Source of the DNA: Prauserella isguenensis
Lineage (GTDB): Bacteria > Actinomycetota > Actinomycetes > Mycobacteriales > Pseudonocardiaceae
Length of the DNA stretch: 64,000 nt
Direction: 5' to 3'
Assembly (NCBI RefSeq): GCF_014191605.1
Contig: NZ_JACHWU010000004.1
Coordinates: 248,001-312,000 of the forward strand
The stretch's first letter is position 1, and the number at the start of each line of letters is the position of its first letter. The notes beneath the pieces were generated by a model. The model ran no database searches, had not been told where the DNA came from, and worked only from the letters and a program-made list of their open reading frames with translations. Shown here piece by piece: positions 1 to 64,000 of the stretch. A program made the translations under genes and the position numbers.

Positions 1-2
1 GC

Positions 3-854
3 CTCTTCGAGGAGGCGCGTGGCCGACTGTTGGCCATCGCCTACCGCATGCTCGGCACCGTGGCCGATGCCGAGGACGCCGTCCAGGACACCTTCGTCCG
101 CTGGTCGGGAGCCGCTCACGGCGAGGTCCGCGAACCGGTCGCCTGGCTGACGAGGGTGTTGACCAACGTGTGCCTGAACCGGCTCACGTCGGCCAGGGCC
201 CGACGCGAGGAGTACGTGGGGCCCTGGCTGCCGGAGCCGGTCGTCACCGAACAGCCGCTGACGACCGTCGCCGAACGCGAGTCCGTGTCGATGGCGATGC
301 TCCACATACTCGAACGGCTGACGCCGCCGGAGCGGGCGGTGTTCGTGCTGAGGGAGGCGTTCGGCCACGCGCACGCCGAGATCGCCGACAAGCTCGGCAT
401 CACGGAGGCCTCCAGTCAGCAGCTGTACCGCAGGGCGCGCGGGCACGTGGCCGACGGCAGGGCCCGGTTCACCACCTCGGTCGACGAATGTCGGCGGATC
501 ACCGAGCGCTTTCTGTTCGCGGCCCGCGGCGGTGATCAGGAGGCGTTGCGCAGCATGTTCGCCGACGACGTCGTCGCGTGGGCCGACGGCGGCGGCAAGG
601 TGTCGGCCGCCCGGAACCCGGTGTCGGGCGCCGAGCGCGTGACGCGTTACCTGTCCTGGATGAGCAGGGACATCCCGGGCCTCGAAGTGGACGTGCTCGA
701 GATCAACGGGATGCCGGGCCTGGTGGCGTCGGTCGACGGGGCGAACATGCTCGCCGTATCGCTGCACATCGTCGACGGTGCGATCGCGGACGTCTACCTC
801 GTCGCCAACCCGGACAAGCTCACCCGGCTCGCCGCGCCGCGGTCTGGAGTGTGA
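3..854 (+). CDS. ECF41-type RNA polymerase sigma factor (5' end outside window)
   Basis: The frame is open from the left window edge, reading LFEEARGRLLAIAYRML, so the true start lies upstream and the protein is N-terminally truncated. Sigma region 2 (YRMLGTVADAEDAVQDTF) and region 4 (LTPPERAVFVLREAF, then an HTH with LGITEASSQQLYRRA) are followed by a SnoaL-like extension of about 110 residues. That extension carries WADGGGKV and ends with NPDKL, the two signature motifs of the ECF41 group, whose C-terminal domain modulates activity in cis instead of a classical anti-sigma factor (family knowledge). ECF41 genes usually sit next to a carboxymuconolactone decarboxylase, oxidoreductase or epimerase; here an oxidoreductase follows 82 bases downstream. 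The inducing signal cannot be read from sequence. Confidence 0.9.
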   Translation, partial: LFEEARGRLLAIAYRMLGTVADAEDAVQDTFVRWSGAAHGEVREPVAWLTRVLTNVCLNRLTSARARREEYVGPWLPEPVVTEQPLTTVAERESVSMAMLHILERLTPPERAVFVLREAFGHAHAEIADKLGITEASSQQLYRRARGHVADGRARFTTSVDECRRITERFLFAARGGDQEALRSMFADDVVAWADGGGKVSAARNPVSGAERVTRYLSWMSRDIPGLEVDVLEINGMPGLVASVDGANMLAVSLHIVDGAIADVYLVANPDKLTRLAAPRSGV

Positions 855-936
855 CGCGCCCCACGGTGGCTCGCTGTCAGTTCTCGCACCGCTGTGCGGT
901 TCATGAGGTGACGTCCTCGGTTGGAAGGAGTTCCTC

Positions 937-2070
937 ATGGCCCATCGGATCGTGATCCTCGGCGGCGGCTACGCGGGCGTGACCGCGGCGAACCGCCTGG
1001 CCCGCAGGCTCGACGGTGCCGACGTGACGCTGGTCAACGAACGCGCCACGTTCGTCGAACGGGTGCGGCTGCATCAGGTCGCGGCAGGGGAGTCGATCGC
1101 CCTGCAGCCGCTCGGGCAGCGGCTGCGTCCCGATGTCACCGTCGTCGTGGCCAGAGCCGGTGGCATCGACCTCGAGCGGCGGGAGGTCGTGCTGGACGGT
1201 GACGCCGCGTCCGATGCGGGGCGGCTGCCGTACGACACGCTCGTCTACGCGCTCGGCAGCCACGCGGCGCCCGCACCGGACGACGCCGTCACGCTGGCCA
1301 CGGTGGACGACGCGTGGCGGGTGCGCGATCGCGTCGGCGAACTGGCGGCCGAACACGGCACCGTGGCGGTCGTCGGCGGCGGGCTGACGGGTATCGAGGC
1401 CGCGACCGAGCTCGCCGAACGGTATCCGGCAGCGTGCGTACGCATGGTGTCCGATGTAGACCCGGGGGCGTGGTTGTCGCACCGGGCTCAGCGGCATCTC
1501 CGGCGCGTCTTCGCGAGGCTCGGAATCGAGGTCGTCCGCGGCTCGGTCACCGACGTCCGGGGAGGTGCGGTGCGGCTGACCGACGGCCGGGCCGTCGGCG
1601 CGGGCCTCACCCTGGCGTGCACGGGTTTCGCCGTGCCGTCGCTGGCGGCCGGAGCCGGACTGGCCGTCGACGACACGGGCCGGATCCGCGTGGACGGGAC
1701 GTTGCGTTCGGTGTCCCATCCGCACGTCTACGCGGTCGGAGACGCGGCTGTGCCGGAGTTGCCGAACGGACGTTCCTTCCGCATGGCGTGCGCGACGGCG
1801 TTGCCGATGAGTGCGGTCACGGGGACGGCGATCGCCGACCGACTGGCGGAACGTAAGCCTGCAAGCCTGCGTTTCCGGTACGTCAACCAATGCATCAGCC
1901 TCGGCAGAAGGAACGGCGTGATCCAGGCCGTCGACGGCGACGACCGTCCACATCGGATGATCCTGACCGGGCGGGCGGCCGCGTCGTACAAGGAGGCCGT
2001 GGTGCGGGGCGCGTCATGGTTCTCGGCGCACCCAGGGCCGTATCGCCCTGCGCGCACCGTCTCGATGTGA
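937..2070 (+). CDS. FAD/NAD(P)-dependent oxidoreductase (NDH-2-like)
   Basis: A 377-residue two-dinucleotide-binding flavoprotein. The N-terminal FAD-binding motif is GGGYAGVTAANRLA (about residue 8), the central NAD(P)-binding motif is VVGGGLTGIEAATELAE (about residue 145), and a C-terminal FAD motif is YAVGDAA (about residue 268). The fold is that of type II NADH dehydrogenases and related disulfide-reductase-like enzymes, but no membrane-anchoring C-terminal helix is evident, so it may be soluble. The start is supported by GGAAGGAG eight bases before the ATG. Position directly behind an ECF41 sigma gene suggests it is a target of that sigma factor. Electron donor and acceptor are unknown. 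Confidence 0.85.
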   Translation: MAHRIVILGGGYAGVTAANRLARRLDGADVTLVNERATFVERVRLHQVAAGESIALQPLGQRLRPDVTVVVARAGGIDLERREVVLDGDAASDAGRLPYDTLVYALGSHAAPAPDDAVTLATVDDAWRVRDRVGELAAEHGTVAVVGGGLTGIEAATELAERYPAACVRMVSDVDPGAWLSHRAQRHLRRVFARLGIEVVRGSVTDVRGGAVRLTDGRAVGAGLTLACTGFAVPSLAAGAGLAVDDTGRIRVDGTLRSVSHPHVYAVGDAAVPELPNGRSFRMACATALPMSAVTGTAIADRLAERKPASLRFRYVNQCISLGRRNGVIQAVDGDDRPHRMILTGRAAASYKEAVVRGASWFSAHPGPYRPARTVSM

Positions 2071-2116
2071 GCTCGGCGGTCCGGCCTCCGAGGAGTGCCG
2101 CACGGTGTCGTGAAGG

Positions 2117-2145
2117 CGGCATCGCCCGGCCACGGGGCGATGCCG
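2117..2145 (+). terminator. Hairpin terminator after the oxidoreductase
   Basis: CGGCATCGCCC (2117-2127) pairs perfectly with GGGCGATGCCG (2135-2145) across a 7-base loop. There is no long T tract, as is usual for actinobacterial terminators. It lies 46 bases after the stop codon of the oxidoreductase. Confidence 0.7.
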
Positions 2146-2217
2146 CGTAGGTCCGGTTCCGCGGTGCAGAATCCGCTCGAATCGACGAGCTAGCACGAGA
2201 GGAAAAAGGGGCGCTCG

Positions 2218-2241
2218 CCCGCGGTCGTTCGCGACCGCGGG
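2218..2241. repeat. Perfect 10-bp inverted repeat with TTCG loop
   Basis: CCCGCGGTCG (2218-2227) and CGACCGCGGG (2232-2241) flank a TTCG tetraloop. Read on the minus strand it is followed after a few bases by a T-rich stretch (complement of the A run at 2203-2207), so it could terminate leftward transcription, but no leftward gene is recognised here. Confidence 0.6.
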
Positions 2242-2520
2242 TTCGGGTGATCGGGTAGCGGGTGACAGAACTCCTCCGTGACGAAGCGCGCTCGGCCGAC
2301 CACATTTCGGAATACACGATCATGGTGGACAGCCTGTCCGAAACGCATCGCGCCACGAATCATGCCGGACTGCTCCGGGGATGACCCAGCAGTCGGGGTG
2401 CTCGCTCGGCTCGCCCACCGCGGGCCGTGCGACACCGTTCCGAGCTGGTACGAATCCGACGATGCGCGTGGTTTCCGCTGAATTCGATCTTCGTCCGCCG
2501 CCGGGAAAGGCCGGAATCGG

Positions 2521-2545
2521 TTTCGCCGGCCGCGGGCCGGCGAAA
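2521..2545. repeat. Perfect 11-bp inverted repeat with 3-base loop
   Basis: TTTCGCCGGCC (2521-2531) and GGCCGGCGAAA (2535-2545) are separated by GCG. The near-complete dyad symmetry fits either a very stable RNA hairpin or a DNA-binding site. It lies about 150 bases before the gene at 2694. Confidence 0.6.
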
Positions 2546-2693
2546 CTTGAGCTTCGCCACATCGCGGCAGAAACCGTGACTACTGGACGTTAACGTGGGT
2601 GCAAGCGCGGATTCTTCCCGGAGGTTTTCCGGCCCCGAGTCACTCGTGTTCGTGCTTTCACCGATCTTTGTGTCGAGACCGTAGGGAACAGCC

Positions 2694-3092
2694 ATGACCG
2701 CATCCGGCAACGCCGACCAGACGAACGTGGGCGCCACGGCCGACCCCGGCGTGCTGGCCGCCCGCGCGGAGGACGCGACGCGCACCCTGCAGCAGTGGGC
2801 GGCGCGCCGCGGGAGTCACCCGCGCGCCGAGAACGAGGCGGAGCTGCACGAGGTGCTGGGTTCGCTCCGCCAACTCGCGGAGAATCTGGCTCGGTTCCTC
2901 CCCGAGTCCGGCACGTGGCTCGAGCAGCAGCTGTGGTCGGGAAACGTCGGTGAGGACGCGGCCTACGGCGAGTTGGCGCAGTCGACCTTCGAAGCGGCCG
3001 CGGCACTGGCGCGCGCGCAGCGGATGGCGGCCCAGCTCGGCCGCGAGCTCCACACCGCGGAGCTGGCCAGTCGTTCGCTCGTCACCCAGTGA
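2694..3092 (+). CDS. Conserved-looking hypothetical alanine-rich helical protein
   Basis: A 132-residue soluble protein with no signal peptide or membrane segment. After a polar, probably flexible N-terminus of about 20 residues it is predicted to be almost entirely alpha-helical, rich in Ala, Glu, Leu and Arg, with heptad-like spacing (for example LHEVLGSLRQLAENLARFL around residues 43-61). I do not recognise the family. The start is preceded by a weak GTAGGGA. It is monocistronic, ending at a terminator-like hairpin. Codon use matches the neighbours, which supports it being real. Confidence 0.6.
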   Translation: MTASGNADQTNVGATADPGVLAARAEDATRTLQQWAARRGSHPRAENEAELHEVLGSLRQLAENLARFLPESGTWLEQQLWSGNVGEDAAYGELAQSTFEAAAALARAQRMAAQLGRELHTAELASRSLVTQ

Positions 3093-3121
3093 CGCCGTTC
3101 ACCGTCGTACGGTGACGCCCT

Positions 3122-3143
3122 CGCCCGGTCGACGGGCCGGGCG
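3122..3143. terminator. Hairpin between convergent small genes
   Basis: CGCCCGG (3122-3128) and CCGGGCG (3137-3143) form a 7-bp GC stem between the convergent genes ending at 3092 (plus) and 3149 (minus), so it could serve both directions. Confidence 0.5.
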
Positions 3144-3148
3144 GAATG

Positions 3149-3361
3149 TCACGGAGCCGTCCCCGCGGTCGGTCGCTGCTCGTCGGTGCGTTGCCGGTCG
3201 ACCCTCAGCACGGCGTTCGTCTCGTGTTGCTGCCTGATCGCCTCGATCAGTTCCGCCTTGTTCATGTGGGCCGTGGAGGGAATGCCGACGGCTCGCGCCG
3301 CTTCGGCGAGTTCGGCCATGCTCGCGTCGAGATCGTTCTGCTGTTCCGGAATGTGCACCAT
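3149..3361 (-). CDS. Small Rho N-terminal/SAP-like domain protein
   Basis: A 70-residue protein whose centre (LAEAARAVGIPSTAHMNKAE followed by LIEAIRQQ) matches the helix-extended-loop-helix pattern of the Rho termination factor N-terminal domain, a fold that contacts nucleic acid. The start is uncertain: ATG at 3361 is used here, an in-frame GTG at 3370 is possible, and neither has a strong ribosome binding site. Small Rho-N proteins are common beside stress genes in actinobacteria, and here an hsp20 gene lies just upstream on the same strand. Function is not established. Confidence 0.6.
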   Translation of the reverse strand: MVHIPEQQNDLDASMAELAEAARAVGIPSTAHMNKAELIEAIRQQHETNAVLRVDRQRTDEQRPTAGTAP

Positions 3362-3530
3362 ATTAGGCACGTACCCGGCGGCGCGGTTTCCAAACCGACC
3401 GCGTTCCGTGATCGTCCACTGAGGACGAAACCGGCGTTGTCGTTGTGAGCGGTGGCACAGGATCGGCCACGCGCGGAGCCGGAAACCGCATCGCGGATTC
3501 CGGCCCCGACTGTGGCTCACGTCGTCTCGG

Positions 3531-3971
3531 TCACGTGATCTCGATCCGGCGCGCCGTGTCCTCGGGTCGTTTCGGCACGCGCACGGTCAGCACGCCGTCG
3601 GCGAGTTCGGCACCAACCTGCTCGGTGTCGACGCCCTCGGGCAGGGTGGCTGCGTACCGGAACTGGCCCGTGCGGCGCGTGCGGCGCCGGAAGTGACCCT
3701 CGCGCTCGGTGGTCTCGCCCGTGACGGTCAAGGTTCCGTCGGCCAGGTCGACCGCGATGTCCTCGCGCTTCACGCCCGGCACCTCGATCTCGACGACGTA
3801 CTCCTCGTCGGTCTCGCGGACATCGGCCGCGGGTGACCACGCCTGCGGTGCGCCGTCCGCGTCGGCGGTCAGCAGCCGCTGCAGCTCGTCGAGCTCACGC
3901 AGCGGGCTCCAGGCCGGGATCGTGGTGTGCAGCCGGCGCGGGGCGCGGGTGTGCAGAACCGGGAATGCCAT
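3531..3971 (-). CDS. Hsp20/alpha-crystallin small heat shock protein
   Basis: A 146-residue ATP-independent holdase chaperone. The alpha-crystallin domain spans about residues 47-140, beginning at WSPAADVRETDEEYVVEIEV and closing with the family-typical GVLTVRVPK near the C-terminus, followed by a short RRIEIT tail resembling the I-x-I anchor used in oligomer assembly. An upstream in-frame ATG at 3980 exists, but AGAAGGG is spaced properly only for the ATG at 3971. A HAIR-type inverted repeat lies about 90 bases upstream, so repression by HspR is likely. The gene is divergent from csoR. Confidence 0.92.
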   Translation of the reverse strand: MAFPVLHTRAPRRLHTTIPAWSPLRELDELQRLLTADADGAPQAWSPAADVRETDEEYVVEIEVPGVKREDIAVDLADGTLTVTGETTEREGHFRRRTRRTGQFRYAATLPEGVDTEQVGAELADGVLTVRVPKRPEDTARRIEIT

Positions 3972-4057
3972 GTCGCTCATCCCTTCTCGGGCTCGAGGCC
4001 CGCGACTCGGGCCTGTCGTCTCGTCCAACGACAGTTGCGGCGTCCTTTGTTCCCAAA

Positions 4058-4078
4058 GTTGAGCCCCGACTACTCAAG
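4058..4078. promoter_or_regulatory. HAIR-like operator for HspR
   Basis: GTTGAGC-N7-ACTCAAG at 4058-4078, read on the minus strand as CTTGAGT-N7-GCTCAAC, matches the HspR-associated inverted repeat CTTGAGT-N7-ACTCAAG at 12 of 14 positions with the exact 7-base spacing. It lies upstream of hsp20, so heat-shock derepression through HspR (encoded elsewhere) is expected. Confidence 0.8.
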
Positions 4079-4115
4079 GTGGTGTCTCGGCAGATCAGCG
4101 CCCCCGCAGTTGCCG

Positions 4116-4135
4116 CATAGGGGTAGGGGGTATAC
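4116..4135. promoter_or_regulatory. CsoR-type copper operator
   Basis: CATAGGGGTAGGGGGTATAC is a G-tract element of the kind bound by CsoR, with ATA/TAT flanks around two runs of four to five G. It sits 31 bases before the csoR start codon, in the expected promoter region, so Cu(I) should relieve autorepression of csoR-copZ-copA. Confidence 0.7.
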
Positions 4136-4166
4136 GGTGGTGGCGTCCGAACGAAGGAGTGACGTC

Positions 4167-4448
4167 ATGCGGGGCTACAGCGGCGACAAGGACGCCTACC
4201 TCAAGCGGCTGCGCCGGATCGAAGGGCAGATCCGCGGGCTGCAGCGGATGGTCGACGACGACGAGTACTGCATCGACATCCTCACGCAGGTCTCGGCTGC
4301 GACGAAGGCACTGCAGTCACTGTCGCTCGGCCTGCTGGACGAGCATCTGAAGCATTGCGTCGCCGAAGCCGTCGCCGAGGGCGGCGACGCCGCCGACGAG
4401 AAGGTCCGCGAGGCCAGTGAGGCGATCGCCCGCCTCGTGCGCTCGTGA
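4167..4448 (+). CDS. csoR: Copper-sensing transcriptional repressor CsoR
   Basis: A 93-residue all-helical DUF156-family repressor. The Cu(I)-binding Cys-His-Cys triad is present at C35 (in EYCIDIL), H60 and C64 (in HLKHC), matching the spacing in characterised CsoR. Binding of Cu(I) releases DNA and induces the efflux genes downstream. The ATG at 4167 is chosen because AAGGAG lies seven bases before it; earlier in-frame starts extend into the operator. It is followed by copZ after 42 bases and copA 41 bases after that, so the three form one operon. Confidence 0.95.
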   Translation: MRGYSGDKDAYLKRLRRIEGQIRGLQRMVDDDEYCIDILTQVSAATKALQSLSLGLLDEHLKHCVAEAVAEGGDAADEKVREASEAIARLVRS

Positions 4449-4490
4449 CCGCGAAACCACAGGGGATCTCCGCAGGAGGGATGAGGCGAG

Positions 4491-4697
4491 ATGTTCGAGA
4501 AGACCTACACCGTGACCGGAATGACCTGCCAGCACTGTGTGGCGTCGGTGACCGAGGAGGTCGGCGAGCTCGATGGGGTGCAGGGCGTGAACGTCGACCT
4601 CGGGACCGGGGCCGTGACGGTGAGCAGTGACGCCGAACTGTCGGACGACGCGGTGCGCTCCGCGGTGGAAGAAGCCGGGTACACGCTGACCGCGTGA
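4491..4697 (+). CDS. copZ: CopZ-type copper chaperone (HMA domain)
   Basis: A 68-residue single heavy-metal-associated domain with the metal site GMTCQHC at residues 10-16 near the N-terminus. Such chaperones carry cytosolic Cu(I) to the P-type ATPase and to CsoR. Length and beta-alpha-beta pattern are normal for the family. It lies between csoR and copA on the same strand, with GGAGGGATG-like sequence upstream of the ATG. Confidence 0.93.
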   Translation: MFEKTYTVTGMTCQHCVASVTEEVGELDGVQGVNVDLGTGAVTVSSDAELSDDAVRSAVEEAGYTLTA

Positions 4698-4738
4698 GGC
4701 CGTACGCCCGCGAGGGATGACCTGAGAAGGAGGCGGTG

Positions 4739-7051
<2,313 letters not shown>

Positions 7052-7061
7052 GCGGCTTCGC

Positions 7062-7123
7062 ATGCCCCCGAGATGCCCCGGGCGCCCCACGGCGGTGCGC
7101 CCGCAAGGGCACCTTGGGGGCAT
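7062..7123. terminator. Large bidirectional terminator after copA
   Basis: ATGCCCCC at 7062-7069 pairs with GGGGGCAT at 7116-7123, enclosing further complementary GC segments (GGGCGC/GCGCCC). The long interrupted stem sits between convergent copA and the TetR gene and can serve both. Confidence 0.65.
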
Positions 7124-7177
7124 TCAGGTACAGGCACGCGTCAGCGAGCCGGTGAAGGGTGCTCGGGCGTGGGGAGT

Positions 7178-7795
7178 TCAGCGGCTGCGCCAGTGCGGTA
7201 CGCCGAGGAAGATCAGGCGCAGTTTGCGCTCGGCGTCAGCCGTGATCTCCGCATCCGCGCCGGGTCGTGCCTCCAGTAGTTCGAGCACGGTCGCGAGCAT
7301 CGCGGACACGATGAGATCGGCCAGCATGCGTAGGTCGTCGGTGGACCAGTCGCGCAGCCCCTCGAAGCGTGCGAGGTCGACGGCCAGCTCGCCCGTGAGG
7401 AGCTTCAGTTCCACACCGATGGTCTGGCGCACCGCTCCGGTGCCGCCGTAGCGCTCCCGCACCAGGAACCAGTAGTGCTCCCCGTGTGAACGCACGTGCT
7501 CCGACAACGTGCGTACCGACGCGCGGATCAGGTCGGCCGAGCCACCGGGGGTGTTGCGTGCACCGCGGATCATCGTCCGCAGCGTGCGCATGGACTCCTC
7601 GACGAGCGTGACGCCCAGTTCGTCCATCGACTCGAAATGCCGGTAGAACGCCGTCGGCACCACACCGGCCTGCTTGGTGATCTCCCGCAGGCTCAACGCT
7701 GCGAATCCCCGCTCGGACGCCTGGCGCAGCGCGGCGTCGAGCAGCGCGCGGCGGGTGCGTTCCTTGCGCTCGTTGCGGGTCTCCGGGGCCGTCAT
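7178..7795 (-). CDS. TetR-family regulator, DesT-like, of the desaturase operon
   Basis: A 205-residue TetR repressor: N-terminal HTH (about residues 20-65: RRALLDAALRQASERGFAAL, SLREITKQAGVVPTAFYRHF) and a helical ligand domain. It is divergent from a ferredoxin reductase and a fatty acid desaturase, the arrangement known for DesT-type regulators that sense the acyl-CoA pool and control desaturation; the assignment is by context. A dyad operator lies in the intergenic region. The ATG at 7795 is chosen over upstream in-frame starts because the HTH then begins at the usual distance, and a TATGCT -10-like element ends 8 bases before it, consistent with a leaderless transcript. Confidence 0.85.
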   Translation of the reverse strand: MTAPETRNERKERTRRALLDAALRQASERGFAALSLREITKQAGVVPTAFYRHFESMDELGVTLVEESMRTLRTMIRGARNTPGGSADLIRASVRTLSEHVRSHGEHYWFLVRERYGGTGAVRQTIGVELKLLTGELAVDLARFEGLRDWSTDDLRMLADLIVSAMLATVLELLEARPGADAEITADAERKLRLIFLGVPHWRSR

Positions 7796-7884
7796 GGCCG
7801 TCGAGCATACGTCGGCCCGTGCTGTAACCCCGTTCACATCCGCCCTGTCCACCTTGCGCCTCCCCGTGATCGTCTCCAAGATTG

Positions 7885-7902
7885 AGTGTACAGTCGTTCA
7901 CT
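7885..7902. promoter_or_regulatory. Operator-like dyad for the TetR regulator
   Basis: AGTGTAC-AGTC-GTTCACT is an 18-bp inverted repeat of form AGTGNAC-N4-GTNCACT, 18 bases before the reductase start and about 90 bases from the TetR start. Size and symmetry suit a TetR dimer. Binding by the adjacent regulator is inferred. Confidence 0.65.
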
Positions 7903-7919
7903 GAAAACGGAGGCGTGAC

Positions 7920-9017
7920 ATGGCGATGCGCACAGTGGTGCGGCGTGCGGCGACCCGGCCGGGAACGTTGCCCTCCTCGCTCGCGTCGCTGGCAGAGCGG
8001 CTGCTGACCCCGCACGGGGTCGACCGCTACCTCGAGCTGATCGATCCGATGCTGGTGCGCAGGGAGATCCGCGGCGAGGTCGTGGCCCTGTGCAGGCCGA
8101 CGAAGGACTCGATCACGCTCACGGTGCGTCCGAGCAGGGCGTGGCAGGGGTTCGCCGCCGGCCAGTTCGTGCGCGTCACCGTCGACATCGACGGCGTACG
8201 GCGCACGCGGTGCTACTCGCCGGCAGGCAGCGCGCATCGCGACGGCGAACTGGAGTTCACCGTCAAGGCCCACGAGGGCGGGCTCGTCTCGCGTCACCTG
8301 CACGAACGCGGCCACGTGGGCATGGTGCTGGGACTCTCGTCCGCGGACGGCACGTTCGCGCTGCCCGAGCGCCGGCCGGACTCGATCGTGCTCATCGCGG
8401 GAGGTAGCGGTATCACGCCGGTGCTGTCGATGCTGCGGACGCTGGTCGACGAACGGTACCCCGGCGAGGTATCGCTGCTGTACTACGCGCGGACCCCGGC
8501 CGACGTGCCGTACGTCGAGGAGCTGGACGAGCTCGCGGCGCGCCGCGGCGTGCGCATCCACGTGCGGTACACGGCGGCCGACGGTCACTTCACCGCTGAG
8601 CATCTCCGCCGGGTCGCGCCGTGGTTCGCCCGCGCCACCACGTACCTCTGCGGCCCGCCGTCGCTGATGGAGTCCGTGCGCGCGCTCTACGCCGACACGG
8701 GGATCAGTGAACACCTGCACACCGAGGAGTTCACGCCGCCGGTGCTGACGGTCAACACCTCCGAGGTCGGCGGGCGCATCCGGTTCGCGCGCAGCGGCGT
8801 GGACGTCGAGAACGACGGCAGAACCCTCCTCGAACAGGCGGAGGACGCCGGACTGTCGCCCGAACACGGCTGCCGCATGGGCATCTGTTTCTCGTGCACC
8901 CAGCGGAAGGTCTCCGGCGTCGTGCGCACGGCTTCCGGCGAGGAGTCCGCCGAGGACGGCGAAGAAATCCAGCTGTGCGTCACGGCCGCGGCCGGTGACG
9001 TCGACATCGACTGTTAG
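7920..9017 (+). CDS. Ferredoxin reductase with C-terminal [2Fe-2S] domain (Rv3230c-like)
   Basis: A 365-residue single-component electron-transfer protein: FAD-binding beta-barrel with RCYSPAGS (about residues 95-103), NAD(P)H-binding domain with AGGSGITPVLSMLR (about 160), and a plant-type [2Fe-2S] domain from about residue 275 with C-x4-C-x2-C (CRMGICFSC) plus a later cysteine in IQLCVTAA. It passes electrons from NADPH to the desaturase encoded ten bases downstream. The same gene order is known for the mycobacterial Rv3230c-DesA3 stearoyl-CoA desaturase system. ATG follows a clear GGAGGCG. Confidence 0.92.
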   Translation: MAMRTVVRRAATRPGTLPSSLASLAERLLTPHGVDRYLELIDPMLVRREIRGEVVALCRPTKDSITLTVRPSRAWQGFAAGQFVRVTVDIDGVRRTRCYSPAGSAHRDGELEFTVKAHEGGLVSRHLHERGHVGMVLGLSSADGTFALPERRPDSIVLIAGGSGITPVLSMLRTLVDERYPGEVSLLYYARTPADVPYVEELDELAARRGVRIHVRYTAADGHFTAEHLRRVAPWFARATTYLCGPPSLMESVRALYADTGISEHLHTEEFTPPVLTVNTSEVGGRIRFARSGVDVENDGRTLLEQAEDAGLSPEHGCRMGICFSCTQRKVSGVVRTASGEESAEDGEEIQLCVTAAAGDVDIDC

Positions 9018-9027
9018 GAGCCACCCC

Positions 9028-10146
9028 ATGACGGGCTTGCAGGACCGGCTGACGCCGCAACAGGTCGAGGAGTTCGGCCGCGAGATGGACGAGCTGCGCG
9101 CGCGGATCGTCGCCGACCTCGGCGCCGACGACGTCGAGTACATCCAGAACGTCATCAAGACCCAGCGCGGCCTCGAGGTCACCGGACGCGCGCTGATGTA
9201 CGCCGGGTTCTTCCCGCCGGCCTGGCTCGCGGGAGTGGGAGCGCTGTCGCTGGCGAAGATCCTCGACAACATGGAGATCGGCCACAACGTCATGCACGGC
9301 CAGTACGACTGGACGCGTGACCCCGCGCTGAGTTCGCAGCGGTTCGAATGGGACAACGTGGCGCCCGCCGAGAACTGGCGGCACTCCCACAACTACATCC
9401 ACCACACCTACACCAACATCGTCGACAAGGATCGCGACGTCGGGTACGGCATCCTGCGCATCGACCCGGCGCAGAAGTGGCACCCGTACTACCTCGGCAA
9501 CCCGGTGTACGCGACGCTGCTGGCGATCTTCTTCCAGTGGGGCGTCATGCTGCACGACCTCGAGGTCGACCGGCTCGTCAAAGGGGAGCGGAAGTGGTCG
9601 GAGTTCCGCGAGGAGCGCCGCCGCATCGGCCGGAAGATGGGTACGCAGATCGGCAAGGACTACGTGCTGTTCCCGCTGCTGACCGGGCCGTTGGCGCCGC
9701 TCACCTTCGCAGGCAACGCCGCGGCCAACCTCACGCGGAACCTGTGGGCCTTCGGCATCATCTTCTGTGGGCACTTCCCTGCCGACGTCGAGAGCTTCTC
9801 CGAGGAGGAGACCGAGAACGAGACCAGGGGGCAGTGGTACCTGCGCCAGATCCTCGGCTCGGCCAACATCACCGGCGGCAAGCTCTTCCACGTCCTGTCC
9901 GGCAACCTCTCGCATCAGATCGAGCATCACCTGTTCCCGGACATCCCGGCCCGGCGGTATCCGCAGATCGCCGGTGAGGTGCGGGCGATCTGCGCGAAAT
10001 ACGGCCTGCCGTACCACACCGGTCCGTTGCACAAGCAGTTGTGGTCCGTGGCGAGGAAGATCGTCAAGTTCGCGCTTCCCGGCAGCGGGGACTCCACGCC
10101 GGAACCGGCTACAGTCGAGCGCGACCGGACACCTGCTGCGGCGTGA
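9028..10146 (+). CDS. Membrane fatty acid desaturase (DesA3-like)
   Basis: A 372-residue integral-membrane di-iron desaturase. All three histidine clusters are present: GHNVMHG (H86, H90), HSHNYIHH (H119-H126) and HQIEHHLFPD near residue 305. Hydrophobic segments lie around residues 55-80 and in the centre. The homologue DesA3 makes oleoyl-CoA from stearoyl-CoA, so a delta-9 acyl-CoA activity is likely. The ATG at 9028 has TTAGGAGCC upstream; an earlier in-frame start inside the reductase gene is ignored. Co-transcribed with the reductase that supplies its electrons. Confidence 0.93.
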   Translation: MTGLQDRLTPQQVEEFGREMDELRARIVADLGADDVEYIQNVIKTQRGLEVTGRALMYAGFFPPAWLAGVGALSLAKILDNMEIGHNVMHGQYDWTRDPALSSQRFEWDNVAPAENWRHSHNYIHHTYTNIVDKDRDVGYGILRIDPAQKWHPYYLGNPVYATLLAIFFQWGVMLHDLEVDRLVKGERKWSEFREERRRIGRKMGTQIGKDYVLFPLLTGPLAPLTFAGNAAANLTRNLWAFGIIFCGHFPADVESFSEEETENETRGQWYLRQILGSANITGGKLFHVLSGNLSHQIEHHLFPDIPARRYPQIAGEVRAICAKYGLPYHTGPLHKQLWSVARKIVKFALPGSGDSTPEPATVERDRTPAAA

Positions 10147-10176
10147 GGCCCGCAGACACGACGAAGGAGCGGTGAC

Positions 10177-10407
10177 ATGGTCGGCCGATTCGAAGCGGGC
10201 AAGGACACGGTGCAGGTGCTGACCGAACAGGCGGCGTCGCACGTCGGCAACATCGCCGGGATCATCACGGGCGCGGTGCGCGACGTCGCACGCGAGACGG
10301 GCGACTGGATGACCGAGCTGATCGAGATGCGCGAGGCGTCCGGGAAGGCCGTGGCCGACGACGAGCGGGACACCGCGCGGAGCGCTGACGACACCGCGGA
10401 GCACTGA
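10177..10407 (+). CDS. Small hypothetical protein downstream of the desaturase
   Basis: A 76-residue protein with strong ribosome binding site GAAGGAGCGG and codon use like its neighbours, 30 bases after the desaturase, so probably the third gene of the operon. Predicted amphipathic helices span residues 8-55 ([20 protein letters not shown] is mildly hydrophobic and could lie on a membrane surface), followed by a charged tail. The family is not recognised. The tail ADDTAEH and the stop codon lie in one copy of a 19-base tandem duplication. Confidence 0.65.
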
Positions 10408-10421
10408 CGACACCGCGGAGC
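10385..10421. repeat. 19-base tandem duplication over a stop codon
   Basis: CTGACGACACCGCGGAGC occurs at 10385-10402 and again at 10404-10421, with a 19-base period. The TGA of the 76-residue gene falls at the junction of the two copies. Confidence 0.9.
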
Positions 10422-10423
10422 GT

Positions 10424-10440
10424 CGGCGGTGGGCCCGCCG
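10424..10440 (+). terminator. Short GC hairpin after the desaturase operon
   Basis: CGGCGG (10424-10429) pairs with CCGCCG (10435-10440) around TGGGC. It lies between the small gene and the RraA-like gene. Confidence 0.4.
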
Positions 10441-10495
10441 CGGGCGGCGTGTGGCGTGCGCCTCCCCGGGCGGACCGGGCGCGCGGGCGGTGGTC

Positions 10496-10987
10496 ATGAT
10501 GTTTCGCGTGAGTGACGTGAGGAGTACGGCAGACCTCGTCGACGAGTACGGCGAGGCGCTGCGCGTGTGCGATACGCAGTTCCGGCAGTTCGGTTCGCAC
10601 CGGGAGTTCTCGGGCAGGGTGCGAACGGTGTCGTGCCACCAGGACAACGGCCTGGTCAAGCAGCTGCTGAACTCGGACGGTGAGGGCTGCGTGCTCGTCG
10701 TCGACGGCCGTGGGTCGTTGCAGACGGCGCTGACGGGTGACCTGATCGCCGGGGCGGCCGTGCGCAACGGCTGGGCGGGCCTGGTCATCAACGGCGCGGT
10801 GCGGGACTCGGCGGTGCTGGGCGGGTTGCCGCTGGGCGTCAAGGCGCTCGGCACGAACCCGCGCAAGAGCAGCAAGGACGGCGTCGGCGAGGTCGACATC
10901 CCGGTCGGCTTCGGCGGCATCACCTTCCACCCCGGTGACACGCTGTACGCCGACGACGACGGCGTGGTGCTGCTGCCGCGGTCCTGA
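10496..10987 (+). CDS. RraA-family protein (RNase E regulator/HMG aldolase-like)
   Basis: A protein of about 163 residues with the RraA fold. Conserved elements include [19 protein letters not shown]-type region [14 protein letters not shown] and the signature VINGAVRDS, whose Arg-Asp is conserved in members with 4-hydroxy-4-methyl-2-oxoglutarate aldolase or oxaloacetate decarboxylase activity. In E. coli RraA inhibits RNase E, but many relatives are aldolases, so function stays open. Starts at 10496, 10499 (ATG) and 10508 (GTG) are all possible; none has a clear ribosome binding site. The gene appears monocistronic. Confidence 0.85.
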
Positions 10988-11059
10988 CCGGCCTCGGGAT
11001 CCAGCACCGCCGGGTGGGCCGCTCGCGACGTGGCGTCGTGGTGCGGTCAGACTGGCGGC

Positions 11060-12109
11060 ATGCAGGCCGTCGTCTACGCCGGTTACGGCGAACCGCCCGT
11101 GCTCTCCGACGTCCCGGAGCCGGAGTGCCCGCCGGACGGGGTGGTGGTCGCGGTGCGTGCCACCGGGGTGTGCCGGTCGGACTGGCACGCCTGGAAGGGC
11201 CACGAGCAGGTGCCGCTGCCGCAGATCCCCGGCCACGAACTGGCCGGTGTGGTCGCGGAGGTCGGCCCGGAGGTCACCCGGTGGCAGCCCGGAGCGCGCG
11301 TGACGGTGCCGTTCGTGTGCGGTTGTGGCCGGTGCGAGTACTGCGCCGCCGGTGAGGCGCAGGTGTGCCCGCACCAGACACAGCCGGGATTCACCGGGCC
11401 CGGGTCGCACGCCGAGCGGGTGGCGCTGCACGCGGCGGATTTGAACCTGGTGGCGTTGCCCGATGCCGTCGGCTTCACGGCGGCGGCATCGCTCGGCTGC
11501 CGGTTCGCGACGGCTTTCCGCGCGGTGACGGCCCATGGCAGGGTCGGGCCGGGGGAGTGGCTGGCGGTGCACGGCTGTGGTGGCGTGGGCCTGTCCGCGG
11601 TGCAGATCGGGGTCGCGCTGGGCGCGCGGGTCCTCGCCGTCGACGTGGCCGATGCGCCCCTCGAGGCGGCGCGGAGTCTCGGCGCGCGGGCGGTCGTCGA
11701 CTCGGCGGCTTCCGGGCCCGCGGAGACCGCGGCGGCCGTCCGTGAACTGACCGGTGGCGGCGCCCACGTGTCGCTCGACGCCTTCGGCTCGGCCGACACC
11801 TGCATCTCGTCGGTGCGCGGCCTGCGCCGCAGGGGCAGGCACGTCCAGGTCGGCCTGCTGTTCGGCGAGGGTGCGACGCCGCCGATCCCGATGGACGTCG
11901 TCACGGCGCAGGAGCTGGAGATCTACGGCTCGCACGGGATGCCTGCACGCGACTATCCGCAGTTGCTGGGCATGCTCGCCGACGGCGGGCTGCGGCCCGA
12001 GGAGTTGATCGGCGAGACCATCGGCTTGGCGGAGGCGCCCGCCGCGCTGGCCGCCATGGATGCGCCGACCGCGGGTACGGGTATGACCGTCGTCGACCTG
12101 CCGGGCTGA
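11060..12109 (+). CDS. Zinc-dependent alcohol dehydrogenase (MDR superfamily)
   Basis: A 349-residue medium-chain dehydrogenase. Catalytic zinc ligands C38, H59 and E60 (GHE) are present, and a complete structural zinc cluster at C89, C92, C95 and C103 (CGRCEYCAAGEAQVC). The coenzyme motif is GCGGVGLSA at about residue 172, followed by an acidic residue (AVDVAD) that favours NAD+ over NADP+. The ATG at 11060 lies six bases after CAGACT, a -10-like element, suggesting a leaderless mRNA. The substrate alcohol is not predictable; the gene stands alone. Confidence 0.88.
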   Translation: MQAVVYAGYGEPPVLSDVPEPECPPDGVVVAVRATGVCRSDWHAWKGHEQVPLPQIPGHELAGVVAEVGPEVTRWQPGARVTVPFVCGCGRCEYCAAGEAQVCPHQTQPGFTGPGSHAERVALHAADLNLVALPDAVGFTAAASLGCRFATAFRAVTAHGRVGPGEWLAVHGCGGVGLSAVQIGVALGARVLAVDVADAPLEAARSLGARAVVDSAASGPAETAAAVRELTGGGAHVSLDAFGSADTCISSVRGLRRRGRHVQVGLLFGEGATPPIPMDVVTAQELEIYGSHGMPARDYPQLLGMLADGGLRPEELIGETIGLAEAPAALAAMDAPTAGTGMTVVDLPG

Positions 12110-12148
12110 GTCGCCGGCCGAACGCCCGTGCCGCGCCGTCAGGGCGGG

Positions 12149-12646
12149 TCAGCTGCGGGGTGCGGCGGTGGCCTGTTCGACGGCCAACGCGAACGAGGGT
12201 CCGTGGCCGGGCGCATGGTGGCGTGCCGCCGCGCCGAGGTGCGTCTCGCGGAGGTCGTCCATGAAGCTCTCCCACAGTGCGGGCCCGCCGCGTTCGAGGA
12301 CGTCGGCGTACAGGCTCAGGTCCTCGTCCGCGCCGAGATGCCGCCTGCCCCATACCCCGATCTGGACGAGCACGGGGACCAGGTCGATGGCGCGTTCGCT
12401 GAGGCTGTAGATCGCCTTCTGCTTGTGGCCGGGATCCTCGCTTCGGGTGAGGAGTCCGTGGTGCAGGAGGGTCTTCAGCCGGTCGGCCAGGATGTTGGTG
12501 GAAATGCCTTCGTCGCAGGTGAGCAGGTCGCGGTAGTGGCGCTTGCCCGCGAAGACGATGTCGCGCAGTACCAGCAGCGTCCACCGGTCCCCGAAGATCT
12601 CGAGTGACAGGTTGATCGGGCAGTGGGAGCGCGGGGCCGTGGACAT
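12149..12646 (-). CDS. HxlR-family winged-helix regulator
   Basis: A 165-residue MarR-like dimeric regulator. The N-terminus has the family hallmark CPINLSLEIFGDRWTLLVLR (C9 onward) and the winged helix continues with HYRDLLTCDEGISTNILADR and SEDPGHKQKAIYSLSERAID; a C-terminal extension of about 50 residues follows. HxlR proteins often respond to redox or electrophile stress through the conserved N-terminal cysteine. GGAGG lies about ten bases before the ATG. It is divergent from a PPOX flavoprotein with a dyad between them, implying control of that gene. Confidence 0.88.
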   Translation of the reverse strand: MSTAPRSHCPINLSLEIFGDRWTLLVLRDIVFAGKRHYRDLLTCDEGISTNILADRLKTLLHHGLLTRSEDPGHKQKAIYSLSERAIDLVPVLVQIGVWGRRHLGADEDLSLYADVLERGGPALWESFMDDLRETHLGAAARHHAPGHGPSFALAVEQATAAPRS

Positions 12647-12698
12647 CGGCTGCGAGCCTCCAACCGGTTGTGTTTTCGCATCGGTTGCCGCTAGTCTA

Positions 12699-12716
12699 CA
12701 ACTGCTTGCAAAGTTG
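12699..12716. promoter_or_regulatory. Dyad operator between HxlR and PPOX genes
   Basis: CAACT-N8-AGTTG with TGCTTGCA at its centre forms an 18-bp interrupted palindrome in the 96-base divergent intergenic region. Size and spacing fit an HxlR dimer site. Confidence 0.55.
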
Positions 12717-12742
12717 CATCGGTATGGATCGGAGCAGGATCG

Positions 12743-13279
12743 ATGAACGGACCACCGATCGTCGAGGCGATTCCCACCGTCGGGCGCGGCACGGAACTGA
12801 CCGACGCGCAGGCCGAGCTCGAACCACTGCCCTGGCACGAGGTCGAGCGCCGGCTCAACACCGACGCGTTCTGCTGGCTCGCCACCGTGCGACCGGACGG
12901 TGCGCCGCATGTGGCACCGCTGTTCGCGGTGTGCTCGGAGGCCCGGCTGTTCGTCTGCTCGAAGGACACCGCCCGCAAGAGCCGGAACCTCGTCGCGGAC
13001 GGTCGCTGCGTGGTCAGCACCGACGTCGACGCGGCGCACGTCGTCGTTGAGGGCCACGGCACTCGATTGTCCGATCAGGACACTCTCCGGCGCGCGTCCG
13101 AGGGGGTCGCGGACGTCTACGGCTGGCCGACGACCGTGACCGGCGACGTGCTGGACGCGCCGTTCGGGGCGCCGACGTCCGGCGGGCCGCCGTACGCGGT
13201 GTTCGAGATCGTCCCGGACAAGGCCTTCGCGTTCCCACTGGAGGGCACGTTCCTGCCGACCCGGTGGCGCTTCCCCTGA
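12743..13279 (+). CDS. Pyridoxamine 5'-phosphate oxidase-family split-barrel protein
   Basis: A 178-residue flavin or F420-binding split-barrel protein. The core spans residues 35-110 (AFCWLATVRPDGAPHVAPLF, a typical N-terminal PPOX strand pair, then RKSRNLVADGRCVVSTD). The C-terminal residues (YAVFEIVPDKAFAF) match the late strand of nitroreductase-like or F420-dependent relatives. Start supported by GGAGCAGG. Regulated probably by the divergent HxlR protein. Substrate unknown; it is not the vitamin B6 biosynthetic enzyme PdxH by length and motif. Confidence 0.85.
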   Translation: MNGPPIVEAIPTVGRGTELTDAQAELEPLPWHEVERRLNTDAFCWLATVRPDGAPHVAPLFAVCSEARLFVCSKDTARKSRNLVADGRCVVSTDVDAAHVVVEGHGTRLSDQDTLRRASEGVADVYGWPTTVTGDVLDAPFGAPTSGGPPYAVFEIVPDKAFAFPLEGTFLPTRWRFP

Positions 13280-13290
13280 GGTCCTGAGGA

Positions 13291-14508
13291 TCAGCGGCGC
13301 AGCCGGTACTCCTTGAGCAATCCCTTGCTGATGATCGTCTTCTGGATCTCGCTCGTGCCCTCGCCGATGAGTAGGAACGGTGCCTCGCGCATGAGGCGTT
13401 CGATCTCGTACTCCTTGGAATAGCCGTAGCCGCCGTGGATGCGGAACGCCTCCTGGGTGACCTCGGCGCAGTACTCGCTGGCGATCAGCTTCGCCATTCC
13501 CGCTTCCACGTCGTTGCGCGTGCCGGAGTCCTTGAGCCGTGCCGCGTTGACCATCATCTGGTGAGCGGCCTCGACCTTCGTGGCCATCTCGGCGAGCTTG
13601 AAGGCGATCGCTTGGTGGTGCGCGATGGGTTTGCCGAACGTCTCGCGCTGCTGGGCGTACTCGATCGCCAACTCGAAGGCGCGGATCGCGATGCCGCACG
13701 CGCGCGCCGAGACGTTGACCCGGCCGACCTCGATGCCGTCCATCATGTACGAGAAGCCGTGACCGGGCGCCTCGCCGAGGACCATGTCGGCACCGATACG
13801 GAAGCCGTCGAACACCGCCTCGGTGGTGTCGACGCCCTTGTAGCCCATCTTGTCGATCTTGCCGGGAATCGTCAGGCCCGGCAGTACCTCGCCGTAGCCC
13901 TCGGGTTTCTCGACGAGGAACGTCGTCAGGTTCCGGTGTGGACTGTCCGCGCCCTCGTCGGTGCGCGCCAGCAGGGCGACGAGCGTCGACGTGCCGCCGT
14001 TGGTGAGCCACATCTTGGTGCCGTCGACGACGTAGTCGCCACCGCCTTCTGCGGCGGCGCTCTCGTCTCGGGTGGCCTTGGTGCTGATCGCGGCGACGTC
14101 GGAGCCGAGGTCGGGTTCGGACATCGAGAACGCGCCCCGGACCTCGCCGGTCGCCATGCGCGGCAGGAACCGCCGCTTCTGCGCCTCGGTACCGTGCCGG
14201 GCGATCATGTGCGCCACGATGAAGTGGGTGTTGATCACGCCGGACACGCTCATCCAGCCGCGCGCGATCTCCTCGACCACGAGTGCGTAGGTCAGCAGAG
14301 ACTCGCCCAGTCCGCCGTACTCCTCGGGGATGGTGATGCCGAACAGCCCCATCTCCTTCATGCCGTCGACGATCTCGGCCGGATACGTGTCGCTGTGCTC
14401 GAGCTCCTGAGCCCGCGGGATGATCTCGTTGTCGACGAACTTCCTGACCGTGGCCAGGATCTCGGACTGCACTTCGGACAGTCCTGCGGTCTGTGCCAGG
14501 CGGGCCAT
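13291..14508 (-). CDS. Acyl-CoA dehydrogenase
   Basis: A 405-residue FAD enzyme introducing the alpha-beta double bond in an acyl-CoA. The N-terminal helical domain (FGITIPEEYGGLG), the substrate/FAD strand (GAFSMSEPDLGSDVAAISTK), TKMWLTNGG, and the C-terminal IHGGYGYSKEYEIERLMREA are all present; the catalytic glutamate is expected in IGEGTSEIQ. Residues beyond 130 include a short Ala-Glu-Gly insertion (ESAAAEGGGDY) in the beta domain. Last gene of a minus-strand operon with thiolase, SDR and class III CoA-transferase. The ATG at 14508 is chosen since the frame upstream overlaps the thiolase region without homology. Confidence 0.93.
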   Translation of the reverse strand: MARLAQTAGLSEVQSEILATVRKFVDNEIIPRAQELEHSDTYPAEIVDGMKEMGLFGITIPEEYGGLGESLLTYALVVEEIARGWMSVSGVINTHFIVAHMIARHGTEAQKRRFLPRMATGEVRGAFSMSEPDLGSDVAAISTKATRDESAAAEGGGDYVVDGTKMWLTNGGTSTLVALLARTDEGADSPHRNLTTFLVEKPEGYGEVLPGLTIPGKIDKMGYKGVDTTEAVFDGFRIGADMVLGEAPGHGFSYMMDGIEVGRVNVSARACGIAIRAFELAIEYAQQRETFGKPIAHHQAIAFKLAEMATKVEAAHQMMVNAARLKDSGTRNDVEAGMAKLIASEYCAEVTQEAFRIHGGYGYSKEYEIERLMREAPFLLIGEGTSEIQKTIISKGLLKEYRLRR

Positions 14509-14609
14509 GGCCGTTCCTCTCCGAGCGTGGGTGCGGGTTTCGCGTGCCGCGGGGCAGGGTGGGCCGGTGGCGGCGGCCCGAGGGTGCGGCGGCCACCGGC
14601 CCGCCGTTG

Positions 14610-15839
14610 TCAGCCGGTCACGCGTTCGACGACCGCGGCCAGGCCCTGCCCGCCGCCGATGCACATCGTCTCCAGGCCGTAGCGCACCTCGCGCCGGTCC
14701 ATCTCGCGGGCGAGCGTGGTGAGGATGCGCGTACCTGTCGCGCCGACGGGGTGGCCGAGGGAGATGCCGGATCCGTGGACGTTGAGGCGGTCGAAGTCGC
14801 CGTCGCCGAACTTCCATTCGCGGGTGCACGCGAGCACCTGTGCGGCGAAGGCCTCGTTGAGTTCGATGAGGTCCATGTCGGACATCGCGAGCCCGGCGCG
14901 GTCGAGTGCCTGCTGCGAGGCGGGAACGGGGCCGATGCCCATCGTCTCCGGCGGTACCCCGGCGACGGCCCAGGACACGATGCGCACCAGTGGACGCAGG
15001 CCGAGTTCGGCGGCTCTGTCGGGGTGCGTGACGAGGCACATCGCGGCCGCGTCGTTCTGCCCACTGGCGTTGCCCGCGGTGACGGTCGCGTCCGGGTCCT
15101 GGTTGCCGAGGACGGGTTTGAGTCCACCCAGCGTGTCGGGGGAGGCGTCGGCACGCGGGTGTTCGTCGTTGTCCACAACGGACTCGCTCTTGCGGGTGCG
15201 GACCGTCACGGGAACGATCTCCTCGGCGAACACGCCCGATCGCTGTGCCGCCACCGCCCGTCGGTGGGAGGTCAGTGCAAGCCGGTCCTGCTCCTCGCGC
15301 GGGATCGAGTACTCCCGGCGCAGGTTCTCGGCGGTCTCCAGCATGCCACCCGGTACAGGATGGTTCCGGCCGCCCGCGGTGATGCGGCCCCGCGCGAGCC
15401 CGTCCTCCAGCATCACGCCGGATCCCTTGACGCCCCAGCGCATCTCGGTGGAGTAGAACGCGACGTTGCTCATGCTCTCGGCACCGCCGGCCACGACCAC
15501 ATCGCTCGCGCCGCTCTGCACCTGCATCGCGGCCTGCAGCACCGCCTGCAGCCCGGAGCCGCAGCGGCGGTCGACCTGCATGCCGCCGGTCGTGATCGGC
15601 AGTCCCGCGTTGAGCGCGACCAGGCGGCCGATGGCGGGCGCCTCGCTGGTCGGATAGCAGTGCCCCAGCACGACGTCGTCGATCGCATCCGGGGCGACCC
15701 CGCTGCGTTCCAGCAGGCCTCGCAGCGCGGTTTCGCCGAGGTCGGCGGCGCTCATCGGGCGAAGGGAGCCGCCGAACCGGCCGATCGGGGTGCGGACCGG
15801 TTCGCAGACCACGGCCTCGCGGGGCATTCCGGTGCTCAT
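14610..15839 (-). CDS. Thiolase (acetyl-CoA acetyltransferase family)
   Basis: A 409-residue thiolase. The acyl-accepting cysteine is C93 (DRRCGSGLQAV), with NEAFAAQ, the catalytic histidine in GHPVGATG and the second cysteine in CIGGGQGLA near the C-terminus, so it is catalytically complete. It could cleave a 3-ketoacyl-CoA or condense acetyl-CoA. Its ATG shares one base with the stop codon of the preceding SDR gene (TGATG), indicating translational coupling. Function in this operon is taken to be the final thiolytic step of a beta-oxidation-like sequence. Confidence 0.93.
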   Translation of the reverse strand: MSTGMPREAVVCEPVRTPIGRFGGSLRPMSAADLGETALRGLLERSGVAPDAIDDVVLGHCYPTSEAPAIGRLVALNAGLPITTGGMQVDRRCGSGLQAVLQAAMQVQSGASDVVVAGGAESMSNVAFYSTEMRWGVKGSGVMLEDGLARGRITAGGRNHPVPGGMLETAENLRREYSIPREEQDRLALTSHRRAVAAQRSGVFAEEIVPVTVRTRKSESVVDNDEHPRADASPDTLGGLKPVLGNQDPDATVTAGNASGQNDAAAMCLVTHPDRAAELGLRPLVRIVSWAVAGVPPETMGIGPVPASQQALDRAGLAMSDMDLIELNEAFAAQVLACTREWKFGDGDFDRLNVHGSGISLGHPVGATGTRILTTLAREMDRREVRYGLETMCIGGGQGLAAVVERVTG

Positions 15840-16579
15840 CACATGAACCTCCCGCCGGTGACCTCGAGGACGGTCCCGGTCATATAGGACGACAGGTCGG
15901 AGGCGAGGAACAGAGCCACACTCGCCACCTCGGCCACCTCGCCGGGCCGTTGCATGGGGATCTCGGCCATCTTGCCCTCCCACACGTGTTCGGGCATGGC
16001 CTCGGTCATCGCCGAGCGGATCAGTCCCGGCTGGATCGCGTTGACGCGCACGCCGTGGTGGGCCATCTCCTTGGCCGCGGCCTTGCTCATCCCGACGATG
16101 CCCGCCTTGGCCGCGGAGTAGTTGGTCTGGCCCGCCATGCCGACCTTGCCGGACAGCGACGAGATGTTGACGATCGCGCCGCGCTGCTGGGCTCGCATGA
16201 TCGCGGACGCCTTCCGCAGACCGTTCCACGTGCCCTTCAGGTGGACGTCGATGACCTGGTCGAACTGCTCCTCGGTCATCGTCCGCATCGTGGCGTCGCG
16301 GGTGATGCCCGCGTTGTTGACCAGCACGTCGAGTGCGCCGAACCGCTCGGTGGCGGCGGCGAGGAGCGCATCGGTGTCGGAGGCCGACGTGACGTCGCAG
16401 CGCACACCCGTGGCGACGGCGGAGCCGCCGAGCTTCTCCGCCGCGGTCGTGGCCGCGGCCTCGTCGATGTCGCCGATGACCACGCGTGCTCCGTCGGCGG
16501 CGAACCGTTCGGCGATGGCGAAGCCGATGCCCTGTGCGGCGCCGGTGATCACGGCGACCTTTCCGTCGAGCAGACCCAT
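15839..16579 (-). CDS. FabG-type short-chain dehydrogenase, likely 3-hydroxyacyl-CoA dehydrogenase
   Basis: A 246-residue classical SDR with TGAAQGIG (residues 11-18), NNAG (about 88), the catalytic Ser in ISSLSG and YSAAK with the Tyr-x3-Lys pair (about 154-158). Asp near GDIDEA after the second strand favours NAD+. The ATG at 16579 is preferred because AGAAGGGA precedes it; an upstream in-frame ATG would add a proline run. Between a CoA-transferase and a thiolase, oxidation of a 3-hydroxyacyl-CoA is the most economical role. No enoyl-CoA hydratase is encoded in the operon. Confidence 0.9.
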
Positions 16580-16629
16580 GTGGTTGCGGTGTCCCTTCTG
16601 TTCGGGCGGTGGGGGTGGTGGCGCGGCGT

Positions 16630-17856
16630 TCACGCGGGGCCCGCAACGATCCCGGCGTCGCGGAGTCTGCCGATCTCGGCGGAGCCCAGGCCGAGTCGCT
16701 CGCTCAGAACGGCCTCGGTGTCGGCTCCGAGCGCCGGCGCCGGTTGCGGCGGCGCGGGCTCACCGGCGGTGCGGACGGGGCCGGCCGCGGCCGCCATCGG
16801 GCCGATACCGGGCTGGTCGATCTCCCGCACGACCGACGTGGGGTCGTCGAGCGCCAGGCGGGTCGCCTCGGCCATGTCGCGGTACGGGCCCCACAGCACG
16901 CGGGACTCGTCCAGTAGGCGCGCGACCTCGTCGTACGGGCGAGCGGCGAACCACGGCCGCAGGATCGCCTCGATCGTCTCGCGGAACCGATAGCGGTCGG
17001 ACTCGTCGGACAGGTCGGCGCCGAGTGCGGGTTCGAGCGCGGCGAACACCTCGGCGGTGCCGGTGGCGGTGCAGAGTGCGCGCCACTGGCCCGTGGTGAG
17101 TGCGACGACGATGACCCGCCGGCCGTCGCCCGTGGGGAAGTCGACGCCGAAGCTGCCGTAGGTGTGGTTGCCGATGCGGTCCCGCGCGCGGCCGGTCCGG
17201 TGGGCTTCGGCGAGCCAGCCGAGGTCGCCGACGGCAGACAGGGCCACGTCGGACAACGCGATGGTCGACGACGTTCCCTCGTTCGTGCGCGCGCGGCGGT
17301 GCAGTGCCGCGAGGATCGCCGTCACCGCGTACTGGCCGCACAGGAAGTCCCAGGCGGGCAGGGCGTGGTTGACCGGTCCGGCGTGATCGGTCGGGCCGGT
17401 GAGGTCGGGAACTCCCACGGCGGCGTTGACGGTGTAGTCGACGCCGGGCCTGCCGCCCGCCATGCCTTCGACGTGCACGTGGATCGCGTCGGCCCGGCGG
17501 GCCGACAGCTCGTCGGAGGTGAGCCTGGTGCGCCCCGCGACGTTGTCGAGATAGATCCCGGCATCGGGGCCCGGCTCGGTGGCCAGTGCGAGGAGGAGCT
17601 CGCGGCCCTCGGGGGAGCGGAAATCGAGGGCGAGGGAGCGCTTGCCCTTGTTGAGGTTAGCCCAGTACAGGCTCGTGCCGTGGGAGTCGACGGGCCAGCG
17701 GTGGAAGTCGCCCCCGCCGCCGGGCGGGTCGACTCGCAGGACGTCGGCGCCGAGCCGGGCGAGCGCCATGCCTCCGGAGGGGCCCGCGACGAAACTCGCG
17801 CATTCGACCACGTGGAGTCCGTCGAGCGGCCGGGACGCCGGGTCGGGTGCCGTCAT
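16630..17856 (-). CDS. Class III CoA-transferase resembling 2-methylfumaryl-CoA isomerase (Mct)
   Basis: A 408-residue CaiB/BaiF-family protein. The catalytic aspartate is D170 in [10 protein letters not shown]. Several blocks ([46 protein letters not shown] with LTGP, and REIDQPGIG near the C-terminus) resemble the mesaconyl-CoA C1-C4 CoA-transferase of the 3-hydroxypropionate bicycle rather than ordinary formyl-CoA or carnitine transferases; this is from memory of that family. Such enzymes move CoA within one dicarboxylic molecule. Its ATGA overlaps the stop of a 15-codon leader ORF. First structural gene of the operon. Confidence 0.88.
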
Positions 17857-17900
17857 GCCGGTGATCCTGTGTCGACCGGGCGCGGGGGCGCACTGGGCAT
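17853..17900 (-). CDS. 15-codon leader ORF overlapping the CoA-transferase start
   Basis: ATG at 17900 begins [15 protein letters not shown] and stops with TGA inside the ATGA that starts the CoA-transferase. It has the best ribosome binding site in the operon (TTGGAGGT, seven bases before the ATG), while the transferase has only AGGA. This suggests translational coupling from a leader peptide. The peptide holds five prolines, including one Pro-Pro pair, and could slow ribosomes. Existence as a translated peptide is inferred from signals only. Confidence 0.5.
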   Translation of the reverse strand: MPSAPPRPVDTGSPA

Positions 17901-17932
17901 GTGCTCTACCTCCAACGGAGCAGGCGGCGTGC

Positions 17933-17962
17933 TTTCCATTTTTTATATCCCAAATATATGAT
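17933..17962. promoter_or_regulatory. Overlapping divergent promoters in an AT-rich island
   Basis: On the plus strand TTTCCA (17933-17938) and TATGAT (17957-17962) with an 18-base spacer resemble a sigma-70 promoter for the GntR gene. On the minus strand TATAAA (complement of 17942-17947) is a -10 element for the acyl-CoA operon. ATAT-CCCAA-ATAT symmetry within it could be part of a GntR site. The AT content is striking against the surroundings. Confidence 0.55.
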
Positions 17963-18005
17963 CTGGGGAAGGGTGGAAGCTCGACGGATGTGAGTGAGGC
18001 GGGCC

Positions 18006-18743
18006 ATGGCGAAGGCGGACACGTCGCAGGCGGACACGTCGCGAAGGAAGACGTCGAAGGGGGAGCCTGCGGCGGGGGAGCGGGCGCAGCGCACCCGGGG
18101 GAAGCGGTCGCTGCCCGACCAGGTCGCGGCGCACGTGCGGGAGCTGATCATGTCCGGGCAGTTGCGGTTCCCCGAGTTCGTGCGGCTCGACCAGGTGGCG
18201 GGCGACCTGGGCATCAGCGTCACGCCGGTGCGCGAGGGGCTGTTGACGTTGCGCGCCGAGGGATTGCTGCAGTTGGAACCGCGCCGCGGGTTCATGGTCG
18301 CCCCGCTGTCGGGAGACGACGTGCGCGACCTGTTCTGGGTGCAGGCCCAGTTGGAGGGCGAACTCGCGGCGCGTGCCACGCCGCGGCTGTCCGACGACGA
18401 TCTCGCCACTCTCGACGAGCTGCAGCGCGGGCTCGCCGGCGCGCTCGCCGACGGTAGGCTCGACGAGATCGAGGACCTCAACCACCGGTTCCACCACCTG
18501 CTCGCGATGGCGGGCCGGTCGCCGAAGCTGACCTGGTTCCTCGGCCAGGCCGTCAAGCACACGCCGTCGCGGTACTACGAGACGATCGACGGCTGGGTGC
18601 AGGCCTCCGTCGACGACCACTATCCGATCCTCGAAGCACTGCACGCGCGTGACCCGGAGGCGGCGCGCATCGCGATGCAGGAGCACATCCGGCACGCCGG
18701 GGAACTCCTCGGCAGGCACGTCGACCGTCGCCCCGAGGAATGA
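18006..18743 (+). CDS. GntR-family (FCD) transcriptional regulator
   Basis: A 245-residue regulator. A Lys/Thr/Ser-rich N-terminal tail of about 35 residues contains a small repeat (ADTSQADTS) encoded by a directly repeated GCGGACACGTCGC. The winged HTH follows (LPDQVAAHVRELIMSG, VTPVREGLLTLRAEGLL), then an FCD ligand domain with the metal-binding Asp/His pattern (DLNHRFHHLL, then EHIRHAGELL). FCD regulators sense organic acids or acyl-CoAs. It is divergent from the CoA-transferase operon, which it probably controls. ATG at 18006; a GTG at 17994 is an alternative. Confidence 0.88.
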   Translation: MAKADTSQADTSRRKTSKGEPAAGERAQRTRGKRSLPDQVAAHVRELIMSGQLRFPEFVRLDQVAGDLGISVTPVREGLLTLRAEGLLQLEPRRGFMVAPLSGDDVRDLFWVQAQLEGELAARATPRLSDDDLATLDELQRGLAGALADGRLDEIEDLNHRFHHLLAMAGRSPKLTWFLGQAVKHTPSRYYETIDGWVQASVDDHYPILEALHARDPEAARIAMQEHIRHAGELLGRHVDRRPEE

Positions 18744-18788
18744 CCGCGAACCCTGTGAAACGGCCGTGATGGCCGTACGCTGGCCCGC

Positions 18789-19001
18789 ATGAGGATCAGG
18801 AAGACTCTCGCCGCGCTGGCCGCGGTGAGCGCGCTGGGTGCGGTGGCCGCCTGCGACGAACCGGCCGAGGAGGACGGCAACCAGCAGGAAGAGAACGGCG
18901 GCGGCCAGTACGGCGACGGCAACCAGGGCGGCGGCGAAGGCGGCGGCGAGGACGAGGGCGGCGAGAACGAGGGCGGCGAGGGAGAGGGCGGCGACGACTG
19001 A
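18789..19001 (+). CDS. Small acidic glycine-rich lipoprotein
   Basis: A 70-residue protein with a lipoprotein signal peptide (MRIRKTLAALAAVSALG) and lipobox VAAC at residues 19-22. The mature part is low-complexity Gly, Glu, Asp, Asn and Gln with no recognisable domain. It should be lipid-anchored outside the membrane. TACGCT, seven bases before the ATG, and the lack of a ribosome binding site suggest a leaderless transcript. Low complexity makes function unassignable; a role as spacer or cation binder is speculation. Confidence 0.65.
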   Translation: MRIRKTLAALAAVSALGAVAACDEPAEEDGNQQEENGGGQYGDGNQGGGEGGGEDEGGENEGGEGEGGDD

Positions 19002-19129
19002 CCCCCCCGGCCGGGCGGGGCGCGGCGGCCTCCGATCGGGCCACGCCCGCCGCCTCTCGGGTTGAGTCGCGGCGGCGTGCGGGTATCCGGCGGCGACCTG
19101 GCTGAACCCGACCGCGAGGGGGACCCGAC

Positions 19130-21511
19130 ATGGCCGGACAGGCGATCGCGACCGACGTCCATTCGCTGCACGACGACCTGACCGCACTGGACGCCTACTG
19201 GCGCGCGGCGAACTACCTGTCCGTCGGGCAGATCTACCTGCTCGACAACCCGTTGCTGCGGGAGCCCCTGCGCGTCGAACACATCAAACCGCGGCTGCTG
19301 GGACACTGGGGCACCACGCCCGGGCTGAACTTCGTCTACGCGCATCTGAACCGGGTGATCCGGCAGCGCGACAGCAACGTCATGTACGTCATCGGCCCTG
19401 GTCACGGCGGCCCGGGGCTGCTTGCGAACACGTGGCTGGAAGGCACCTACACGGAGGCGTATCCCGCCGTCGGGCAGGACGAGGACGGGATACGCAGGCT
19501 GTGCCGCGAGTTCTCGTTTCCCGGCGGCGTGCCGAGTCACGTGGCGGCGGAAACGCCGGGGTCGATCCACGAGGGCGGTGAACTCGGCTACTCGCTCGCC
19601 CACGCCTACGGTGCGGTGCTCGACAATCCGGACCTGCTCGTCGCGTGCGTGGTCGGCGACGGGGAAGCCGAGACCGGACCGTTGGCGACGAGCTGGCACA
19701 TCAACAAGTTCCTGAACCCCGCCACCGACGGCGCAGTGCTGCCGATCCTGCACCTCAACGGCTACAAGATCGCCAACCCGGCGATCCTCGCGCGCATCCC
19801 GCGGGAGGAGCTCGACGCGTTGCTGCGCGGCTACGGCTACGTGCCCTACTACGTCGAAGGTGACGATCCGACGACGATGCACAGGGACATGGCCGCCACG
19901 CTCGACCGGATCTTCGGCGAGATCGAGATCATTCAGCACAGCGCGAGACAGGGAGAGTTCGCCGGACGTCCACAGTGGCCACTTCTGGTGTTGCGGACGC
20001 CCAAGGGCTGGACCGGTCCGTCCGAGGTGGACGGTGTGCCGATCGAGGACACGTGGCGGTCGCACCAGGTTCCGTTGGCCGGTGTGCGGGACAACCCCGA
20101 GCACCGGGAGCAGCTCGAGTCGTGGCTGCGGTCGTACCGGCCCGACGAGCTGTTCGACGAACACGGCACGCCGCGTCCCGAGCTGACCGAGCAGGCTCCC
20201 GCGGGCGATCGACGCATGGGCGCGAATCCGCACGCCAACGGTGGTCGGCTGTTGAAGCCGTTGCGATTGCCGGATTTCCGCGACTACGGTTCCGAGGTCA
20301 CGACACCGGGCGCGACGACGTCCGAGCCGACGCGGGTGCTCGGCCGTTGGCTGCGCGACGTGCTGCGCGACAACGACGACCGCCGCAACGTCCGCCTGTT
20401 CGGCCCCGACGAGACCTCGTCGAACCGGCTGGACGCGACCTACGAGGAGACGGGGAAGCAGTGGCTCGGCGAGCTGCTGGACACCGATGAACACCTGGCT
20501 CGCGACGGTCGGGTCATCGAGATGTTGTCCGAGCACGTGTGCCAAGGCCTGCTCGAAGGCTATCTACTCACGGGCAGGCACGGGTTGTTCTCGTGCTACG
20601 AGGCGTTCATCCACATCGTGGACTCGATGTTCAACCAGCACGCGAAGTGGCTGAAGACGAGCAAGCGGCTCGACTGGCGCCGGCCGGTCGCCTCGCTGAA
20701 CTACCTGCTGACCTCGCACGTGTGGCGGCAGGACCACAACGGTTTCTCGCACCAGGACCCGGGCTTCATCGACCACGTGATGAACAAGAAGGCCGAGATC
20801 ATCCGCGTGTACCTGCCGCCGGACACGAACACGTTGCTGTCGGTGGCGGACCACTGTCTGCGCAGCCGTGACTACGTCAACGTCGTCGTGGCGGGCAAGA
20901 ACCAGTCGCCGGAGTGGCTCGACATGGACGAGGCGGTGCTGCACTGCACCCGCGGTGCGGGCATCTGGGAGTGGGCCAGTTCCGACGACGGAGGAGAGCC
21001 GGACGTGGTGCTGGCGTGCGCCGGTGACGCGCCGACGTTGGAGGTGTTGGCCGCGACGTCGATCCTGCGGGAGCGGCTGCCCGAGTTGAAGGTCCGGGTC
21101 GTCAACGTCGTCGATCTGATGCGGCTGCAGCCGGCGAGCGAACACCCGCACGGGATGACGTCCGCCGAGTTCGACGCGTTGTTCACGACGGACCGGCCGG
21201 TGCTGTTCGCCTATCACGGATATCCGTGGTTGATCCACCGGCTGACCTATCGGCGGAACAACCATCGGAACATCCATGTCCGCGGTTACAAGGAGGAGGG
21301 CACGACCACCACGCCGTTCGACATGCTGGTGCTCAACGACATGGACCGGTTCCGGCTGGTCATCGACGTGCTCGACCGGGTGCCGGACCTCGGGACGCGC
21401 ACGGCGTGGCTGCGGCAGGACATGGCCGACACGCGCACGCGGCACGCTGCGTGGACGCGGGCGCACGGTGACGACCTGCCCGAGGTGCGGGACTGGGTCT
21501 GGTCGTCGTGA
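19130..21511 (+). CDS. xfp: Xylulose-5-phosphate/fructose-6-phosphate phosphoketolase
   Basis: A 793-residue thiamine-diphosphate enzyme that splits X5P or F6P with phosphate into acetyl phosphate plus glyceraldehyde 3-phosphate or erythrose 4-phosphate. Family hallmarks are [27 protein letters not shown], the ThDP-binding [16 protein letters not shown] with HINKFLNP, and the C-terminal [13 protein letters not shown]. Length is normal. GAGGGGGA precedes the ATG. The acetate kinase gene overlaps its stop by four bases, so acetyl phosphate is converted directly to acetate and ATP. No obvious regulator is adjacent. Confidence 0.95.
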
Positions 21512-22617
21512 CGGGACGGCCCGAGCATGTCCTGGTGGTCAACGCCGGATCGTCGAGTCTGAAGGTTCGGCTGCTCGACGCCGGCGACGACGTGGTCGAC
21601 ACCCTCGACCTGGACGACTGGGACGGGGAGGAGACGACGGAACTGGAACGATTCGTCGACGGACTGTCCGCGGTGGACGCCGTGGGGCACCGGATGGTCC
21701 ACGGTGGGCGGCGCTTCCACGAGCCGGTGCGGATCGACGACGAGGTGCGCGACGAGGTCGCAGCGTTGGCCGAGCTGGCGCCGCTGCATCAGCCGCGCGG
21801 GGTGGCGGGTGTCGACGCATTGCGGCGGGTCCTGTCGGAAACACCCGCGGTGGCGTGTTTCGACACGGCGTTCCACGCCACGATCCCGGAGCCGGCCGCC
21901 ACGTATGCGCTGCCCGCCGAGTGGAACCGCCGATGGGGACTGCGCCGGTACGGATTCCACGGTCTGTCCCACGCCTACGTGACCAGACGCGCGTCGCAGC
22001 TGGTCGGCACGCCTGCCGAGCGGTTGCGGATCGTGTCGTGCCACCTCGGGGCGGGTGCGTCGCTCGCCGCGGTGTCCGGGGGCCGGTCGGTCGACACGAC
22101 GATGGGGTTCACGCCGCTGGCGGGGCTGGTTATGGCGACGCGTACCGGCAGTGTCGATCCGGGTCTGGTGCTGTGGCTGCAGCAGGAGGCGGGTTTCGAC
22201 GCCGATTCGTTGTCGCATGCGCTGGAGTTCGAGTCCGGACTCGCGGGACTCGCGGGCGGCAGCGGGGACATGCGCGAGGTCATGTCCGGGATGGACTCGG
22301 GTGACCAGTCGTCGCGGCTGGCGTTCGACGTCTACACCCACCGGCTGCGACGGGAGATCGCGGCGATGACGGGCAGCCTCGGCGGGATCGACGTCCTGGC
22401 GTTCACCGGCGGCGTGGGGGAGCACAACCCCCGCGTGCGCGCGGAGGTGGCCGACGGGCTCGCCTACCTCGGTGTGGAGCTGGACGAGCGGGCCAACGAG
22501 ACTGTCGCCGAGGACGCCGACATCGCCGCGGCCAGCACCGGCGTGCGCACCCTCGTGGTCGGTGCGCGGGAGGACGTCGAGATCGCCGCCCACACCCGCC
22601 GCACGCTCGGTGAATGA
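21508..22617 (+). CDS. ackA: Acetate kinase
   Basis: A 369-residue ASKHA-fold kinase catalysing acetyl phosphate plus ADP to acetate plus ATP. Motifs: [14 protein letters not shown] at the N-terminus, GHRMVHGG (about residue 61), FDTAFH (about 117), the phosphate-binding [20 protein letters not shown] and C-terminal [13 protein letters not shown]. The GTG start at 21508 overlaps the phosphoketolase stop as GTGA. With Xfp it forms a bypass generating ATP without pyruvate. Slightly shorter than E. coli AckA. Confidence 0.95.
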
Positions 22618-22665
22618 ATCCGTGACGATGTTGCCGCCCTTGACGCGGGCCCCGGGTTCGGTGGT

Positions 22666-23601
22666 TCAGTCGTGCTGGTTGCCGGATTTCCTGCGGCGTC
22701 CGGAACTCGTACGCGCGGCGAGAGTGAGCAGCTCCGCCGCGGCGCCGGACGGGGCGGCGCCTGTGTGCCAGATGGCGCGCAACGTGCGGCGCAGATCGAC
22801 GCCGGTCGTGGCGACCTCCCGCAGGGTGCCCGCCGCGAGGTCGGCAGCGACGACCAGCTCACTCAGCAGTGCCGGTCCCGCTCCGGTGGCGACAGAACTG
22901 CGCACCGCCGTGGCCGAGCCCAGTTCCACCAGCGGTTCCACGGGGGTGAGCCCCGTCGCCAGCAGGGCCTGTTCGACTGTGTCGCGGGTGCCCGATCCGC
23001 TCTCCCTGCTGATCAGCGCGGTGGCGGCCAGCTCGGCGGCGCCGACCGGCGTCCGCCTGCGTGCCCAACGGTGGCCCGGTGCGACGACGAGCACCAGCCT
23101 GTCCCTCGCGACGATCTGTGAGCGCAGTCCCCGGAGCCGCCGGGGCGACTCGATGAACCCGAGGTCGATCTCGCCGTGCTGCACCAGCTCGCAGACCCGC
23201 GTGGAGTTGAGGACCTGCAGCCCGACATGCAGATCGGGAAGTCGCCGCCGCAGGTCCCCGATCCACGTCGGGAGCAGGTGCTCGGCGACCGTCAGGCTCG
23301 CCGCCAACGACAGTTGTGCGGTGCGCTCGCGCCGCAGTGCGTTGACACCTTCGACGAGGAGATGGACGTCTTCGAGTACCCGTTCGGCCCAGCTGCAGAT
23401 GAGCCGCCCGTCGGCTGTCAGGGTCGAGCCAGTCGGGGATCGGTCGAGCAGCCGGACACCGAGTCGGCGTTCCAGCGCGGAGATGCGCTTGCTGGCCGCG
23501 GGCTGAGTCGTTCCCGCCTGCTCGGCCGCGGTCGTCAGGCTCCGGTGTTCACCCACCAGAACCAGAAGCCGCAGGGAATCGATGTCCGGCAGTTCTGTCA
23601 T
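22666..23601 (-). CDS. LysR-family regulator of the YeiH exporter
   Basis: A 311-residue LysR protein: HTH in residues 1-60 (LTTAAEQAGTTQPAASKRIS) and a periplasmic-binding-like effector domain (LTVAEHLLPTWIGDLRR onward). It is divergent from a YeiH-family transporter by 70 bases, the standard arrangement for YeiE/CysB-like regulators of this exporter. Two palindromes lie in the shared region. Effector unknown; sulfur or sulfite compounds are plausible by analogy. Confidence 0.9.
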   Translation of the reverse strand: MTELPDIDSLRLLVLVGEHRSLTTAAEQAGTTQPAASKRISALERRLGVRLLDRSPTGSTLTADGRLICSWAERVLEDVHLLVEGVNALRRERTAQLSLAASLTVAEHLLPTWIGDLRRRLPDLHVGLQVLNSTRVCELVQHGEIDLGFIESPRRLRGLRSQIVARDRLVLVVAPGHRWARRRTPVGAAELAATALISRESGSGTRDTVEQALLATGLTPVEPLVELGSATAVRSSVATGAGPALLSELVVAADLAAGTLREVATTGVDLRRTLRAIWHTGAAPSGAAAELLTLAARTSSGRRRKSGNQHD

Positions 23602-23629
23602 TCCCAGAGGTTATGACGTCCCAACGAGT

Positions 23630-23659
23630 TGACGGTACCGCCGTCAGGTTCCCGGGAAC
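23630..23659. promoter_or_regulatory. Two adjacent palindromes in the LysR-YeiH intergenic region
   Basis: TGACGG-N5-CCGTCA at 23630-23646 and the perfect 12-mer GTTCCCGGGAAC at 23648-23659 lie side by side, 12 bases before the YeiH GTG start. They are candidate LysR activator and recall sites. The short distance to the start codon would favour repression by the second one. Confidence 0.55.
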
Positions 23660-23671
23660 GACGATGAGGAC

Positions 23672-24691
23672 GTGAGTGGACAACGGTCGACGGTGGACGG
23701 CGCCGCACGACGGCAAGCCCTGGCGCCGGGCATCGTCGTGGCGACGGCGGGTACGGCTGCGGCGTTCGGCGTGTCGCTCCTGTGGTCGTCGGTGAGCGCA
23801 CTCACCGTCGCGGTGGTACTCGGTGTCGCGGTCGGCCGCTGGATACCGGAGTGGGCCAGCGGCGGCCTGGAGTGGGTGACGAAGCGGTTCTTGCGCCTGG
23901 GCGTCGTACTGCTCGGCCTGCAACTCGGCCTCGGCGAAGTCCTGGACCTGGGGCCGGGAGTCGTAGCGGCTGTCGTGGTCACGGTTCTCGTGACGTTCTT
24001 CGGCACGATGGGCATGGGCCGGCTCCTCGGTGTGTCGCCGGGGCTGAACCTGTTGGTGGCCACGGGATTCTCGATCTGCGGGGCCTCGGCCATCGCCGCG
24101 ATGGACAGCGTGACCGAGAACGACAAGGAGGACGTCGCGACCGGTGTGACGCTGGTGACGCTGTACGGCAGCGGGGCGATCGCCGCGATCCCGTTACTGG
24201 GCCGGTGGTTCGGGGCGGCTCCTGAACAGCTCGGCGCCTGGGCGGGTGTGTCGATCCATGAGGTGGCGCAGGTCGTGGCCGCGGCCTCACCGGCGGGTGC
24301 GGCGGCGGTCGCGGTGGCCGTGGTCGTGAAGCTCACCCGTGTCGTTCTGCTCGCTCCGATGGTGGCCGGCGTGAGCGTGGCGCACCGCCGCAACAGTGCT
24401 GCATCCGGTTCGGCGACGGCGAAGCGTCCACCCCTGATCCCGCTCTTCGTAGTGGGCTTTCTCGCGATGATGGCGCTACGGAGCACGGGCACCGTTCCGA
24501 CGGCGCTGCTTTCGGCCTCCGATGTGGTCACGACGTTGCTGTTCGCGGCAGCGTTGTTCGGCCTGGGTACGGGCGTGGACCTGGGTGCGCTGGTGCGGAC
24601 GGGACGACGAGGCCTCGTGCTCGGTGCCCTCGCCACCACGGTGGTCGCCACGGTCGGTTACCTCGCCTTGGCCGTGGTCGGCGCGGTCTAG
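23672..24691 (+). CDS. YeiH-family putative sulfate/sulfonate exporter
   Basis: A 339-residue integral membrane protein with about ten hydrophobic segments. Family traits are FSICGASAIAAMDSVTENDK (about residue 131), GSGAIAAIPLLGRWFG and SIHEVAQVVAA. The UPF0324/YeiH family is annotated as a putative sulfate exporter and is induced by LysR regulators, though the substrate is not firmly known. GTG at 23672 follows GATGAGGAC. A stem-loop follows the gene. Confidence 0.88.
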   Translation: MSGQRSTVDGAARRQALAPGIVVATAGTAAAFGVSLLWSSVSALTVAVVLGVAVGRWIPEWASGGLEWVTKRFLRLGVVLLGLQLGLGEVLDLGPGVVAAVVVTVLVTFFGTMGMGRLLGVSPGLNLLVATGFSICGASAIAAMDSVTENDKEDVATGVTLVTLYGSGAIAAIPLLGRWFGAAPEQLGAWAGVSIHEVAQVVAAASPAGAAAVAVAVVVKLTRVVLLAPMVAGVSVAHRRNSAASGSATAKRPPLIPLFVVGFLAMMALRSTGTVPTALLSASDVVTTLLFAAALFGLGTGVDLGALVRTGRRGLVLGALATTVVATVGYLALAVVGAV

Positions 24692-24698
24692 GACGGAA

Positions 24699-24732
24699 CG
24701 CACCGCACGGCCCGGAGCTCTTATGCGGTGCG
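24699..24732. terminator. Stem-loop between convergent YeiH and SDR genes
   Basis: CGCACCGCA (24699-24707) pairs with TGCGGTGCG (24724-24732) across a 16-base loop. A second small hairpin (CGGCT 24736-24740 with AGCCG 24746-24750) follows. They separate the YeiH gene from the oppositely oriented five-gene operon. Confidence 0.6.
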
Positions 24733-24819
24733 GTACGGCTTCGTGAGCCGAACCCCACACCTTCGAACAGGCCGTCGGAGGCTTCCCCGCACCGCCGGCG
24801 GGTGAACAGTAATCGCGGG

Positions 24820-25626
24820 TCAGCTCGGTGCGCAGGTCATGGCCAGGCCACCGTCGACGGGCAGGCACACCCCGTTGACGTAGGCGGCCTCGTCGGAGGC
24901 GAGGAACAGGCTCGCGTGGGCGACGTCCCACGGTGTCCCCATGCGTCCGGTGGGGCTCGCCGCGTGGCGGGCCGCCATGAGCTCGTCGATCGACCCCGCC
25001 TGCGACGCCAACTGTTGACGCACGAGCGGCGTCTCGATGAAACCCGGCGCGACCGAGTTGGCACGGATGCCCCGCTCGGCGTACGTCAGCGCCAACGACA
25101 CGGTCGCCTGGTTCACCGCGGCCTTCGCCGACATGTACGCCGGGTACTCGTAGCCGACGTGCCGCAGCGCGGCGAGCGACGAGACGTTGACGATCGCCCC
25201 GCTGCCACGGTCGAGCATCGCGGGCAGCACGTGTTTGCAGGCCAGAAACACCCCGTCCACATTGAGCGCGAACGCACGGCGCCACTCCTCCAGGCTCAAC
25301 TCCATCGGACCGCCCAACACCGTGACACCGACGTTGTTGTGCAGGACGTCCGCGGGCCCGAACGCCTCGGTGGCACGGTCCACGGCTTCGGCGACCTGGT
25401 CCCCGTCGGTGACGTCGGCGGTGATCGCCGTCGCCGCGCCGCCCTCGGCGAGGATCGCCTCGACGGTGTGCTGCGCGGCCTCCCTGTTGACGTCGACCAC
25501 GGCGACCGACGCTCCGTGGCGGGCGTAGGTCACCGCCGCGGCCTGGCCGTTGGTCGCGCCGTCCGTCCCGCCGCCTCCGCCGAACACCAGTGCCGTTCTG
25601 CCTGCGAGTCTCGGACTGCCGGTCAT
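24820..25626 (-). CDS. Short-chain dehydrogenase with expanded glycine motif
   Basis: A 268-residue SDR. The cofactor loop is unusual: FGGGGGTDGATNGQAAAVTY in place of the standard TGxxxGIG, an enlargement seen in some SDR branches. The acidic residue in AVVDVN favours NAD+; HNNVG stands for NNAG; catalytic Ser in VNVSSL and Tyr-x3-Lys in YMSAK are present. Its ATG overlaps the PCC gene stop as ATGA. Last of five coupled genes; likely oxidises a hydroxy group of the CoA-bound or free substrate. Confidence 0.9.
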   Translation of the reverse strand: MTGSPRLAGRTALVFGGGGGTDGATNGQAAAVTYARHGASVAVVDVNREAAQHTVEAILAEGGAATAITADVTDGDQVAEAVDRATEAFGPADVLHNNVGVTVLGGPMELSLEEWRRAFALNVDGVFLACKHVLPAMLDRGSGAIVNVSSLAALRHVGYEYPAYMSAKAAVNQATVSLALTYAERGIRANSVAPGFIETPLVRQQLASQAGSIDELMAARHAASPTGRMGTPWDVAHASLFLASDEAAYVNGVCLPVDGGLAMTCAPS

Positions 25627-26534
25627 GCCTGCGCCTCCTCGGCGGTGTGGGTGACGTCGCGGGCCGCGCCGCCGGGGTCGGCGCGCTCGACGTACAGCTC
25701 GAAGGTCACCGCGACCGGATTCTGTCCCGGCAGCAACAGTCCCGAATGGACGTCGCCGTTGCGGTCCACCAGTGACGCGGTGAGCACGACGTCACCGCCG
25801 CGGACGGTGCCGGTGAGCGACGTGAACTCGGTCGCGGGCCAGTCCGCCTCGGTGATCCGTCCGGGACCGGTGCGCAGACGCGCGCCGACTGCGCTGCCGA
25901 GGCTCGCGCGGACCACGGCGGAGTCGAACCCCGCACGTGCCGCGACGGTCGCCACCGCGTCGTGCAGGTCCTCGCCGGGCAGAATCCGCGCGGCGACGGC
26001 CTGCGTCGTGGCCGGCCGCGCGAGCGCGTGCGGGGTGAACGCCGGCATCGACGTCTCCGGGCACGTGTCGCTGACGTACTCCGCATCGTGCAGCAACCGC
26101 GCCGTCGCCTCGATCGGCACGTCGCCGACCGTCGTCTCCGGCAACAGGTGACCGCCGCGGATCCGGCCGTGTTCGTCCAGCCAGGTGGCGTGCAGGTGCG
26201 CGAACGCGCGTCCGTCCCGGTTGCCGACCGTCGCGGAGCCGCCGAGTACGAAACACGGCCCCGCGGGTTCGACCGTGTCGCTGTAGAACGCGGGCCGTTC
26301 GGCGCCGACGGCCGGGTGCACGTACCGCAGCGTGCCGAAACTCCCGTGCGCCAGTTCGACACACGCCGCGCGGTACCCCGCGGTCTCGGTGATCCGCCAC
26401 AGTTCGTCGACGATGTTCGCTCCGGGCGGCAGCTCGGCCCGCACCACCGTCACCCCGGTCGGCACCGCCGCGATGCGTTCCTGCGTTCGGGGGCCGGGAT
26501 GCTGCAGCGGGACTCCGGCCCGCTGCGCCGTCAC
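25623..26534 (-). CDS. Tandem PCC/DUF296-domain protein
   Basis: A 303-residue soluble protein built of two consecutive PCC (plants and prokaryotes conserved, DUF296) domains, at about residues 25-150 and 170-290. Domain 1 keeps the metal-binding pattern HLHATWLDEHGRIRGGHL, in which HxH and a later His bind metal in bacterial homologues; domain 2 has lost these histidines (VLTASLVDRNGDVHSGLL). The GTG at 26534 overlaps the stop of the acyl-CoA synthetase as GTGA, which fixes the start. The biochemical role of bacterial PCC proteins in CoA-ester operons is not known to me. Confidence 0.78.
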   Translation of the reverse strand: MTAQRAGVPLQHPGPRTQERIAAVPTGVTVVRAELPPGANIVDELWRITETAGYRAACVELAHGSFGTLRYVHPAVGAERPAFYSDTVEPAGPCFVLGGSATVGNRDGRAFAHLHATWLDEHGRIRGGHLLPETTVGDVPIEATARLLHDAEYVSDTCPETSMPAFTPHALARPATTQAVAARILPGEDLHDAVATVAARAGFDSAVVRASLGSAVGARLRTGPGRITEADWPATEFTSLTGTVRGGDVVLTASLVDRNGDVHSGLLLPGQNPVAVTFELYVERADPGGAARDVTHTAEEAQA

Positions 26535-28084
26535 GAGGTCGCCAATCGTTGCTTGATCGTGCGTTTGACGACCTTGCCGTATCCGGACTTCGGGATCTCG
26601 TCCCACCACACGAAGCGTTTCGGGATCTTGTACCGCGCGAGCGAGTCACCGAGCCACGACCGGAGCTCGTCCTCGTCGGCGTCCTGGCCGTCGGAGGCGA
26701 CACACACCGCGACGCCGACCTCACCCCACTTCGGGTCCGGCACGCCCACGACCGCGACCTCGGCCACCGCCGGATGGTGCAGCAACCGTTCCTCGATCTC
26801 CCGTGGATACACATTGGACCCACCCGAGATGAACATGTCGGACGCCCTGCCCGTGACGTAGACGTAGCCTTCGGCGTCGACCATGCCCAGGTCTCCGGTG
26901 CGGAACCAGCCGTCGCGGAACGACTCGGCGTTGGCCACGTCGTTGCGCAGGTAGCCCGGGAACACCGCGGGACCCGCCACGCAGATCTCACCCTGGCCGC
27001 CGGTGGGCAGCTCGGTGCCGTCCGAGTCCTGGATGCTGACCTGCATCCCGGTGCGCGGGTAGCCGCAGGTGCCGTACTCGACCCCGTCGGGCGAGGGGCG
27101 GTCGTGCTCGTCCGGCGGCAGCACGGTGATGTTGCCGGTGACCTCGCCCAGGCCGTAGTACTGCACGAGCACGTCGCCGAGCACGTCACGGGCGTGCTGC
27201 TGGTCCGCGCGGTACATCGGCGCGCCCGCGTAGATGACGTAACGAAGCGAACCGAGGTCGTGGCGCGACGCCTCGGGCGCCTGGGTCAACGTCGTGAGGA
27301 TCGTCGGCACGGTGAAGGCATTGGTGACCCGCTCGGCCTCGACGAGTCTCCAGATCTCCGCGGGGTCCAGCCGCGTCGACGTCGGCAGCACCGTCTTCGC
27401 GCCCCGCGCCACCTGCGGCAGCAGGTGGACGCCTGCACCGTGCGACAGCGGTGCCACGACGATCTGCGCGTCGTCGGCACCGAGGCCGGGCATCAGGTCA
27501 CAGAGGTGGTTGTTGACGACGAACCCGAGCTGGTCGTGGGTCAGCACGACCGCCTTGGGCCTGCCGCTGGTGCCGGAGGTGAAGAAGTACCAGGCGTGGT
27601 CACCGTTCCACACCGGCTCGTCCGGTTCGCGCCCGGCCGGATCGGGCAGACCGGCCACGGCACCGTCGGCGTCGGCCGCGGCGCCGATCCACAGTGTGCC
27701 GCCGGTCAGGTCCGCGGCCTCGGCGACGGCGACGGCGTGGTCCGCGTAGTCGGCGTGGCAGATCAGCGCGCTCGGCGTCGTCAGCTCGGCCAGTCCCGCC
27801 ACCTCGGACGGGGTCAGGCGGAAGTTGGCCGGAGCGAACACGGCGCCCGCACGCCACACGCCGAACATCACCGCGACGAATTCGAGGTGGTTGGGGGAGT
27901 GCACCAGCACCGCGTCACCACGGCCGATGCCGCGGCGCCGCAGCTCGGCGGCGACCGCGGAGGCCCGCGCGTCCAGTTCCGGCCAGGAGAGGCGGGTCGG
28001 GCCCGAGACGACGGCGTCCCGGCCGGGCAGTCTGGTGGCGGCGGCGGTCAGCAGGTGGGCCAGGTTGACTGCTCGCAGCGTCAT
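26531..28084 (-). CDS. Acyl-CoA synthetase (AMP-forming)
   Basis: A 517-residue ANL-family ligase activating a carboxylic acid to its CoA thioester with ATP. Motifs in order: FFTSGTSGRPKAVVLTH (about residue 168), YGLGEVTGN (about 312), GWFRTGDLGMVDAEGYVYV (about 388), GRASDMFISGGSNVYP, and the C-terminal catalytic lysine in KSGYGKVVKR. Substrate cannot be read from sequence. Its ATG overlaps the thiolase stop by four bases and its own stop overlaps the PCC gene start. Confidence 0.93.
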   Translation of the reverse strand: MTLRAVNLAHLLTAAATRLPGRDAVVSGPTRLSWPELDARASAVAAELRRRGIGRGDAVLVHSPNHLEFVAVMFGVWRAGAVFAPANFRLTPSEVAGLAELTTPSALICHADYADHAVAVAEAADLTGGTLWIGAAADADGAVAGLPDPAGREPDEPVWNGDHAWYFFTSGTSGRPKAVVLTHDQLGFVVNNHLCDLMPGLGADDAQIVVAPLSHGAGVHLLPQVARGAKTVLPTSTRLDPAEIWRLVEAERVTNAFTVPTILTTLTQAPEASRHDLGSLRYVIYAGAPMYRADQQHARDVLGDVLVQYYGLGEVTGNITVLPPDEHDRPSPDGVEYGTCGYPRTGMQVSIQDSDGTELPTGGQGEICVAGPAVFPGYLRNDVANAESFRDGWFRTGDLGMVDAEGYVYVTGRASDMFISGGSNVYPREIEERLLHHPAVAEVAVVGVPDPKWGEVGVAVCVASDGQDADEDELRSWLGDSLARYKIPKRFVWWDEIPKSGYGKVVKRTIKQRLATS

Positions 28085-29253
28085 CGCACCCGCTCCAGCA
28101 CCGAGCAGTAGTTGGCGACCGCGACGCCGCCCATGTTGAACACCGCGGCCAGTTCGGCACCGGGAACCTGCATGTCGCCCGCTTCGCCGGTCAACTGCAG
28201 CGCGGCCATGATGTGTTGCGACACCCCCGTCGCGCCGATGGGGTGTCCCTTCGACTTGAGCCCCCCGGACGGGTTGACCGGCAGCTCGCCGTCGCGTTCC
28301 GTGCGTCCGGAGTCGATGACCGTGGCGCCTTTGCCCGGCTCGGCGAGCCCGAACGCCTCGTACTGCAACAGTTCGGCGACGGTGAAGCAGTCGTGCGTCT
28401 CGATGAGGTCCAGATCGGACAGTGCGGCACCCGCCTCGTTCGTGGCCCCGGCGAACGCCGCCCTGGCACCAGCGAAGGCGAGCACGTCGTCCCGGCGGCT
28501 CAGCGGCAGGTGGTCGTTGGCGTGGGCCCGGCCGCGCCAGCCCACGGCGCGGGGTGCGGTCGCCGCGACGTCCGGCGAAGCCACGACGAGTGCGGCGGCG
28601 CCGTCGGAGACCAGCGAGCAGTCCGTGCGGCGGAGCGGATCGGCCACGAACGGATTGCGGTCCGACACCTCGGCGCAGAACTCGAAGCCCAGGTCCTTGC
28701 GCAGGTGCGCGTACGGATTGCCGACGCCGTTGCGATGGTTCTTCGCGGCGATGCGGGCGAGCGTGTCGCGGTGGTCGCCGTACCGCTCGAAGTAGTCACG
28801 GGCGATCCCGGCGAACACGCCCGCGAAGCTGCCCGCCTGTTCCTCCTCCTTGCGGTAGGAGGCGGTCAGCAGCGCGTCGCCCACCACCTCGGCCTCGGCG
28901 GCCGTCATCTTCTCCGCGCCGGCGACGAGTGCGATCCGGCCGCGGCCCGACTGCACGAAGTCCAGTGCCGTGAACAGCGCCGAGGACCCGGTTGCGCAGG
29001 CGTTCTCGGTGCGCACGGCGGGCACGGTCGCCAGTTCGGGACGGCCCGCCCCGACGAGACCCGCCTCGAACCCCTGGCGGGAGAAACCGCCGTTGAACAC
29101 GCCGACGAAGAGCCCGTCGACGTCACCGGGCGCGATGCCCGCATGGTCGACGGCCGCGCCGGTGACGCCGGCCAGCAGCGCCTCGACGTCCGGTTCGGAC
29201 GCCTTGCCGAACCGGGAATGCGCCCAGCCGATGATCGCGGGGGTGGCTGTCAT
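28081..29253 (-). CDS. Thiolase superfamily protein (SCP2/lipid-transfer type)
   Basis: A 390-residue thiolase of the SCP2/lipid-transfer branch. The nucleophile is in NACATGSSALF (about residue 88), with THDCFTVAE and SKGHPIGATG later. In steroid and side-chain catabolism such proteins act as thiolases or aldolase partners. Typically they need the acid to be CoA-activated first, which fits the adjoining synthetase. AGAGGA precedes the ATG at 29253, which overlaps the stop of the IclR gene as ATGA. Confidence 0.88.
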   Translation of the reverse strand: MTATPAIIGWAHSRFGKASEPDVEALLAGVTGAAVDHAGIAPGDVDGLFVGVFNGGFSRQGFEAGLVGAGRPELATVPAVRTENACATGSSALFTALDFVQSGRGRIALVAGAEKMTAAEAEVVGDALLTASYRKEEEQAGSFAGVFAGIARDYFERYGDHRDTLARIAAKNHRNGVGNPYAHLRKDLGFEFCAEVSDRNPFVADPLRRTDCSLVSDGAAALVVASPDVAATAPRAVGWRGRAHANDHLPLSRRDDVLAFAGARAAFAGATNEAGAALSDLDLIETHDCFTVAELLQYEAFGLAEPGKGATVIDSGRTERDGELPVNPSGGLKSKGHPIGATGVSQHIMAALQLTGEAGDMQVPGAELAAVFNMGGVAVANYCSVLERVR

Positions 29254-30173
29254 GGTCGTCCTCTCACGGGTCGAGACTCCTGGGAACGGGTGAGTGCGGC
29301 GTGGATCGACCGGGCCTCGGTGTGCAGCAGGGCGGCGAGCTCGTCGCACTGCGGCGGGTCGAAGCGCTCGGCGATACCGGCGACGCTGAGCGCGGCGACC
29401 GGCCGGCCCGCGGCGTCGTGCACCGGGACGCCGAGTGCCCACGACCCGGCGATGACCCGGCCGTCGTTCAGTGCGTATCCGTCCCGGCGCGACCGGCGAA
29501 CGAGACCGCGCAGTGTCTCGTCGTCGAACCCGGGATAGTGGCCGCGGGTCGTGGCAGTGGAGGCCAGTACGTCGTCGATGTCGTCATCGGACAGTGCGCT
29601 GAGGACGGCGAGACTGCCCGCGCCGATGCCCAGCGGATGCCGGTCGCCGACCGCCAGTGCGTAGTTGCGGATCGGGCCGGGCCCCTCCTGCCTGCGCGTG
29701 CACACGCCGTAGCTGCCGTGGCGCACGGTCAGGAACGTCGTGTCGGTGGAGGTGTCGGCTATCCGGATGAGGCTGTCGGTGCTCGCCTCGCCGAGGTCGT
29801 CGGCCCGATGGCCCGCCAGTTCGCCGAGCACGCCCGCCTGCAGTCCGAGGCGGTAGCAGGCCGTGCCCGGATCCTGTTCGACGTATCCCTCTGCGACGAG
29901 TGCGACGAGTACGCGGCGCACGCTCGCTTTGGGACGTCCGCTGACGCGCGTGAGTTCGGCGAGCGACACCCCTTCCGGGCGGTCGCGTGCCAGCACGCCG
30001 ACGAGGTTCAGCAGCACGAGTGCCCGCTGGATGCTCTGCGAACCGGACGGCCGGTCGGCCTCATCCGCGGTGTGAGCGATGGTCCATGATGCGGACCTAC
30101 GAGCCGCTCGTCCGAGCTCGGGGGGCGGCGCGGCGGATCGCTGCGCGTCGGCATTGGCGCTCACACCAGCCAT
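29250..30173 (-). CDS. IclR-family regulator heading the five-gene operon
   Basis: A regulator of about 307 residues with a winged HTH (GSQSIQRALVLLNLV, LAELTRVSGRPKASVRRVL, DPGTACYRLGLQ) and a GAF-like effector domain. The N-terminus is uncertain: in-frame ATGs at 30176 and 30173 or a GTG at 30164 are possible and none has a good ribosome binding site; the first 60 residues precede the HTH. It is the first gene of the leftward operon and divergent from TRAP genes, with a perfect palindrome between, so it likely controls both and itself. Confidence 0.87.
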   Translation of the reverse strand: MAGVSANADAQRSAAPPPELGRAARRSASWTIAHTADEADRPSGSQSIQRALVLLNLVGVLARDRPEGVSLAELTRVSGRPKASVRRVLVALVAEGYVEQDPGTACYRLGLQAGVLGELAGHRADDLGEASTDSLIRIADTSTDTTFLTVRHGSYGVCTRRQEGPGPIRNYALAVGDRHPLGIGAGSLAVLSALSDDDIDDVLASTATTRGHYPGFDDETLRGLVRRSRRDGYALNDGRVIAGSWALGVPVHDAAGRPVAALSVAGIAERFDPPQCDELAALLHTEARSIHAALTRSQESRPVRGRP

Positions 30174-30184
30174 CATGAGTCTGT

Positions 30185-30218
30185 CGAAACGGTTTCGCAA
30201 CGGTCCATATTGTGGACC
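30185..30218. promoter_or_regulatory. Two palindromes between IclR and TRAP genes
   Basis: GGTCCATATTGTGGACC (30202-30218) is a perfect 6-bp inverted repeat with 5-base spacer of the kind bound by IclR proteins. CGAAACGGTTTCG (30185-30197) is a second perfect odd-length palindrome five bases away. Both lie just outside the IclR start. Confidence 0.7.
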
Positions 30219-30304
30219 ACGGATCTCGAGCCTGCATTGACATCGTTGATCGGCTTCTCTCAATATCGGTGAGCCCCTCCGGGGCGGACGAGGAGAAACG
30301 GACA

Positions 30305-31312
30305 ATGATGTCGAAGCGCCTTCGCGGCGCCGTCGCACTGCTGGCCTGCCTGGTGCTCGGCGCATGCGGCTCGGTGACGGCCACGCCGAACGCACCGGTC
30401 TACACCTGGGACATGACCGTCACGGTCGGGGAGTCCTCCACCTGGTACAAGGCTGCGCAGCGGTTCGCCGAGACGCTGTCGCGCGAGTCCGGTGGGCGGA
30501 TGAAACTCCGCGTGTTCACGGGCGAACAGTTGTCGGCGGGAGACCCGGCCGCAGGCGTCGAACAGCTGATGAACGGCGACAAGGACTTCTCGTACAACTC
30601 CACCATCATCTACGCGGGCATCGACCCGCGGTTCGGCGCGATCAACGCCCCGTTCCTGTACCGGGACTACGACGAGGCGGATCGCGCGCTCAACAGCGGC
30701 GCGGTGGAGGCCTACGAGAAGTTGTCCTCCGAGTTCGGCGTGAAGATGCTCGGTTTCGGTGAGAGCGGCTTCCGTCAGCTGACCAACAACGTCCGCCCGG
30801 TCGGCAAGCCCGAGGACCTGGCCGGGATCAAGGTGCGCATCCCCGGGATCGGGATGTTCACCGACATCTTCCGCAGGCTCGGTGCCAACCCGACGACGAT
30901 GAACTTCTCCGAGGTGTTCACCTCGCTCCAGCAGGGCACGATCGAGGGGCAGGAGAACCCGATGGACGTCATCTCGTCGGCAGGGCTCGCCGAGGTCCAG
31001 CGGCATCTGACGGTCTGGAACTACGTCTACGACCCGCTGATCCTGGGGATGAACCAGGACCTGTTCCGCTCGCTGAGTCCCGAGGACCGGGACATCGTGG
31101 AGCAGGCCGCGGCCGATGCGAACGCGTTCCAGATCGAGACGAACCGTGGGCTCGAGCAACAGCAGATCGACGAGCAGTCGAAGCTGATGACAACGACCGT
31201 GCCCACCGATGCACAGATCGCCCGCTTCCGTGCGGCGGTGCGGCCGCTGTACGAAGCCTACGAATCGGTGTGGGGACCAGACATGGTCCGTGCCGTGAGC
31301 CCGGAGCGCTGA
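30305..31312 (+). CDS. dctP: TRAP transporter solute-binding lipoprotein (DctP)
   Basis: A 335-residue extracytoplasmic binding protein, lipid-anchored at C21 (lipobox LGAC) after a typical signal peptide. DctP hallmarks are YNSTIIYAGIDPRFGAINAP, the carboxylate-binding arginine region LAGIKVRIPGIGMFTDIFR, and FTSLQQGTIEGQENP. TRAP systems import organic acids using a sodium or proton gradient. GAGGAG precedes the ATG at 30305. Three bases separate it from dctQ. Regulation by the divergent IclR protein is likely. Confidence 0.93.
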   Translation: MMSKRLRGAVALLACLVLGACGSVTATPNAPVYTWDMTVTVGESSTWYKAAQRFAETLSRESGGRMKLRVFTGEQLSAGDPAAGVEQLMNGDKDFSYNSTIIYAGIDPRFGAINAPFLYRDYDEADRALNSGAVEAYEKLSSEFGVKMLGFGESGFRQLTNNVRPVGKPEDLAGIKVRIPGIGMFTDIFRRLGANPTTMNFSEVFTSLQQGTIEGQENPMDVISSAGLAEVQRHLTVWNYVYDPLILGMNQDLFRSLSPEDRDIVEQAAADANAFQIETNRGLEQQQIDEQSKLMTTTVPTDAQIARFRAAVRPLYEAYESVWGPDMVRAVSPER

Positions 31313-31315
31313 ACC

Positions 31316-31828
31316 ATGCACAGGTCCACTTCGGAACGTGTACTCACGGTCGCGGAGAACGTACTGGCGGCCGTCCCGTTCGCAGTCGTCGCGGTGGTGG
31401 CGTTCGTCAACGTCTTCAGCCGGTACTTCCTCAACGCCTCGCTGGCCTTCACCTCCGAACTGACCGTGAATCTCGCGGTGTGGATGGTGACGATGGGTGC
31501 CGTGATCGGGCTGCGAGAAGGTGCCCACCTGGGATTCAGTGCTCTTCACGACAAGGCCACCGGGCTCCTGCGGCAGGTCATGACGATACTGATCACAGCC
31601 GCGATCCTCGTGTTCCTGGCTGTGCTGCTGTACTTCGGCATCGACATGATGATCGGGCAGATCGACAGCGGCAGGGCGACACCGTCGATCGGGGTGCCGC
31701 AGTGGTTGTTCACCGCCGCCCTCCCCGTGGGCGCGGTGTTCGGCGTGTACCGCACACTGCAGGCGAGCCGGGCCGGTTTCCACAGATCCACAGTGGATTC
31801 ACAGCCGAGTGAGGAGGCCGACCGGTGA
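31316..31828 (+). CDS. dctQ: TRAP transporter small permease (DctQ)
   Basis: A 170-residue membrane protein with four hydrophobic helices (residues 15-40, 50-68, 85-110, 125-145) and the family pattern ELTVNLAVWMVTMGAVIGLR followed by EGAHLGF. It forms the transport complex with DctM and receives substrate from DctP. The hydrophilic C-terminal tail is short. The downstream dctM start overlaps its stop. Confidence 0.9.
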   Translation: MHRSTSERVLTVAENVLAAVPFAVVAVVAFVNVFSRYFLNASLAFTSELTVNLAVWMVTMGAVIGLREGAHLGFSALHDKATGLLRQVMTILITAAILVFLAVLLYFGIDMMIGQIDSGRATPSIGVPQWLFTAALPVGAVFGVYRTLQASRAGFHRSTVDSQPSEEADR

Positions 31829-33216
31829 TCGGTGGCGTGCTGTTCGGCAGCTTCTTCGTGTTGCTGCTGCTGGGTGTTCCCGTGGCGTTTTCGCTCGGTG
31901 TCGCGGCCTGCATCTCGCTGGTGGCCATGGGCGGTTTCGGCGAACTGTCGATCGTGCCGAACGTCTTCACCGCCTCCGTGGCGTCGGAGACGTTGCTGGC
32001 GATCCCGTTCTTCATCCTCGCCGGCGTGATCATGGAATACGCCGGCATTTCCCGCAGGCTGGTGGACCTCGCGCACGCCTGCGTGGGCGGTCGCAAGCAC
32101 GGACTGGCGATCGTCGTGATCGTCGCCGCCTTCTTCTTCTCCGCGATCTCCGGGTCGGGCCCGGCGACCGTGGCGGCGATCGGCTCGATCCTCATTCCCG
32201 CCCTGATCCGCCATGGCTACGCCGCCCGGCATGCGACGTCCTTGCTCGCCAGCGCGGGTTCCATGGGCATCATCGTGCCGCCGAGTGTCGCGTTCATCGT
32301 CTTCGCGGTGGTCGTCAGCGACTACGCGGGAGTGTCGATCGTTCGTCTGTTCGTGGCGGGCATCGTTCCCGGCATCCTGCTGGCGGTCGCGCTCGTGGCG
32401 GCCAGTCTGTTCCTGCCACGGACACAACCGGTCAAGGTGGCGGCGGGGGGATCCGGCGGCGATGCGGGCGGCACCGGCGATCACGGTGGCACGGCCGACG
32501 GTGGCGACGCGGGCACGCCCCCGTCCGGCGAGGCTCTCGATGCGACCGCATCGCAGGGATTCGCCGCGTCCTTCGGCAAGGCGATTCCGGGTCTGCTGGT
32601 ACCGCTGATCATTCTCGGCGGCATCTACGGCGGTATCGTCACGCCGACCGAATCGGCGGTGGTCGCGGCGGTCTACGCGTTGCTCGTCGGCCTGTTCGTC
32701 TACCGGGAGATCAGCCCGCGGCAGCTCTACCGCATCCTCGTGACCGCTTCGGCGCAGTCGGCCGTGGTGATGCTGATCGTGGGTGCGGCATCGGTGTTCG
32801 CCTACGTGGTGACCGTGAACCAGATCGCGGAGGACCTCTCCGACGCGCTGCTGGGGTTGACCGACAACACCGTGCTGATCGTATTGCTGGCCATTGTGGT
32901 GCTGTTGATCGTCGGCGCGTTCATCGACGCCGTTTCCGCGCTGTACCTCTTCGTCCCGATCATCGCGCCGGTGTTGCTCGAAGCGGGTGTCGACGTGACG
33001 ACCATCGGCGTGATGATGGTCGTGAACCTGGCGCTCGGGCTGGTGACACCACCGGTCGGTGTCAACCTGTTCGTCGCGGCCGGGATCGCCAAGGTGCCAC
33101 TGATCGAGGTCGTCAAGGGAATCCGGCCCTTCTTCGCCGCGGGCCTGATCGTGCTGCTTCTCGTCTCGTACGTCCCCCAGTTGTCGAACTGGCTGCCGGA
33201 CCTGTTGGGCTTCTAG
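31825..33216 (+). CDS. dctM: TRAP transporter large permease (DctM) with Gly-rich loop
   Basis: A 463-residue transport subunit with about 12 membrane helices. Typical motifs are ISGSGPATVAAIGSILIPAL and the mirrored VTPTESAVVAAVYALLVG and MVVNLALGLVTPPVGVNLFV. Unusually, the loop at about residues 208-238 is a Gly/Asp/Thr low-complexity stretch (GGSGGDAGGTGDHGG and so on) rather than the short loop normally seen. GTG start at 31825 overlaps dctQ as GTGA. Confidence 0.92.
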   Translation: MIGGVLFGSFFVLLLLGVPVAFSLGVAACISLVAMGGFGELSIVPNVFTASVASETLLAIPFFILAGVIMEYAGISRRLVDLAHACVGGRKHGLAIVVIVAAFFFSAISGSGPATVAAIGSILIPALIRHGYAARHATSLLASAGSMGIIVPPSVAFIVFAVVVSDYAGVSIVRLFVAGIVPGILLAVALVAASLFLPRTQPVKVAAGGSGGDAGGTGDHGGTADGGDAGTPPSGEALDATASQGFAASFGKAIPGLLVPLIILGGIYGGIVTPTESAVVAAVYALLVGLFVYREISPRQLYRILVTASAQSAVVMLIVGAASVFAYVVTVNQIAEDLSDALLGLTDNTVLIVLLAIVVLLIVGAFIDAVSALYLFVPIIAPVLLEAGVDVTTIGVMMVVNLALGLVTPPVGVNLFVAAGIAKVPLIEVVKGIRPFFAAGLIVLLLVSYVPQLSNWLPDLLGF

Positions 33217-33229
33217 AAGGGAACATGCC

Positions 33230-33994
33230 GTGAACCCATTCGACCTCACCGGTCGCGCCGCGCTCGTCACCGGTGGTGCGCGCGGTATCGGTCTGGCCGT
33301 GGCGCGGGGTCTGGCCGCGCAGGGCGCTCACGTGCTGGTGGCCGACCTGGCCGACCAGCCGGCGGACGTGACGGCGCTGGCCGAGGATTTCCCGCAGCAA
33401 CGGGTGCTGTATCGGAAGGTCGACGTCCGTGACGAGGAGGCGGTGGGCGTCTCGGTCGATGCGGCCGTCGGAGAACTCGGCTCGCTCGATGTGCTCGTCA
33501 ACAACGCGGGTACGGCCAGCCGGAGCGGGCTGGACACGCTCACCGACGACGAGTGGTACCGCGACCTCGACACGAATCTGCGCGGGATGTTCCTGTACTG
33601 CCGTGCCGCCCGACCGCACATGCGGGCTCAGGGCCATGGACGGATCATCAACGTCAGCTCGATCTCCGGGGTCATGGGCGGACCGCGCTCCGGGGGTGAG
33701 GGCGGCGGCCGCTCGGGTCCCTCATACGCGGCGTCGAAGGGTGGCGTGATCGCGTTGACCAAGTGGCTCGCCAAGGAGCTCGGTGTCGAGGGGATCACCT
33801 GCAACTCGGTCGCCCCTGGCCCGATCGCGACGGCGTTGACCGCCGATGTCGACTACGCGCTGGACGACCAGCTGATCAAGCGTATGGGTACACCGGAGGA
33901 AGTCGCGGCGGCGGTGGGCTACTTGGCCGGGCCGGGCGCGGGATACGTGACGGGGCAGGTCCTGAAGGTCTGCGGCGGCGCGGCCATCGGATGA
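33230..33994 (+). CDS. Short-chain dehydrogenase in the TRAP operon
   Basis: A 254-residue classical SDR: TGGARGIG cofactor loop, NNAG, catalytic Ser in VSSISGV and Tyr-x3-Lys in YAASK, with a Gly/Ser-rich insertion (GGPRSGGEGGGRSGPS) just before the catalytic Tyr. Asp in LVADLAD indicates NAD+. GTG at 33230 follows AGAAGGGA; an upstream ATG hits a stop at once. Thirteen bases after dctM, so co-transcribed; it probably oxidises the imported substrate. Confidence 0.88.
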   Translation: MNPFDLTGRAALVTGGARGIGLAVARGLAAQGAHVLVADLADQPADVTALAEDFPQQRVLYRKVDVRDEEAVGVSVDAAVGELGSLDVLVNNAGTASRSGLDTLTDDEWYRDLDTNLRGMFLYCRAARPHMRAQGHGRIINVSSISGVMGGPRSGGEGGGRSGPSYAASKGGVIALTKWLAKELGVEGITCNSVAPGPIATALTADVDYALDDQLIKRMGTPEEVAAAVGYLAGPGAGYVTGQVLKVCGGAAIG

Positions 33995-34010
33995 CGCCCG
34001 CAGACCCGGC

Positions 34011-34095
34011 CGCCGACGCGGCGAAAGCCGACACCGGTCAGCGACGCGGGTGGCGAACGGGTGCGCTCTCCGGCTCGCCGACGCGGCGAAAGCCG
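34011..34095. repeat. Pair of 20-base direct repeats between SDR and esterase genes
   Basis: CGCCGACGCGGCGAAAGCCG occurs identically at 34011-34030 and 34076-34095. The copies are 65 bases apart in a 234-base interval without a supported gene. Confidence 0.9.
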
Positions 34096-34228
34096 GCGTG
34101 GGTGCGGCACGACGTCGTGTGTGATCGCAGCGCCCGCTGCACACTACGAAGGTCTGTCAATCAGTGACTCGTGGGGTGAATATCTGGTACTTCTCTCACA
34201 TCCACTTCGACGGCACTGGAGGGACATC

Positions 34229-35221
34229 GTGTTTGACCGCGGGCTGAACAGGCGCAATATCCTCAAGGGTGCGGGCGGCCTGGCCGCGACGGCGGCCTTG
34301 GGCGGAGCTGCGATGGCTGTCGGGGCCTCGTCGGCGGCCGCGGCGAGGCCGGCGGCGGATCTCGCCGTCGTCGACAGCAACCAGGACGACCCGCGCATGT
34401 GGTGGTACGAGTTCGCGACGTCCGAGATCGGATGGAATCCGCGCGTCAATGTGCTGTTGCCCGACGATTACCACACGAGCGGCCGGACGTATCCCGTGCT
34501 GTATCTGCTGCACGGCGGCGGCATCGGGCAGAACTTCACGGCCTTCGACGCCCTTGGCATCCGCGAGAAGACGGCCGGCAGGCCGCTGATCGTGGTCATG
34601 CCCGACGGCGGGAGCGCCGGTTGGTACTCGAACCCGGTCACGTCGCACACCGGGCCGCGCAACTGGGAGAGCTTCCACATCCACCAGTTGCTGCCGTGGG
34701 TCGAGTCGACCTTCCGCGCCCACACGTCGATGGACGGACGGGCGGTGTCCGGGTTCTCGATGGGCGGTTTCGGAGCCCTCAAGTATGCGGCCAAGTACCA
34801 CGGTCATTTCGGCTCGGTGAGCGCCCACTCGGGTCCCGCGAGTCTGCGACGGGACTTCGGCGCGGTGGCGCACTGGGCGAATCTGTCGTCGGCGGCGGTC
34901 GAGCTCGGCACCGGGACCGTGTACGGGGTGCCGTGGGACGAGGCCCGGGTGAGTGCGGACAACGCGGTGGAGAACATCGAGCGCTACCGCGGCAAACGCG
35001 TCTTCCTCGCGGCCGGTACGAGTCCGGAACCGATCCACATCAACCCGGGTGACTCCATCAACGAGACCCACGTGCTCGCCGGGCAACGCGAGTTCAAGGC
35101 CGCTCTGGACAACGCCGGTATCGCACACGACTCGCACGAGGCGCCCGGTGGCCACTTCGTCAGGCCCGAGCTGCTGCAGGCCGACATCGATGGCGTGGTC
35201 GCCACGCTGCGCGGAGCCTGA
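34229..35221 (+). CDS. Tat-exported esterase of the antigen 85/esterase D fold
   Basis: A 330-residue alpha/beta hydrolase. The GTG at 34229 is chosen because GGAGGGAC precedes it and gives a proper twin-arginine signal (NRRNILKGAGGLAATAALGG, RR at residues 8-9, Ala-rich cleavage region near 35-40). The nucleophile elbow is GFSMGGFGALK with S177; LYLLHGGGIGQN supplies the oxyanion region and the catalytic His is likely H309 in GGHFV. Secreted folded enzymes of this family cleave esters. It may process an extracellular precursor of the acid taken up by the TRAP system. Confidence 0.88.
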   Translation: MFDRGLNRRNILKGAGGLAATAALGGAAMAVGASSAAAARPAADLAVVDSNQDDPRMWWYEFATSEIGWNPRVNVLLPDDYHTSGRTYPVLYLLHGGGIGQNFTAFDALGIREKTAGRPLIVVMPDGGSAGWYSNPVTSHTGPRNWESFHIHQLLPWVESTFRAHTSMDGRAVSGFSMGGFGALKYAAKYHGHFGSVSAHSGPASLRRDFGAVAHWANLSSAAVELGTGTVYGVPWDEARVSADNAVENIERYRGKRVFLAAGTSPEPIHINPGDSINETHVLAGQREFKAALDNAGIAHDSHEAPGGHFVRPELLQADIDGVVATLRGA

Positions 35222-35225
35222 GTGC

Positions 35226-35825
35226 ATGTCGGTATCGCCACGCATCCCGCCGGGGACCCGCAAGGACATCGGAGTGCTCAACATGGGCACCGCGAAGCTG
35301 CTGGGGATCGCCAGCGGCAGCGGGCCTCCGAACCTGTTCACCACGCTCGCCCGGCACCGGCGCATGTACCGGCCGTGGTTGGCGTTCGCGGGGTCCCTGA
35401 TGCCGGGCGGCTCGTTGCCACGCCTGGACAGCGAACTGATCATCCTGCGTGTCGCGCACCTGACCGGATGCACCTACGAACGCCGCCACCACGAGTCGCT
35501 CGGCCTGAAGGCGGGGCTGAGCCCGGAACAGATCGCGCGAGTCCAGGACGGACCTGCGGGCGGGGGTTGGTCGGCGCGGCACGCGGCTCTGTTGCGGGCC
35601 ACTGACGAGCTGCACCGCACCCACACGCTCGACGACGAGACGTGGGCCGAGCTCGCCGAGTTCCTCGGCCGTCGACAGCTCATCGAACTGCCGATGCTGG
35701 TCGGGCATTACGAGATGCTGGCGATGACGCTCAACACGCTGCGGGTGCAGCCGGACGAGGTCGCCGAGCCCACGTCCCGCATCGGACGTGCACTGGCAAC
35801 ATGGGCGGCGAGGCGGCGCGACTGA
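35226..35825 (+). CDS. Carboxymuconolactone decarboxylase/AhpD-like protein
   Basis: A 199-residue helical protein of the CMD/AhpD superfamily. The core is SELIILRVAHLTGCTYERRH followed by HESLGLKAGLSPEQIARV, typical of the family, but with a single Cys instead of the CxxC of true alkylhydroperoxidases, so peroxidase action is doubtful and decarboxylase or hydrolase-like action more likely. Four bases separate it from the esterase gene. Catalytic role not known. Confidence 0.85.
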   Translation: MSVSPRIPPGTRKDIGVLNMGTAKLLGIASGSGPPNLFTTLARHRRMYRPWLAFAGSLMPGGSLPRLDSELIILRVAHLTGCTYERRHHESLGLKAGLSPEQIARVQDGPAGGGWSARHAALLRATDELHRTHTLDDETWAELAEFLGRRQLIELPMLVGHYEMLAMTLNTLRVQPDEVAEPTSRIGRALATWAARRRD

Positions 35826-35857
35826 ACCGCACGGGGCACCAGGAAGGGACCGTTAAC

Positions 35858-36703
35858 ATGGACGTCGACACCGCGTTCTCGGGTAAGACCGCGCTCGTCA
35901 CGGGCGCGGCCAGCGGCATCGGCGCCGAGATCGCACGACAGCTCGGGCAACACGGCGCGAAGGTCCTGGTCACCGACGTTACCGAGGACGCGATCCGGGA
36001 CGTGACCGCGGAGATCACCGGACGCGGCGGCCGCGCCGAGGCGATGGTCGTGGACGTCACCGACCGTGCCCGACTGGCCGAGGCGATCGACACCGTCGTC
36101 GACCGGTACGGCAAGCTCGACTACGTCTTCAACAACGCCGGGGTCGCGATCTTCGGAGAGTTCGACGAGGTGACACTCGACGACTGGGACAAGATCATCG
36201 ACGTGAACCTGCGCGGCGTGGCGCACGGCTCGGCCCTGGCGTACCGGCGCATGGTCCAGCAGGGCTCCGGTCACATCGTCAACACCGCGTCGGTGGCCGG
36301 GCTGGTTCCGGTCCCGCTGCAAGCGCACTACTGCGCGACGAAGCACGCGATCGTCGGGATGGACAAGACGCTGCGACTCGAGGCCGCCGAGCACGGGGTC
36401 CGGGTCACCACGTTCTGCCCGGCGTTCGTGCAATCCGGAATGTTCGTCAACAACACGTTCCGCGGGTCTCTCAAAGGCATCGATGCGCGGGCGATCGTCC
36501 CCATCGCGCCGCTGTCGACCGACCGTGCGGTCAGCACCCTGCTGGCCGGTGTCGCGCGGGGCCGTGAACGCGTGATCATTCCGTTCTACGGCCGGATCGG
36601 CTGGTGGTTCGAACGCGTCTCCCCGTGGTTGTCCGGTCGATTCCATCGCGTCAGTCTTCGCCTGATGCGCGCACGCGCGACGCGGACGACGGCGAAGCGG
36701 TAG
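35858..36703 (+). CDS. Short-chain dehydrogenase with basic C-terminal extension
   Basis: A 281-residue SDR: TGAASGIG, NNAG, NTASVAG with catalytic Ser, and YCATK for Tyr-x3-Lys. The Asp at the end of strand 2 (VTDVTED) favours NAD+. A C-terminal extension (GWWFERVSPWLSGRFHR and a run of Arg) is longer than the core fold and might associate with the membrane. AGGAAGGGAC precedes the ATG. Last gene of the rightward TRAP operon. Confidence 0.88.
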   Translation: MDVDTAFSGKTALVTGAASGIGAEIARQLGQHGAKVLVTDVTEDAIRDVTAEITGRGGRAEAMVVDVTDRARLAEAIDTVVDRYGKLDYVFNNAGVAIFGEFDEVTLDDWDKIIDVNLRGVAHGSALAYRRMVQQGSGHIVNTASVAGLVPVPLQAHYCATKHAIVGMDKTLRLEAAEHGVRVTTFCPAFVQSGMFVNNTFRGSLKGIDARAIVPIAPLSTDRAVSTLLAGVARGRERVIIPFYGRIGWWFERVSPWLSGRFHRVSLRLMRARATRTTAKR

Positions 36704-36853
36704 GCGCACCGATACGGCCGGCCGGCACCGGTCACTGTTGCCGGCACGCCGAGGGGCGCCACCTCACGGCTGCGATCGTTCTCGCGTCCCCGTCTCGGCA
36801 ACGTGGCCGGTATCCGGCGGTCTCGACCACCGGTCCGGCCGGCCGTGCCGGCG

Positions 36854-37672
36854 TCACCTCGCGCCCTCGTCCTGCGGCCTCCATCCCGTGGCCGGGGCGA
36901 GGGTGTATTCCTCCGGAGCGAGGTCGCCTGCGAGCTGGCGTACCAGTGCGCCGACCTCGTCGAGCCGGTCGCCGGTCATGCGGTCCGCGGGGCCGGTGAC
37001 GCTGATCGCGACGTCCTGGCCGGTCCCCGACGTGAGGGCGACGCCGACGCACGCGATGCCGGGCTCGTTCTCCTCGTTCTCGACGGCCCACCCCAGAGTG
37101 CGCGCGGAATCCACCGCGGCGCGGAACCGTTCCGCGAGCGTGGCGTGCCGCCCTTCGGGGTCGGCCTCCTCGACGTAGCTCGCCAGCAGCGAGTCGCTCG
37201 GGGGAGCGGCGGCGACGAGCGCGCGTCCCAGTGCGGTGCTCGCGATGTGCGCGCGCCTGCCGATGCGTGACCACACGCGGACCGAACGTTCGGGTTCGAT
37301 CTTGTCGAGGTAGACGACGCGGCGTCCGTCCAGCATGCCCAGGTGGACGAGCTCCTCCGTGCGGCGGGAGAGTTCCAGCAGCAGTGGTCTGAACAGCAGC
37401 GGCAGGTTCTCCTCCGCCCCGAAGGTCCGCACGATCCGCCGCAGCGCCTCGCCGAGGACGTAGTTGCGATCGTCGCCGTCGCGCATCACGTACTCACGAT
37501 GCGCGAGGCCGCGGAGCAGACGGTGGACCGATCCCTTGTTGATGCCGGTGCGGGCCGCGATCTCGCCGAGCGCCATGCCCTCCGGTCCGGCGTCGGCGAC
37601 CGTCTCGAGCACGACGAGCGCGCGGTCGAGGCTCGTCACGGGCGGCGTCTCCGATGTGGGTTCGGTCTCCAT
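36854..37672 (-). CDS. IclR-family regulator of the hexonate cluster
   Basis: A 272-residue IclR protein: HTH at about residues 15-75 (SLDRALVVLETVADAG, IAARTGINKGSVHRLLRGL), effector domain with DKIEPERSVRVWSRIGRR and GRALVAA, closing with PADRM. In enteric bacteria related KdgR regulators control hexuronate breakdown by sensing 2-keto-3-deoxygluconate, and this cluster makes that same intermediate, so KDG is a reasonable effector. It is divergent from the catabolic genes by about 150 bases. Confidence 0.9.
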   Translation of the reverse strand: METEPTSETPPVTSLDRALVVLETVADAGPEGMALGEIAARTGINKGSVHRLLRGLAHREYVMRDGDDRNYVLGEALRRIVRTFGAEENLPLLFRPLLLELSRRTEELVHLGMLDGRRVVYLDKIEPERSVRVWSRIGRRAHIASTALGRALVAAAPPSDSLLASYVEEADPEGRHATLAERFRAAVDSARTLGWAVENEENEPGIACVGVALTSGTGQDVAISVTGPADRMTGDRLDEVGALVRQLAGDLAPEEYTLAPATGWRPQDEGAR

Positions 37673-37725
37673 GGCTCCATTGTCGCCGGGGTCGGTATTG
37701 CGTCGCGTTCAGTCCGAGTTTAGCT

Positions 37726-37739
37726 TATGGTCCGACATA
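37726..37739. promoter_or_regulatory. Candidate IclR site upstream of the hexonate operon
   Basis: TATGGTCCGACATA is an imperfect dyad (TATG/CATA arms). A TCCGA word recurs 20 bases upstream (37713-37717). It lies in an AT-richer patch 82 bases before the first structural gene. Weak support only. Confidence 0.35.
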
Positions 37740-37820
37740 CAAAACGATCGGTTCGCGATGTGAAACGCAGTGCGCGGAGGTGTGACCACCGGCCGCGGGT
37801 CGCGGAAGGACAAGGACGTC

Positions 37821-39296
37821 ATGACACAGCCACTCGGGCGGAGCAGCGTGCCCGCGGGATCGCTCATCGGAGCGGCCGCACCGGACCGGACGGGCATCGT
37901 CCACCTCGGCCTGGGCAACTTCCACCGCGCGCACGGTGCCGTCTACACGGCGCAGGCGATGGCCGCGGCCGGTGGCGACTGGGGGATTCGGGGGTTCGCG
38001 CACTCCTCGGACCGTGTCGTCGCGCCGATGCGCGCTCAGGACAACGTCTACTCCATCCTGCAGCTCACGGAAGGCGGCACGCGCGCAGGCGTCGTCGACG
38101 TCCACCGCGGCACCGGGGTCGCGGCCCAGGACCCGGAGGCCGTCGTGGCCGCGATCGCGGATCCCGCCCATCGGATCGTCTCGCTCACGGTGTCCGAGGT
38201 CGGCTACACGCGCGACCCGGCGACCGGCAGGCTGGCGCTCGACCGGCCCGACGTCGCCGCGGACCTCGCCGGCGGCGCGACGCCGCGCACCGCGATGGGA
38301 ATGATCGCGCGCGGTCTCGAGCGTCGGGCCGCGTCCGGTGAGCCGCTGGCCGTGGTTTCGTGCGACAACCTGCAGTCCAACGGCGATGTCACGCGTGCCG
38401 TGGTCGAGGAGTTCCTGGGGGAGGCGGGTGCCGGCGACGACGTTCTGTCCTTTGTGTCCTCATCGGTGTCGTTCCCGAACGGCATGGTCGACCGCATCGT
38501 GCCGAAGACGACCGACGAGCACTCGCGGCGTGTCGCGGACCTGCTCGGCGTCACCGACCGCTGTCCCGTGCCCGCCGAGGACTTCAGCATGTGGGTCCTC
38601 GAGGACGACTTCGTGGGCGGCCGCCCGGCGTGGGACCTGGCGGGCGTCACGTTCTCGACCGAGATCGAGGCGTACGAGATGGTGAAGTTGCGGCTGCTCA
38701 ACGGGTCGCACTCGCTCATCGCCTACCTCGGCATCCTGTGCGGCGCGCCGACGATCGACGCCGCATGGGGGCAGGACTTCGTGCGGGAGGCGGTGCTCGG
38801 CGGCATCGCCCACGACTATCTGCCGACGTTCACTCCGCCCACCGGCTTCGACTGTGACGCGTACGTGTCGGAACTGGACGCTCGGTGGCGCAACCCGCTC
38901 ATCGGCCACGCGACCACACAGGTCGGTTCCGACGGCTCCGTCAAGCTGCTGCAGCGCATCCCCGACGCGGCGTTGTTCCACCTGCGGCAGGGCCGGATGC
39001 CGCATCACCTCGCACTGTGCACCGCCGCGTGGCTCGCCTGCGTCGCCCCGCCTTCGGGCTTCGCCCCGGACCCGCTGTCGGAACGGATCGCCGAACCGGC
39101 CCGCGAACGGTTGGCCGCGACGGTCGACGGGGCCGTGACGGTGCACGACCACGTACGCCGCGTCATGGCGGGCGGCTTCTTCCCCGAGGCGCTCGCCGAA
39201 CGGGACGACTTCACCGCCCGGGTCGCCGAGTTGCTGACGACCATCACCCGCGACGGCGTGCGCGCCGCGGCCGCCGACGTGGCGGCCTCCCGCTGA
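37821..39296 (+). CDS. Mannitol dehydrogenase-family oxidoreductase, likely D-fructuronate reductase
   Basis: A 491-residue polyol-specific long-chain dehydrogenase. The N-terminal cofactor region has GIVHLGLGNFHRAHGA, and the active site KLRLLNGSHSLIAYLG carries the family K-x4-N-x2-H motif. The family includes mannitol dehydrogenase, tagaturonate and fructuronate reductases; beside D-mannonate dehydratase, reduction of D-fructuronate to D-mannonate is the best fit. GGAAGGAC and AAGGAC lie before the ATG at 37821. First gene of a six-gene cluster. Confidence 0.88.
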   Translation: MTQPLGRSSVPAGSLIGAAAPDRTGIVHLGLGNFHRAHGAVYTAQAMAAAGGDWGIRGFAHSSDRVVAPMRAQDNVYSILQLTEGGTRAGVVDVHRGTGVAAQDPEAVVAAIADPAHRIVSLTVSEVGYTRDPATGRLALDRPDVAADLAGGATPRTAMGMIARGLERRAASGEPLAVVSCDNLQSNGDVTRAVVEEFLGEAGAGDDVLSFVSSSVSFPNGMVDRIVPKTTDEHSRRVADLLGVTDRCPVPAEDFSMWVLEDDFVGGRPAWDLAGVTFSTEIEAYEMVKLRLLNGSHSLIAYLGILCGAPTIDAAWGQDFVREAVLGGIAHDYLPTFTPPTGFDCDAYVSELDARWRNPLIGHATTQVGSDGSVKLLQRIPDAALFHLRQGRMPHHLALCTAAWLACVAPPSGFAPDPLSERIAEPARERLAATVDGAVTVHDHVRRVMAGGFFPEALAERDDFTARVAELLTTITRDGVRAAAADVAASR

Positions 39297-39348
39297 ACCC
39301 GCCGTCCCCGTCCGACGCCACGAGCCCCCACCCAGGAGCTGATCACCG

Positions 39349-40353
39349 ATGAAAGGCCTGTTCATCCACGGCGCGGAGGACATGCGCCTCGAGGACGTCG
39401 CCGCGCCCGAACCCGGCGACGGCGAGGTGCTGCTGCGCGTGCGGTACGTCGGCATCTGCGGTTCGGACCTGCACTACTACTTCCACGGCAAGAACGGCGA
39501 GAACCTCGTTCGGGAACCCTTCGCGCCGGGACACGAGTTCTCGGCGCTCGTCGAGGCCGACCCGAGCGGGGAGTGGTCGCCGGGCACGCCGGTGACCGTG
39601 CATCCCGCCCGGTACGGCAGCCCGGTCGCCGGGATCGAGGACCGGCCGCACCTGTGGCCCGGCGGGGACTACCTCGGCAGCGCCGCGGACTTCCCGCACC
39701 GGCAGGGCGCGGCGGCGGAGTACGTGCTCGTGGAGAAGTCCATGCTCCGCGGTCTGCCCGACGGGCTGTCGCTACGGGACGCCGCGCTGGCCGAACCACT
39801 CGGTGTCGCGTTGCACGCCCTCACGATCGCCGGCGACGACCTGGCGGGCCGTGCCGTCGTGCTGGGGGCCGGGCCCGTCGGTCTCCTCACCGTCGCGGCG
39901 CTCGTCGCACGCGGAGTCGAGCACGTCGCGGTCGGTGACGTGCAGGAATCGGCCCTCGACCGGGCTCGCTCACTCGGAGCCCGAGAGACCTTCCTCATCG
40001 GACGCGACGAGGTGCCGACGACCTCGTACCCCGTCGTGTTCGAGTGCTCGGGGGTGCCGGCGTCGCTCACCCAGGCGGTCGCGTCGGCGTCCCGGGGCGG
40101 CGTCGTGGTGCAGGTCGGCATGCTGGCCGACACCGCGATCGGTGTGAACCTCGCACCCCTGGTGTCCAAGGAACTGCACCTGCGCGGGACGTTCCGGTTC
40201 TCGACGGAGATCGACGAAGCCGTCGACCTTCTCGCCGCCCACCCCACCATCGCCGGGGTCGTCACACACGTCCTGCCCGCATCCGAGGCGGTCGAGGCCT
40301 TCGCCACGGCGAAGGACTCCGCCGCCTCCGGCAAGGTCCTCATCGAATTCTGA
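39349..40353 (+). CDS. L-idonate/L-gulonate 5-dehydrogenase-like MDR enzyme lacking structural zinc
   Basis: A 334-residue medium-chain dehydrogenase of the IdnD branch: GICGSDLHYYFHGKNGE, GHE, and DYLGSAADFPHRQGAAAEYV, the IdnD signature. Catalytic zinc ligands C37, H62 and E63 are present, and LGAGPVGLLT binds NAD(P). The four-cysteine structural zinc loop expected near residues 88-110 is absent; the segment RYGSPVAGIEDRPHLWPGG contains no cysteine. Context suggests oxidation of L-gulonate or L-idonate to feed the next reductase. ATG at 39349 follows CAGGAG. Confidence 0.88.
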   Translation: MKGLFIHGAEDMRLEDVAAPEPGDGEVLLRVRYVGICGSDLHYYFHGKNGENLVREPFAPGHEFSALVEADPSGEWSPGTPVTVHPARYGSPVAGIEDRPHLWPGGDYLGSAADFPHRQGAAAEYVLVEKSMLRGLPDGLSLRDAALAEPLGVALHALTIAGDDLAGRAVVLGAGPVGLLTVAALVARGVEHVAVGDVQESALDRARSLGARETFLIGRDEVPTTSYPVVFECSGVPASLTQAVASASRGGVVVQVGMLADTAIGVNLAPLVSKELHLRGTFRFSTEIDEAVDLLAAHPTIAGVVTHVLPASEAVEAFATAKDSAASGKVLIEF

Positions 40354-40402
40354 TCCTTCCCCACCCGTCACCTCCCCGTCCGAGATCGCAGAAGGAACAA
40401 CG

Positions 40403-41803
40403 ATGTCCACTTCAGCACCGCCGCCCGACACGGGCACCGTCGCCGACGGCCGCGCCGAACGCAGCACCGGCGACCTCACGCGCGCCGCGATGTCCGGCTG
40501 GCTCGGCACCGCGCTCGAGTTCATGGACTTCCAGCTGTACTCGCTCGCAGCCGGGCTCGTGTTCGGCCAGCTCTTCTTCGTCGGCGACAGCCCCGCGCTC
40601 GCCGTCGTCGCCGCGATGGCGACCTACGCCGTCGGCTACGTCGCCCGCCCCGTCGGCGCCTGGTACTTCGGCCGCCTGGGCGACCGGGTGGGCCGTACGA
40701 AGGTCTTGTTCATCACGATCGCGCTCATGGGCGGTTCGACGACGCTCATCGGTGCGCTGCCCACGGTGCACGACATCGGCATCCTCGCGCCGATCCTGCT
40801 CGTGGTGCTGCGTCTCGGACAGGGCTTCGGCGCCGGTGCGGAGATCTCCGGTGCGGGCGTCATGCTCGCCGAGTACGCACCGCGCAGGCGGCGCGGCATC
40901 ATCGCCTCTCTCGTCGCGCTCGGCACGAACTGCGGCACGCTCGGCGCCTCGGCGATCTGGGGCATCCTCGTCGCAGTCATGCCCGAGGAGCAGCTGCTCG
41001 CGTGGGGCTGGCGCATCCCGTTCCTCGGCAGCGCCGTGATCCTGCTGCTGGCCGTGTGGATCCGGTTCCGGCTCAAGGAGAGTCCGGTGTTCGAGGAGAG
41101 CTCCCACGTCTCCGGCGGCGTGGCGCTCTCGACCGACGAGGTCCGGGCGAAGGCCGAACGGGAGAACGACACGCCGATGCTCGAGGCGCTCGAGCAGAAG
41201 AAGTGGCGCGCCATGGTGCCCGCGTTCCTGCTGCGGTTCGGGCAGGCGGGCAACTCCGGGATCCTGCAGACCTACATGGTCTCGTTCATCACCGTCACGC
41301 TGGCCATGTCGGCGTCGGTGGGCACGAGCGTCGTGATCGTCTCGTCGCTGTGCGCGTTCGCCACCGTTCCCATCGTCGGTGCACTCGGTGACAAGTTCGG
41401 CCGCCGCCGCATGTACCAGGTGATGAGCGTGATCTCGCTCGTGCTCATCGTTCCGACGATGATGCTGATCGCCGGTGCGGACGTGCCGAAGGTCTTCGTC
41501 GGCTACATCGTGATGCACAACGTCTCGGTGATGGCGCTGGCCTCGCTGGAGAACCTCACGTTGCCGGAGATCTTCGGCTCCCGGCACCGCTATGCCGCGA
41601 CCGGTGTCATCCGGGAGATCGCCGCGATGATCGCCACCGGTATCGGCCCCGTCGTCGCGGCCGCGTGGGTCGCGGCGACCACCGGGTCCTGGATCCCGGT
41701 CGCGGTGCTGCTCGGGTTCTTCACGCTCTGCCCGCTCATCGGCACGCTGCTCATGCCCGAGGTCGCGGGACGGGACCTGCGGGATCCGCGGAACGCGGTC
41801 TGA
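40403..41803 (+). CDS. MFS transporter of the metabolite:H+ symporter family
   Basis: A 466-residue, 12-helix MFS protein. The MHS subgroup pattern is seen in [13 protein letters not shown] at helix 1, [20 protein letters not shown] between helices 2 and 3, [15 protein letters not shown], and [10 protein letters not shown] after helix 6. Such transporters import organic and sugar acids with protons. Position between the 5-dehydrogenase and mannonate dehydratase genes marks it as the uptake system for the hexonate. AGAAGGAACA precedes the ATG. Confidence 0.9.
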
Positions 41804-41808
41804 GCCGG

Positions 41809-41840
41809 CGGTCCCCTGGTGCACAGGCGCCCGGGGACCG
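41809..41840 (+). terminator. Intra-operon hairpin between MFS and mannonate dehydratase genes
   Basis: CGGTCCCC (41809-41816) pairs with GGGGACCG (41833-41840) over a 16-base loop, starting three bases after the MFS stop codon. It may act as a partial terminator or 3' stabiliser that sets lower expression of the downstream genes. Confidence 0.5.
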
Positions 41841-41889
41841 TCTCCACCGTCCACTATCGACACATAGACCCGGAAGGAAGCCCGCCCTC

Positions 41890-43134
41890 GTGAGCATCTC
41901 GACCGCCGACGTCATCGTCACCAGTCCGGGACGCAACTTCGTCACCCTCAAGATCGTCACCTCCGACGGCGTCGTCGGCTGGGGCGACGCGACGCTCAAC
42001 GGGCGGGAACTGTCCGTGGCCTCGTACCTACGGGACCACCTCGCGAGCACCCTCGTCGGCCGCGACGAGGACCGCATCGAGGACACCTGGCAGTACCTCT
42101 ACCGCGGGGCCTACTGGCGGCGCGGCCCCGTGACGATGGCAGCGATCGCAGCCGTCGACATGGCGCTGTGGGACATCAAGGCCAAGAAGGCGGGCGTCCC
42201 GCTGTACCAGCTGCTCGGCGGGGCGAGCCGCGACAAGATCCGCGTGTACGCCCACGCCTCGGGCAACGACTACCCGGCGCTGGCGCGCGCGATCCGCGGT
42301 TACCTCGACGAGGGCTACACGGCGGTGCGCATCCAGACGGGTGTCCCCGGTCTCGAGCGGGTGTACGGCGTGTCCGACAGCGCTGAGCCCGGTGAACGCT
42401 ACGACTACGAGCCCGCCCACCGCGCCGCCGACGGGAGCGCGGCGACCCGGCCCGAGGAGGAGGACTGGGACACGCCCGCCTACCTGCGGCATGTGCCCGC
42501 GATCTTCGAGAAGGTGCGTGAGGAGTTCGGCCCCGAACCGCGGCTGCTCCACGACGCGCACCACCGTATGTCGCCGATCGAGGCGGCGCGCCTGGCCAAG
42601 TCGCTCGAACCGTACGACCTGTTCTGGCTCGAGGACGCCACACCCGGCGAGGACCAGGAGGCGTTCCGGCTCGTCCGGCAGCACAGCACGACACCGTTGG
42701 CGACCGGCGAGGTCTTCAACTCGGTGCACGACTACCGGACTCTGATCACCGAGCGGCTCATCGACTACGTGCGGTCGGCACCCACGCACACCGGGGGTGT
42801 CACCGGTATGAAGAAGCTGCTCGACTTCGCTGCCATCTACGGCATCCGGTCGGGCATCCACGGGCCGACCGACGTCTCGCCGGTGGGTATGGCCGCCGCC
42901 CTGCATCTCGATCTGGCGATCCACAACTTCGGCATCCAGGAGTACATGCCGCACAGCGAGCTCACGCTCGAGGCGTTCCGTACCTCGTACACGTTCGACC
43001 GCGGCTTCCTGCACCCCGGTGACACTCCCGGCCTCGGTGTCGAGCTCGACGAGGAAGTCGCGGCGCGCCATCCCTACACCGCCGCCTATCTTCCGGTGAA
43101 CCGCCTGCTCGACGGCACCGTGCACGACTGGTGA
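41890..43134 (+). CDS. manD: D-mannonate dehydratase (enolase superfamily, ManD/RspA)
   Basis: A 414-residue enolase-superfamily enzyme. Mg2+ ligands fit D222 (LLHDAHHRM), E248 (WLEDATP) and E274 (ATGEVFN); the active-site Tyr is in RVYGVSD and the base histidine follows the first ligand (DAHH). These match D-mannonate dehydratases, converting D-mannonate to 2-keto-3-deoxy-D-gluconate. Some family members also accept gluconate or are inefficient, but the surrounding genes support mannonate. GTG at 41890 is preceded by GGAAGGAAG. Confidence 0.92.
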
Positions 43135-43154
43135 GTCGGGAAAGGACACACGCG

Positions 43155-43802
43155 ATGAGTGAACGTCCGGCACTGCCCCGGTGGACGGCCGAGTCGCGGC
43201 TCGTCGTCGTCCTCCGAGGCGAGCGTGCAGGCGACTACGTGCCGGTGATCGACACCCTGGTCGAAGCGGGGGTGCGGAGTTTCGAGCTCACCCTCACCAC
43301 GGCGGGCACTCTCGACGCGCTGCCCGGGCTCGTCGAACGGTACGGCGACACGGCCGACGTCGGTGTCGGCACGGTGACCCGCTCGGACGAGGTCGACATC
43401 GCCGCCGACGGAGGAGCGCGTTACCTGGTCACCCCGGTCTCGGACGCGGACGTCGTCGACCGGGCGCTGGAACGGGCCGTCGCGGTCGTACCCGGCGGGC
43501 TCACGCCGACCGAACTGTGGTCCACGTGGCGCCGCGGGGTGCCGGCGGTGAAGCTGTTCCCCGCAGGTCAGGTGGGACCGTCGTACCTCAAGGACCTGCG
43601 TGGTCCGTTCCCGGACCTGGCGGTCATGCCGTCGGGCGGGGTGGATCTCGAGGCGGCGCAGGCGTGGCTCGCGGCGGGCGCGGCGGCCGTCAGCGTCGGC
43701 GGGCCGCTGCTCGGGGACGCACTCGCCGGCGGGGATCTCGCTGCGCTCGCGGCTCGAGCTCGTCGATTCGTCGAGGTGTGTGCGGGGAGTGGGGACGCAT
43801 GA
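43155..43802 (+). CDS. eda: KDPG aldolase
   Basis: A 215-residue class I aldolase cleaving 2-keto-3-deoxy-6-phosphogluconate to pyruvate and glyceraldehyde 3-phosphate. The Schiff-base lysine is K132 in VKLFPAG and the catalytic glutamate is E44 in FELTL; VVPGGLTPTEL is the conserved phosphate-site region. The ATG at 43155 with GAAAGGAC upstream is preferred to a GTG at 43131 overlapping manD. Its stop overlaps the kinase start as ATGA, matching consecutive reactions. Confidence 0.93.
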   Translation: MSERPALPRWTAESRLVVVLRGERAGDYVPVIDTLVEAGVRSFELTLTTAGTLDALPGLVERYGDTADVGVGTVTRSDEVDIAADGGARYLVTPVSDADVVDRALERAVAVVPGGLTPTELWSTWRRGVPAVKLFPAGQVGPSYLKDLRGPFPDLAVMPSGGVDLEAAQAWLAAGAAAVSVGGPLLGDALAGGDLAALAARARRFVEVCAGSGDA

Positions 43803-44773
43803 GCGGCTCTGCGGTCCTGACGCTGGGCGAGACGATGGGCCTGATCACGGGCGGCCGGATCGGGTCGCTCGCCCACGTGTCGGAGGCACACGTCGGCATC
43901 GGTGGTGCCGAGACGAACGTCGCCGTGGGCCTGAGCAGGCTCGGCGTTCCGGTCACCTGGCTCGGCCGCGTGGGCGACGACTCGTTGGGCAGGCGGATCG
44001 TACGCGAGGTGCGTGGGGAGGGCGTCGACGTACGGGCGCAGGTCGACCCCGATGCGCCGACGGGACTCATGCTCAAGGAGCTCACGGGGCGGGGCACCGC
44101 GCGGGTGTACTACTACCGCTCGGGCTCGGCCGGTTCCCGGTTGGCGCCATCGGACGTACCCGCTGGCCTGGTCGAGAGCGCGGGACTGGTGCATCTGACC
44201 GGAATCACGCCACTGCTGTCGGAGTCGGCGCGGGAGACGTGCCGGTCGGTGGTGCGGCGTGCGCGGGACACCGGCGTGCGCGTGAGCGTCGACGTGAACT
44301 ACCGGTCGACGCTCGCGCCGGTGCCGGTGGCGGCCGAGGTGCTCGGCGAACTGGTCGGGGAGGCCGACCTCGTGTTCGGTTCTCCGGAGGAACTCGCACA
44401 CGTCGTGCCCGCCGGTGCCGTGGAAGGGGACGGGGCCGACGTCGGCGCGCTGGTCCGCGCGCTCGACCCCGAGGCCGCGCGGGAGATCGTCGTCAAGCGC
44501 GGTGCAGACGGTGCGAGCGCCTACCGCGACGGCATCGTCGTCGACGCCCCGGGCCACCGCGTCGAGGTGGTCGACACGGTCGGCGCGGGTGACGCGTTCG
44601 TGGCCGGGTACCTCAGCGGCGACATCCACGGGTGGAGCGTCGAGAAGAAGCTCGCCCGCGCCAACGCCTGCGGCGCGGTGATGTGCACGATGCCGGGTGA
44701 CTGGGAGGCGGCGCCCACGCCCGCCGAGCTCGAGGCGTTCCTGGGCACCGGAGGGGATCCGGTCCGGCGATGA
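43799..44773 (+). CDS. kdgK: 2-Keto-3-deoxygluconate kinase (PfkB family)
   Basis: A 324-residue ribokinase-fold sugar kinase. The N-terminal substrate-binding signature GIGGAETNVAVGLSRLG and the C-terminal DTVGAGDAFVAGYL, with catalytic D265 in GAGD (262-265), are intact. It phosphorylates KDG to KDPG, the substrate of the aldolase encoded just upstream. Translationally coupled to eda by ATGA. Ends the hexonate operon. Confidence 0.9.
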   Translation: MSGSAVLTLGETMGLITGGRIGSLAHVSEAHVGIGGAETNVAVGLSRLGVPVTWLGRVGDDSLGRRIVREVRGEGVDVRAQVDPDAPTGLMLKELTGRGTARVYYYRSGSAGSRLAPSDVPAGLVESAGLVHLTGITPLLSESARETCRSVVRRARDTGVRVSVDVNYRSTLAPVPVAAEVLGELVGEADLVFGSPEELAHVVPAGAVEGDGADVGALVRALDPEAAREIVVKRGADGASAYRDGIVVDAPGHRVEVVDTVGAGDAFVAGYLSGDIHGWSVEKKLARANACGAVMCTMPGDWEAAPTPAELEAFLGTGGDPVRR

Positions 44774-44842
44774 ACCGTGTCCGCTCCGCCTCGCCGACGG
44801 TTCGACCTGCCCAGGCGGCCGGGGCGGGCTAGCGTTGCCGCC

Positions 44843-46075
44843 ATGGGCGAGGGGCATGCGCTGGTCGCGGATCTGCTGTCGGTGTGGTGGATCGCGCTCG
44901 CCGCGGCGTTGGGGCCCGTGCTGGCGCTCACCACCCGGCGCACGATTCCCGACGTGGTGTGGCTGCTGGTGTTCGGAGCGCTCATCGGTCCCCACGCGCT
45001 CGGGCTGGCGGCCGAGACCGACGCCGTCGGGTTCCTGCGTGAACTCGGGCTCGGGTTCCTCTTCCTGTTGGCCGGGTTCGAGGTCCGGGTCGCCGACCTC
45101 CACGGCAGACAGGGCCGGCACGCGGCACTGACGTGGCTCGTGTGTGCCGTCCTCGGCGCGGGCGCCGGCCTGCTGGTCGTGCAGGGCGACAGCGAGGTGG
45201 CGATCGTGCTCGCGATCGCGTCGACGTCGACCGCCCTCGGCACGCTGTTGCCGATTCTCAAGGACTCCGGTGCGCTGGCGACGCCGTTGGGCAGGGCGGC
45301 GATGACCCACGGCGCGTACGGCGAGCTGTTGCCGATCGTGGCGATGTCGGTGCTGTTGTCGACGCGTGCCACCTGGCAGGCGGCCGTGGTGCTGCTGGCG
45401 TTCGCGGCAGCCGCTGTGGTCGTCGTGGTGCTGCCGGCCCGCATCCTGCGCAGGGTTCCGCTGCTGGGCCGCGCGGTGATGGGCGCGGCGAACACGACGA
45501 TGCAGACCACGGCGCGCATCACCGTCCTCGTGCTGGTGACGTTGATGCTCTTGACGGCCGTGCTGGAACTCGACGTCGCACTCGGCGCGTTCTCCGCAGG
45601 GCTGTTGTCGAACGCGATGTTGCGCGCGGTCGCGCCCGGCCATGCGGGGGAGATCGCACACAAGCTGGAGATCGTGGGGTTCAGCCTGCTCATCCCGGTG
45701 TTCTTCGTGACGAGCGGGATGACGATCGATCCGGGCGCGGTCGCGGCGGAGTGGCCGCTGCTCCTCGCGTTCGTCGCGGTGATCCTCGTCGTGCGCGGGC
45801 TGCCCGTGTTCGCCCGCGAGATGTGGACGACGACCCATTCGAACGTCACGGCGACCCGCGACCGCCTCGCCCTCGGTCTCTACGCGGCCACCGGGCTGCC
45901 GATCATCGTGGCGGTGACGCAGGTCGCCGTGTCGACGAAGCTGATCACGGCGGCGACGGCGTCGATCATGGTCACCGCCGGTGCCGTCACCGTGCTGGTC
46001 TTCCCGATGGCGGCGAGCCGGATCGTCGCCGGTGGGAAGGTCAGGTCTCCGGGGACGGCACGCCGCCCGCGATGA
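44843..46075 (+). CDS. CPA2-family cation:proton antiporter
   Basis: A 410-residue membrane protein with about 12 helices and no cytosolic TrkA-N domain. Family features include FLFLLAGFEVRVADL, AIASTSTALGTLLPILKDSG and FFVTSGMTIDP. It should exchange Na+ or K+ for H+. TAGCGT ends seven bases before the ATG at 44843 and no ribosome binding site is visible, so a leaderless transcript is likely; this separates it from the upstream operon. A perfect terminator hairpin follows. Confidence 0.88.
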   Translation: MGEGHALVADLLSVWWIALAAALGPVLALTTRRTIPDVVWLLVFGALIGPHALGLAAETDAVGFLRELGLGFLFLLAGFEVRVADLHGRQGRHAALTWLVCAVLGAGAGLLVVQGDSEVAIVLAIASTSTALGTLLPILKDSGALATPLGRAAMTHGAYGELLPIVAMSVLLSTRATWQAAVVLLAFAAAAVVVVVLPARILRRVPLLGRAVMGAANTTMQTTARITVLVLVTLMLLTAVLELDVALGAFSAGLLSNAMLRAVAPGHAGEIAHKLEIVGFSLLIPVFFVTSGMTIDPGAVAAEWPLLLAFVAVILVVRGLPVFAREMWTTTHSNVTATRDRLALGLYAATGLPIIVAVTQVAVSTKLITAATASIMVTAGAVTVLVFPMAASRIVAGGKVRSPGTARRPR

Positions 46076-46172
46076 ACGGCGTGACTCTGCGACGGGCGAC
46101 ACGGCGCGTGCCCGCCGGCCCCGTACTCGCCGTCGCCGGAACGGACAGCCGACCGGAAACCGGGACGCCGTA

Positions 46173-46216
46173 GGTTCGGTGCCGCCCCGCTGTCGGGTGC
46201 GGGGCGGCACCGAACC
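46173..46216. terminator. Perfect 18-bp bidirectional terminator
   Basis: GGTTCGGTGCCGCCCCGC (46173-46190) and its exact complement GCGGGGCGGCACCGAACC (46199-46216) flank an 8-base loop. It abuts the stop codon of the GH32 gene (46217) and follows the antiporter, serving both convergent transcripts. Confidence 0.9.
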
Positions 46217-47806
46217 TCACGCGTCCAGGTCGAAGACTTCGAGCGCCTGCACGGTGACCTCACCGCCGATGGCGAACGTGCTCGCCCTGGTGCTGCCGTC
46301 GTCCGGGAAGACGAGGTCGGTGATCACGGCTTGGCCGCGGTCCCCGAACACCTGCACGTTGGCTCGGTCGAGAACGATGCGGAGGCGGAGGACACCGTCG
46401 GTCGGTGGCAGGGGGACGGTGTGGCGTGCCGGGAAGCTCGAGTGGACGGTCGTCCGGCCCGAACTGCGCCGGTCGACGAACAGTTCCTGCCTCGTGACGT
46501 CGTATCCGATGCGAGTGCGGTAGGAGTCATTCGCGAAGACGTCGAATCCGAACGACGTCGCCGTCGCACCCGCGAGCTGGAACTCGGCGACAACGTCGAG
46601 CGCCGTCCCCTCGGTGTTGGGAGCTCCGCCCTGTTCGGAGACGGTTCCGCTCCAGGCGCGCCGGTTGCGGCGCACTCGTTCCAGCTCTGTGACCGGCTGC
46701 TGCGCGAGCCGCGTGCCGGCCGCGGTGGAGACCAGTTCCAGTTCGCGCGGGGCGGACATGCCGCCCCGCCACGGCGATGTGGGGACGTCGGCCGCGTACG
46801 ACCAGTTGCTCATCCAACCCAGCCAGAGTCGGCGGCCGTCGGGAACGTCCGACCACGACACCGCGGCGTAGAAGTCTGCGCCCTCGTCGGCCCACAGGAC
46901 GTCGTCGGGAGCTGCGTCGGGGGTGAACGTGGTGCCGTCGAAATCGCCCAGGAAGTACTGCATTCCCGAGCCACCTGCCGGTCCGCCCGGATTGATGCTC
47001 ACGATGAGGACCCACTTGCCACGGCGGTCGTCGCCATCCACCGGAAGCCGGAACAGATCGGGACACTCCCACACGCCGCCGTGTGCGCCGTGGTTCGCGC
47101 CGAACTCGCTGAGCTGTTCCCACTGCAGCAGGTTCGGCGAGCCGTAGAAGCGGATGCGGTCGCCCACGGCCAGCGACATCACCCACCGGTTCGTCGCTGC
47201 GTGCCAGAAGACCTTGGGATCGCGGAAATCGGCCTCGCCGGAGTTGGGGATCACCGGATTGCCGGAGTATTTGGTCCAGCTGCGACCGCGGTCGCTGCTG
47301 TAGGCCAGGCTCTGCTGCTGTGTGTCGCCCGCACTGGTGTAGAGCGCGACCAGGCCGGGACGGCCGCCGAAGAGACCGCTGGTGTCGTGGTGGTCCACGA
47401 CTGCGCAGCCGGAGAAGATGTCGCCCAGCTCGTCGGGTTCGAGTGCCACCGGCAGGTGCTTCCAGTGCACGAGGTCGGTGCTCACCGCGTGCCCCCAGGA
47501 CATGTTGCCCCACTGGTCGCCGTACGGGTTGTGCTGGAAGAACAGATGGTACTCGCCCTTGAAGTAGACCATCCCGTTCGGATCGTTCATCCAGTTGCGC
47601 TCCGGAGTGAAGCACACCGAGGGACGCCACTGCGACGTTTCCGAGGCGGATCCGGTCGTCTCGGCACGGGCGGCCGGTGAGCCGGGTAGCGACGCCGTCA
47701 ACCCCAGCCCGGCCAGCGCGCCGGCCCCGGCCAGGAAGTTGCGGCGTCCGAATCCCCGTGTCAGTGGATGCCGGGAAGTGGCGGTGCCGTCAGCGGAGTG
47801 TTCCAT
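46217..47806 (-). CDS. Tat-secreted GH32 fructan hydrolase (levanase/inulinase/sucrase)
   Basis: A 529-residue enzyme with a twin-arginine signal (GFGRRNFLAGAGALAGLGL, RR at 21-22). The five-bladed propeller has the nucleophile D75 in WMNDPNG, the transition-state stabiliser D196 in FRDPK and the acid/base E247 in ECPD, all three GH32 landmarks; a C-terminal beta-sandwich follows from about residue 370. It hydrolyses beta-fructosides such as levan, inulin or sucrose outside the cell. AGGAGG lies six bases before the ATG. Divergent from a DeoR regulator and sugar porter that would handle the released fructose. Confidence 0.93.
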   Translation of the reverse strand: MEHSADGTATSRHPLTRGFGRRNFLAGAGALAGLGLTASLPGSPAARAETTGSASETSQWRPSVCFTPERNWMNDPNGMVYFKGEYHLFFQHNPYGDQWGNMSWGHAVSTDLVHWKHLPVALEPDELGDIFSGCAVVDHHDTSGLFGGRPGLVALYTSAGDTQQQSLAYSSDRGRSWTKYSGNPVIPNSGEADFRDPKVFWHAATNRWVMSLAVGDRIRFYGSPNLLQWEQLSEFGANHGAHGGVWECPDLFRLPVDGDDRRGKWVLIVSINPGGPAGGSGMQYFLGDFDGTTFTPDAAPDDVLWADEGADFYAAVSWSDVPDGRRLWLGWMSNWSYAADVPTSPWRGGMSAPRELELVSTAAGTRLAQQPVTELERVRRNRRAWSGTVSEQGGAPNTEGTALDVVAEFQLAGATATSFGFDVFANDSYRTRIGYDVTRQELFVDRRSSGRTTVHSSFPARHTVPLPPTDGVLRLRIVLDRANVQVFGDRGQAVITDLVFPDDGSTRASTFAIGGEVTVQALEVFDLDA

Positions 47807-48432
47807 GTTTGCCTCCTCGTCTGTTCCTGCCGCCCGGTAGGCCCGCGGCAGTGCATGGGTGGGGTTCTGCGGACGTCAGAACGGGGCGGTACCGGTGCTC
47901 ATGAGCCGGAGCAGGGGCCGGAGTCGGAACAGGCCGGGTCGATGGCGGCGCGCCTGCGGTCACGCGATCCTCCTTGATCGGGAAATGACGACCCTGCCGA
48001 GCTGCCGCTCCGCAGTGCTCCGGCCTGTTCGGAGAGCCGTTCGGAGCTACCGGGGAGCTTCGTGTGTTCCCGGCTCATGCGCCGGGCCTCTCGGCGCCTG
48101 GCTGTCGCGTGGTATCCGATTGAACTGGTGCCCGATTGTGTCCGATGTCGCTTTGGTGTCGACTGATTGTGCTTGTTGCTGCGGGGTTGTCAACCTTGGA
48201 GTTGGTGGACTCGACTCGGCCAGGCTCGTGTGGCGGAGTGTGGCGCGGCGCGGACTCGAATCTTCCGTTCGCCGTTCGAAGTCGTGGCTGCTCTCCGTAA
48301 GTGCAGAGGGGGCCGATCATCGTCGGATGGGCGGGCCGTGCGGCCCGCCCTGTGGTCCGGTTGGGAGGGTTGACAAGAACGCAACAACCGTCAGAATCAG
48401 GCAATACCAGAACGCACCGGAGGGAAACGGGC
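47807..48432. other. 626-base divergent regulatory interval
   Basis: No gene is supported here. The left end holds the GH32 ribosome binding site and must contain its promoter; the right end carries a good plus-strand promoter at 48370. GTTGTCAAC at 48186-48194 is a small palindrome and GTTG/CAAC words recur near 48369-48388. The length is large for two promoters, so multiple operators or an unrecognised small RNA are possible. Confidence 0.5.
48370..48397 (+). promoter_or_regulatory. Sigma-70-type promoter of the DeoR gene
   Basis: TTGACA (48370-48375), a 16-base spacer and CAGAAT (48392-48397) precede the DeoR start by 35 bases. The -35 is a perfect consensus match, rare in this GC-rich sequence. 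Confidence 0.65.
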
Positions 48433-49194
48433 ATGTACGGTGCCGAGCGTCAGCAGCTGCTGGCACAGCAGGTGCGCACGGCTGGGCGGATCGACGTCAC
48501 CGTCACGTCCGAGGAGCTGGGCGTGGCGCCCGAGACCATCCGACGCGACCTCGCAGCCCTGGAGCGGCAGGGGCTTGTCCGCCGTGTCTACGGCGGTGCG
48601 ATCCTCCTGGAACGATCGCACTCCGAACCCGCGGTCGGCGACCGCGACCGAACCCGTTCGCAGGAGAAGGACCGGATCGCGCGCGCCGCGCTCGATCTCC
48701 TGCCGCAACGAGGAACCGTGCTTTTCGACGCGGGTACCACGAGCAGTCGCCTGGCGGCCTTGGTGCCGCAGGGCCGGGACCTGACGATCGTCACGAACTC
48801 GCTGCCCATCGCCTCCCAGCTCGCCACACGCAGCGATGTCGGCGTGCACATGCTGGGCGGCCGAATTCGGGGTACGACACTGGCGGCGGTCGAGTCCTGG
48901 GCCCTCGACGTCCTGGCCGGATTGACCGTGGACGTCGGTTTCTTCGGGACGAACGGGTTCTCGGCCGCACGGGGATGTACCACGCCGGACACCGCCGAAT
49001 CCGCGGTGAAGGCGGCGATGGTCGGAGCCTGTCGTCGTCGCGTGCTGCTCAGCGACCACAGCAAGTACGGCGACGACCAGTTCGCCCGGTTCGCCACGCT
49101 CGGCGAGATCGACGTCGTGGTGACCGACAGCGGCCTGGACGAACGAGCCGTGGCCGAACTCAACGAGGCTGCGATCGAGGTGGTACTCGCATGA
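48433..49194 (+). CDS. DeoR-family sugar regulator
   Basis: A 253-residue DeoR protein: N-terminal HTH (RQQLLAQQVRTAGRIDVTVT, LGVAPETIRRDLAALERQG, RRVYGGAIL) and a ribose-phosphate-isomerase-like effector domain with FDAGTTSSRLAAL, GFFGTNGFS and SDHSKYG. These regulators sense phosphorylated sugars; between a fructan hydrolase and a sugar porter, a fructose phosphate is plausible. GGAGGG precedes the ATG. Likely controls both flanking genes. Confidence 0.9.
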   Translation: MYGAERQQLLAQQVRTAGRIDVTVTSEELGVAPETIRRDLAALERQGLVRRVYGGAILLERSHSEPAVGDRDRTRSQEKDRIARAALDLLPQRGTVLFDAGTTSSRLAALVPQGRDLTIVTNSLPIASQLATRSDVGVHMLGGRIRGTTLAAVESWALDVLAGLTVDVGFFGTNGFSAARGCTTPDTAESAVKAAMVGACRRRVLLSDHSKYGDDQFARFATLGEIDVVVTDSGLDERAVAELNEAAIEVVLA

Positions 49195-49281
49195 GTCGGC
49201 ACTGACCATCCACAACAGACCGGCTCGATCCGCTCGTATCCGACACGTCCCCCGAATCCTTCAACGAGGAAGGTGCCCGAC

Positions 49282-50703
49282 ATGCAGAACGTACCGACCC
49301 GGGTGGGCAACCCCGGGAATCGACTGGCACTGCGGAGCGCCGTCATCGCCGCGCTCGGCGGACTGCTGTTCGGTTTCGACACCGCCGTGATCTCCGGTAC
49401 CACCGACGCGTTGCAGGACGTGTTCTCCCTGACTGCAGGCGGGCTCGGCTTCACCGTCGCGACCGCGTTGATCGGCACGATCATCGGCGCCGCCGTGACC
49501 GGTATCTGGAAACCGGCCGATGTGTTCGGGCGCAAGAAGGTCCTCTACGCGATCGGCGTCCTGTACCTCGTGTCCGCGGTCGGTTCGGCGCTCGCCCCGG
49601 ACTGGGTGACCTTCATGGTGCTTCGGTTCGTCGGCGGAATCGGGGTCGGTGCGGCGGCCGCCGTCGCGCCGATCTACAACGCCGAGGTGTCCCCGCCCAA
49701 GCTCCGCGGTCGCATGGTGGGCTTGTTCCAGTTCAACATCGTGCTGGGCATTCTGCTGGCGTACCTGTCGAACTACGTCACGCTGCAGCTGGCACCGGAG
49801 GCGACGGCGTGGCGGTGGATGTTCGGTGTCGAGGCGCTGCCCGCGCTCGCTTTCGTGTTCCTGCTGATCCTCGTGCCGGAGAGCCCGCGATGGTTGATGA
49901 AGGTGGGCAGGGCGGCCGAGGCCGGTCGGGTGATCGAGGCGCTCGCTCCGGACCCGGACGAGGCGCGCCGTGTGCACACGGAGATCGCCGAGGCGCTCGA
50001 GACCGATGACGCGGAGCAGCGGGTCCCGTTCTTCGCCCGCCGACACCGGAAGGTCATTCTCCTGGCGCTCGCGATCGCGGCGTTCAACCAGTTGTCCGGC
50101 ATCAACGCTGTGCTGTACTACGCTCCCTCGATCTTCTCGTCGGCGGGGATGGGCGAGAGTGCGTCGTTCCTCAGCAGCAGTGGTGTCGGGCTGATCAACC
50201 TGGTCTCGACCATGCTCGCACTGGTCGTGATCGACCGGCTCGGGCGGCGCAGGCTGATGCTCGTCGGGTCGATCGGATACCTGATCACGCTCGGCCTTCT
50301 CGCGGGAACGTTCTTCAGCCAGGGGACGGACTTCTCCGGGGCGGCGAGCCTCCTGGTGGTCGTCCTCGTGATGCTGTTCGTCGCCGCACACGCCTTCGGC
50401 CAGGGCGCGGTGATCTGGGTCTTCATCTCGGAGATCTTCCCGACCTCGATCCGGGCCAGGGGGCAGGCGTTCGGATCCCTGGTCCACTGGGGCTTCGCGG
50501 CGGCCGTCTCCTGGGTCTTCCCGTTGCTGGCCGACGTCGTCGGCGGTGGCACGGCGTTCGCGTTCTTCTTCCTGTGCATGGTCGGCCAGCTCGTCTGGGT
50601 GCTCGTGCTGATGCCGGAGACCAAGGGTGTCCCGCTGGAGAAGCTGCAACGCGTGCTCGGAGTCGGCGATCGTCGCCGTGTCGACCCGGACTCCGGCCGC
50701 TAG
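49282..50703 (+). CDS. Sugar porter-family MFS transporter
   Basis: A 473-residue, 12-helix hexose/polyol:H+ symporter. Signatures are GGLLFGFDTAVISG at helix 1, FGRKK, PESPRWLMK after helix 6, QLSGINAVLYYAPSIF in helix 7, DRLGRRRL and C-terminal PETKGVPLEKLQ. These place it with XylE/GLUT-like proteins. The ATG at 49282 is chosen over the GTG at 49273, which overlaps the AGGAAG ribosome binding site. It probably takes up fructose or another monosaccharide released by the secreted GH32 enzyme. Confidence 0.92.
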   Translation: MQNVPTRVGNPGNRLALRSAVIAALGGLLFGFDTAVISGTTDALQDVFSLTAGGLGFTVATALIGTIIGAAVTGIWKPADVFGRKKVLYAIGVLYLVSAVGSALAPDWVTFMVLRFVGGIGVGAAAAVAPIYNAEVSPPKLRGRMVGLFQFNIVLGILLAYLSNYVTLQLAPEATAWRWMFGVEALPALAFVFLLILVPESPRWLMKVGRAAEAGRVIEALAPDPDEARRVHTEIAEALETDDAEQRVPFFARRHRKVILLALAIAAFNQLSGINAVLYYAPSIFSSAGMGESASFLSSSGVGLINLVSTMLALVVIDRLGRRRLMLVGSIGYLITLGLLAGTFFSQGTDFSGAASLLVVVLVMLFVAAHAFGQGAVIWVFISEIFPTSIRARGQAFGSLVHWGFAAAVSWVFPLLADVVGGGTAFAFFFLCMVGQLVWVLVLMPETKGVPLEKLQRVLGVGDRRRVDPDSGR

Positions 50704-50716
50704 GACCGGATGGTCC

Positions 50717-51718
50717 TCATCGGACGGTCGTGCGGTCGCGCCAGTAACGTTTGCGCACGTCGAGCAGTACCGACACGTCGAACGTCGACACGCCGGGCAG
50801 GGCACCGAGGTCGGTGGTCAGGAACTCCGCGAGTCCGTCCTCGTCACGGAACACGCCCTGGTGGATCACCGACGAGTTGCCGGCGACGATGGAGACGTAG
50901 CGCGCCGAGGTGTGGCGCGCGAGCGATTCGCTGACGGCGCGGATGGAGCCGGGAGCCACGGTCAGTGCGACCACCGCTTCCAGTCCGTAGCCGAGCAGCC
51001 GGGGTTCGATCTCGACGCGTGGTCGCACGATGCCGCGTTCCAGGACCGTGTGCAGCAGGCGGTAGGCGGTGGACTGGGTGCTGCCGAGTTCCCTGGCCAC
51101 CTGGGCCGCGGTGATTCTGCCGTGCTCGCGCAGCAACCGCGCGACGCGGAGGGCCTCCTCGGTCGGTTCGGCCTGCGGAGCGGCGGGCGGCACCTCCGGC
51201 TCGGCGTGTGAACGCAGCAGGTCGACTTGCTCGCCGGACAGCCGGGGCAGCCGCCACGAGTCGGCCAGGGCGACGCCGCGCAACACCAGCTCGCTGTGCG
51301 CAGACTCCACGCCGGGGATCGTGGTGATCCGCTCGACGAGCAGGTCCTGCACGGCGAGCCGCTCCGTGGCCTGCACGGCGCAGTAGACGTCGGCGCGGCC
51401 CGCCGTGGTGGCCACCAGCTGAGACTCCGGGAGCTCCGCGATGGCCGTGGCCACCTGGCGAGCACGGCCCGCGCTCGCGCTGATCCACACGTGCCACGGG
51501 TTGCCGTTCCCGGTGACAGACCAGTCGAGCTGCCCGATGACGCGGAGCACCCCGTCGGACTCCAGACGTGCCATCCGCCTGCTGACGGTGCTGGACGAGA
51601 CGCCGAGTGCCGAGGCGATCGCGGCCAGCGGGGCCCGCGGCGTGACCTGCAGCGCGGCCACGAGATCGAGGTCGTCCGGCTCCAACTCCGCTGTGCCCGC
51701 CGGCCATCCCGTGCCCAT
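50717..51718 (-). CDS. Double-module Lrp/AsnC-family regulator
   Basis: A 333-residue protein consisting of two Lrp modules in tandem: HTH 1 at about residues 15-60 (LAAIASALGVSSSTVSRRMA), first RAM-like sensor domain, HTH 2 at about 185-235 (ITAAQVARELGSTQSTAYRL) and a second sensor domain to the end. Fused Lrp modules make a pseudo-dimer. It is divergent from an AbgT transporter and peptidase, implying control by folate breakdown products or amino acids. Confidence 0.88.
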   Translation of the reverse strand: MGTGWPAGTAELEPDDLDLVAALQVTPRAPLAAIASALGVSSSTVSRRMARLESDGVLRVIGQLDWSVTGNGNPWHVWISASAGRARQVATAIAELPESQLVATTAGRADVYCAVQATERLAVQDLLVERITTIPGVESAHSELVLRGVALADSWRLPRLSGEQVDLLRSHAEPEVPPAAPQAEPTEEALRVARLLREHGRITAAQVARELGSTQSTAYRLLHTVLERGIVRPRVEIEPRLLGYGLEAVVALTVAPGSIRAVSESLARHTSARYVSIVAGNSSVIHQGVFRDEDGLAEFLTTDLGALPGVSTFDVSVLLDVRKRYWRDRTTVR

Positions 51719-51828
51719 CGACCGCCCCTACGCGTCACCCGTTCTGCTCGCCGAATCCGGCGCCGTCTGCATGAACCTAGCAGCCGTCCGGGGCATGACG
51801 AGCAAAACATGCGAAACGAACTCGTAAC

Positions 51829-51858
51829 TTGACCGAACCATTCGTTAGGATCTCTAAT
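51829..51858 (+). promoter_or_regulatory. Promoter and repeat upstream of the AbgT gene
   Basis: TTGACC (51829-51834), an 18-base spacer and TCTAAT (51853-51858) resemble a sigma-70 promoter. AACTTG occurs directly repeated at 51826-51831 and 51864-51869, 38 bases apart, bracketing the promoter, and may be contacted by the Lrp regulator. Confidence 0.55.
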
Positions 51859-51894
51859 CAAGCAACTTGTCACCTACGGCGAACGGGGGCCTTC

Positions 51895-53451
51895 GTGACT
51901 TCCACGGAGACGAACGCGGTTCCGTCCGCGACCTCGCGGCCGATGCGGTTGCTGTTGCGGCTGCTCGGCGTCATCGAACGTGTCGGCAACAAGCTGCCGC
52001 ATCCCTTCTGGCTGTTCGTGCTGATGGCGGGCGTCGTCATCGCGGCCAGCGCGGTCCTGGACGCCCTCGGCGCCTTCGCGGTCTCGCCCGCCGACGGCGA
52101 GCGGGTCGAGATCACGAGCCTGCTGTCCCAGGCAGGCCTGCACATGATGCTCGGCGACGCCGTCGACAACTTCGCGTCGTTCCCGCCGCTGGCGCTGATC
52201 GTCGTGGTGATGCTCGGCGTCGCGGTCGCCGAGCGCAGCGGCATGCTCACGGCGTTGCTGCGGCGCACGGTCACCCGGGTGCAGCCGAAGTATCTGACCT
52301 TCGCGCTGGCGCTCGCCGGGATCTCCGCGAGCGTGGCCTCCGACGCCGCCTACGTCGTACTGGTGCCGCTGGGTGCGCTCGTGTTCAAGGCGGCCGGACG
52401 CAGCCCGATCCTCGGCCTGGTCGTGGCGTACGCGTCGATCGCCGCGGGGTACGACGCCTCGGTGTTCATCACCGCGGGCGACGTGCTCTTCGCCGGGATC
52501 ACGACCAGCGCCGCCGAACTCGTCTCGCCCGGGCACGTCGTCAGCCCGCTGGCGAACTACTTCTTCACCGCCACCTCGGCGATCGTGCTCGCACTGGTGA
52601 TCACCGCCGTGACCGAGTTCGTGCTCACCCGGCGCGCGCAGAGCATCGAGGTCGACGGCGACGGGCTCGACGAGGAGCTCGGCTCGATGACGCTGTCCGA
52701 CACGGAGCGGAAGGGCCTGCGCAACGCGGGCTGGATGCTGCTCGGCATCGCCGTCGTGGTGGCCGGCGCGTTGATCCCGCCGGGTTCGCCCGCACGCGGT
52801 GACGACGGTGGGCTGCTCGACTCGGCCGTGGTGACCGGCATCGCCGTCGTGCTCGGGCTGACGTTCCTGCTCACGGGATACGTGTACGGCCGCACCACCG
52901 GGAGCCTGTCGAGGGCCCGCGAGATCCCGGCCGCGATGGGGCAGGGCGTGCGCGACCTGGCGCCGGTGATCGTACTGTTCTTCGCGGCGAGCCAGTTCAT
53001 CGCCTATTTCAAGTGGACGAACATGGGCGAGGTCGTGGCGATCCGCGGCGCGGAGCTGCTCGACCATGCCGACGTGCCGACGATCGTGATGTTCCTCGGG
53101 ATGTTGGTCGCGGCGTGCGTCATGGGTGTGCTGCTCACCAGCGGGTCCGCGTTGTGGACGCTGATCGCGCCCGTGTTCGTGCCGATGTTCCTGCTGCTGA
53201 ACGTTCCGGCGGAGACGACGCTCGCGCTGTACCGCATCGCGGACTCGGGCACCAACCTGATCAGCCCGATGAGCCCGTACTTCGCGATGGCTCTCGGCTT
53301 CCTGCAGCGGTACCGGAAGCAGGCGGGCATCGGAACGCTGATGTCGCTGACGTTGCCGATCGCTCTGAGCGTGATCACGGCGTGGACGGTGTTGTTCCTG
53401 ATTTGGTGGGGGATCGGCATTCCGCTCGGCCCCGGCGCGCCCGTGCGCTGA
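51895..53451 (+). CDS. abgT: AbgT-family p-aminobenzoyl-glutamate transporter
   Basis: A 518-residue membrane protein with about 12 hydrophobic segments. Conserved AbgT features include IERVGNKLPHPFWLFVLMAG at the N-terminus, ASDAAYVVLVPLGALVFKAA, YNFF-type region PLANYFFTATSA and SPMSPYFAMALGF. The family imports p-aminobenzoyl-glutamate or exports sulfonamide-like compounds. GTG at 51895 is the most plausible start, with only GGGGG upstream. A CPG2-type peptidase follows after 54 bases, which favours the import role. Confidence 0.92.
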   Translation: MTSTETNAVPSATSRPMRLLLRLLGVIERVGNKLPHPFWLFVLMAGVVIAASAVLDALGAFAVSPADGERVEITSLLSQAGLHMMLGDAVDNFASFPPLALIVVVMLGVAVAERSGMLTALLRRTVTRVQPKYLTFALALAGISASVASDAAYVVLVPLGALVFKAAGRSPILGLVVAYASIAAGYDASVFITAGDVLFAGITTSAAELVSPGHVVSPLANYFFTATSAIVLALVITAVTEFVLTRRAQSIEVDGDGLDEELGSMTLSDTERKGLRNAGWMLLGIAVVVAGALIPPGSPARGDDGGLLDSAVVTGIAVVLGLTFLLTGYVYGRTTGSLSRAREIPAAMGQGVRDLAPVIVLFFAASQFIAYFKWTNMGEVVAIRGAELLDHADVPTIVMFLGMLVAACVMGVLLTSGSALWTLIAPVFVPMFLLLNVPAETTLALYRIADSGTNLISPMSPYFAMALGFLQRYRKQAGIGTLMSLTLPIALSVITAWTVLFLIWWGIGIPLGPGAPVR

Positions 53452-53505
53452 CGACGAACACCGTGCGACGACAAGAGTCCGTGCCGATGACAAGGGAGAG
53501 AACAC

Positions 53506-54654
53506 ATGTCGGAGTTGACCGTGCACAGCTGGGTCGAGCGTGCGCTGCCGGAGATGACCGCAGACCTGCGCAGGCTCGTCGAGCTAGAAACCCCCAGCGA
53601 CGACACGACGTTGCTGAGTTCGGGGATCACGGCGATCGAGCGTTGGCTCACCGAACGGCTCGGCGAACCGGGCGAGCGGCGCCTGCACGACGGTGCCAAG
53701 TACGGGGACGCGCTCGAGGTCGCCTATCCCGGTACCGCACCCGGGACCGTGCTGGTGCTGTGCCACTACGACACCGTCTGGCCGGAGGGCACGCTGACCG
53801 ACTGGCCGTTCACCGTCGACGGCGACCGCGCGAGTGGGCCCGGCGCGTTCGACATGAAGCTCGGTCTCGTGCAGGCGGTGTGGGCGCTGCGGTGCCTCGG
53901 AGAGCTGGGCATGCCGCGCCCGACGGTGCGCCTGCTGCTCAACGGTGACGAGGAGATCGGCAGCCCGGTCGCACGGCCGATCATCGAACGGCTCAGCAAG
54001 GACACCCTGGCGACGTTGGTGTGCGAGGCCTCGGCGGACGGAGCTCTGAAAACCGTACGCAAGGGTGTGGGGCTGTTCGACGTCACGGTCACCGGCGTCG
54101 AGTCGCACGCGGGCCTCGATCCCGACGCGGGCGCCAGTGCGATCCACGAGCTCGCGCGGCTGGTCGAACAGATCGCGGCGCTGGGCGACCGCGACCGGGG
54201 TACCACCGTCAACGTCGGTCTCGTCGAAGGCGGTACGGGCCGCAACGTCGTCGCCGGGTCCGCGACGTGCGGCATCGACGTTCGGGTCTCCGAACCCGGT
54301 GAAATGGCCAGGATCGACGCGGCGTTCGCGGGGCTGCGGACGGTCGACGGCCGGGCGAGCGTGACCGTCGAGGGTGAGTGGAACCGGCCGCCGATGGTGC
54401 GCAACGCCCGTTCGGACGAGCTGTTCGACATCGCCGAACGCATCGCCGCCGACGCGGGCTGGGACCTCGGGCAGGTGAGCGTCGGCGGTGCCAGCGACGG
54501 CAACTTCGTGGCCGCGCTGGGCAGGCCCGTGCTGGACGGGCTCGGCGCGGTCGGCGGCGGCGCCCATGCCCGGCACGAGCACGTGCTGCTCAGCCACGTC
54601 CCCGGCCGGACGGCGCTGATCGCGGGGCTGCTCATGGCGTTGGCGGACAGCTGA
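53506..54654 (+). CDS. M20-family glutamate carboxypeptidase (CPG2-like)
   Basis: A 382-residue di-zinc peptidase. Zinc ligands and base are recognisable: H87 in CHYDTV, D116 in FDMK, general base E149 and ligand E150 in GDEEIGS, and a late His in ARHEHVLLSHV. No signal peptide, so it is cytoplasmic. CPG2 relatives release glutamate from folates and p-aminobenzoyl-glutamate, which is what the AbgT transporter upstream would deliver. AAGGGAGAGA precedes the ATG. Confidence 0.9.
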   Translation: MSELTVHSWVERALPEMTADLRRLVELETPSDDTTLLSSGITAIERWLTERLGEPGERRLHDGAKYGDALEVAYPGTAPGTVLVLCHYDTVWPEGTLTDWPFTVDGDRASGPGAFDMKLGLVQAVWALRCLGELGMPRPTVRLLLNGDEEIGSPVARPIIERLSKDTLATLVCEASADGALKTVRKGVGLFDVTVTGVESHAGLDPDAGASAIHELARLVEQIAALGDRDRGTTVNVGLVEGGTGRNVVAGSATCGIDVRVSEPGEMARIDAAFAGLRTVDGRASVTVEGEWNRPPMVRNARSDELFDIAERIAADAGWDLGQVSVGGASDGNFVAALGRPVLDGLGAVGGGAHARHEHVLLSHVPGRTALIAGLLMALADS

Positions 54655-54676
54655 ACCCGTAGGACCGGACCAGTCC

Positions 54677-54714
54677 ACTCCAACCGCGTGCGCCCGTGCC
54701 GCACGCGGTGGAGT
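54677..54714 (+). terminator. Strong hairpin terminator after the M20 peptidase
   Basis: ACTCC-A-ACCGCGTGCG (54677-54692) pairs with CGCACGCGGT-GGAGT (54700-54714), a 15-bp stem with one bulged A and a 7-base loop, ending the AbgT operon. Confidence 0.8.
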
Positions 54715-54792
54715 CGGCTGCGGTTCGGCGGGCCGGCTCAGCGGCGTGGCGGCGCATGGTGTGCTGCGGCCCGTACCGGGTATCCGGCGAGC

Positions 54793-56061
54793 ATGGCCGG
54801 AAACATCTTCGTGCTCGGGCTCGACGAGCGGAACATGCGCACCTTGCACGACGTCGCGGGTTTCGCGGACTACCGGTTCCGACCGTTGCTGTCGGTCGAG
54901 GAGCTGGTGGAAGCGGACAATCTGCCGATGCGGTCGTTGCTCGACAAGGCGCGCAGGCAGCTGTCCGAGTTCGACGACACGGTCGACGCGATCGTGGGCT
55001 ACTGGGACTTCCCCGTGAGCTCGATGGTGCCGATCCTGTGCCGCGAGCGCGGCCTACGCTCGGCCACGCTGGAGTCGGTACTCAAATGCGAACACAAGTA
55101 CTGGAGCCGTGTGGTCCAGTCCGAGGTCGTCGACGAACATCCGCGGTTCGCCGCCGTGCCGCTGGACGCGACAGAGCCACCCGGCAACCTCGGATTTCCG
55201 TTCTGGCTCAAACCGGTGAAGGCGTTCTCGTCCCAGTTGGCCTTTCGAATCGAGGACACGGCCGGCTTCACCGATGCGCTCGCCCGCATCCGCGAGGGCA
55301 TCGAGCGCGTCGGTGAGCCGTTCGACTTCGTCCTCGAGCACGCCGATCTGCCCGAGGAGATCGGCCGGCTCGGTGGGCAGACGTGCCTGGCGGAGGAGGC
55401 CGTCGGGGGCAAGCAGGTCACCGTCGAGGGCTACGACGCGGGCGACGGCGTGCACGTGTACGGCATCGTCGACTCGCACGACTACCCCGACACCTCGAGC
55501 TTCCAGCGCTATCAGTACCCGTCCTCGTTGCCGGAGCACGTGCAGACGCGCCTGGCCGACATCTCGCGGCGCGTGATCGAGCACATCGGGCTGCGTTCGG
55601 TGCCGTTCAACATCGAGTACTTCTGGGACCCCGACAGCGGTGCGATCACCCTGCTGGAGATCAACCCGCGGCACTCCCAGTCGCACGCCATCCTCTTCGA
55701 CCTGGTCGACGGTGTGCCCAATCACCAGTGCGTGCTGCGGCTCGCGGTCGGTGCCGACCCCGGTCTGCCCTATCGGCAGGGACCGTACCGAGTGGCGGCG
55801 AAGTGGTTCGTCCGGCGGTTCTCGGACGGGGTCGCACGGCGGGTGCCGACCCCGGAGGAACTGGCCACCGTGGAGCGCGAGGTGCCCGGCTGCCGGGCCG
55901 AACTGATGGTGAGCGAAGGCGAACGACTCTCGGATCTGCGCGAGCAGGACAGTTACAGCTACGCCTACGCCACCGTCCACGTGGGTGCCGCCGACGAACG
56001 GGAGTTGAAGGACAAGTACGAGCGCTGCCTCGAGTTCCTCCCGTTCGAGTTCACCGACTGA
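54793..56061 (+). CDS. ATP-grasp ligase of unknown substrate
   Basis: A 422-residue protein of the ATP-grasp superfamily (carbamoyl-phosphate synthase/biotin-carboxylase-like). After a Rossmann-type N-terminus (IFVLGLDERNMRTL) come GFPFWLKPVKAFSS, the ATP-binding lysine strand, and FNIEYFWDPDSGAITLLEIN with PRHSQSH, the Mg2+-binding Glu-x-Asn. Such enzymes join a carboxylate to an amine or thiol through acyl phosphate. The gene is followed 93 bases later by a CocE-type hydrolase. Start at 54793; an upstream extension lacks similarity to anything recognised. Confidence 0.82.
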   Translation: MAGNIFVLGLDERNMRTLHDVAGFADYRFRPLLSVEELVEADNLPMRSLLDKARRQLSEFDDTVDAIVGYWDFPVSSMVPILCRERGLRSATLESVLKCEHKYWSRVVQSEVVDEHPRFAAVPLDATEPPGNLGFPFWLKPVKAFSSQLAFRIEDTAGFTDALARIREGIERVGEPFDFVLEHADLPEEIGRLGGQTCLAEEAVGGKQVTVEGYDAGDGVHVYGIVDSHDYPDTSSFQRYQYPSSLPEHVQTRLADISRRVIEHIGLRSVPFNIEYFWDPDSGAITLLEINPRHSQSHAILFDLVDGVPNHQCVLRLAVGADPGLPYRQGPYRVAAKWFVRRFSDGVARRVPTPEELATVEREVPGCRAELMVSEGERLSDLREQDSYSYAYATVHVGAADERELKDKYERCLEFLPFEFTD

Positions 56062-56154
56062 GCGGCATGCACGGGAAGCGGCAGCTCGCCTCGTCCGCGA
56101 AGACCGGCCCCGGCCGAAGCGACAGCGCACCCGACCGGAAGGGAGTGCCTTGCG

Positions 56155-58188
56155 ATGCGTGAAGTGACCAGCCTGCCCCACACGGTGACCGAGGAGGAGC
56201 ATTTCTGGATCCCGGTCTCGGACGGGACGCGGCTGGCAGGACGGCTGTGGCGGCCGTCGTCCTCGGACGACGACCCGGTCCCCGCGATCCTGGAGTTCAT
56301 CCCGTACCGCAAACGGGACGGAACGGCCAAACGCGACTCGATCCACCACCCCTACCTGGCAGGCCACGGCTACGCCTCCGTGCGCGTGGACCTGCGCGGC
56401 AGCGGCGACTCCGAGGGTGTGCTCACCGGTGAGTACCTGGAACAGGAACTCGTCGACGCTGAGGACGTGCTGGCCTGGCTGGCGGCGCAGCCCTGGTGCG
56501 ACGGGAACACCGGCATGATGGGCATCTCCTGGGGAGGCTTCAACGCGCTGCAGGTCGCCGCGCGCAGGCCCGAGAGTCTCGGCGCCGTTGTCACGGTGTG
56601 CTCGACCGACGACCGCTACGCCGACGACGTGCACTACATGGGCGGATGCCTGCTCGGGGACAACCTGTCGTGGGCGTCGACGATGTTCGCCCAGACCTCC
56701 ACACCGCCGGATCCGAAGCTGGTGGGCGATGGTTGGTTCGACATGTGGCAGCAGCGCCTGCACGGCAGTGGCCTCTGGCTCGAGGACTGGATGCGCCATC
56801 AGCGGCGAGATGACTTCTGGCGCCACGGTTCCATCTGTGAGGAGCCCGGTTCACTGCAGTGCCCGGTGCTCGCCGTCAGCGGTTGGGCCGACGGCTACTC
56901 GAACGCGGTGTTCCGGTTGATGGAGCACCTCGACGTGCCCCGCAAGGGGTTGGTCGGACCCTGGTCGCACAAGTATCCGCACCTGGGCAACCCCGGCCCG
57001 GCGATCGGTTTCCTGCAGGAGCTGGTCCGCTGGTGGGACCACTGGCTCAAGGGTGAGGACAACGCGGTGATGGACGAGCCGATGCTGCGCGTGTGGATGC
57101 AGGACAGCGTGCCGCCGTCGACCGCGTACGAGGAGCGGCCCGGCCGGTGGGTCGGCGAACCGTCGTGGCCGTCGACGCACGTGCGATCGCAGCGGCTTCC
57201 GTTGCGCCGCCACAGGATTCTCACCGGCGACGACAGCGGCGGGCCGACCTCGCCCGACGGTCTGGTCCTGCAGTCGCCGCTGTCGGTCGGCCAGTTCGCG
57301 GGGAAGTGGTGTTCCTACAGCGCCCCGCCGGACTTGCCGTACGACCAGCGAGAGGAGGACGGCGGCTCGCTGGTGTTCGACACCGAGACACTGAGCGAAC
57401 CGTGGGAGATTCTCGGCGCCGCCGAGGTGGAACTCGAGGTCTCCGTGGACCGTCCGGTGGCGATGCTCGCGGCGCGGCTGTCCGATGTGGCCGAGGACGG
57501 CAGGGCGACCCGAGTGACGTACGGCCTGCTGAACCTCACCCACCGGAATTCGCACGACCAGCCGGAAGTGCTCGAACCCGGCGAACGGTATCGGGTGTCG
57601 CTGGCGCTCAACGGTGTCGCCCAGACCTTCCCGGCGGGGCACCGCATCCGGCTGTCACTGTCCACATCGTACTGGCCGTTGGCCTGGCCGCCGCCGAAAC
57701 CGGTGCAGCTGACCGTGTACCCCGACACCAGTACGTTGACCCTGCCGACGCGTCCGGTCGAGGAGCCCGACGAGGTCACGCTGCGGCCGTTCGACCCGCC
57801 GGAAGGGGCGCCCCGTCTCAGCACGACGACGCTGCAGCCGGGCGATCATCGGTGGCAGGTGTCGCGGGACCTCGTCGACTACGCGTCGCAACTGGAGGTC
57901 GTCAAGGACTCCGGCACGGAACGCTACGAGGACATCGACCTGGAGATCTCGCAACGCGGCGAGGAACGCTACCGGTGGGTCGGCGACGACTTCTCGTCCG
58001 TGCGAGGTGAGACGGTCTGGCGGGTCAGCTTCGCCAGGGAGGGCTGGCACGTGCAAACGGACACGCGCACGGTGTTGACCTCCACCCCGGAACACTTCGT
58101 GCTGCACGCCCAGCTCGATGCGTATCACAACGGGGAACGGGTCACCTCGCTCAACTGGAGCTCGATGATCCCTCGGGATCACGTGTGA
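56155..58188 (+). CDS. CocE/NonD (S15) family serine hydrolase
   Basis: A 677-residue enzyme with an alpha/beta-hydrolase domain, helical cap and C-terminal jelly-roll domain (from about residue 430), the layout of cocaine esterase and X-Pro dipeptidyl peptidase. The nucleophile is S125 in GISWGGFNA; a probable catalytic histidine is in GPWSHKYPH. No signal peptide, so cytoplasmic. Family members hydrolyse esters or amide bonds of acyl donors. Paired with an ATP-grasp ligase it might reverse or trim the product. GGAAGGGAG upstream of ATG. Confidence 0.9.
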   Translation: MREVTSLPHTVTEEEHFWIPVSDGTRLAGRLWRPSSSDDDPVPAILEFIPYRKRDGTAKRDSIHHPYLAGHGYASVRVDLRGSGDSEGVLTGEYLEQELVDAEDVLAWLAAQPWCDGNTGMMGISWGGFNALQVAARRPESLGAVVTVCSTDDRYADDVHYMGGCLLGDNLSWASTMFAQTSTPPDPKLVGDGWFDMWQQRLHGSGLWLEDWMRHQRRDDFWRHGSICEEPGSLQCPVLAVSGWADGYSNAVFRLMEHLDVPRKGLVGPWSHKYPHLGNPGPAIGFLQELVRWWDHWLKGEDNAVMDEPMLRVWMQDSVPPSTAYEERPGRWVGEPSWPSTHVRSQRLPLRRHRILTGDDSGGPTSPDGLVLQSPLSVGQFAGKWCSYSAPPDLPYDQREEDGGSLVFDTETLSEPWEILGAAEVELEVSVDRPVAMLAARLSDVAEDGRATRVTYGLLNLTHRNSHDQPEVLEPGERYRVSLALNGVAQTFPAGHRIRLSLSTSYWPLAWPPPKPVQLTVYPDTSTLTLPTRPVEEPDEVTLRPFDPPEGAPRLSTTTLQPGDHRWQVSRDLVDYASQLEVVKDSGTERYEDIDLEISQRGEERYRWVGDDFSSVRGETVWRVSFAREGWHVQTDTRTVLTSTPEHFVLHAQLDAYHNGERVTSLNWSSMIPRDHV

Positions 58189-59136
58189 GGCTGCTCGGTC
58201 GTCCCGCCGCCGCGCCCGGCAGCGTGCCCACGTGCCGGGGCGGCGGACGATCGTCGCGAGCGAGTGCGCGGCCTGGCGGCCTTCGGGGATGTCGGTCAGG
58301 CACCACGCGTGGAACATGCCCGGATACTTGTAGTATTCGAGCTCGACACCGTCGGCCCGCGCGCGATCGCGCAGTCTGCGGGCGTCGGGCAGCAGGATGT
58401 CCCTGGTCCCGACGAACACGCTCACGCGCCCGAGGTTGGAGAGGGGACCGAAGAGCGGACTGACGAGGGGGTCCGCACGGTCGATTGCGCCGGCGTACAT
58501 GCGGCCCGCCTCGTCGAGCCCGGCGACGGCCAGGTAGGGGTCGCGCCTGTCCAGCTGCGGTTGTGCCGGGTCGGACATGGTGAGGTCGAGCCATGGCGAG
58601 ATGAGTACGAGTTCCTTGGGCTGGGGACGTCGCGCATCCTCCAACGCCTCCGACAACACGAGCGCGAGCGCGCCGCCGACGGAATCGCCCATGATGACCT
58701 GCTCGCCGGGATCGCGGTCGGCGAGGAACCTGTCGTAGACGTCTTTGATCACCGCGACGGTCTCGGTCGCGTGGTGCTCGGGCGCGAGCGGGTAGATCGG
58801 CACGGTCACGGTGCAGCCGACCCGGTCGACGAGCCGCTCCAGGAACGCCCAATGGTCCTTCTGGATCTGGTGGATGGCCGCGCCGCCGTGGAAGTACAGA
58901 ACGTGCTTGGCGCTCCTCGGAGCCACGGGTGACAACGTGTAGCACGGCCCGCCGCCCGCGGTGGCGTGATCGACCACCAGCCGTCGCCGCACCCGTGCGG
59001 GCGGTTCGACGTCGTTCGCGTTCGTTCTGCGTCGGATACTCCGCCGCAGTGCGTCGAGGTCGTCGTAGGTGCGTTTGGCGCCGGTCAGCCGCAACTGCGC
59101 GATCAGCAGGCGGGCACGCAGGCTTGTCGCTGTCAT
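57655..59136 (-). CDS. HSL-type alpha/beta hydrolase with abnormal 3' end
   Basis: Residues 1 to about 298 form a complete hormone-sensitive-lipase-type hydrolase: oxyanion motif YFHGGAAIHQ (H83GG), nucleophile S152 in GDSVGGAL, acid in TRDILLPD and H276 in GMFHAW. The frame then runs on for 195 residues without a stop, 534 bases of it antisense to the CocE gene, as an Arg-rich tail with no domain. Other frames stop at 58179 and 58151, where a normal gene end would be expected, so a frameshift near 58190-58250 or a lost stop codon is likely. Functional catalytic core is intact. Confidence 0.7.
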   Translation of the reverse strand: MTATSLRARLLIAQLRLTGAKRTYDDLDALRRSIRRRTNANDVEPPARVRRRLVVDHATAGGGPCYTLSPVAPRSAKHVLYFHGGAAIHQIQKDHWAFLERLVDRVGCTVTVPIYPLAPEHHATETVAVIKDVYDRFLADRDPGEQVIMGDSVGGALALVLSEALEDARRPQPKELVLISPWLDLTMSDPAQPQLDRRDPYLAVAGLDEAGRMYAGAIDRADPLVSPLFGPLSNLGRVSVFVGTRDILLPDARRLRDRARADGVELEYYKYPGMFHAWCLTDIPEGRQAAHSLATIVRRPGTWARCRARRRDDRAASHVIPRDHRAPVERGDPFPVVIRIELGVQHEVFRGGGQHRARVRLHVPALPGEADPPDRLTSHGREVVADPPVAFLAALRDLQVDVLVAFRAGVLDDLQLRRVVDEVPRHLPPMIARLQRRRAETGRPFRRVERPQRDLVGLLDRTRRQGQRTGVGVHGQLHRFRRRPGQRPVRCGQ

Positions 59137-59213
59137 CGCCCACGGTGTACCCGCCAGCTCACGGACGAATCCGGTCGACGCGGCGTTACCCGCGCCGACC
59201 GGCTGTCAGAATG

Positions 59214-60095
59214 TTATTCCCTGCGCAGTTTGTCCTGTACCGCACCCGCGCCCTTCTCGACCACGTCGGGCATGTTCGTGGTTCCGTACAGGCGGGAGTG
59301 GGGATGCGTCGGTGGCGGCATGGGAGCGCTCGTGGTCGGACCGTCGTGGTAGCTGAACGTACCGTTGCCGTCGGGCGTCGGCCCCGACGCCCACGGGCCG
59401 TCGCTCGCGGCATCGCCGTCGCTGAAGTTCTGGTACTGGTAGGACACCGGGGTGTGTTCGGAATTCTGCGGGAAGTTGCTCGGTACCGGCAGCTGCTCGG
59501 TTCCCTGCTCCCGGAGTTCCGCGGCCGCGGCGAGCCACTGGTTCTGATGCATGGTGTCACGCGCGAGCAGGAACGAGAGCAGTTCGCGAACTCCGGCGTC
59601 GTCGGTCATGTGATACAGCCGCGACACCTGGGTCCGGCCCTGCATTTCGGCGTTCGCATTGGACGTGAAGTCGGCCAGCAGGTTGCCGCTCGCGGTGACG
59701 TAGTTGCCCTGCCACGGGTTCCCCATGCTGTCGACGGGGCGCGCTCCCGCACCGGCGACGATCGCATGCTGGACGTCCGTGCCACCGACGACGGCAGCCA
59801 CGGTCGGGTCCGCCTGGACGGCGTCCTCGGTCACACCCAACGGCGCCTTCTCCAACAGCTGCGCGATCATCGTCGCGAGCATCTCGACGTGACCGAACTC
59901 CTCGGATCCGATGCCGAAAACCAGGTCACGGTACTTGCCGGGGACATGCATGTTCCACCCTTGGAACATGTACTGCATCGCCACGGTGATCTCGCCGTAC
60001 TGGCCTCCGAGAACCTCCTGGAGTTTCCGGCCGTACACGGCATCGGGCTGGTCCGGGGTGGCCTGGAACTGCAGTTCCTGTTTGTGAAAGAACAT
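59214..60095 (-). CDS. Manganese (non-heme) catalase
   Basis: A 293-residue di-manganese catalase converting hydrogen peroxide to water and oxygen. The four-helix-bundle ligands are E35 (GQYGEITVAM), E66 and H69 (GSEEFGHVEM), E150 (NANAEMQGR) and H183 (ARDTMHQNQW), all present with the spacing of characterised enzymes. The C-terminal tail from about residue 215 is polar and Pro/Gly-rich. ATG at 60095 has GAGGAGCGAG upstream. Neighbouring hemerythrin and Rieske oxidoreductase suggest an oxygen or peroxide stress locus. Confidence 0.93.
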   Translation of the reverse strand: MFFHKQELQFQATPDQPDAVYGRKLQEVLGGQYGEITVAMQYMFQGWNMHVPGKYRDLVFGIGSEEFGHVEMLATMIAQLLEKAPLGVTEDAVQADPTVAAVVGGTDVQHAIVAGAGARPVDSMGNPWQGNYVTASGNLLADFTSNANAEMQGRTQVSRLYHMTDDAGVRELLSFLLARDTMHQNQWLAAAAELREQGTEQLPVPSNFPQNSEHTPVSYQYQNFSDGDAASDGPWASGPTPDGNGTFSYHDGPTTSAPMPPPTHPHSRLYGTTNMPDVVEKGAGAVQDKLRRE

Positions 60096-60449
60096 CGGCT
60101 CGCTCCTCACGGGATCGGTGTGTTCGGACGGACGTGGTTGCGTCTGGCACCCCGAAGCCACCGGCGCCCCGAAGAGAACCGTCGTGCTCCGGCCGGGCGG
60201 ATTCCGGCGCCGGACGCGTGGACGGCGACCGCGGTCGCGGGACCGCGCCGCTCCCTCCCGGACGGGGCGCGGCCTCGCCGGGAGGCACGGATCGGCTACC
60301 CCTCGGCACGCAACGGATAACCAGGACGCGCCTCGGGTGGCGGCGACGTGCGGCGGGTTTCCGGCCCGCGGCGGCCGGTGCGCTGACGGTGTGCCCGGCA
60401 CGGCCGGCACTTCACGTCACGGCCGACCATCGACGAGCAGAGGCCACGG
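60096..60449. other. 354-base divergent interval
   Basis: Very GC-rich, without a supported gene. It separates the catalase and the split membrane-protein gene and must contain both promoters, but no clear -35/-10 pair or operator was found. Open frames across it are antisense extensions of the catalase frame with Arg/Pro-rich sequence. Confidence 0.4.
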
Positions 60450-61286
60450 GTGACCATGGGCGTAGCCGCAGACAGCGGGCAGGACTTGAGCCGGACGACG
60501 ATCGGTGTGCTCGCGGACCCGGATCTGCCGTCCGATCTGGCACGATCGCTTGCGGACATCATGCCCGGCCGACTGGGCGAGCGTCTCAGTGGTGAGGCGG
60601 AGTGGACCGTCGACCGTGCGCGCGATCCGTTCGAGTCGATGTTCCCTGACGTCGACCGGTTCGTCGACAAGGCATACGAACGCGTCCGCGAGACGGGATG
60701 GGACCTGTCCGTCGCGTTGACCGACCTTCCGTTGCGCCGAGCGACCGGACGAGTCGTCCTCGCGGAGGTGAAGCCGCCACAGCAGGTGATCCTGATCTCG
60801 GTACCCGCGCTGGGCGGCGTGAACGTGCTGCGACGGCTGCGACGGTTGGTCGTCGCTCTCGTGGTGCACTTGCGACGCACGGACGTGGCGAGTTGCGGGG
60901 CGGCTGCCGAGGAACTGCAACGCGAGCTCGGCTCCTTCCGGGTGCATGTGGACGACGACACGGACGAGCTGGAGATCGCCTGTCACGGAAGATCCGGGGT
61001 TCCCCGGTTGCTGGCCGGGATGGTGCGCGCCAACCGGCCGTGGCGGCTGGTGGTGGGCATGTCGACCGCGCTCGCCGGGGCGTTGACGGGAGCGTCCTTC
61101 GGTGTCCTCTACTACAGCGTCTGGCTACTCGCCACCGTGATGGGGCCGGTGCGGTTGGCCGTCGCAGCGTCGGCCGCTGTCGTGGTGCTCGCCGGCTGGA
61201 CCATCGTCGGCCACAGTCTGTGGGAGAGCCACGGTCCGGATTCGGTGGAATGGAACGGAAACTCCGCAATGCCGGGACCGTCGTGA
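60450..61286 (+). CDS. Membrane protein, N-terminal part (frameshifted gene)
   Basis: A 278-residue reading frame. The first 190 residues are soluble (DLSVALTDLPLRRATGRVVL, VPALGGVNVLRRLRR), then VRANRPWRLVVGMSTALAGA begins a membrane region with two hydrophobic helices to about residue 258. The last residues (ESHGPDSVEWNGNSAMPGPS) look unlike the rest. From memory, actinobacterial homologues are about 370-380 residues and continue with more membrane segments, which are found here in the next frame. GTG at 60450 follows AGAGG. Function unknown. Confidence 0.65.
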   Translation: MTMGVAADSGQDLSRTTIGVLADPDLPSDLARSLADIMPGRLGERLSGEAEWTVDRARDPFESMFPDVDRFVDKAYERVRETGWDLSVALTDLPLRRATGRVVLAEVKPPQQVILISVPALGGVNVLRRLRRLVVALVVHLRRTDVASCGAAAEELQRELGSFRVHVDDDTDELEIACHGRSGVPRLLAGMVRANRPWRLVVGMSTALAGALTGASFGVLYYSVWLLATVMGPVRLAVAASAAVVVLAGWTIVGHSLWESHGPDSVEWNGNSAMPGPS

Positions 61287-61558
61287 CGGTCGCCATGGGC
61301 ACGCTCGTCTTCTCCGCCGCTCTGTACCTCCTCAGCCTGATCGCGGCCGCCGTGGTGATCCCGCCCGATTTCCTCGCGAGCAACCTCGGCCGGCCGTCGA
61401 CGGTTTCCGACTACTTCGCCATCGCGTTGATGGCGAGCATCCTCGGCACCGTGGCCGGAGCGGTCGGATCGGGGCTGGAGGACGACGTCAACGTGCGCGA
61501 GGCGACCTACGCCCACCGTGAGCGGGAGCGGCGCCGAACCGCGGAAGAGGAGGGATGA
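61250..61558 (+). CDS. Membrane protein, C-terminal part (frameshifted gene)
   Basis: A 102-residue frame opening with ATG at 61250 inside the end of the preceding frame, shifted by one base. It supplies NAGTVVTVAMGTLVFSAAL, LLSLIAAAVVIPPDFLA, and ALMASILGTVAGAVGSGLE, two further hydrophobic segments, and ends with a charged REATYAHRERERRR tail. This is the piece missing from the upstream frame, so the two most likely form one gene broken by a single-base insertion or deletion between about 61219 and 61250, or a sequencing error. Confidence 0.6.
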   Translation: MERKLRNAGTVVTVAMGTLVFSAALYLLSLIAAAVVIPPDFLASNLGRPSTVSDYFAIALMASILGTVAGAVGSGLEDDVNVREATYAHRERERRRTAEEEG

Positions 61559-61609
61559 CGGGCGCCGCGCCGACACGTGCCCGGCCCGGCGAGGCAAGAC
61601 GGCGGCACA

Positions 61610-61633
61610 CGTCGACGGTGACACCCGTCGACG
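61610..61633. terminator. Hairpin between convergent genes
   Basis: CGTCGACGG (61610-61618) pairs with CCGTCGACG (61625-61633) around TGACAC, a 9-bp perfect stem between the split membrane gene and the Rieske oxidoreductase. Because each arm is nearly palindromic, the element also reads as a direct repeat of CGTCGACGGTG. Confidence 0.6.
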
Positions 61634-61647
61634 GTGGCGGACGTCCG

Positions 61648-63123
61648 TCACCCCGAGCGCCCGGAGTGTGGAACGGCTTCCGGGGATCGTGTCGTGTGCA
61701 GCGGCCGGGTCGCCGGGCCTTCGAGAACACGGCCGTCGGCGGCGAACCGCGAACCGTGCAGAGGGCAGTCCCATGAGGACTCGGCGTCGTTCCACTCGAG
61801 CACCCCGCCGAGGTGCGTGCACACCGGATGAACCGGGTAGGGTTTCGCATCGGTGCGGCGGAGATTCCGCACCGCCAGTCGTGTCCAGCCGGAGGCCATG
61901 CGGTAGGAGACGGCCGCGTTGAGCGACGCCGCCGAGGGCAGGGACGTCAACTCCGACGGGCGCCACGTACGAAGCGGATGCGCCCACGGTTGGTGTCCCC
62001 CGAGCAGCCGTCCCGCCATGGCGAGTGCCGCGGCCGTGCCGTTGGTCAGTCCCCACTTCGCGAAGCCGGTGGCGAGGAGGATCCGGTCGTCGCCGGGCAG
62101 TAGCTGACCGACGTAGGGAAGCCGGTCGATCGAGTCGTAGTCCTGTGCGGACCATTGCTCGCGTGGCACCGCGGACGGGAAGTGCGTCGTGGCCCAGTCG
62201 ATGAGGGCGTCGACGTGGTCCTGTTCGGAGCCGGTCCGGCCCACGTCGTGCCCGAATCCGCCGACGAGCAGTGCCCGCTGCCGATCGCGCCACGCGTAGC
62301 GCAGCGACACGGTCGGATCACCGGCGCGCAGGTACATCGAACGCGGAACCGGTTCGGAGATATCGAACGCCACGGAGTACGACCTGCGGGCTCGGAGACG
62401 GCCGAAGAAGCCGCCCCGGTCGAGCAGCGGCGTGCCGGTCGCCAGGACCACGCTGTCGGCCTCGAGTGTCACGTCGTCGTCGAGCCGCACCCGGAGTGGG
62501 CCGCGGCTGCCGAGGGTCGTTCTCGGACGCACGTCACGCACCCGAGTGCCCGCGTAGAGCTCCCCGCCGTGTTCCCGGAGGTCGGAGATCAGTGTGCTCA
62601 GCAGCAGAATCGGGTCGAGTTGCGCCTGGTCGGGCAGCTCGACGGCGTCGGCCGTACGGAACGGCAGTTCGGTGGGCGCCGCCTTGCGCACCGGGAGTCC
62701 GGCCGCCCGGCAGGCGCGGAACTCGGCGTCGACGGCGCCGGCGTCCCCGCGCTCGGTGGCGATCGTGACGGCCGATTCCCGGTCGACGTGAACCCCGTGG
62801 TACTCGCAGTACCGCAGAAGCCAGGACTGGCCTTCCCGGTTCGCGTCGACGTAGGCGCGCAGGGTCTCCCGCCCGTGGCGTGCCGCGATCCCCGAGGCGC
62901 GCGTGCCCTGCAGCAGGCTCAGTTTGCCGGTCGTGTTGCCGGTGGCCACGGCACCCGGGTGGCGGGCTTCCAGCACCGCCGTGGACCCACCGGCCCGAGC
63001 GAGCAGTAGGGCGGTGACCAGGCCGGTCAGCCCCGCGCCCACCACGACGTGGTCGTATTTCTCGCCGGGACGGGGCGCCGAGGCCGGCTCAGGTCTGTGG
63101 TCTCGCAGCCACAGTGATGTCAT
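61648..63123 (-). CDS. FAD-dependent oxidoreductase with C-terminal Rieske domain
   Basis: A 491-residue fusion: a DAO-type FAD domain (HVVVGAGLTGLVTALLLAR at about residue 25, and YDSIDRLPYVGQLLPG, ILLATGFAKWGLTNG late) joined to a Rieske [2Fe-2S] domain with C435-x-H437 and C453-x2-H456 (VCTHLGG, CPLHGSRF). The substrate is an amine or amino acid-like compound in related proteins, but is unknown for this fusion. Nineteen bases separate it from the hemerythrin gene upstream, so they share a transcript. GGAGCGAA precedes the ATG. Confidence 0.9.
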   Translation of the reverse strand: MTSLWLRDHRPEPASAPRPGEKYDHVVVGAGLTGLVTALLLARAGGSTAVLEARHPGAVATGNTTGKLSLLQGTRASGIAARHGRETLRAYVDANREGQSWLLRYCEYHGVHVDRESAVTIATERGDAGAVDAEFRACRAAGLPVRKAAPTELPFRTADAVELPDQAQLDPILLLSTLISDLREHGGELYAGTRVRDVRPRTTLGSRGPLRVRLDDDVTLEADSVVLATGTPLLDRGGFFGRLRARRSYSVAFDISEPVPRSMYLRAGDPTVSLRYAWRDRQRALLVGGFGHDVGRTGSEQDHVDALIDWATTHFPSAVPREQWSAQDYDSIDRLPYVGQLLPGDDRILLATGFAKWGLTNGTAAALAMAGRLLGGHQPWAHPLRTWRPSELTSLPSAASLNAAVSYRMASGWTRLAVRNLRRTDAKPYPVHPVCTHLGGVLEWNDAESSWDCPLHGSRFAADGRVLEGPATRPLHTTRSPEAVPHSGRSG

Positions 63124-63142
63124 GGGTTCGCTCCACGCAGGC

Positions 63143-63700
63143 TCAGCGCGTCGTGAGCGCGTCGCGGAGCCGGTCGATCAGGCCCGCGCCGGGATCCATG
63201 ATGCGGTTCGCGGGCGGAGTGTCCGGTGCGGAGGGGTGCGGCCGGGTCGGCGCGGTCTTCTTCGCTTCCAGGACGCGCTGTCCGAGCTCGCGGAGCTGCT
63301 CGTCCGAGCATGCGTTGCGGAGCTTGGGCAGCAGGTCGTTCTCCTCGTCCTCGATGTGGTGCCGGATGTCGTCCATCAGCTGGCCCACGAGCGCGTCGAA
63401 CTGCGGGTCGGTCGGCTCGACGTCCTCGAGGTCCTTCATGAGCCGTTCCGCGCCGGAGTGTTCTTCGATCTCGTGGTCGGCGATCTCGTCACCGTTGTCG
63501 AGATGCTCCCGCGCCGCCGGGTACATCCACTGTTCCTCGGCGACAGAGTGCCGCACCAGCTCGGTGATGACGTGGTCGACGAGCTTCCTGCGGTGCTCGG
63601 GCGAGCCGTCGTGCGACTCCAGCTCGCGGAAGACCGATTCCACGGCCCGGTGGTCGGCGGTGATGACCTCGATCAGATCGGCTTGCTGCGTGGTGGTCAT
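63143..63700 (-). CDS. Hemerythrin HHE-domain protein
   Basis: A 185-residue protein with one HHE cation-binding four-helix bundle (residues 8-135). Likely iron ligands are H17 (ADHRAV), H51 and E55 (RHSVAEEQ), H81 (EEHSGAE), and H115/E119 (RHHIEDEEND). A proline-rich, possibly flexible tail follows. Such proteins bind oxygen, nitric oxide or iron and serve in redox sensing. GGAGGTAACTC precedes the ATG. Operon with the Rieske-FAD gene. Confidence 0.92.
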   Translation of the reverse strand: MTTTQQADLIEVITADHRAVESVFRELESHDGSPEHRRKLVDHVITELVRHSVAEEQWMYPAAREHLDNGDEIADHEIEEHSGAERLMKDLEDVEPTDPQFDALVGQLMDDIRHHIEDEENDLLPKLRNACSDEQLRELGQRVLEAKKTAPTRPHPSAPDTPPANRIMDPGAGLIDRLRDALTTR

Positions 63701-64000
63701 GAGTTACCTCCGTCAACGGTCGTCAGCTCCGGTCTTCGCCTGCGTACCCACGGAGCGCAGTGTTTAACGATCCGCCGCGCGGCTGCGGTGGACGCCGCCG
63801 TCCGTGCCACCGCCCCGGCACCGTCGAGCCCAATGTCGGGGAGGTGGCGCGGCCCCTCGTGGCCGACTCGGTCGTTGTCGCCGTGAGTTCGCACCACGAC
63901 TCGCACCACGACGGCGGTGTGGTCGTCGACCGCCCACGGTGCCCAGGTGCTCGCCGCGCGGACGTACCCGAACGCGCGGGCGTCCCGGTGGAGGCGCCCG
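63701..64000 (-). other. Right-edge interval with an unconfirmed partial reading frame
   Basis: On the minus strand a frame is open from the window edge and ends with TGA at 63697, overlapping the hemerythrin start as ATGA. It reads FGYVRAASTWAPWAVDD and later ARRIVKHCAPWVRRRRPE. The overlap and operon position would suit a real gene cut by the edge, but no family is recognised and codon pattern is ambiguous. Reported as uncertain. Confidence 0.3.

Follow-up and report, generated by a model that had tools for sequence, protein, structure and literature searches.

Why does a gene for an ATP-grasp enzyme stand next to one for a CocE/S15-type hydrolase in Prauserella isguenensis, and could the two proteins serve a common function? 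We addressed this question in a window of 64,000 nucleotides (the whole stretch of DNA that was analysed), where a sequence-only reading had placed the two genes consecutively on one strand and had proposed that they form one functional unit. Both open reading frames lie where it had put them (Table 1). We favour the view, with a probability of roughly 0.55, that the pair is a two-enzyme operon in which an ATP-dependent amide ligase, the amide being probably dipeptide-like, and a dedicated amide/ester hydrolase would set or recycle the pool of one compound.

Table 1. Features of the gene pair and of its upstream border in the window
Feature	Positions	Strand	Basis or remark
G+C-rich hairpin without T-run, possible terminator, between the upstream M20 peptidase gene and the ATP-grasp gene	about 54676..54714	+	fold
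ATP-grasp enzyme P0001, complete, 422 aa	54793..56061	+	open reading frame
Intergenic gap of the pair, 93 nt	56062..56154	+	ribosome-binding-site-like GGAAGGGAG ahead of the hydrolase start
CocE/S15 alpha/beta-hydrolase P0002, PepX_C domain and C-terminal extension past PepX_C, 677 aa	56155..58188	+	open reading frame

Layout and borders of the pair

The ATG that opens the ATP-grasp gene coincides in the alignment with the start point of its orthologues. Folding of the gap between the two genes gave no significant hairpin (z +1.22), and a consensus promoter scan found nothing. Upstream, the fold containing the hairpin reaches -45.4 kcal/mol, with a shuffle z of -4.25; the hairpin is kept in a shortened form in the nearest relative and only partially in the next one. 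The sequence-only reading had considered the pair as being isolated from the upstream peptidase operon by a strong terminator. The separation is supported, mainly because the upstream neighbourhood is common to only three Prauserella genomes (that of the window and two others), the pair itself being found in many different surroundings. The terminator is only plausible, as the hairpin has no T-run and was not called by a terminator scan.

The genes just upstream (positions 50717-54654) encode an AbgT-family transporter, an M20 peptidase, to which glutamate carboxypeptidase models are the nearest, and a divergent Lrp-type regulator with two domains, and apparently form an import-and-cleave unit. 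A general link of the pair to these AbgT/M20/Lrp genes was ruled out on the same distribution.

Conservation and co-divergence of the two genes

A relative of the ATP-grasp enzyme was found in at least 582 stretches of GTDB genomes. Gene order was compared in the best 80 of these loci, which belong to Prauserella, Amycolatopsis, Saccharomonospora, Saccharopolyspora, Streptomyces, Nocardiopsis, Actinomadura, Jiangella, Blastococcus, Nocardia and other genera; many of the named carriers are marine or halophilic species, and ordinary Streptomyces are found as well. In 68 of these 80 loci, the hydrolase gene comes immediately after the ATP-grasp gene, in the same orientation; in 74 it is present within the retrieved locus. 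Two of the six loci devoid of it are near a contig edge, and several come from genomes that carry the hydrolase at another locus. The spacing in relatives ranges from -4 to 137 nt (median 21.5), some of the genes overlapping. Since order, strand and short spacing are kept across many actinobacterial genera, the pairing goes beyond chance. The genes that flank the pair vary between genomes: clustering of the neighbourhood open reading frames and a Pfam tally revealed no third recurrent gene, the most frequent Pfam family accounting for no more than 4 of the 63 adjacent genes, so that the unit consists of two genes. No RNA family was found near the pair, except for a tRNA in one locus. The order differs in a few loci, and in two genomes (G018 and G031) both genes are kept 16-28 kb apart, which speaks against the making and breaking of an amide by the pair.

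Co-occurrence, on which the sequence-only reading had staked the pairing, was observed. Each protein was used as a query on the genome of the window and 60 relatives; both close relatives are present in the same 18 of these 61 genomes and neither in the other 43. The cut that defines a close relative was chosen after the scores had been seen, with a clear score gap below both groups, the next scores being 85 bits for the ATP-grasp enzyme and 673 bits (about 50% identity) for the hydrolase. This identical presence/absence has a Fisher probability of 8e-16, on an assumption of independence that related genomes do not satisfy. In a sample of 397 genomes across the phylum, a close S15 relative was found in 14, all of which (14/14) also have the ATP-grasp gene. 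Four further genomes carry the ATP-grasp gene alone; in one of them the contig ends 167 nt downstream, and the other three, from one family, encode a clearly more divergent ATP-grasp protein with no close S15. Extra ATP-grasp copies with no S15 nearby are found in Haloechinothrix and Saccharopolyspora. Extra or divergent copies of this kind also count against the proposed amide cycle.

Some loci harbour rearranged or broken ATP-grasp genes. In G009 (L036, positions 8633-13759), two tandem ATP-grasp genes are followed by one hydrolase gene, and a third ATP-grasp gene is located elsewhere in the genome. In Prauserella salsuginis (L049, positions about 9560-9575), a frameshift near codon 117 splits the ATP-grasp gene and leaves the hydrolase gene intact. 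The ATP-grasp gene of G019 is also split; decay or a draft-assembly error could account for either case.

The two proteins also diverge together. Their pairwise distances are correlated with a Mantel r of 0.94 (74 pairs), and the partial Mantel r given RpoB, taken as the organism distance, is 0.83 (16 genomes, permutation p 0.0005). In two genomes of the same genus, RpoB is 96-98% identical to that of the window's genome and the pair proteins only 64/73%; two other same-genus genomes are devoid of the pair. This mismatch and these absences point to a pair that may have moved horizontally as a unit. Such signs of transfer and the patchy distribution would also fit a loose co-inheritance, in which two separate small-molecule enzymes are kept together through shared transfer. 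The identical presence/absence, the retention of both genes where they lie apart (G018, G031) and the distance correlation that persists after RpoB correction argue against this explanation, which we regard as very improbable. Comparative genomics strongly supports the view that the putative ligase and hydrolase share one pathway, and the single functional unit that had been proposed is sustained by the conserved order, strand and spacing, the identical presence/absence and the correlated divergence.

Predicted activities of the two proteins

P0001 belongs to the ATP-grasp superfamily, with a match to Pfam ATP-grasp_4 (PF13535) of 51.9 bits for a cut-off of 27 (8.6e-14). Its putative ATP/Mg residues (K102, K140, E201, E275, E289, N291 and R293) are invariant in 16 orthologues, and its signature motifs are HKYWSR, KPVK and NPR-x-SQSH. 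The structure of P0001 is predicted with confidence (pLDDT 92.4). The solved structures nearest to this model are 3vot (BL00235, E 6e-22) and 3vmm (BacD, 2e-21), RizA (4wd3, 5e-19) also being high among the matches; the predicted fold is nearest to that of L-amino acid ligases. This is in agreement with the carboxylate-activating ligase proposed from the sequence, and P0001 is probably a carboxylate-amine ligase. From the modelled fold and the conserved residues, we infer that it would form an amide in an ATP-dependent manner. Like the L-amino acid ligases BacD/YwfE, BL00235 and RizA, P0001 is a stand-alone polypeptide with an ATP-grasp fold and conserved ATP/Mg residues. It shares with them 13-16% identity over the structural alignment and differs by an invariant NPR-x-SQSH loop at the place where BL00235 has ARIG, by its CocE/S15 hydrolase partner and by a neighbourhood in which no biosynthetic cluster genes recur. 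An NCBIfam search of P0001 gave no model above cut-off; the earlier statement that no known pathway signature is apparent stands for the ligase, which reaches the cut-off of no pathway-specific family model.

The likeness of P0001 extends to biotin carboxylases, PurK and carbamoyl-phosphate synthase, and this weakens the case for amide formation. Biotin carboxylases and PurK are interspersed among the fold matches, biotin carboxylase folds having scores just below those of the amino acid ligases; the profile match to carbamoyl-phosphate synthase, at the NPR-x-S-x-S region, is as good as that to BL00235 (E 1.9e-9). The ATP-grasp enzyme could have another activity, carboxylase-like or consisting in carbamoyl/phospho transfer, with the hydrolase as a partner in a catabolic step. 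Nonetheless, amino acid ligases are the best structural matches, the profile alignment with BL00235 covers 225 columns, and the Pfam tally of neighbours shows no recurrent biotin carrier or transferase subunit near the pair, so that this other activity appears unlikely.

P0002 has the Pfam domains Peptidase_S15 (7.6e-66) and PepX_C (1.8e-49) and belongs to the CocE/NonD family (TIGR00976, 227 bits for a cut-off of 66.3). An assignment as an Xaa-Pro dipeptidyl-peptidase was rejected, the PRK05371 models giving 107 bits against a cut-off of 642 and the other two models less. Residues S125, D246 and H272, together with Y51, are invariant in 17 orthologues and aligned with the Ser-Asp-His triad and the oxyanion Tyr of CocE, the roles of which are presumed to be the same here. 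P0002 thus resembles the CocE/NonD hydrolases (cocaine esterase, alpha-amino acid ester hydrolase and X-Pro dipeptidyl peptidase) by its S15 domain with PepX_C, its triad and its oxyanion Y51. It differs from them by a C-terminus that is about 100 residues longer and by its own clade, tied to the ATP-grasp gene: the pair-associated hydrolases form one clade with a support of 94/71 with its deepest member and 100/99 without it. The N-terminus, read by eye and not by a predictor, shows no apparent signal peptide, which is coherent with the cytoplasmic S15-type hydrolase that had been announced. Cocaine esterase is the best fold match of P0002 (23% identity). Two points weigh against the breaking of an amide: the confidence of the model is only moderate (mean pLDDT 66), and CocE-type enzymes are often esterases, so that amide cleavage is not given.

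Relatives outside the pair and proposed function

Hydrolase relatives outside the pair clade, with about 42-53% identity, were considered in 15 plasmid loci, a non-random set drawn from annotated top hits. In 13 of them (Mesorhizobium amorphae, Roseivivax, Aureimonas, Phyllobacterium, Mesorhizobium AR07, Salipiger, Pseudooceanicola, Fuscovulum, two Paracoccus, Ketogulonicigenium, Ruegeria and a Streptomyces plasmid), the hydrolase gene is beside genes for a substrate-binding protein, two permeases and ATP-binding subunits, arranged as in dipeptide/oligopeptide ABC importers. That the importer is of the peptide type is stated outright by the annotation in Roseivivax and by Pfam SBP_bac_5, OppC_N and oligo_HPY on the Streptomyces plasmid; for the remaining importer loci it was deduced from the layout. 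The other two loci carry glycine-betaine transporter genes (Ancylobacter) and a polyamine transporter (Shinella). An Ensifer record devoid of annotation was left aside. The 13 importers point to small peptide-like substrates for the hydrolase, and the importers beside these relatives suggest that the intracellular targets cleaved by the wider subfamily may be small molecules of peptide-like or cationic nature. Hydrolases of the pair clade have the predicted ATP-dependent ligase, in place of importers, as their constant partner.

On the Ancylobacter plasmid (L136, positions 3787-12790), two CocE/S15 genes lie amid glycine-betaine-type ABC transporter genes, and on the Fuscovulum plasmid (L141, positions 5376-16305) the CocE/S15 gene adjoins a trimethylamine methyltransferase family gene; a role of these genes in quaternary amine metabolism is possible. 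Proteobacterial ATP-grasp relatives (32-39%) were not retained as the same system, as no S15 gene adjoins them. They are found on Sphingobium and Paraburkholderia plasmids (L131, positions 6069-10380, and L132, positions 8827-10194), next to an epimerase-VKOR fusion or an FAD oxidoreductase and with copper/heavy-metal genes near. The ATP-grasp gene of Mesorhizobium amorphae located 5 kb from S15 was also discarded, being only 24% identical and having an IS element between.

The hydrolase relatives mostly accompany importers of the peptide type, with one glycine-betaine and one polyamine case, so that their wider role looks like the cleavage of incoming small molecules. This would favour a reverse succession of events, in which an ester or amide, either imported or endogenous, is first split by the hydrolase and the freed acid or amine is then conjugated by the ligase, for salvage, detoxification or storage. 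However, clustering of open reading frames and the Pfam tally revealed no importer or catabolic gene that recurs beside the actinobacterial pair, and we consider this succession as rather doubtful.

We infer instead a make-then-break direction acting on a single compound. The ATP-grasp enzyme would phosphorylate a carboxylate with ATP and couple it to an amine to form a small amide, most likely dipeptide-like or an aminoacyl conjugate. The cytoplasmic CocE/S15 hydrolase would then cleave this small amide, or a closely related ester or amide, by means of its Ser-Asp-His triad, and the net effect would be to set or recycle the pool of that compound. By analogy, the pair may be a new version of a known kind of association, in which an ATP-grasp ligase has a hydrolase devoted to it. 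Cyanophycin synthetase with cyanophycinase, and the NAGGN osmolyte genes with their peptidase, are systems that we take to work alike, with an ATP-dependent peptide-bond maker and a dedicated breaker. They presumably differ from the pair by their ligase and peptidase families and by the acetyltransferase or amidotransferase partner that the pair does not have, and homology is not implied. No description of the pair was found in the open-access papers that our search covered. Tentatively, it could be an undescribed two-gene module moving horizontally among Actinobacteria. Such a module would both produce and recycle one new small amide of dipeptide-like kind, which might serve as a signal or in stress, and its ligase would belong to a new ATP-grasp subfamily with the NPR-x-SQSH loop as its hallmark.

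The matching presence/absence and the co-divergence of ligase and hydrolase, with no third partner, provide a clean handle on the predicted metabolite, and the two enzymes may suffice to reconstitute the pathway in vitro. Moreover, many culturable and deletable Streptomyces are carriers, among the at least 582 GTDB stretches that encode an ATP-grasp relative.
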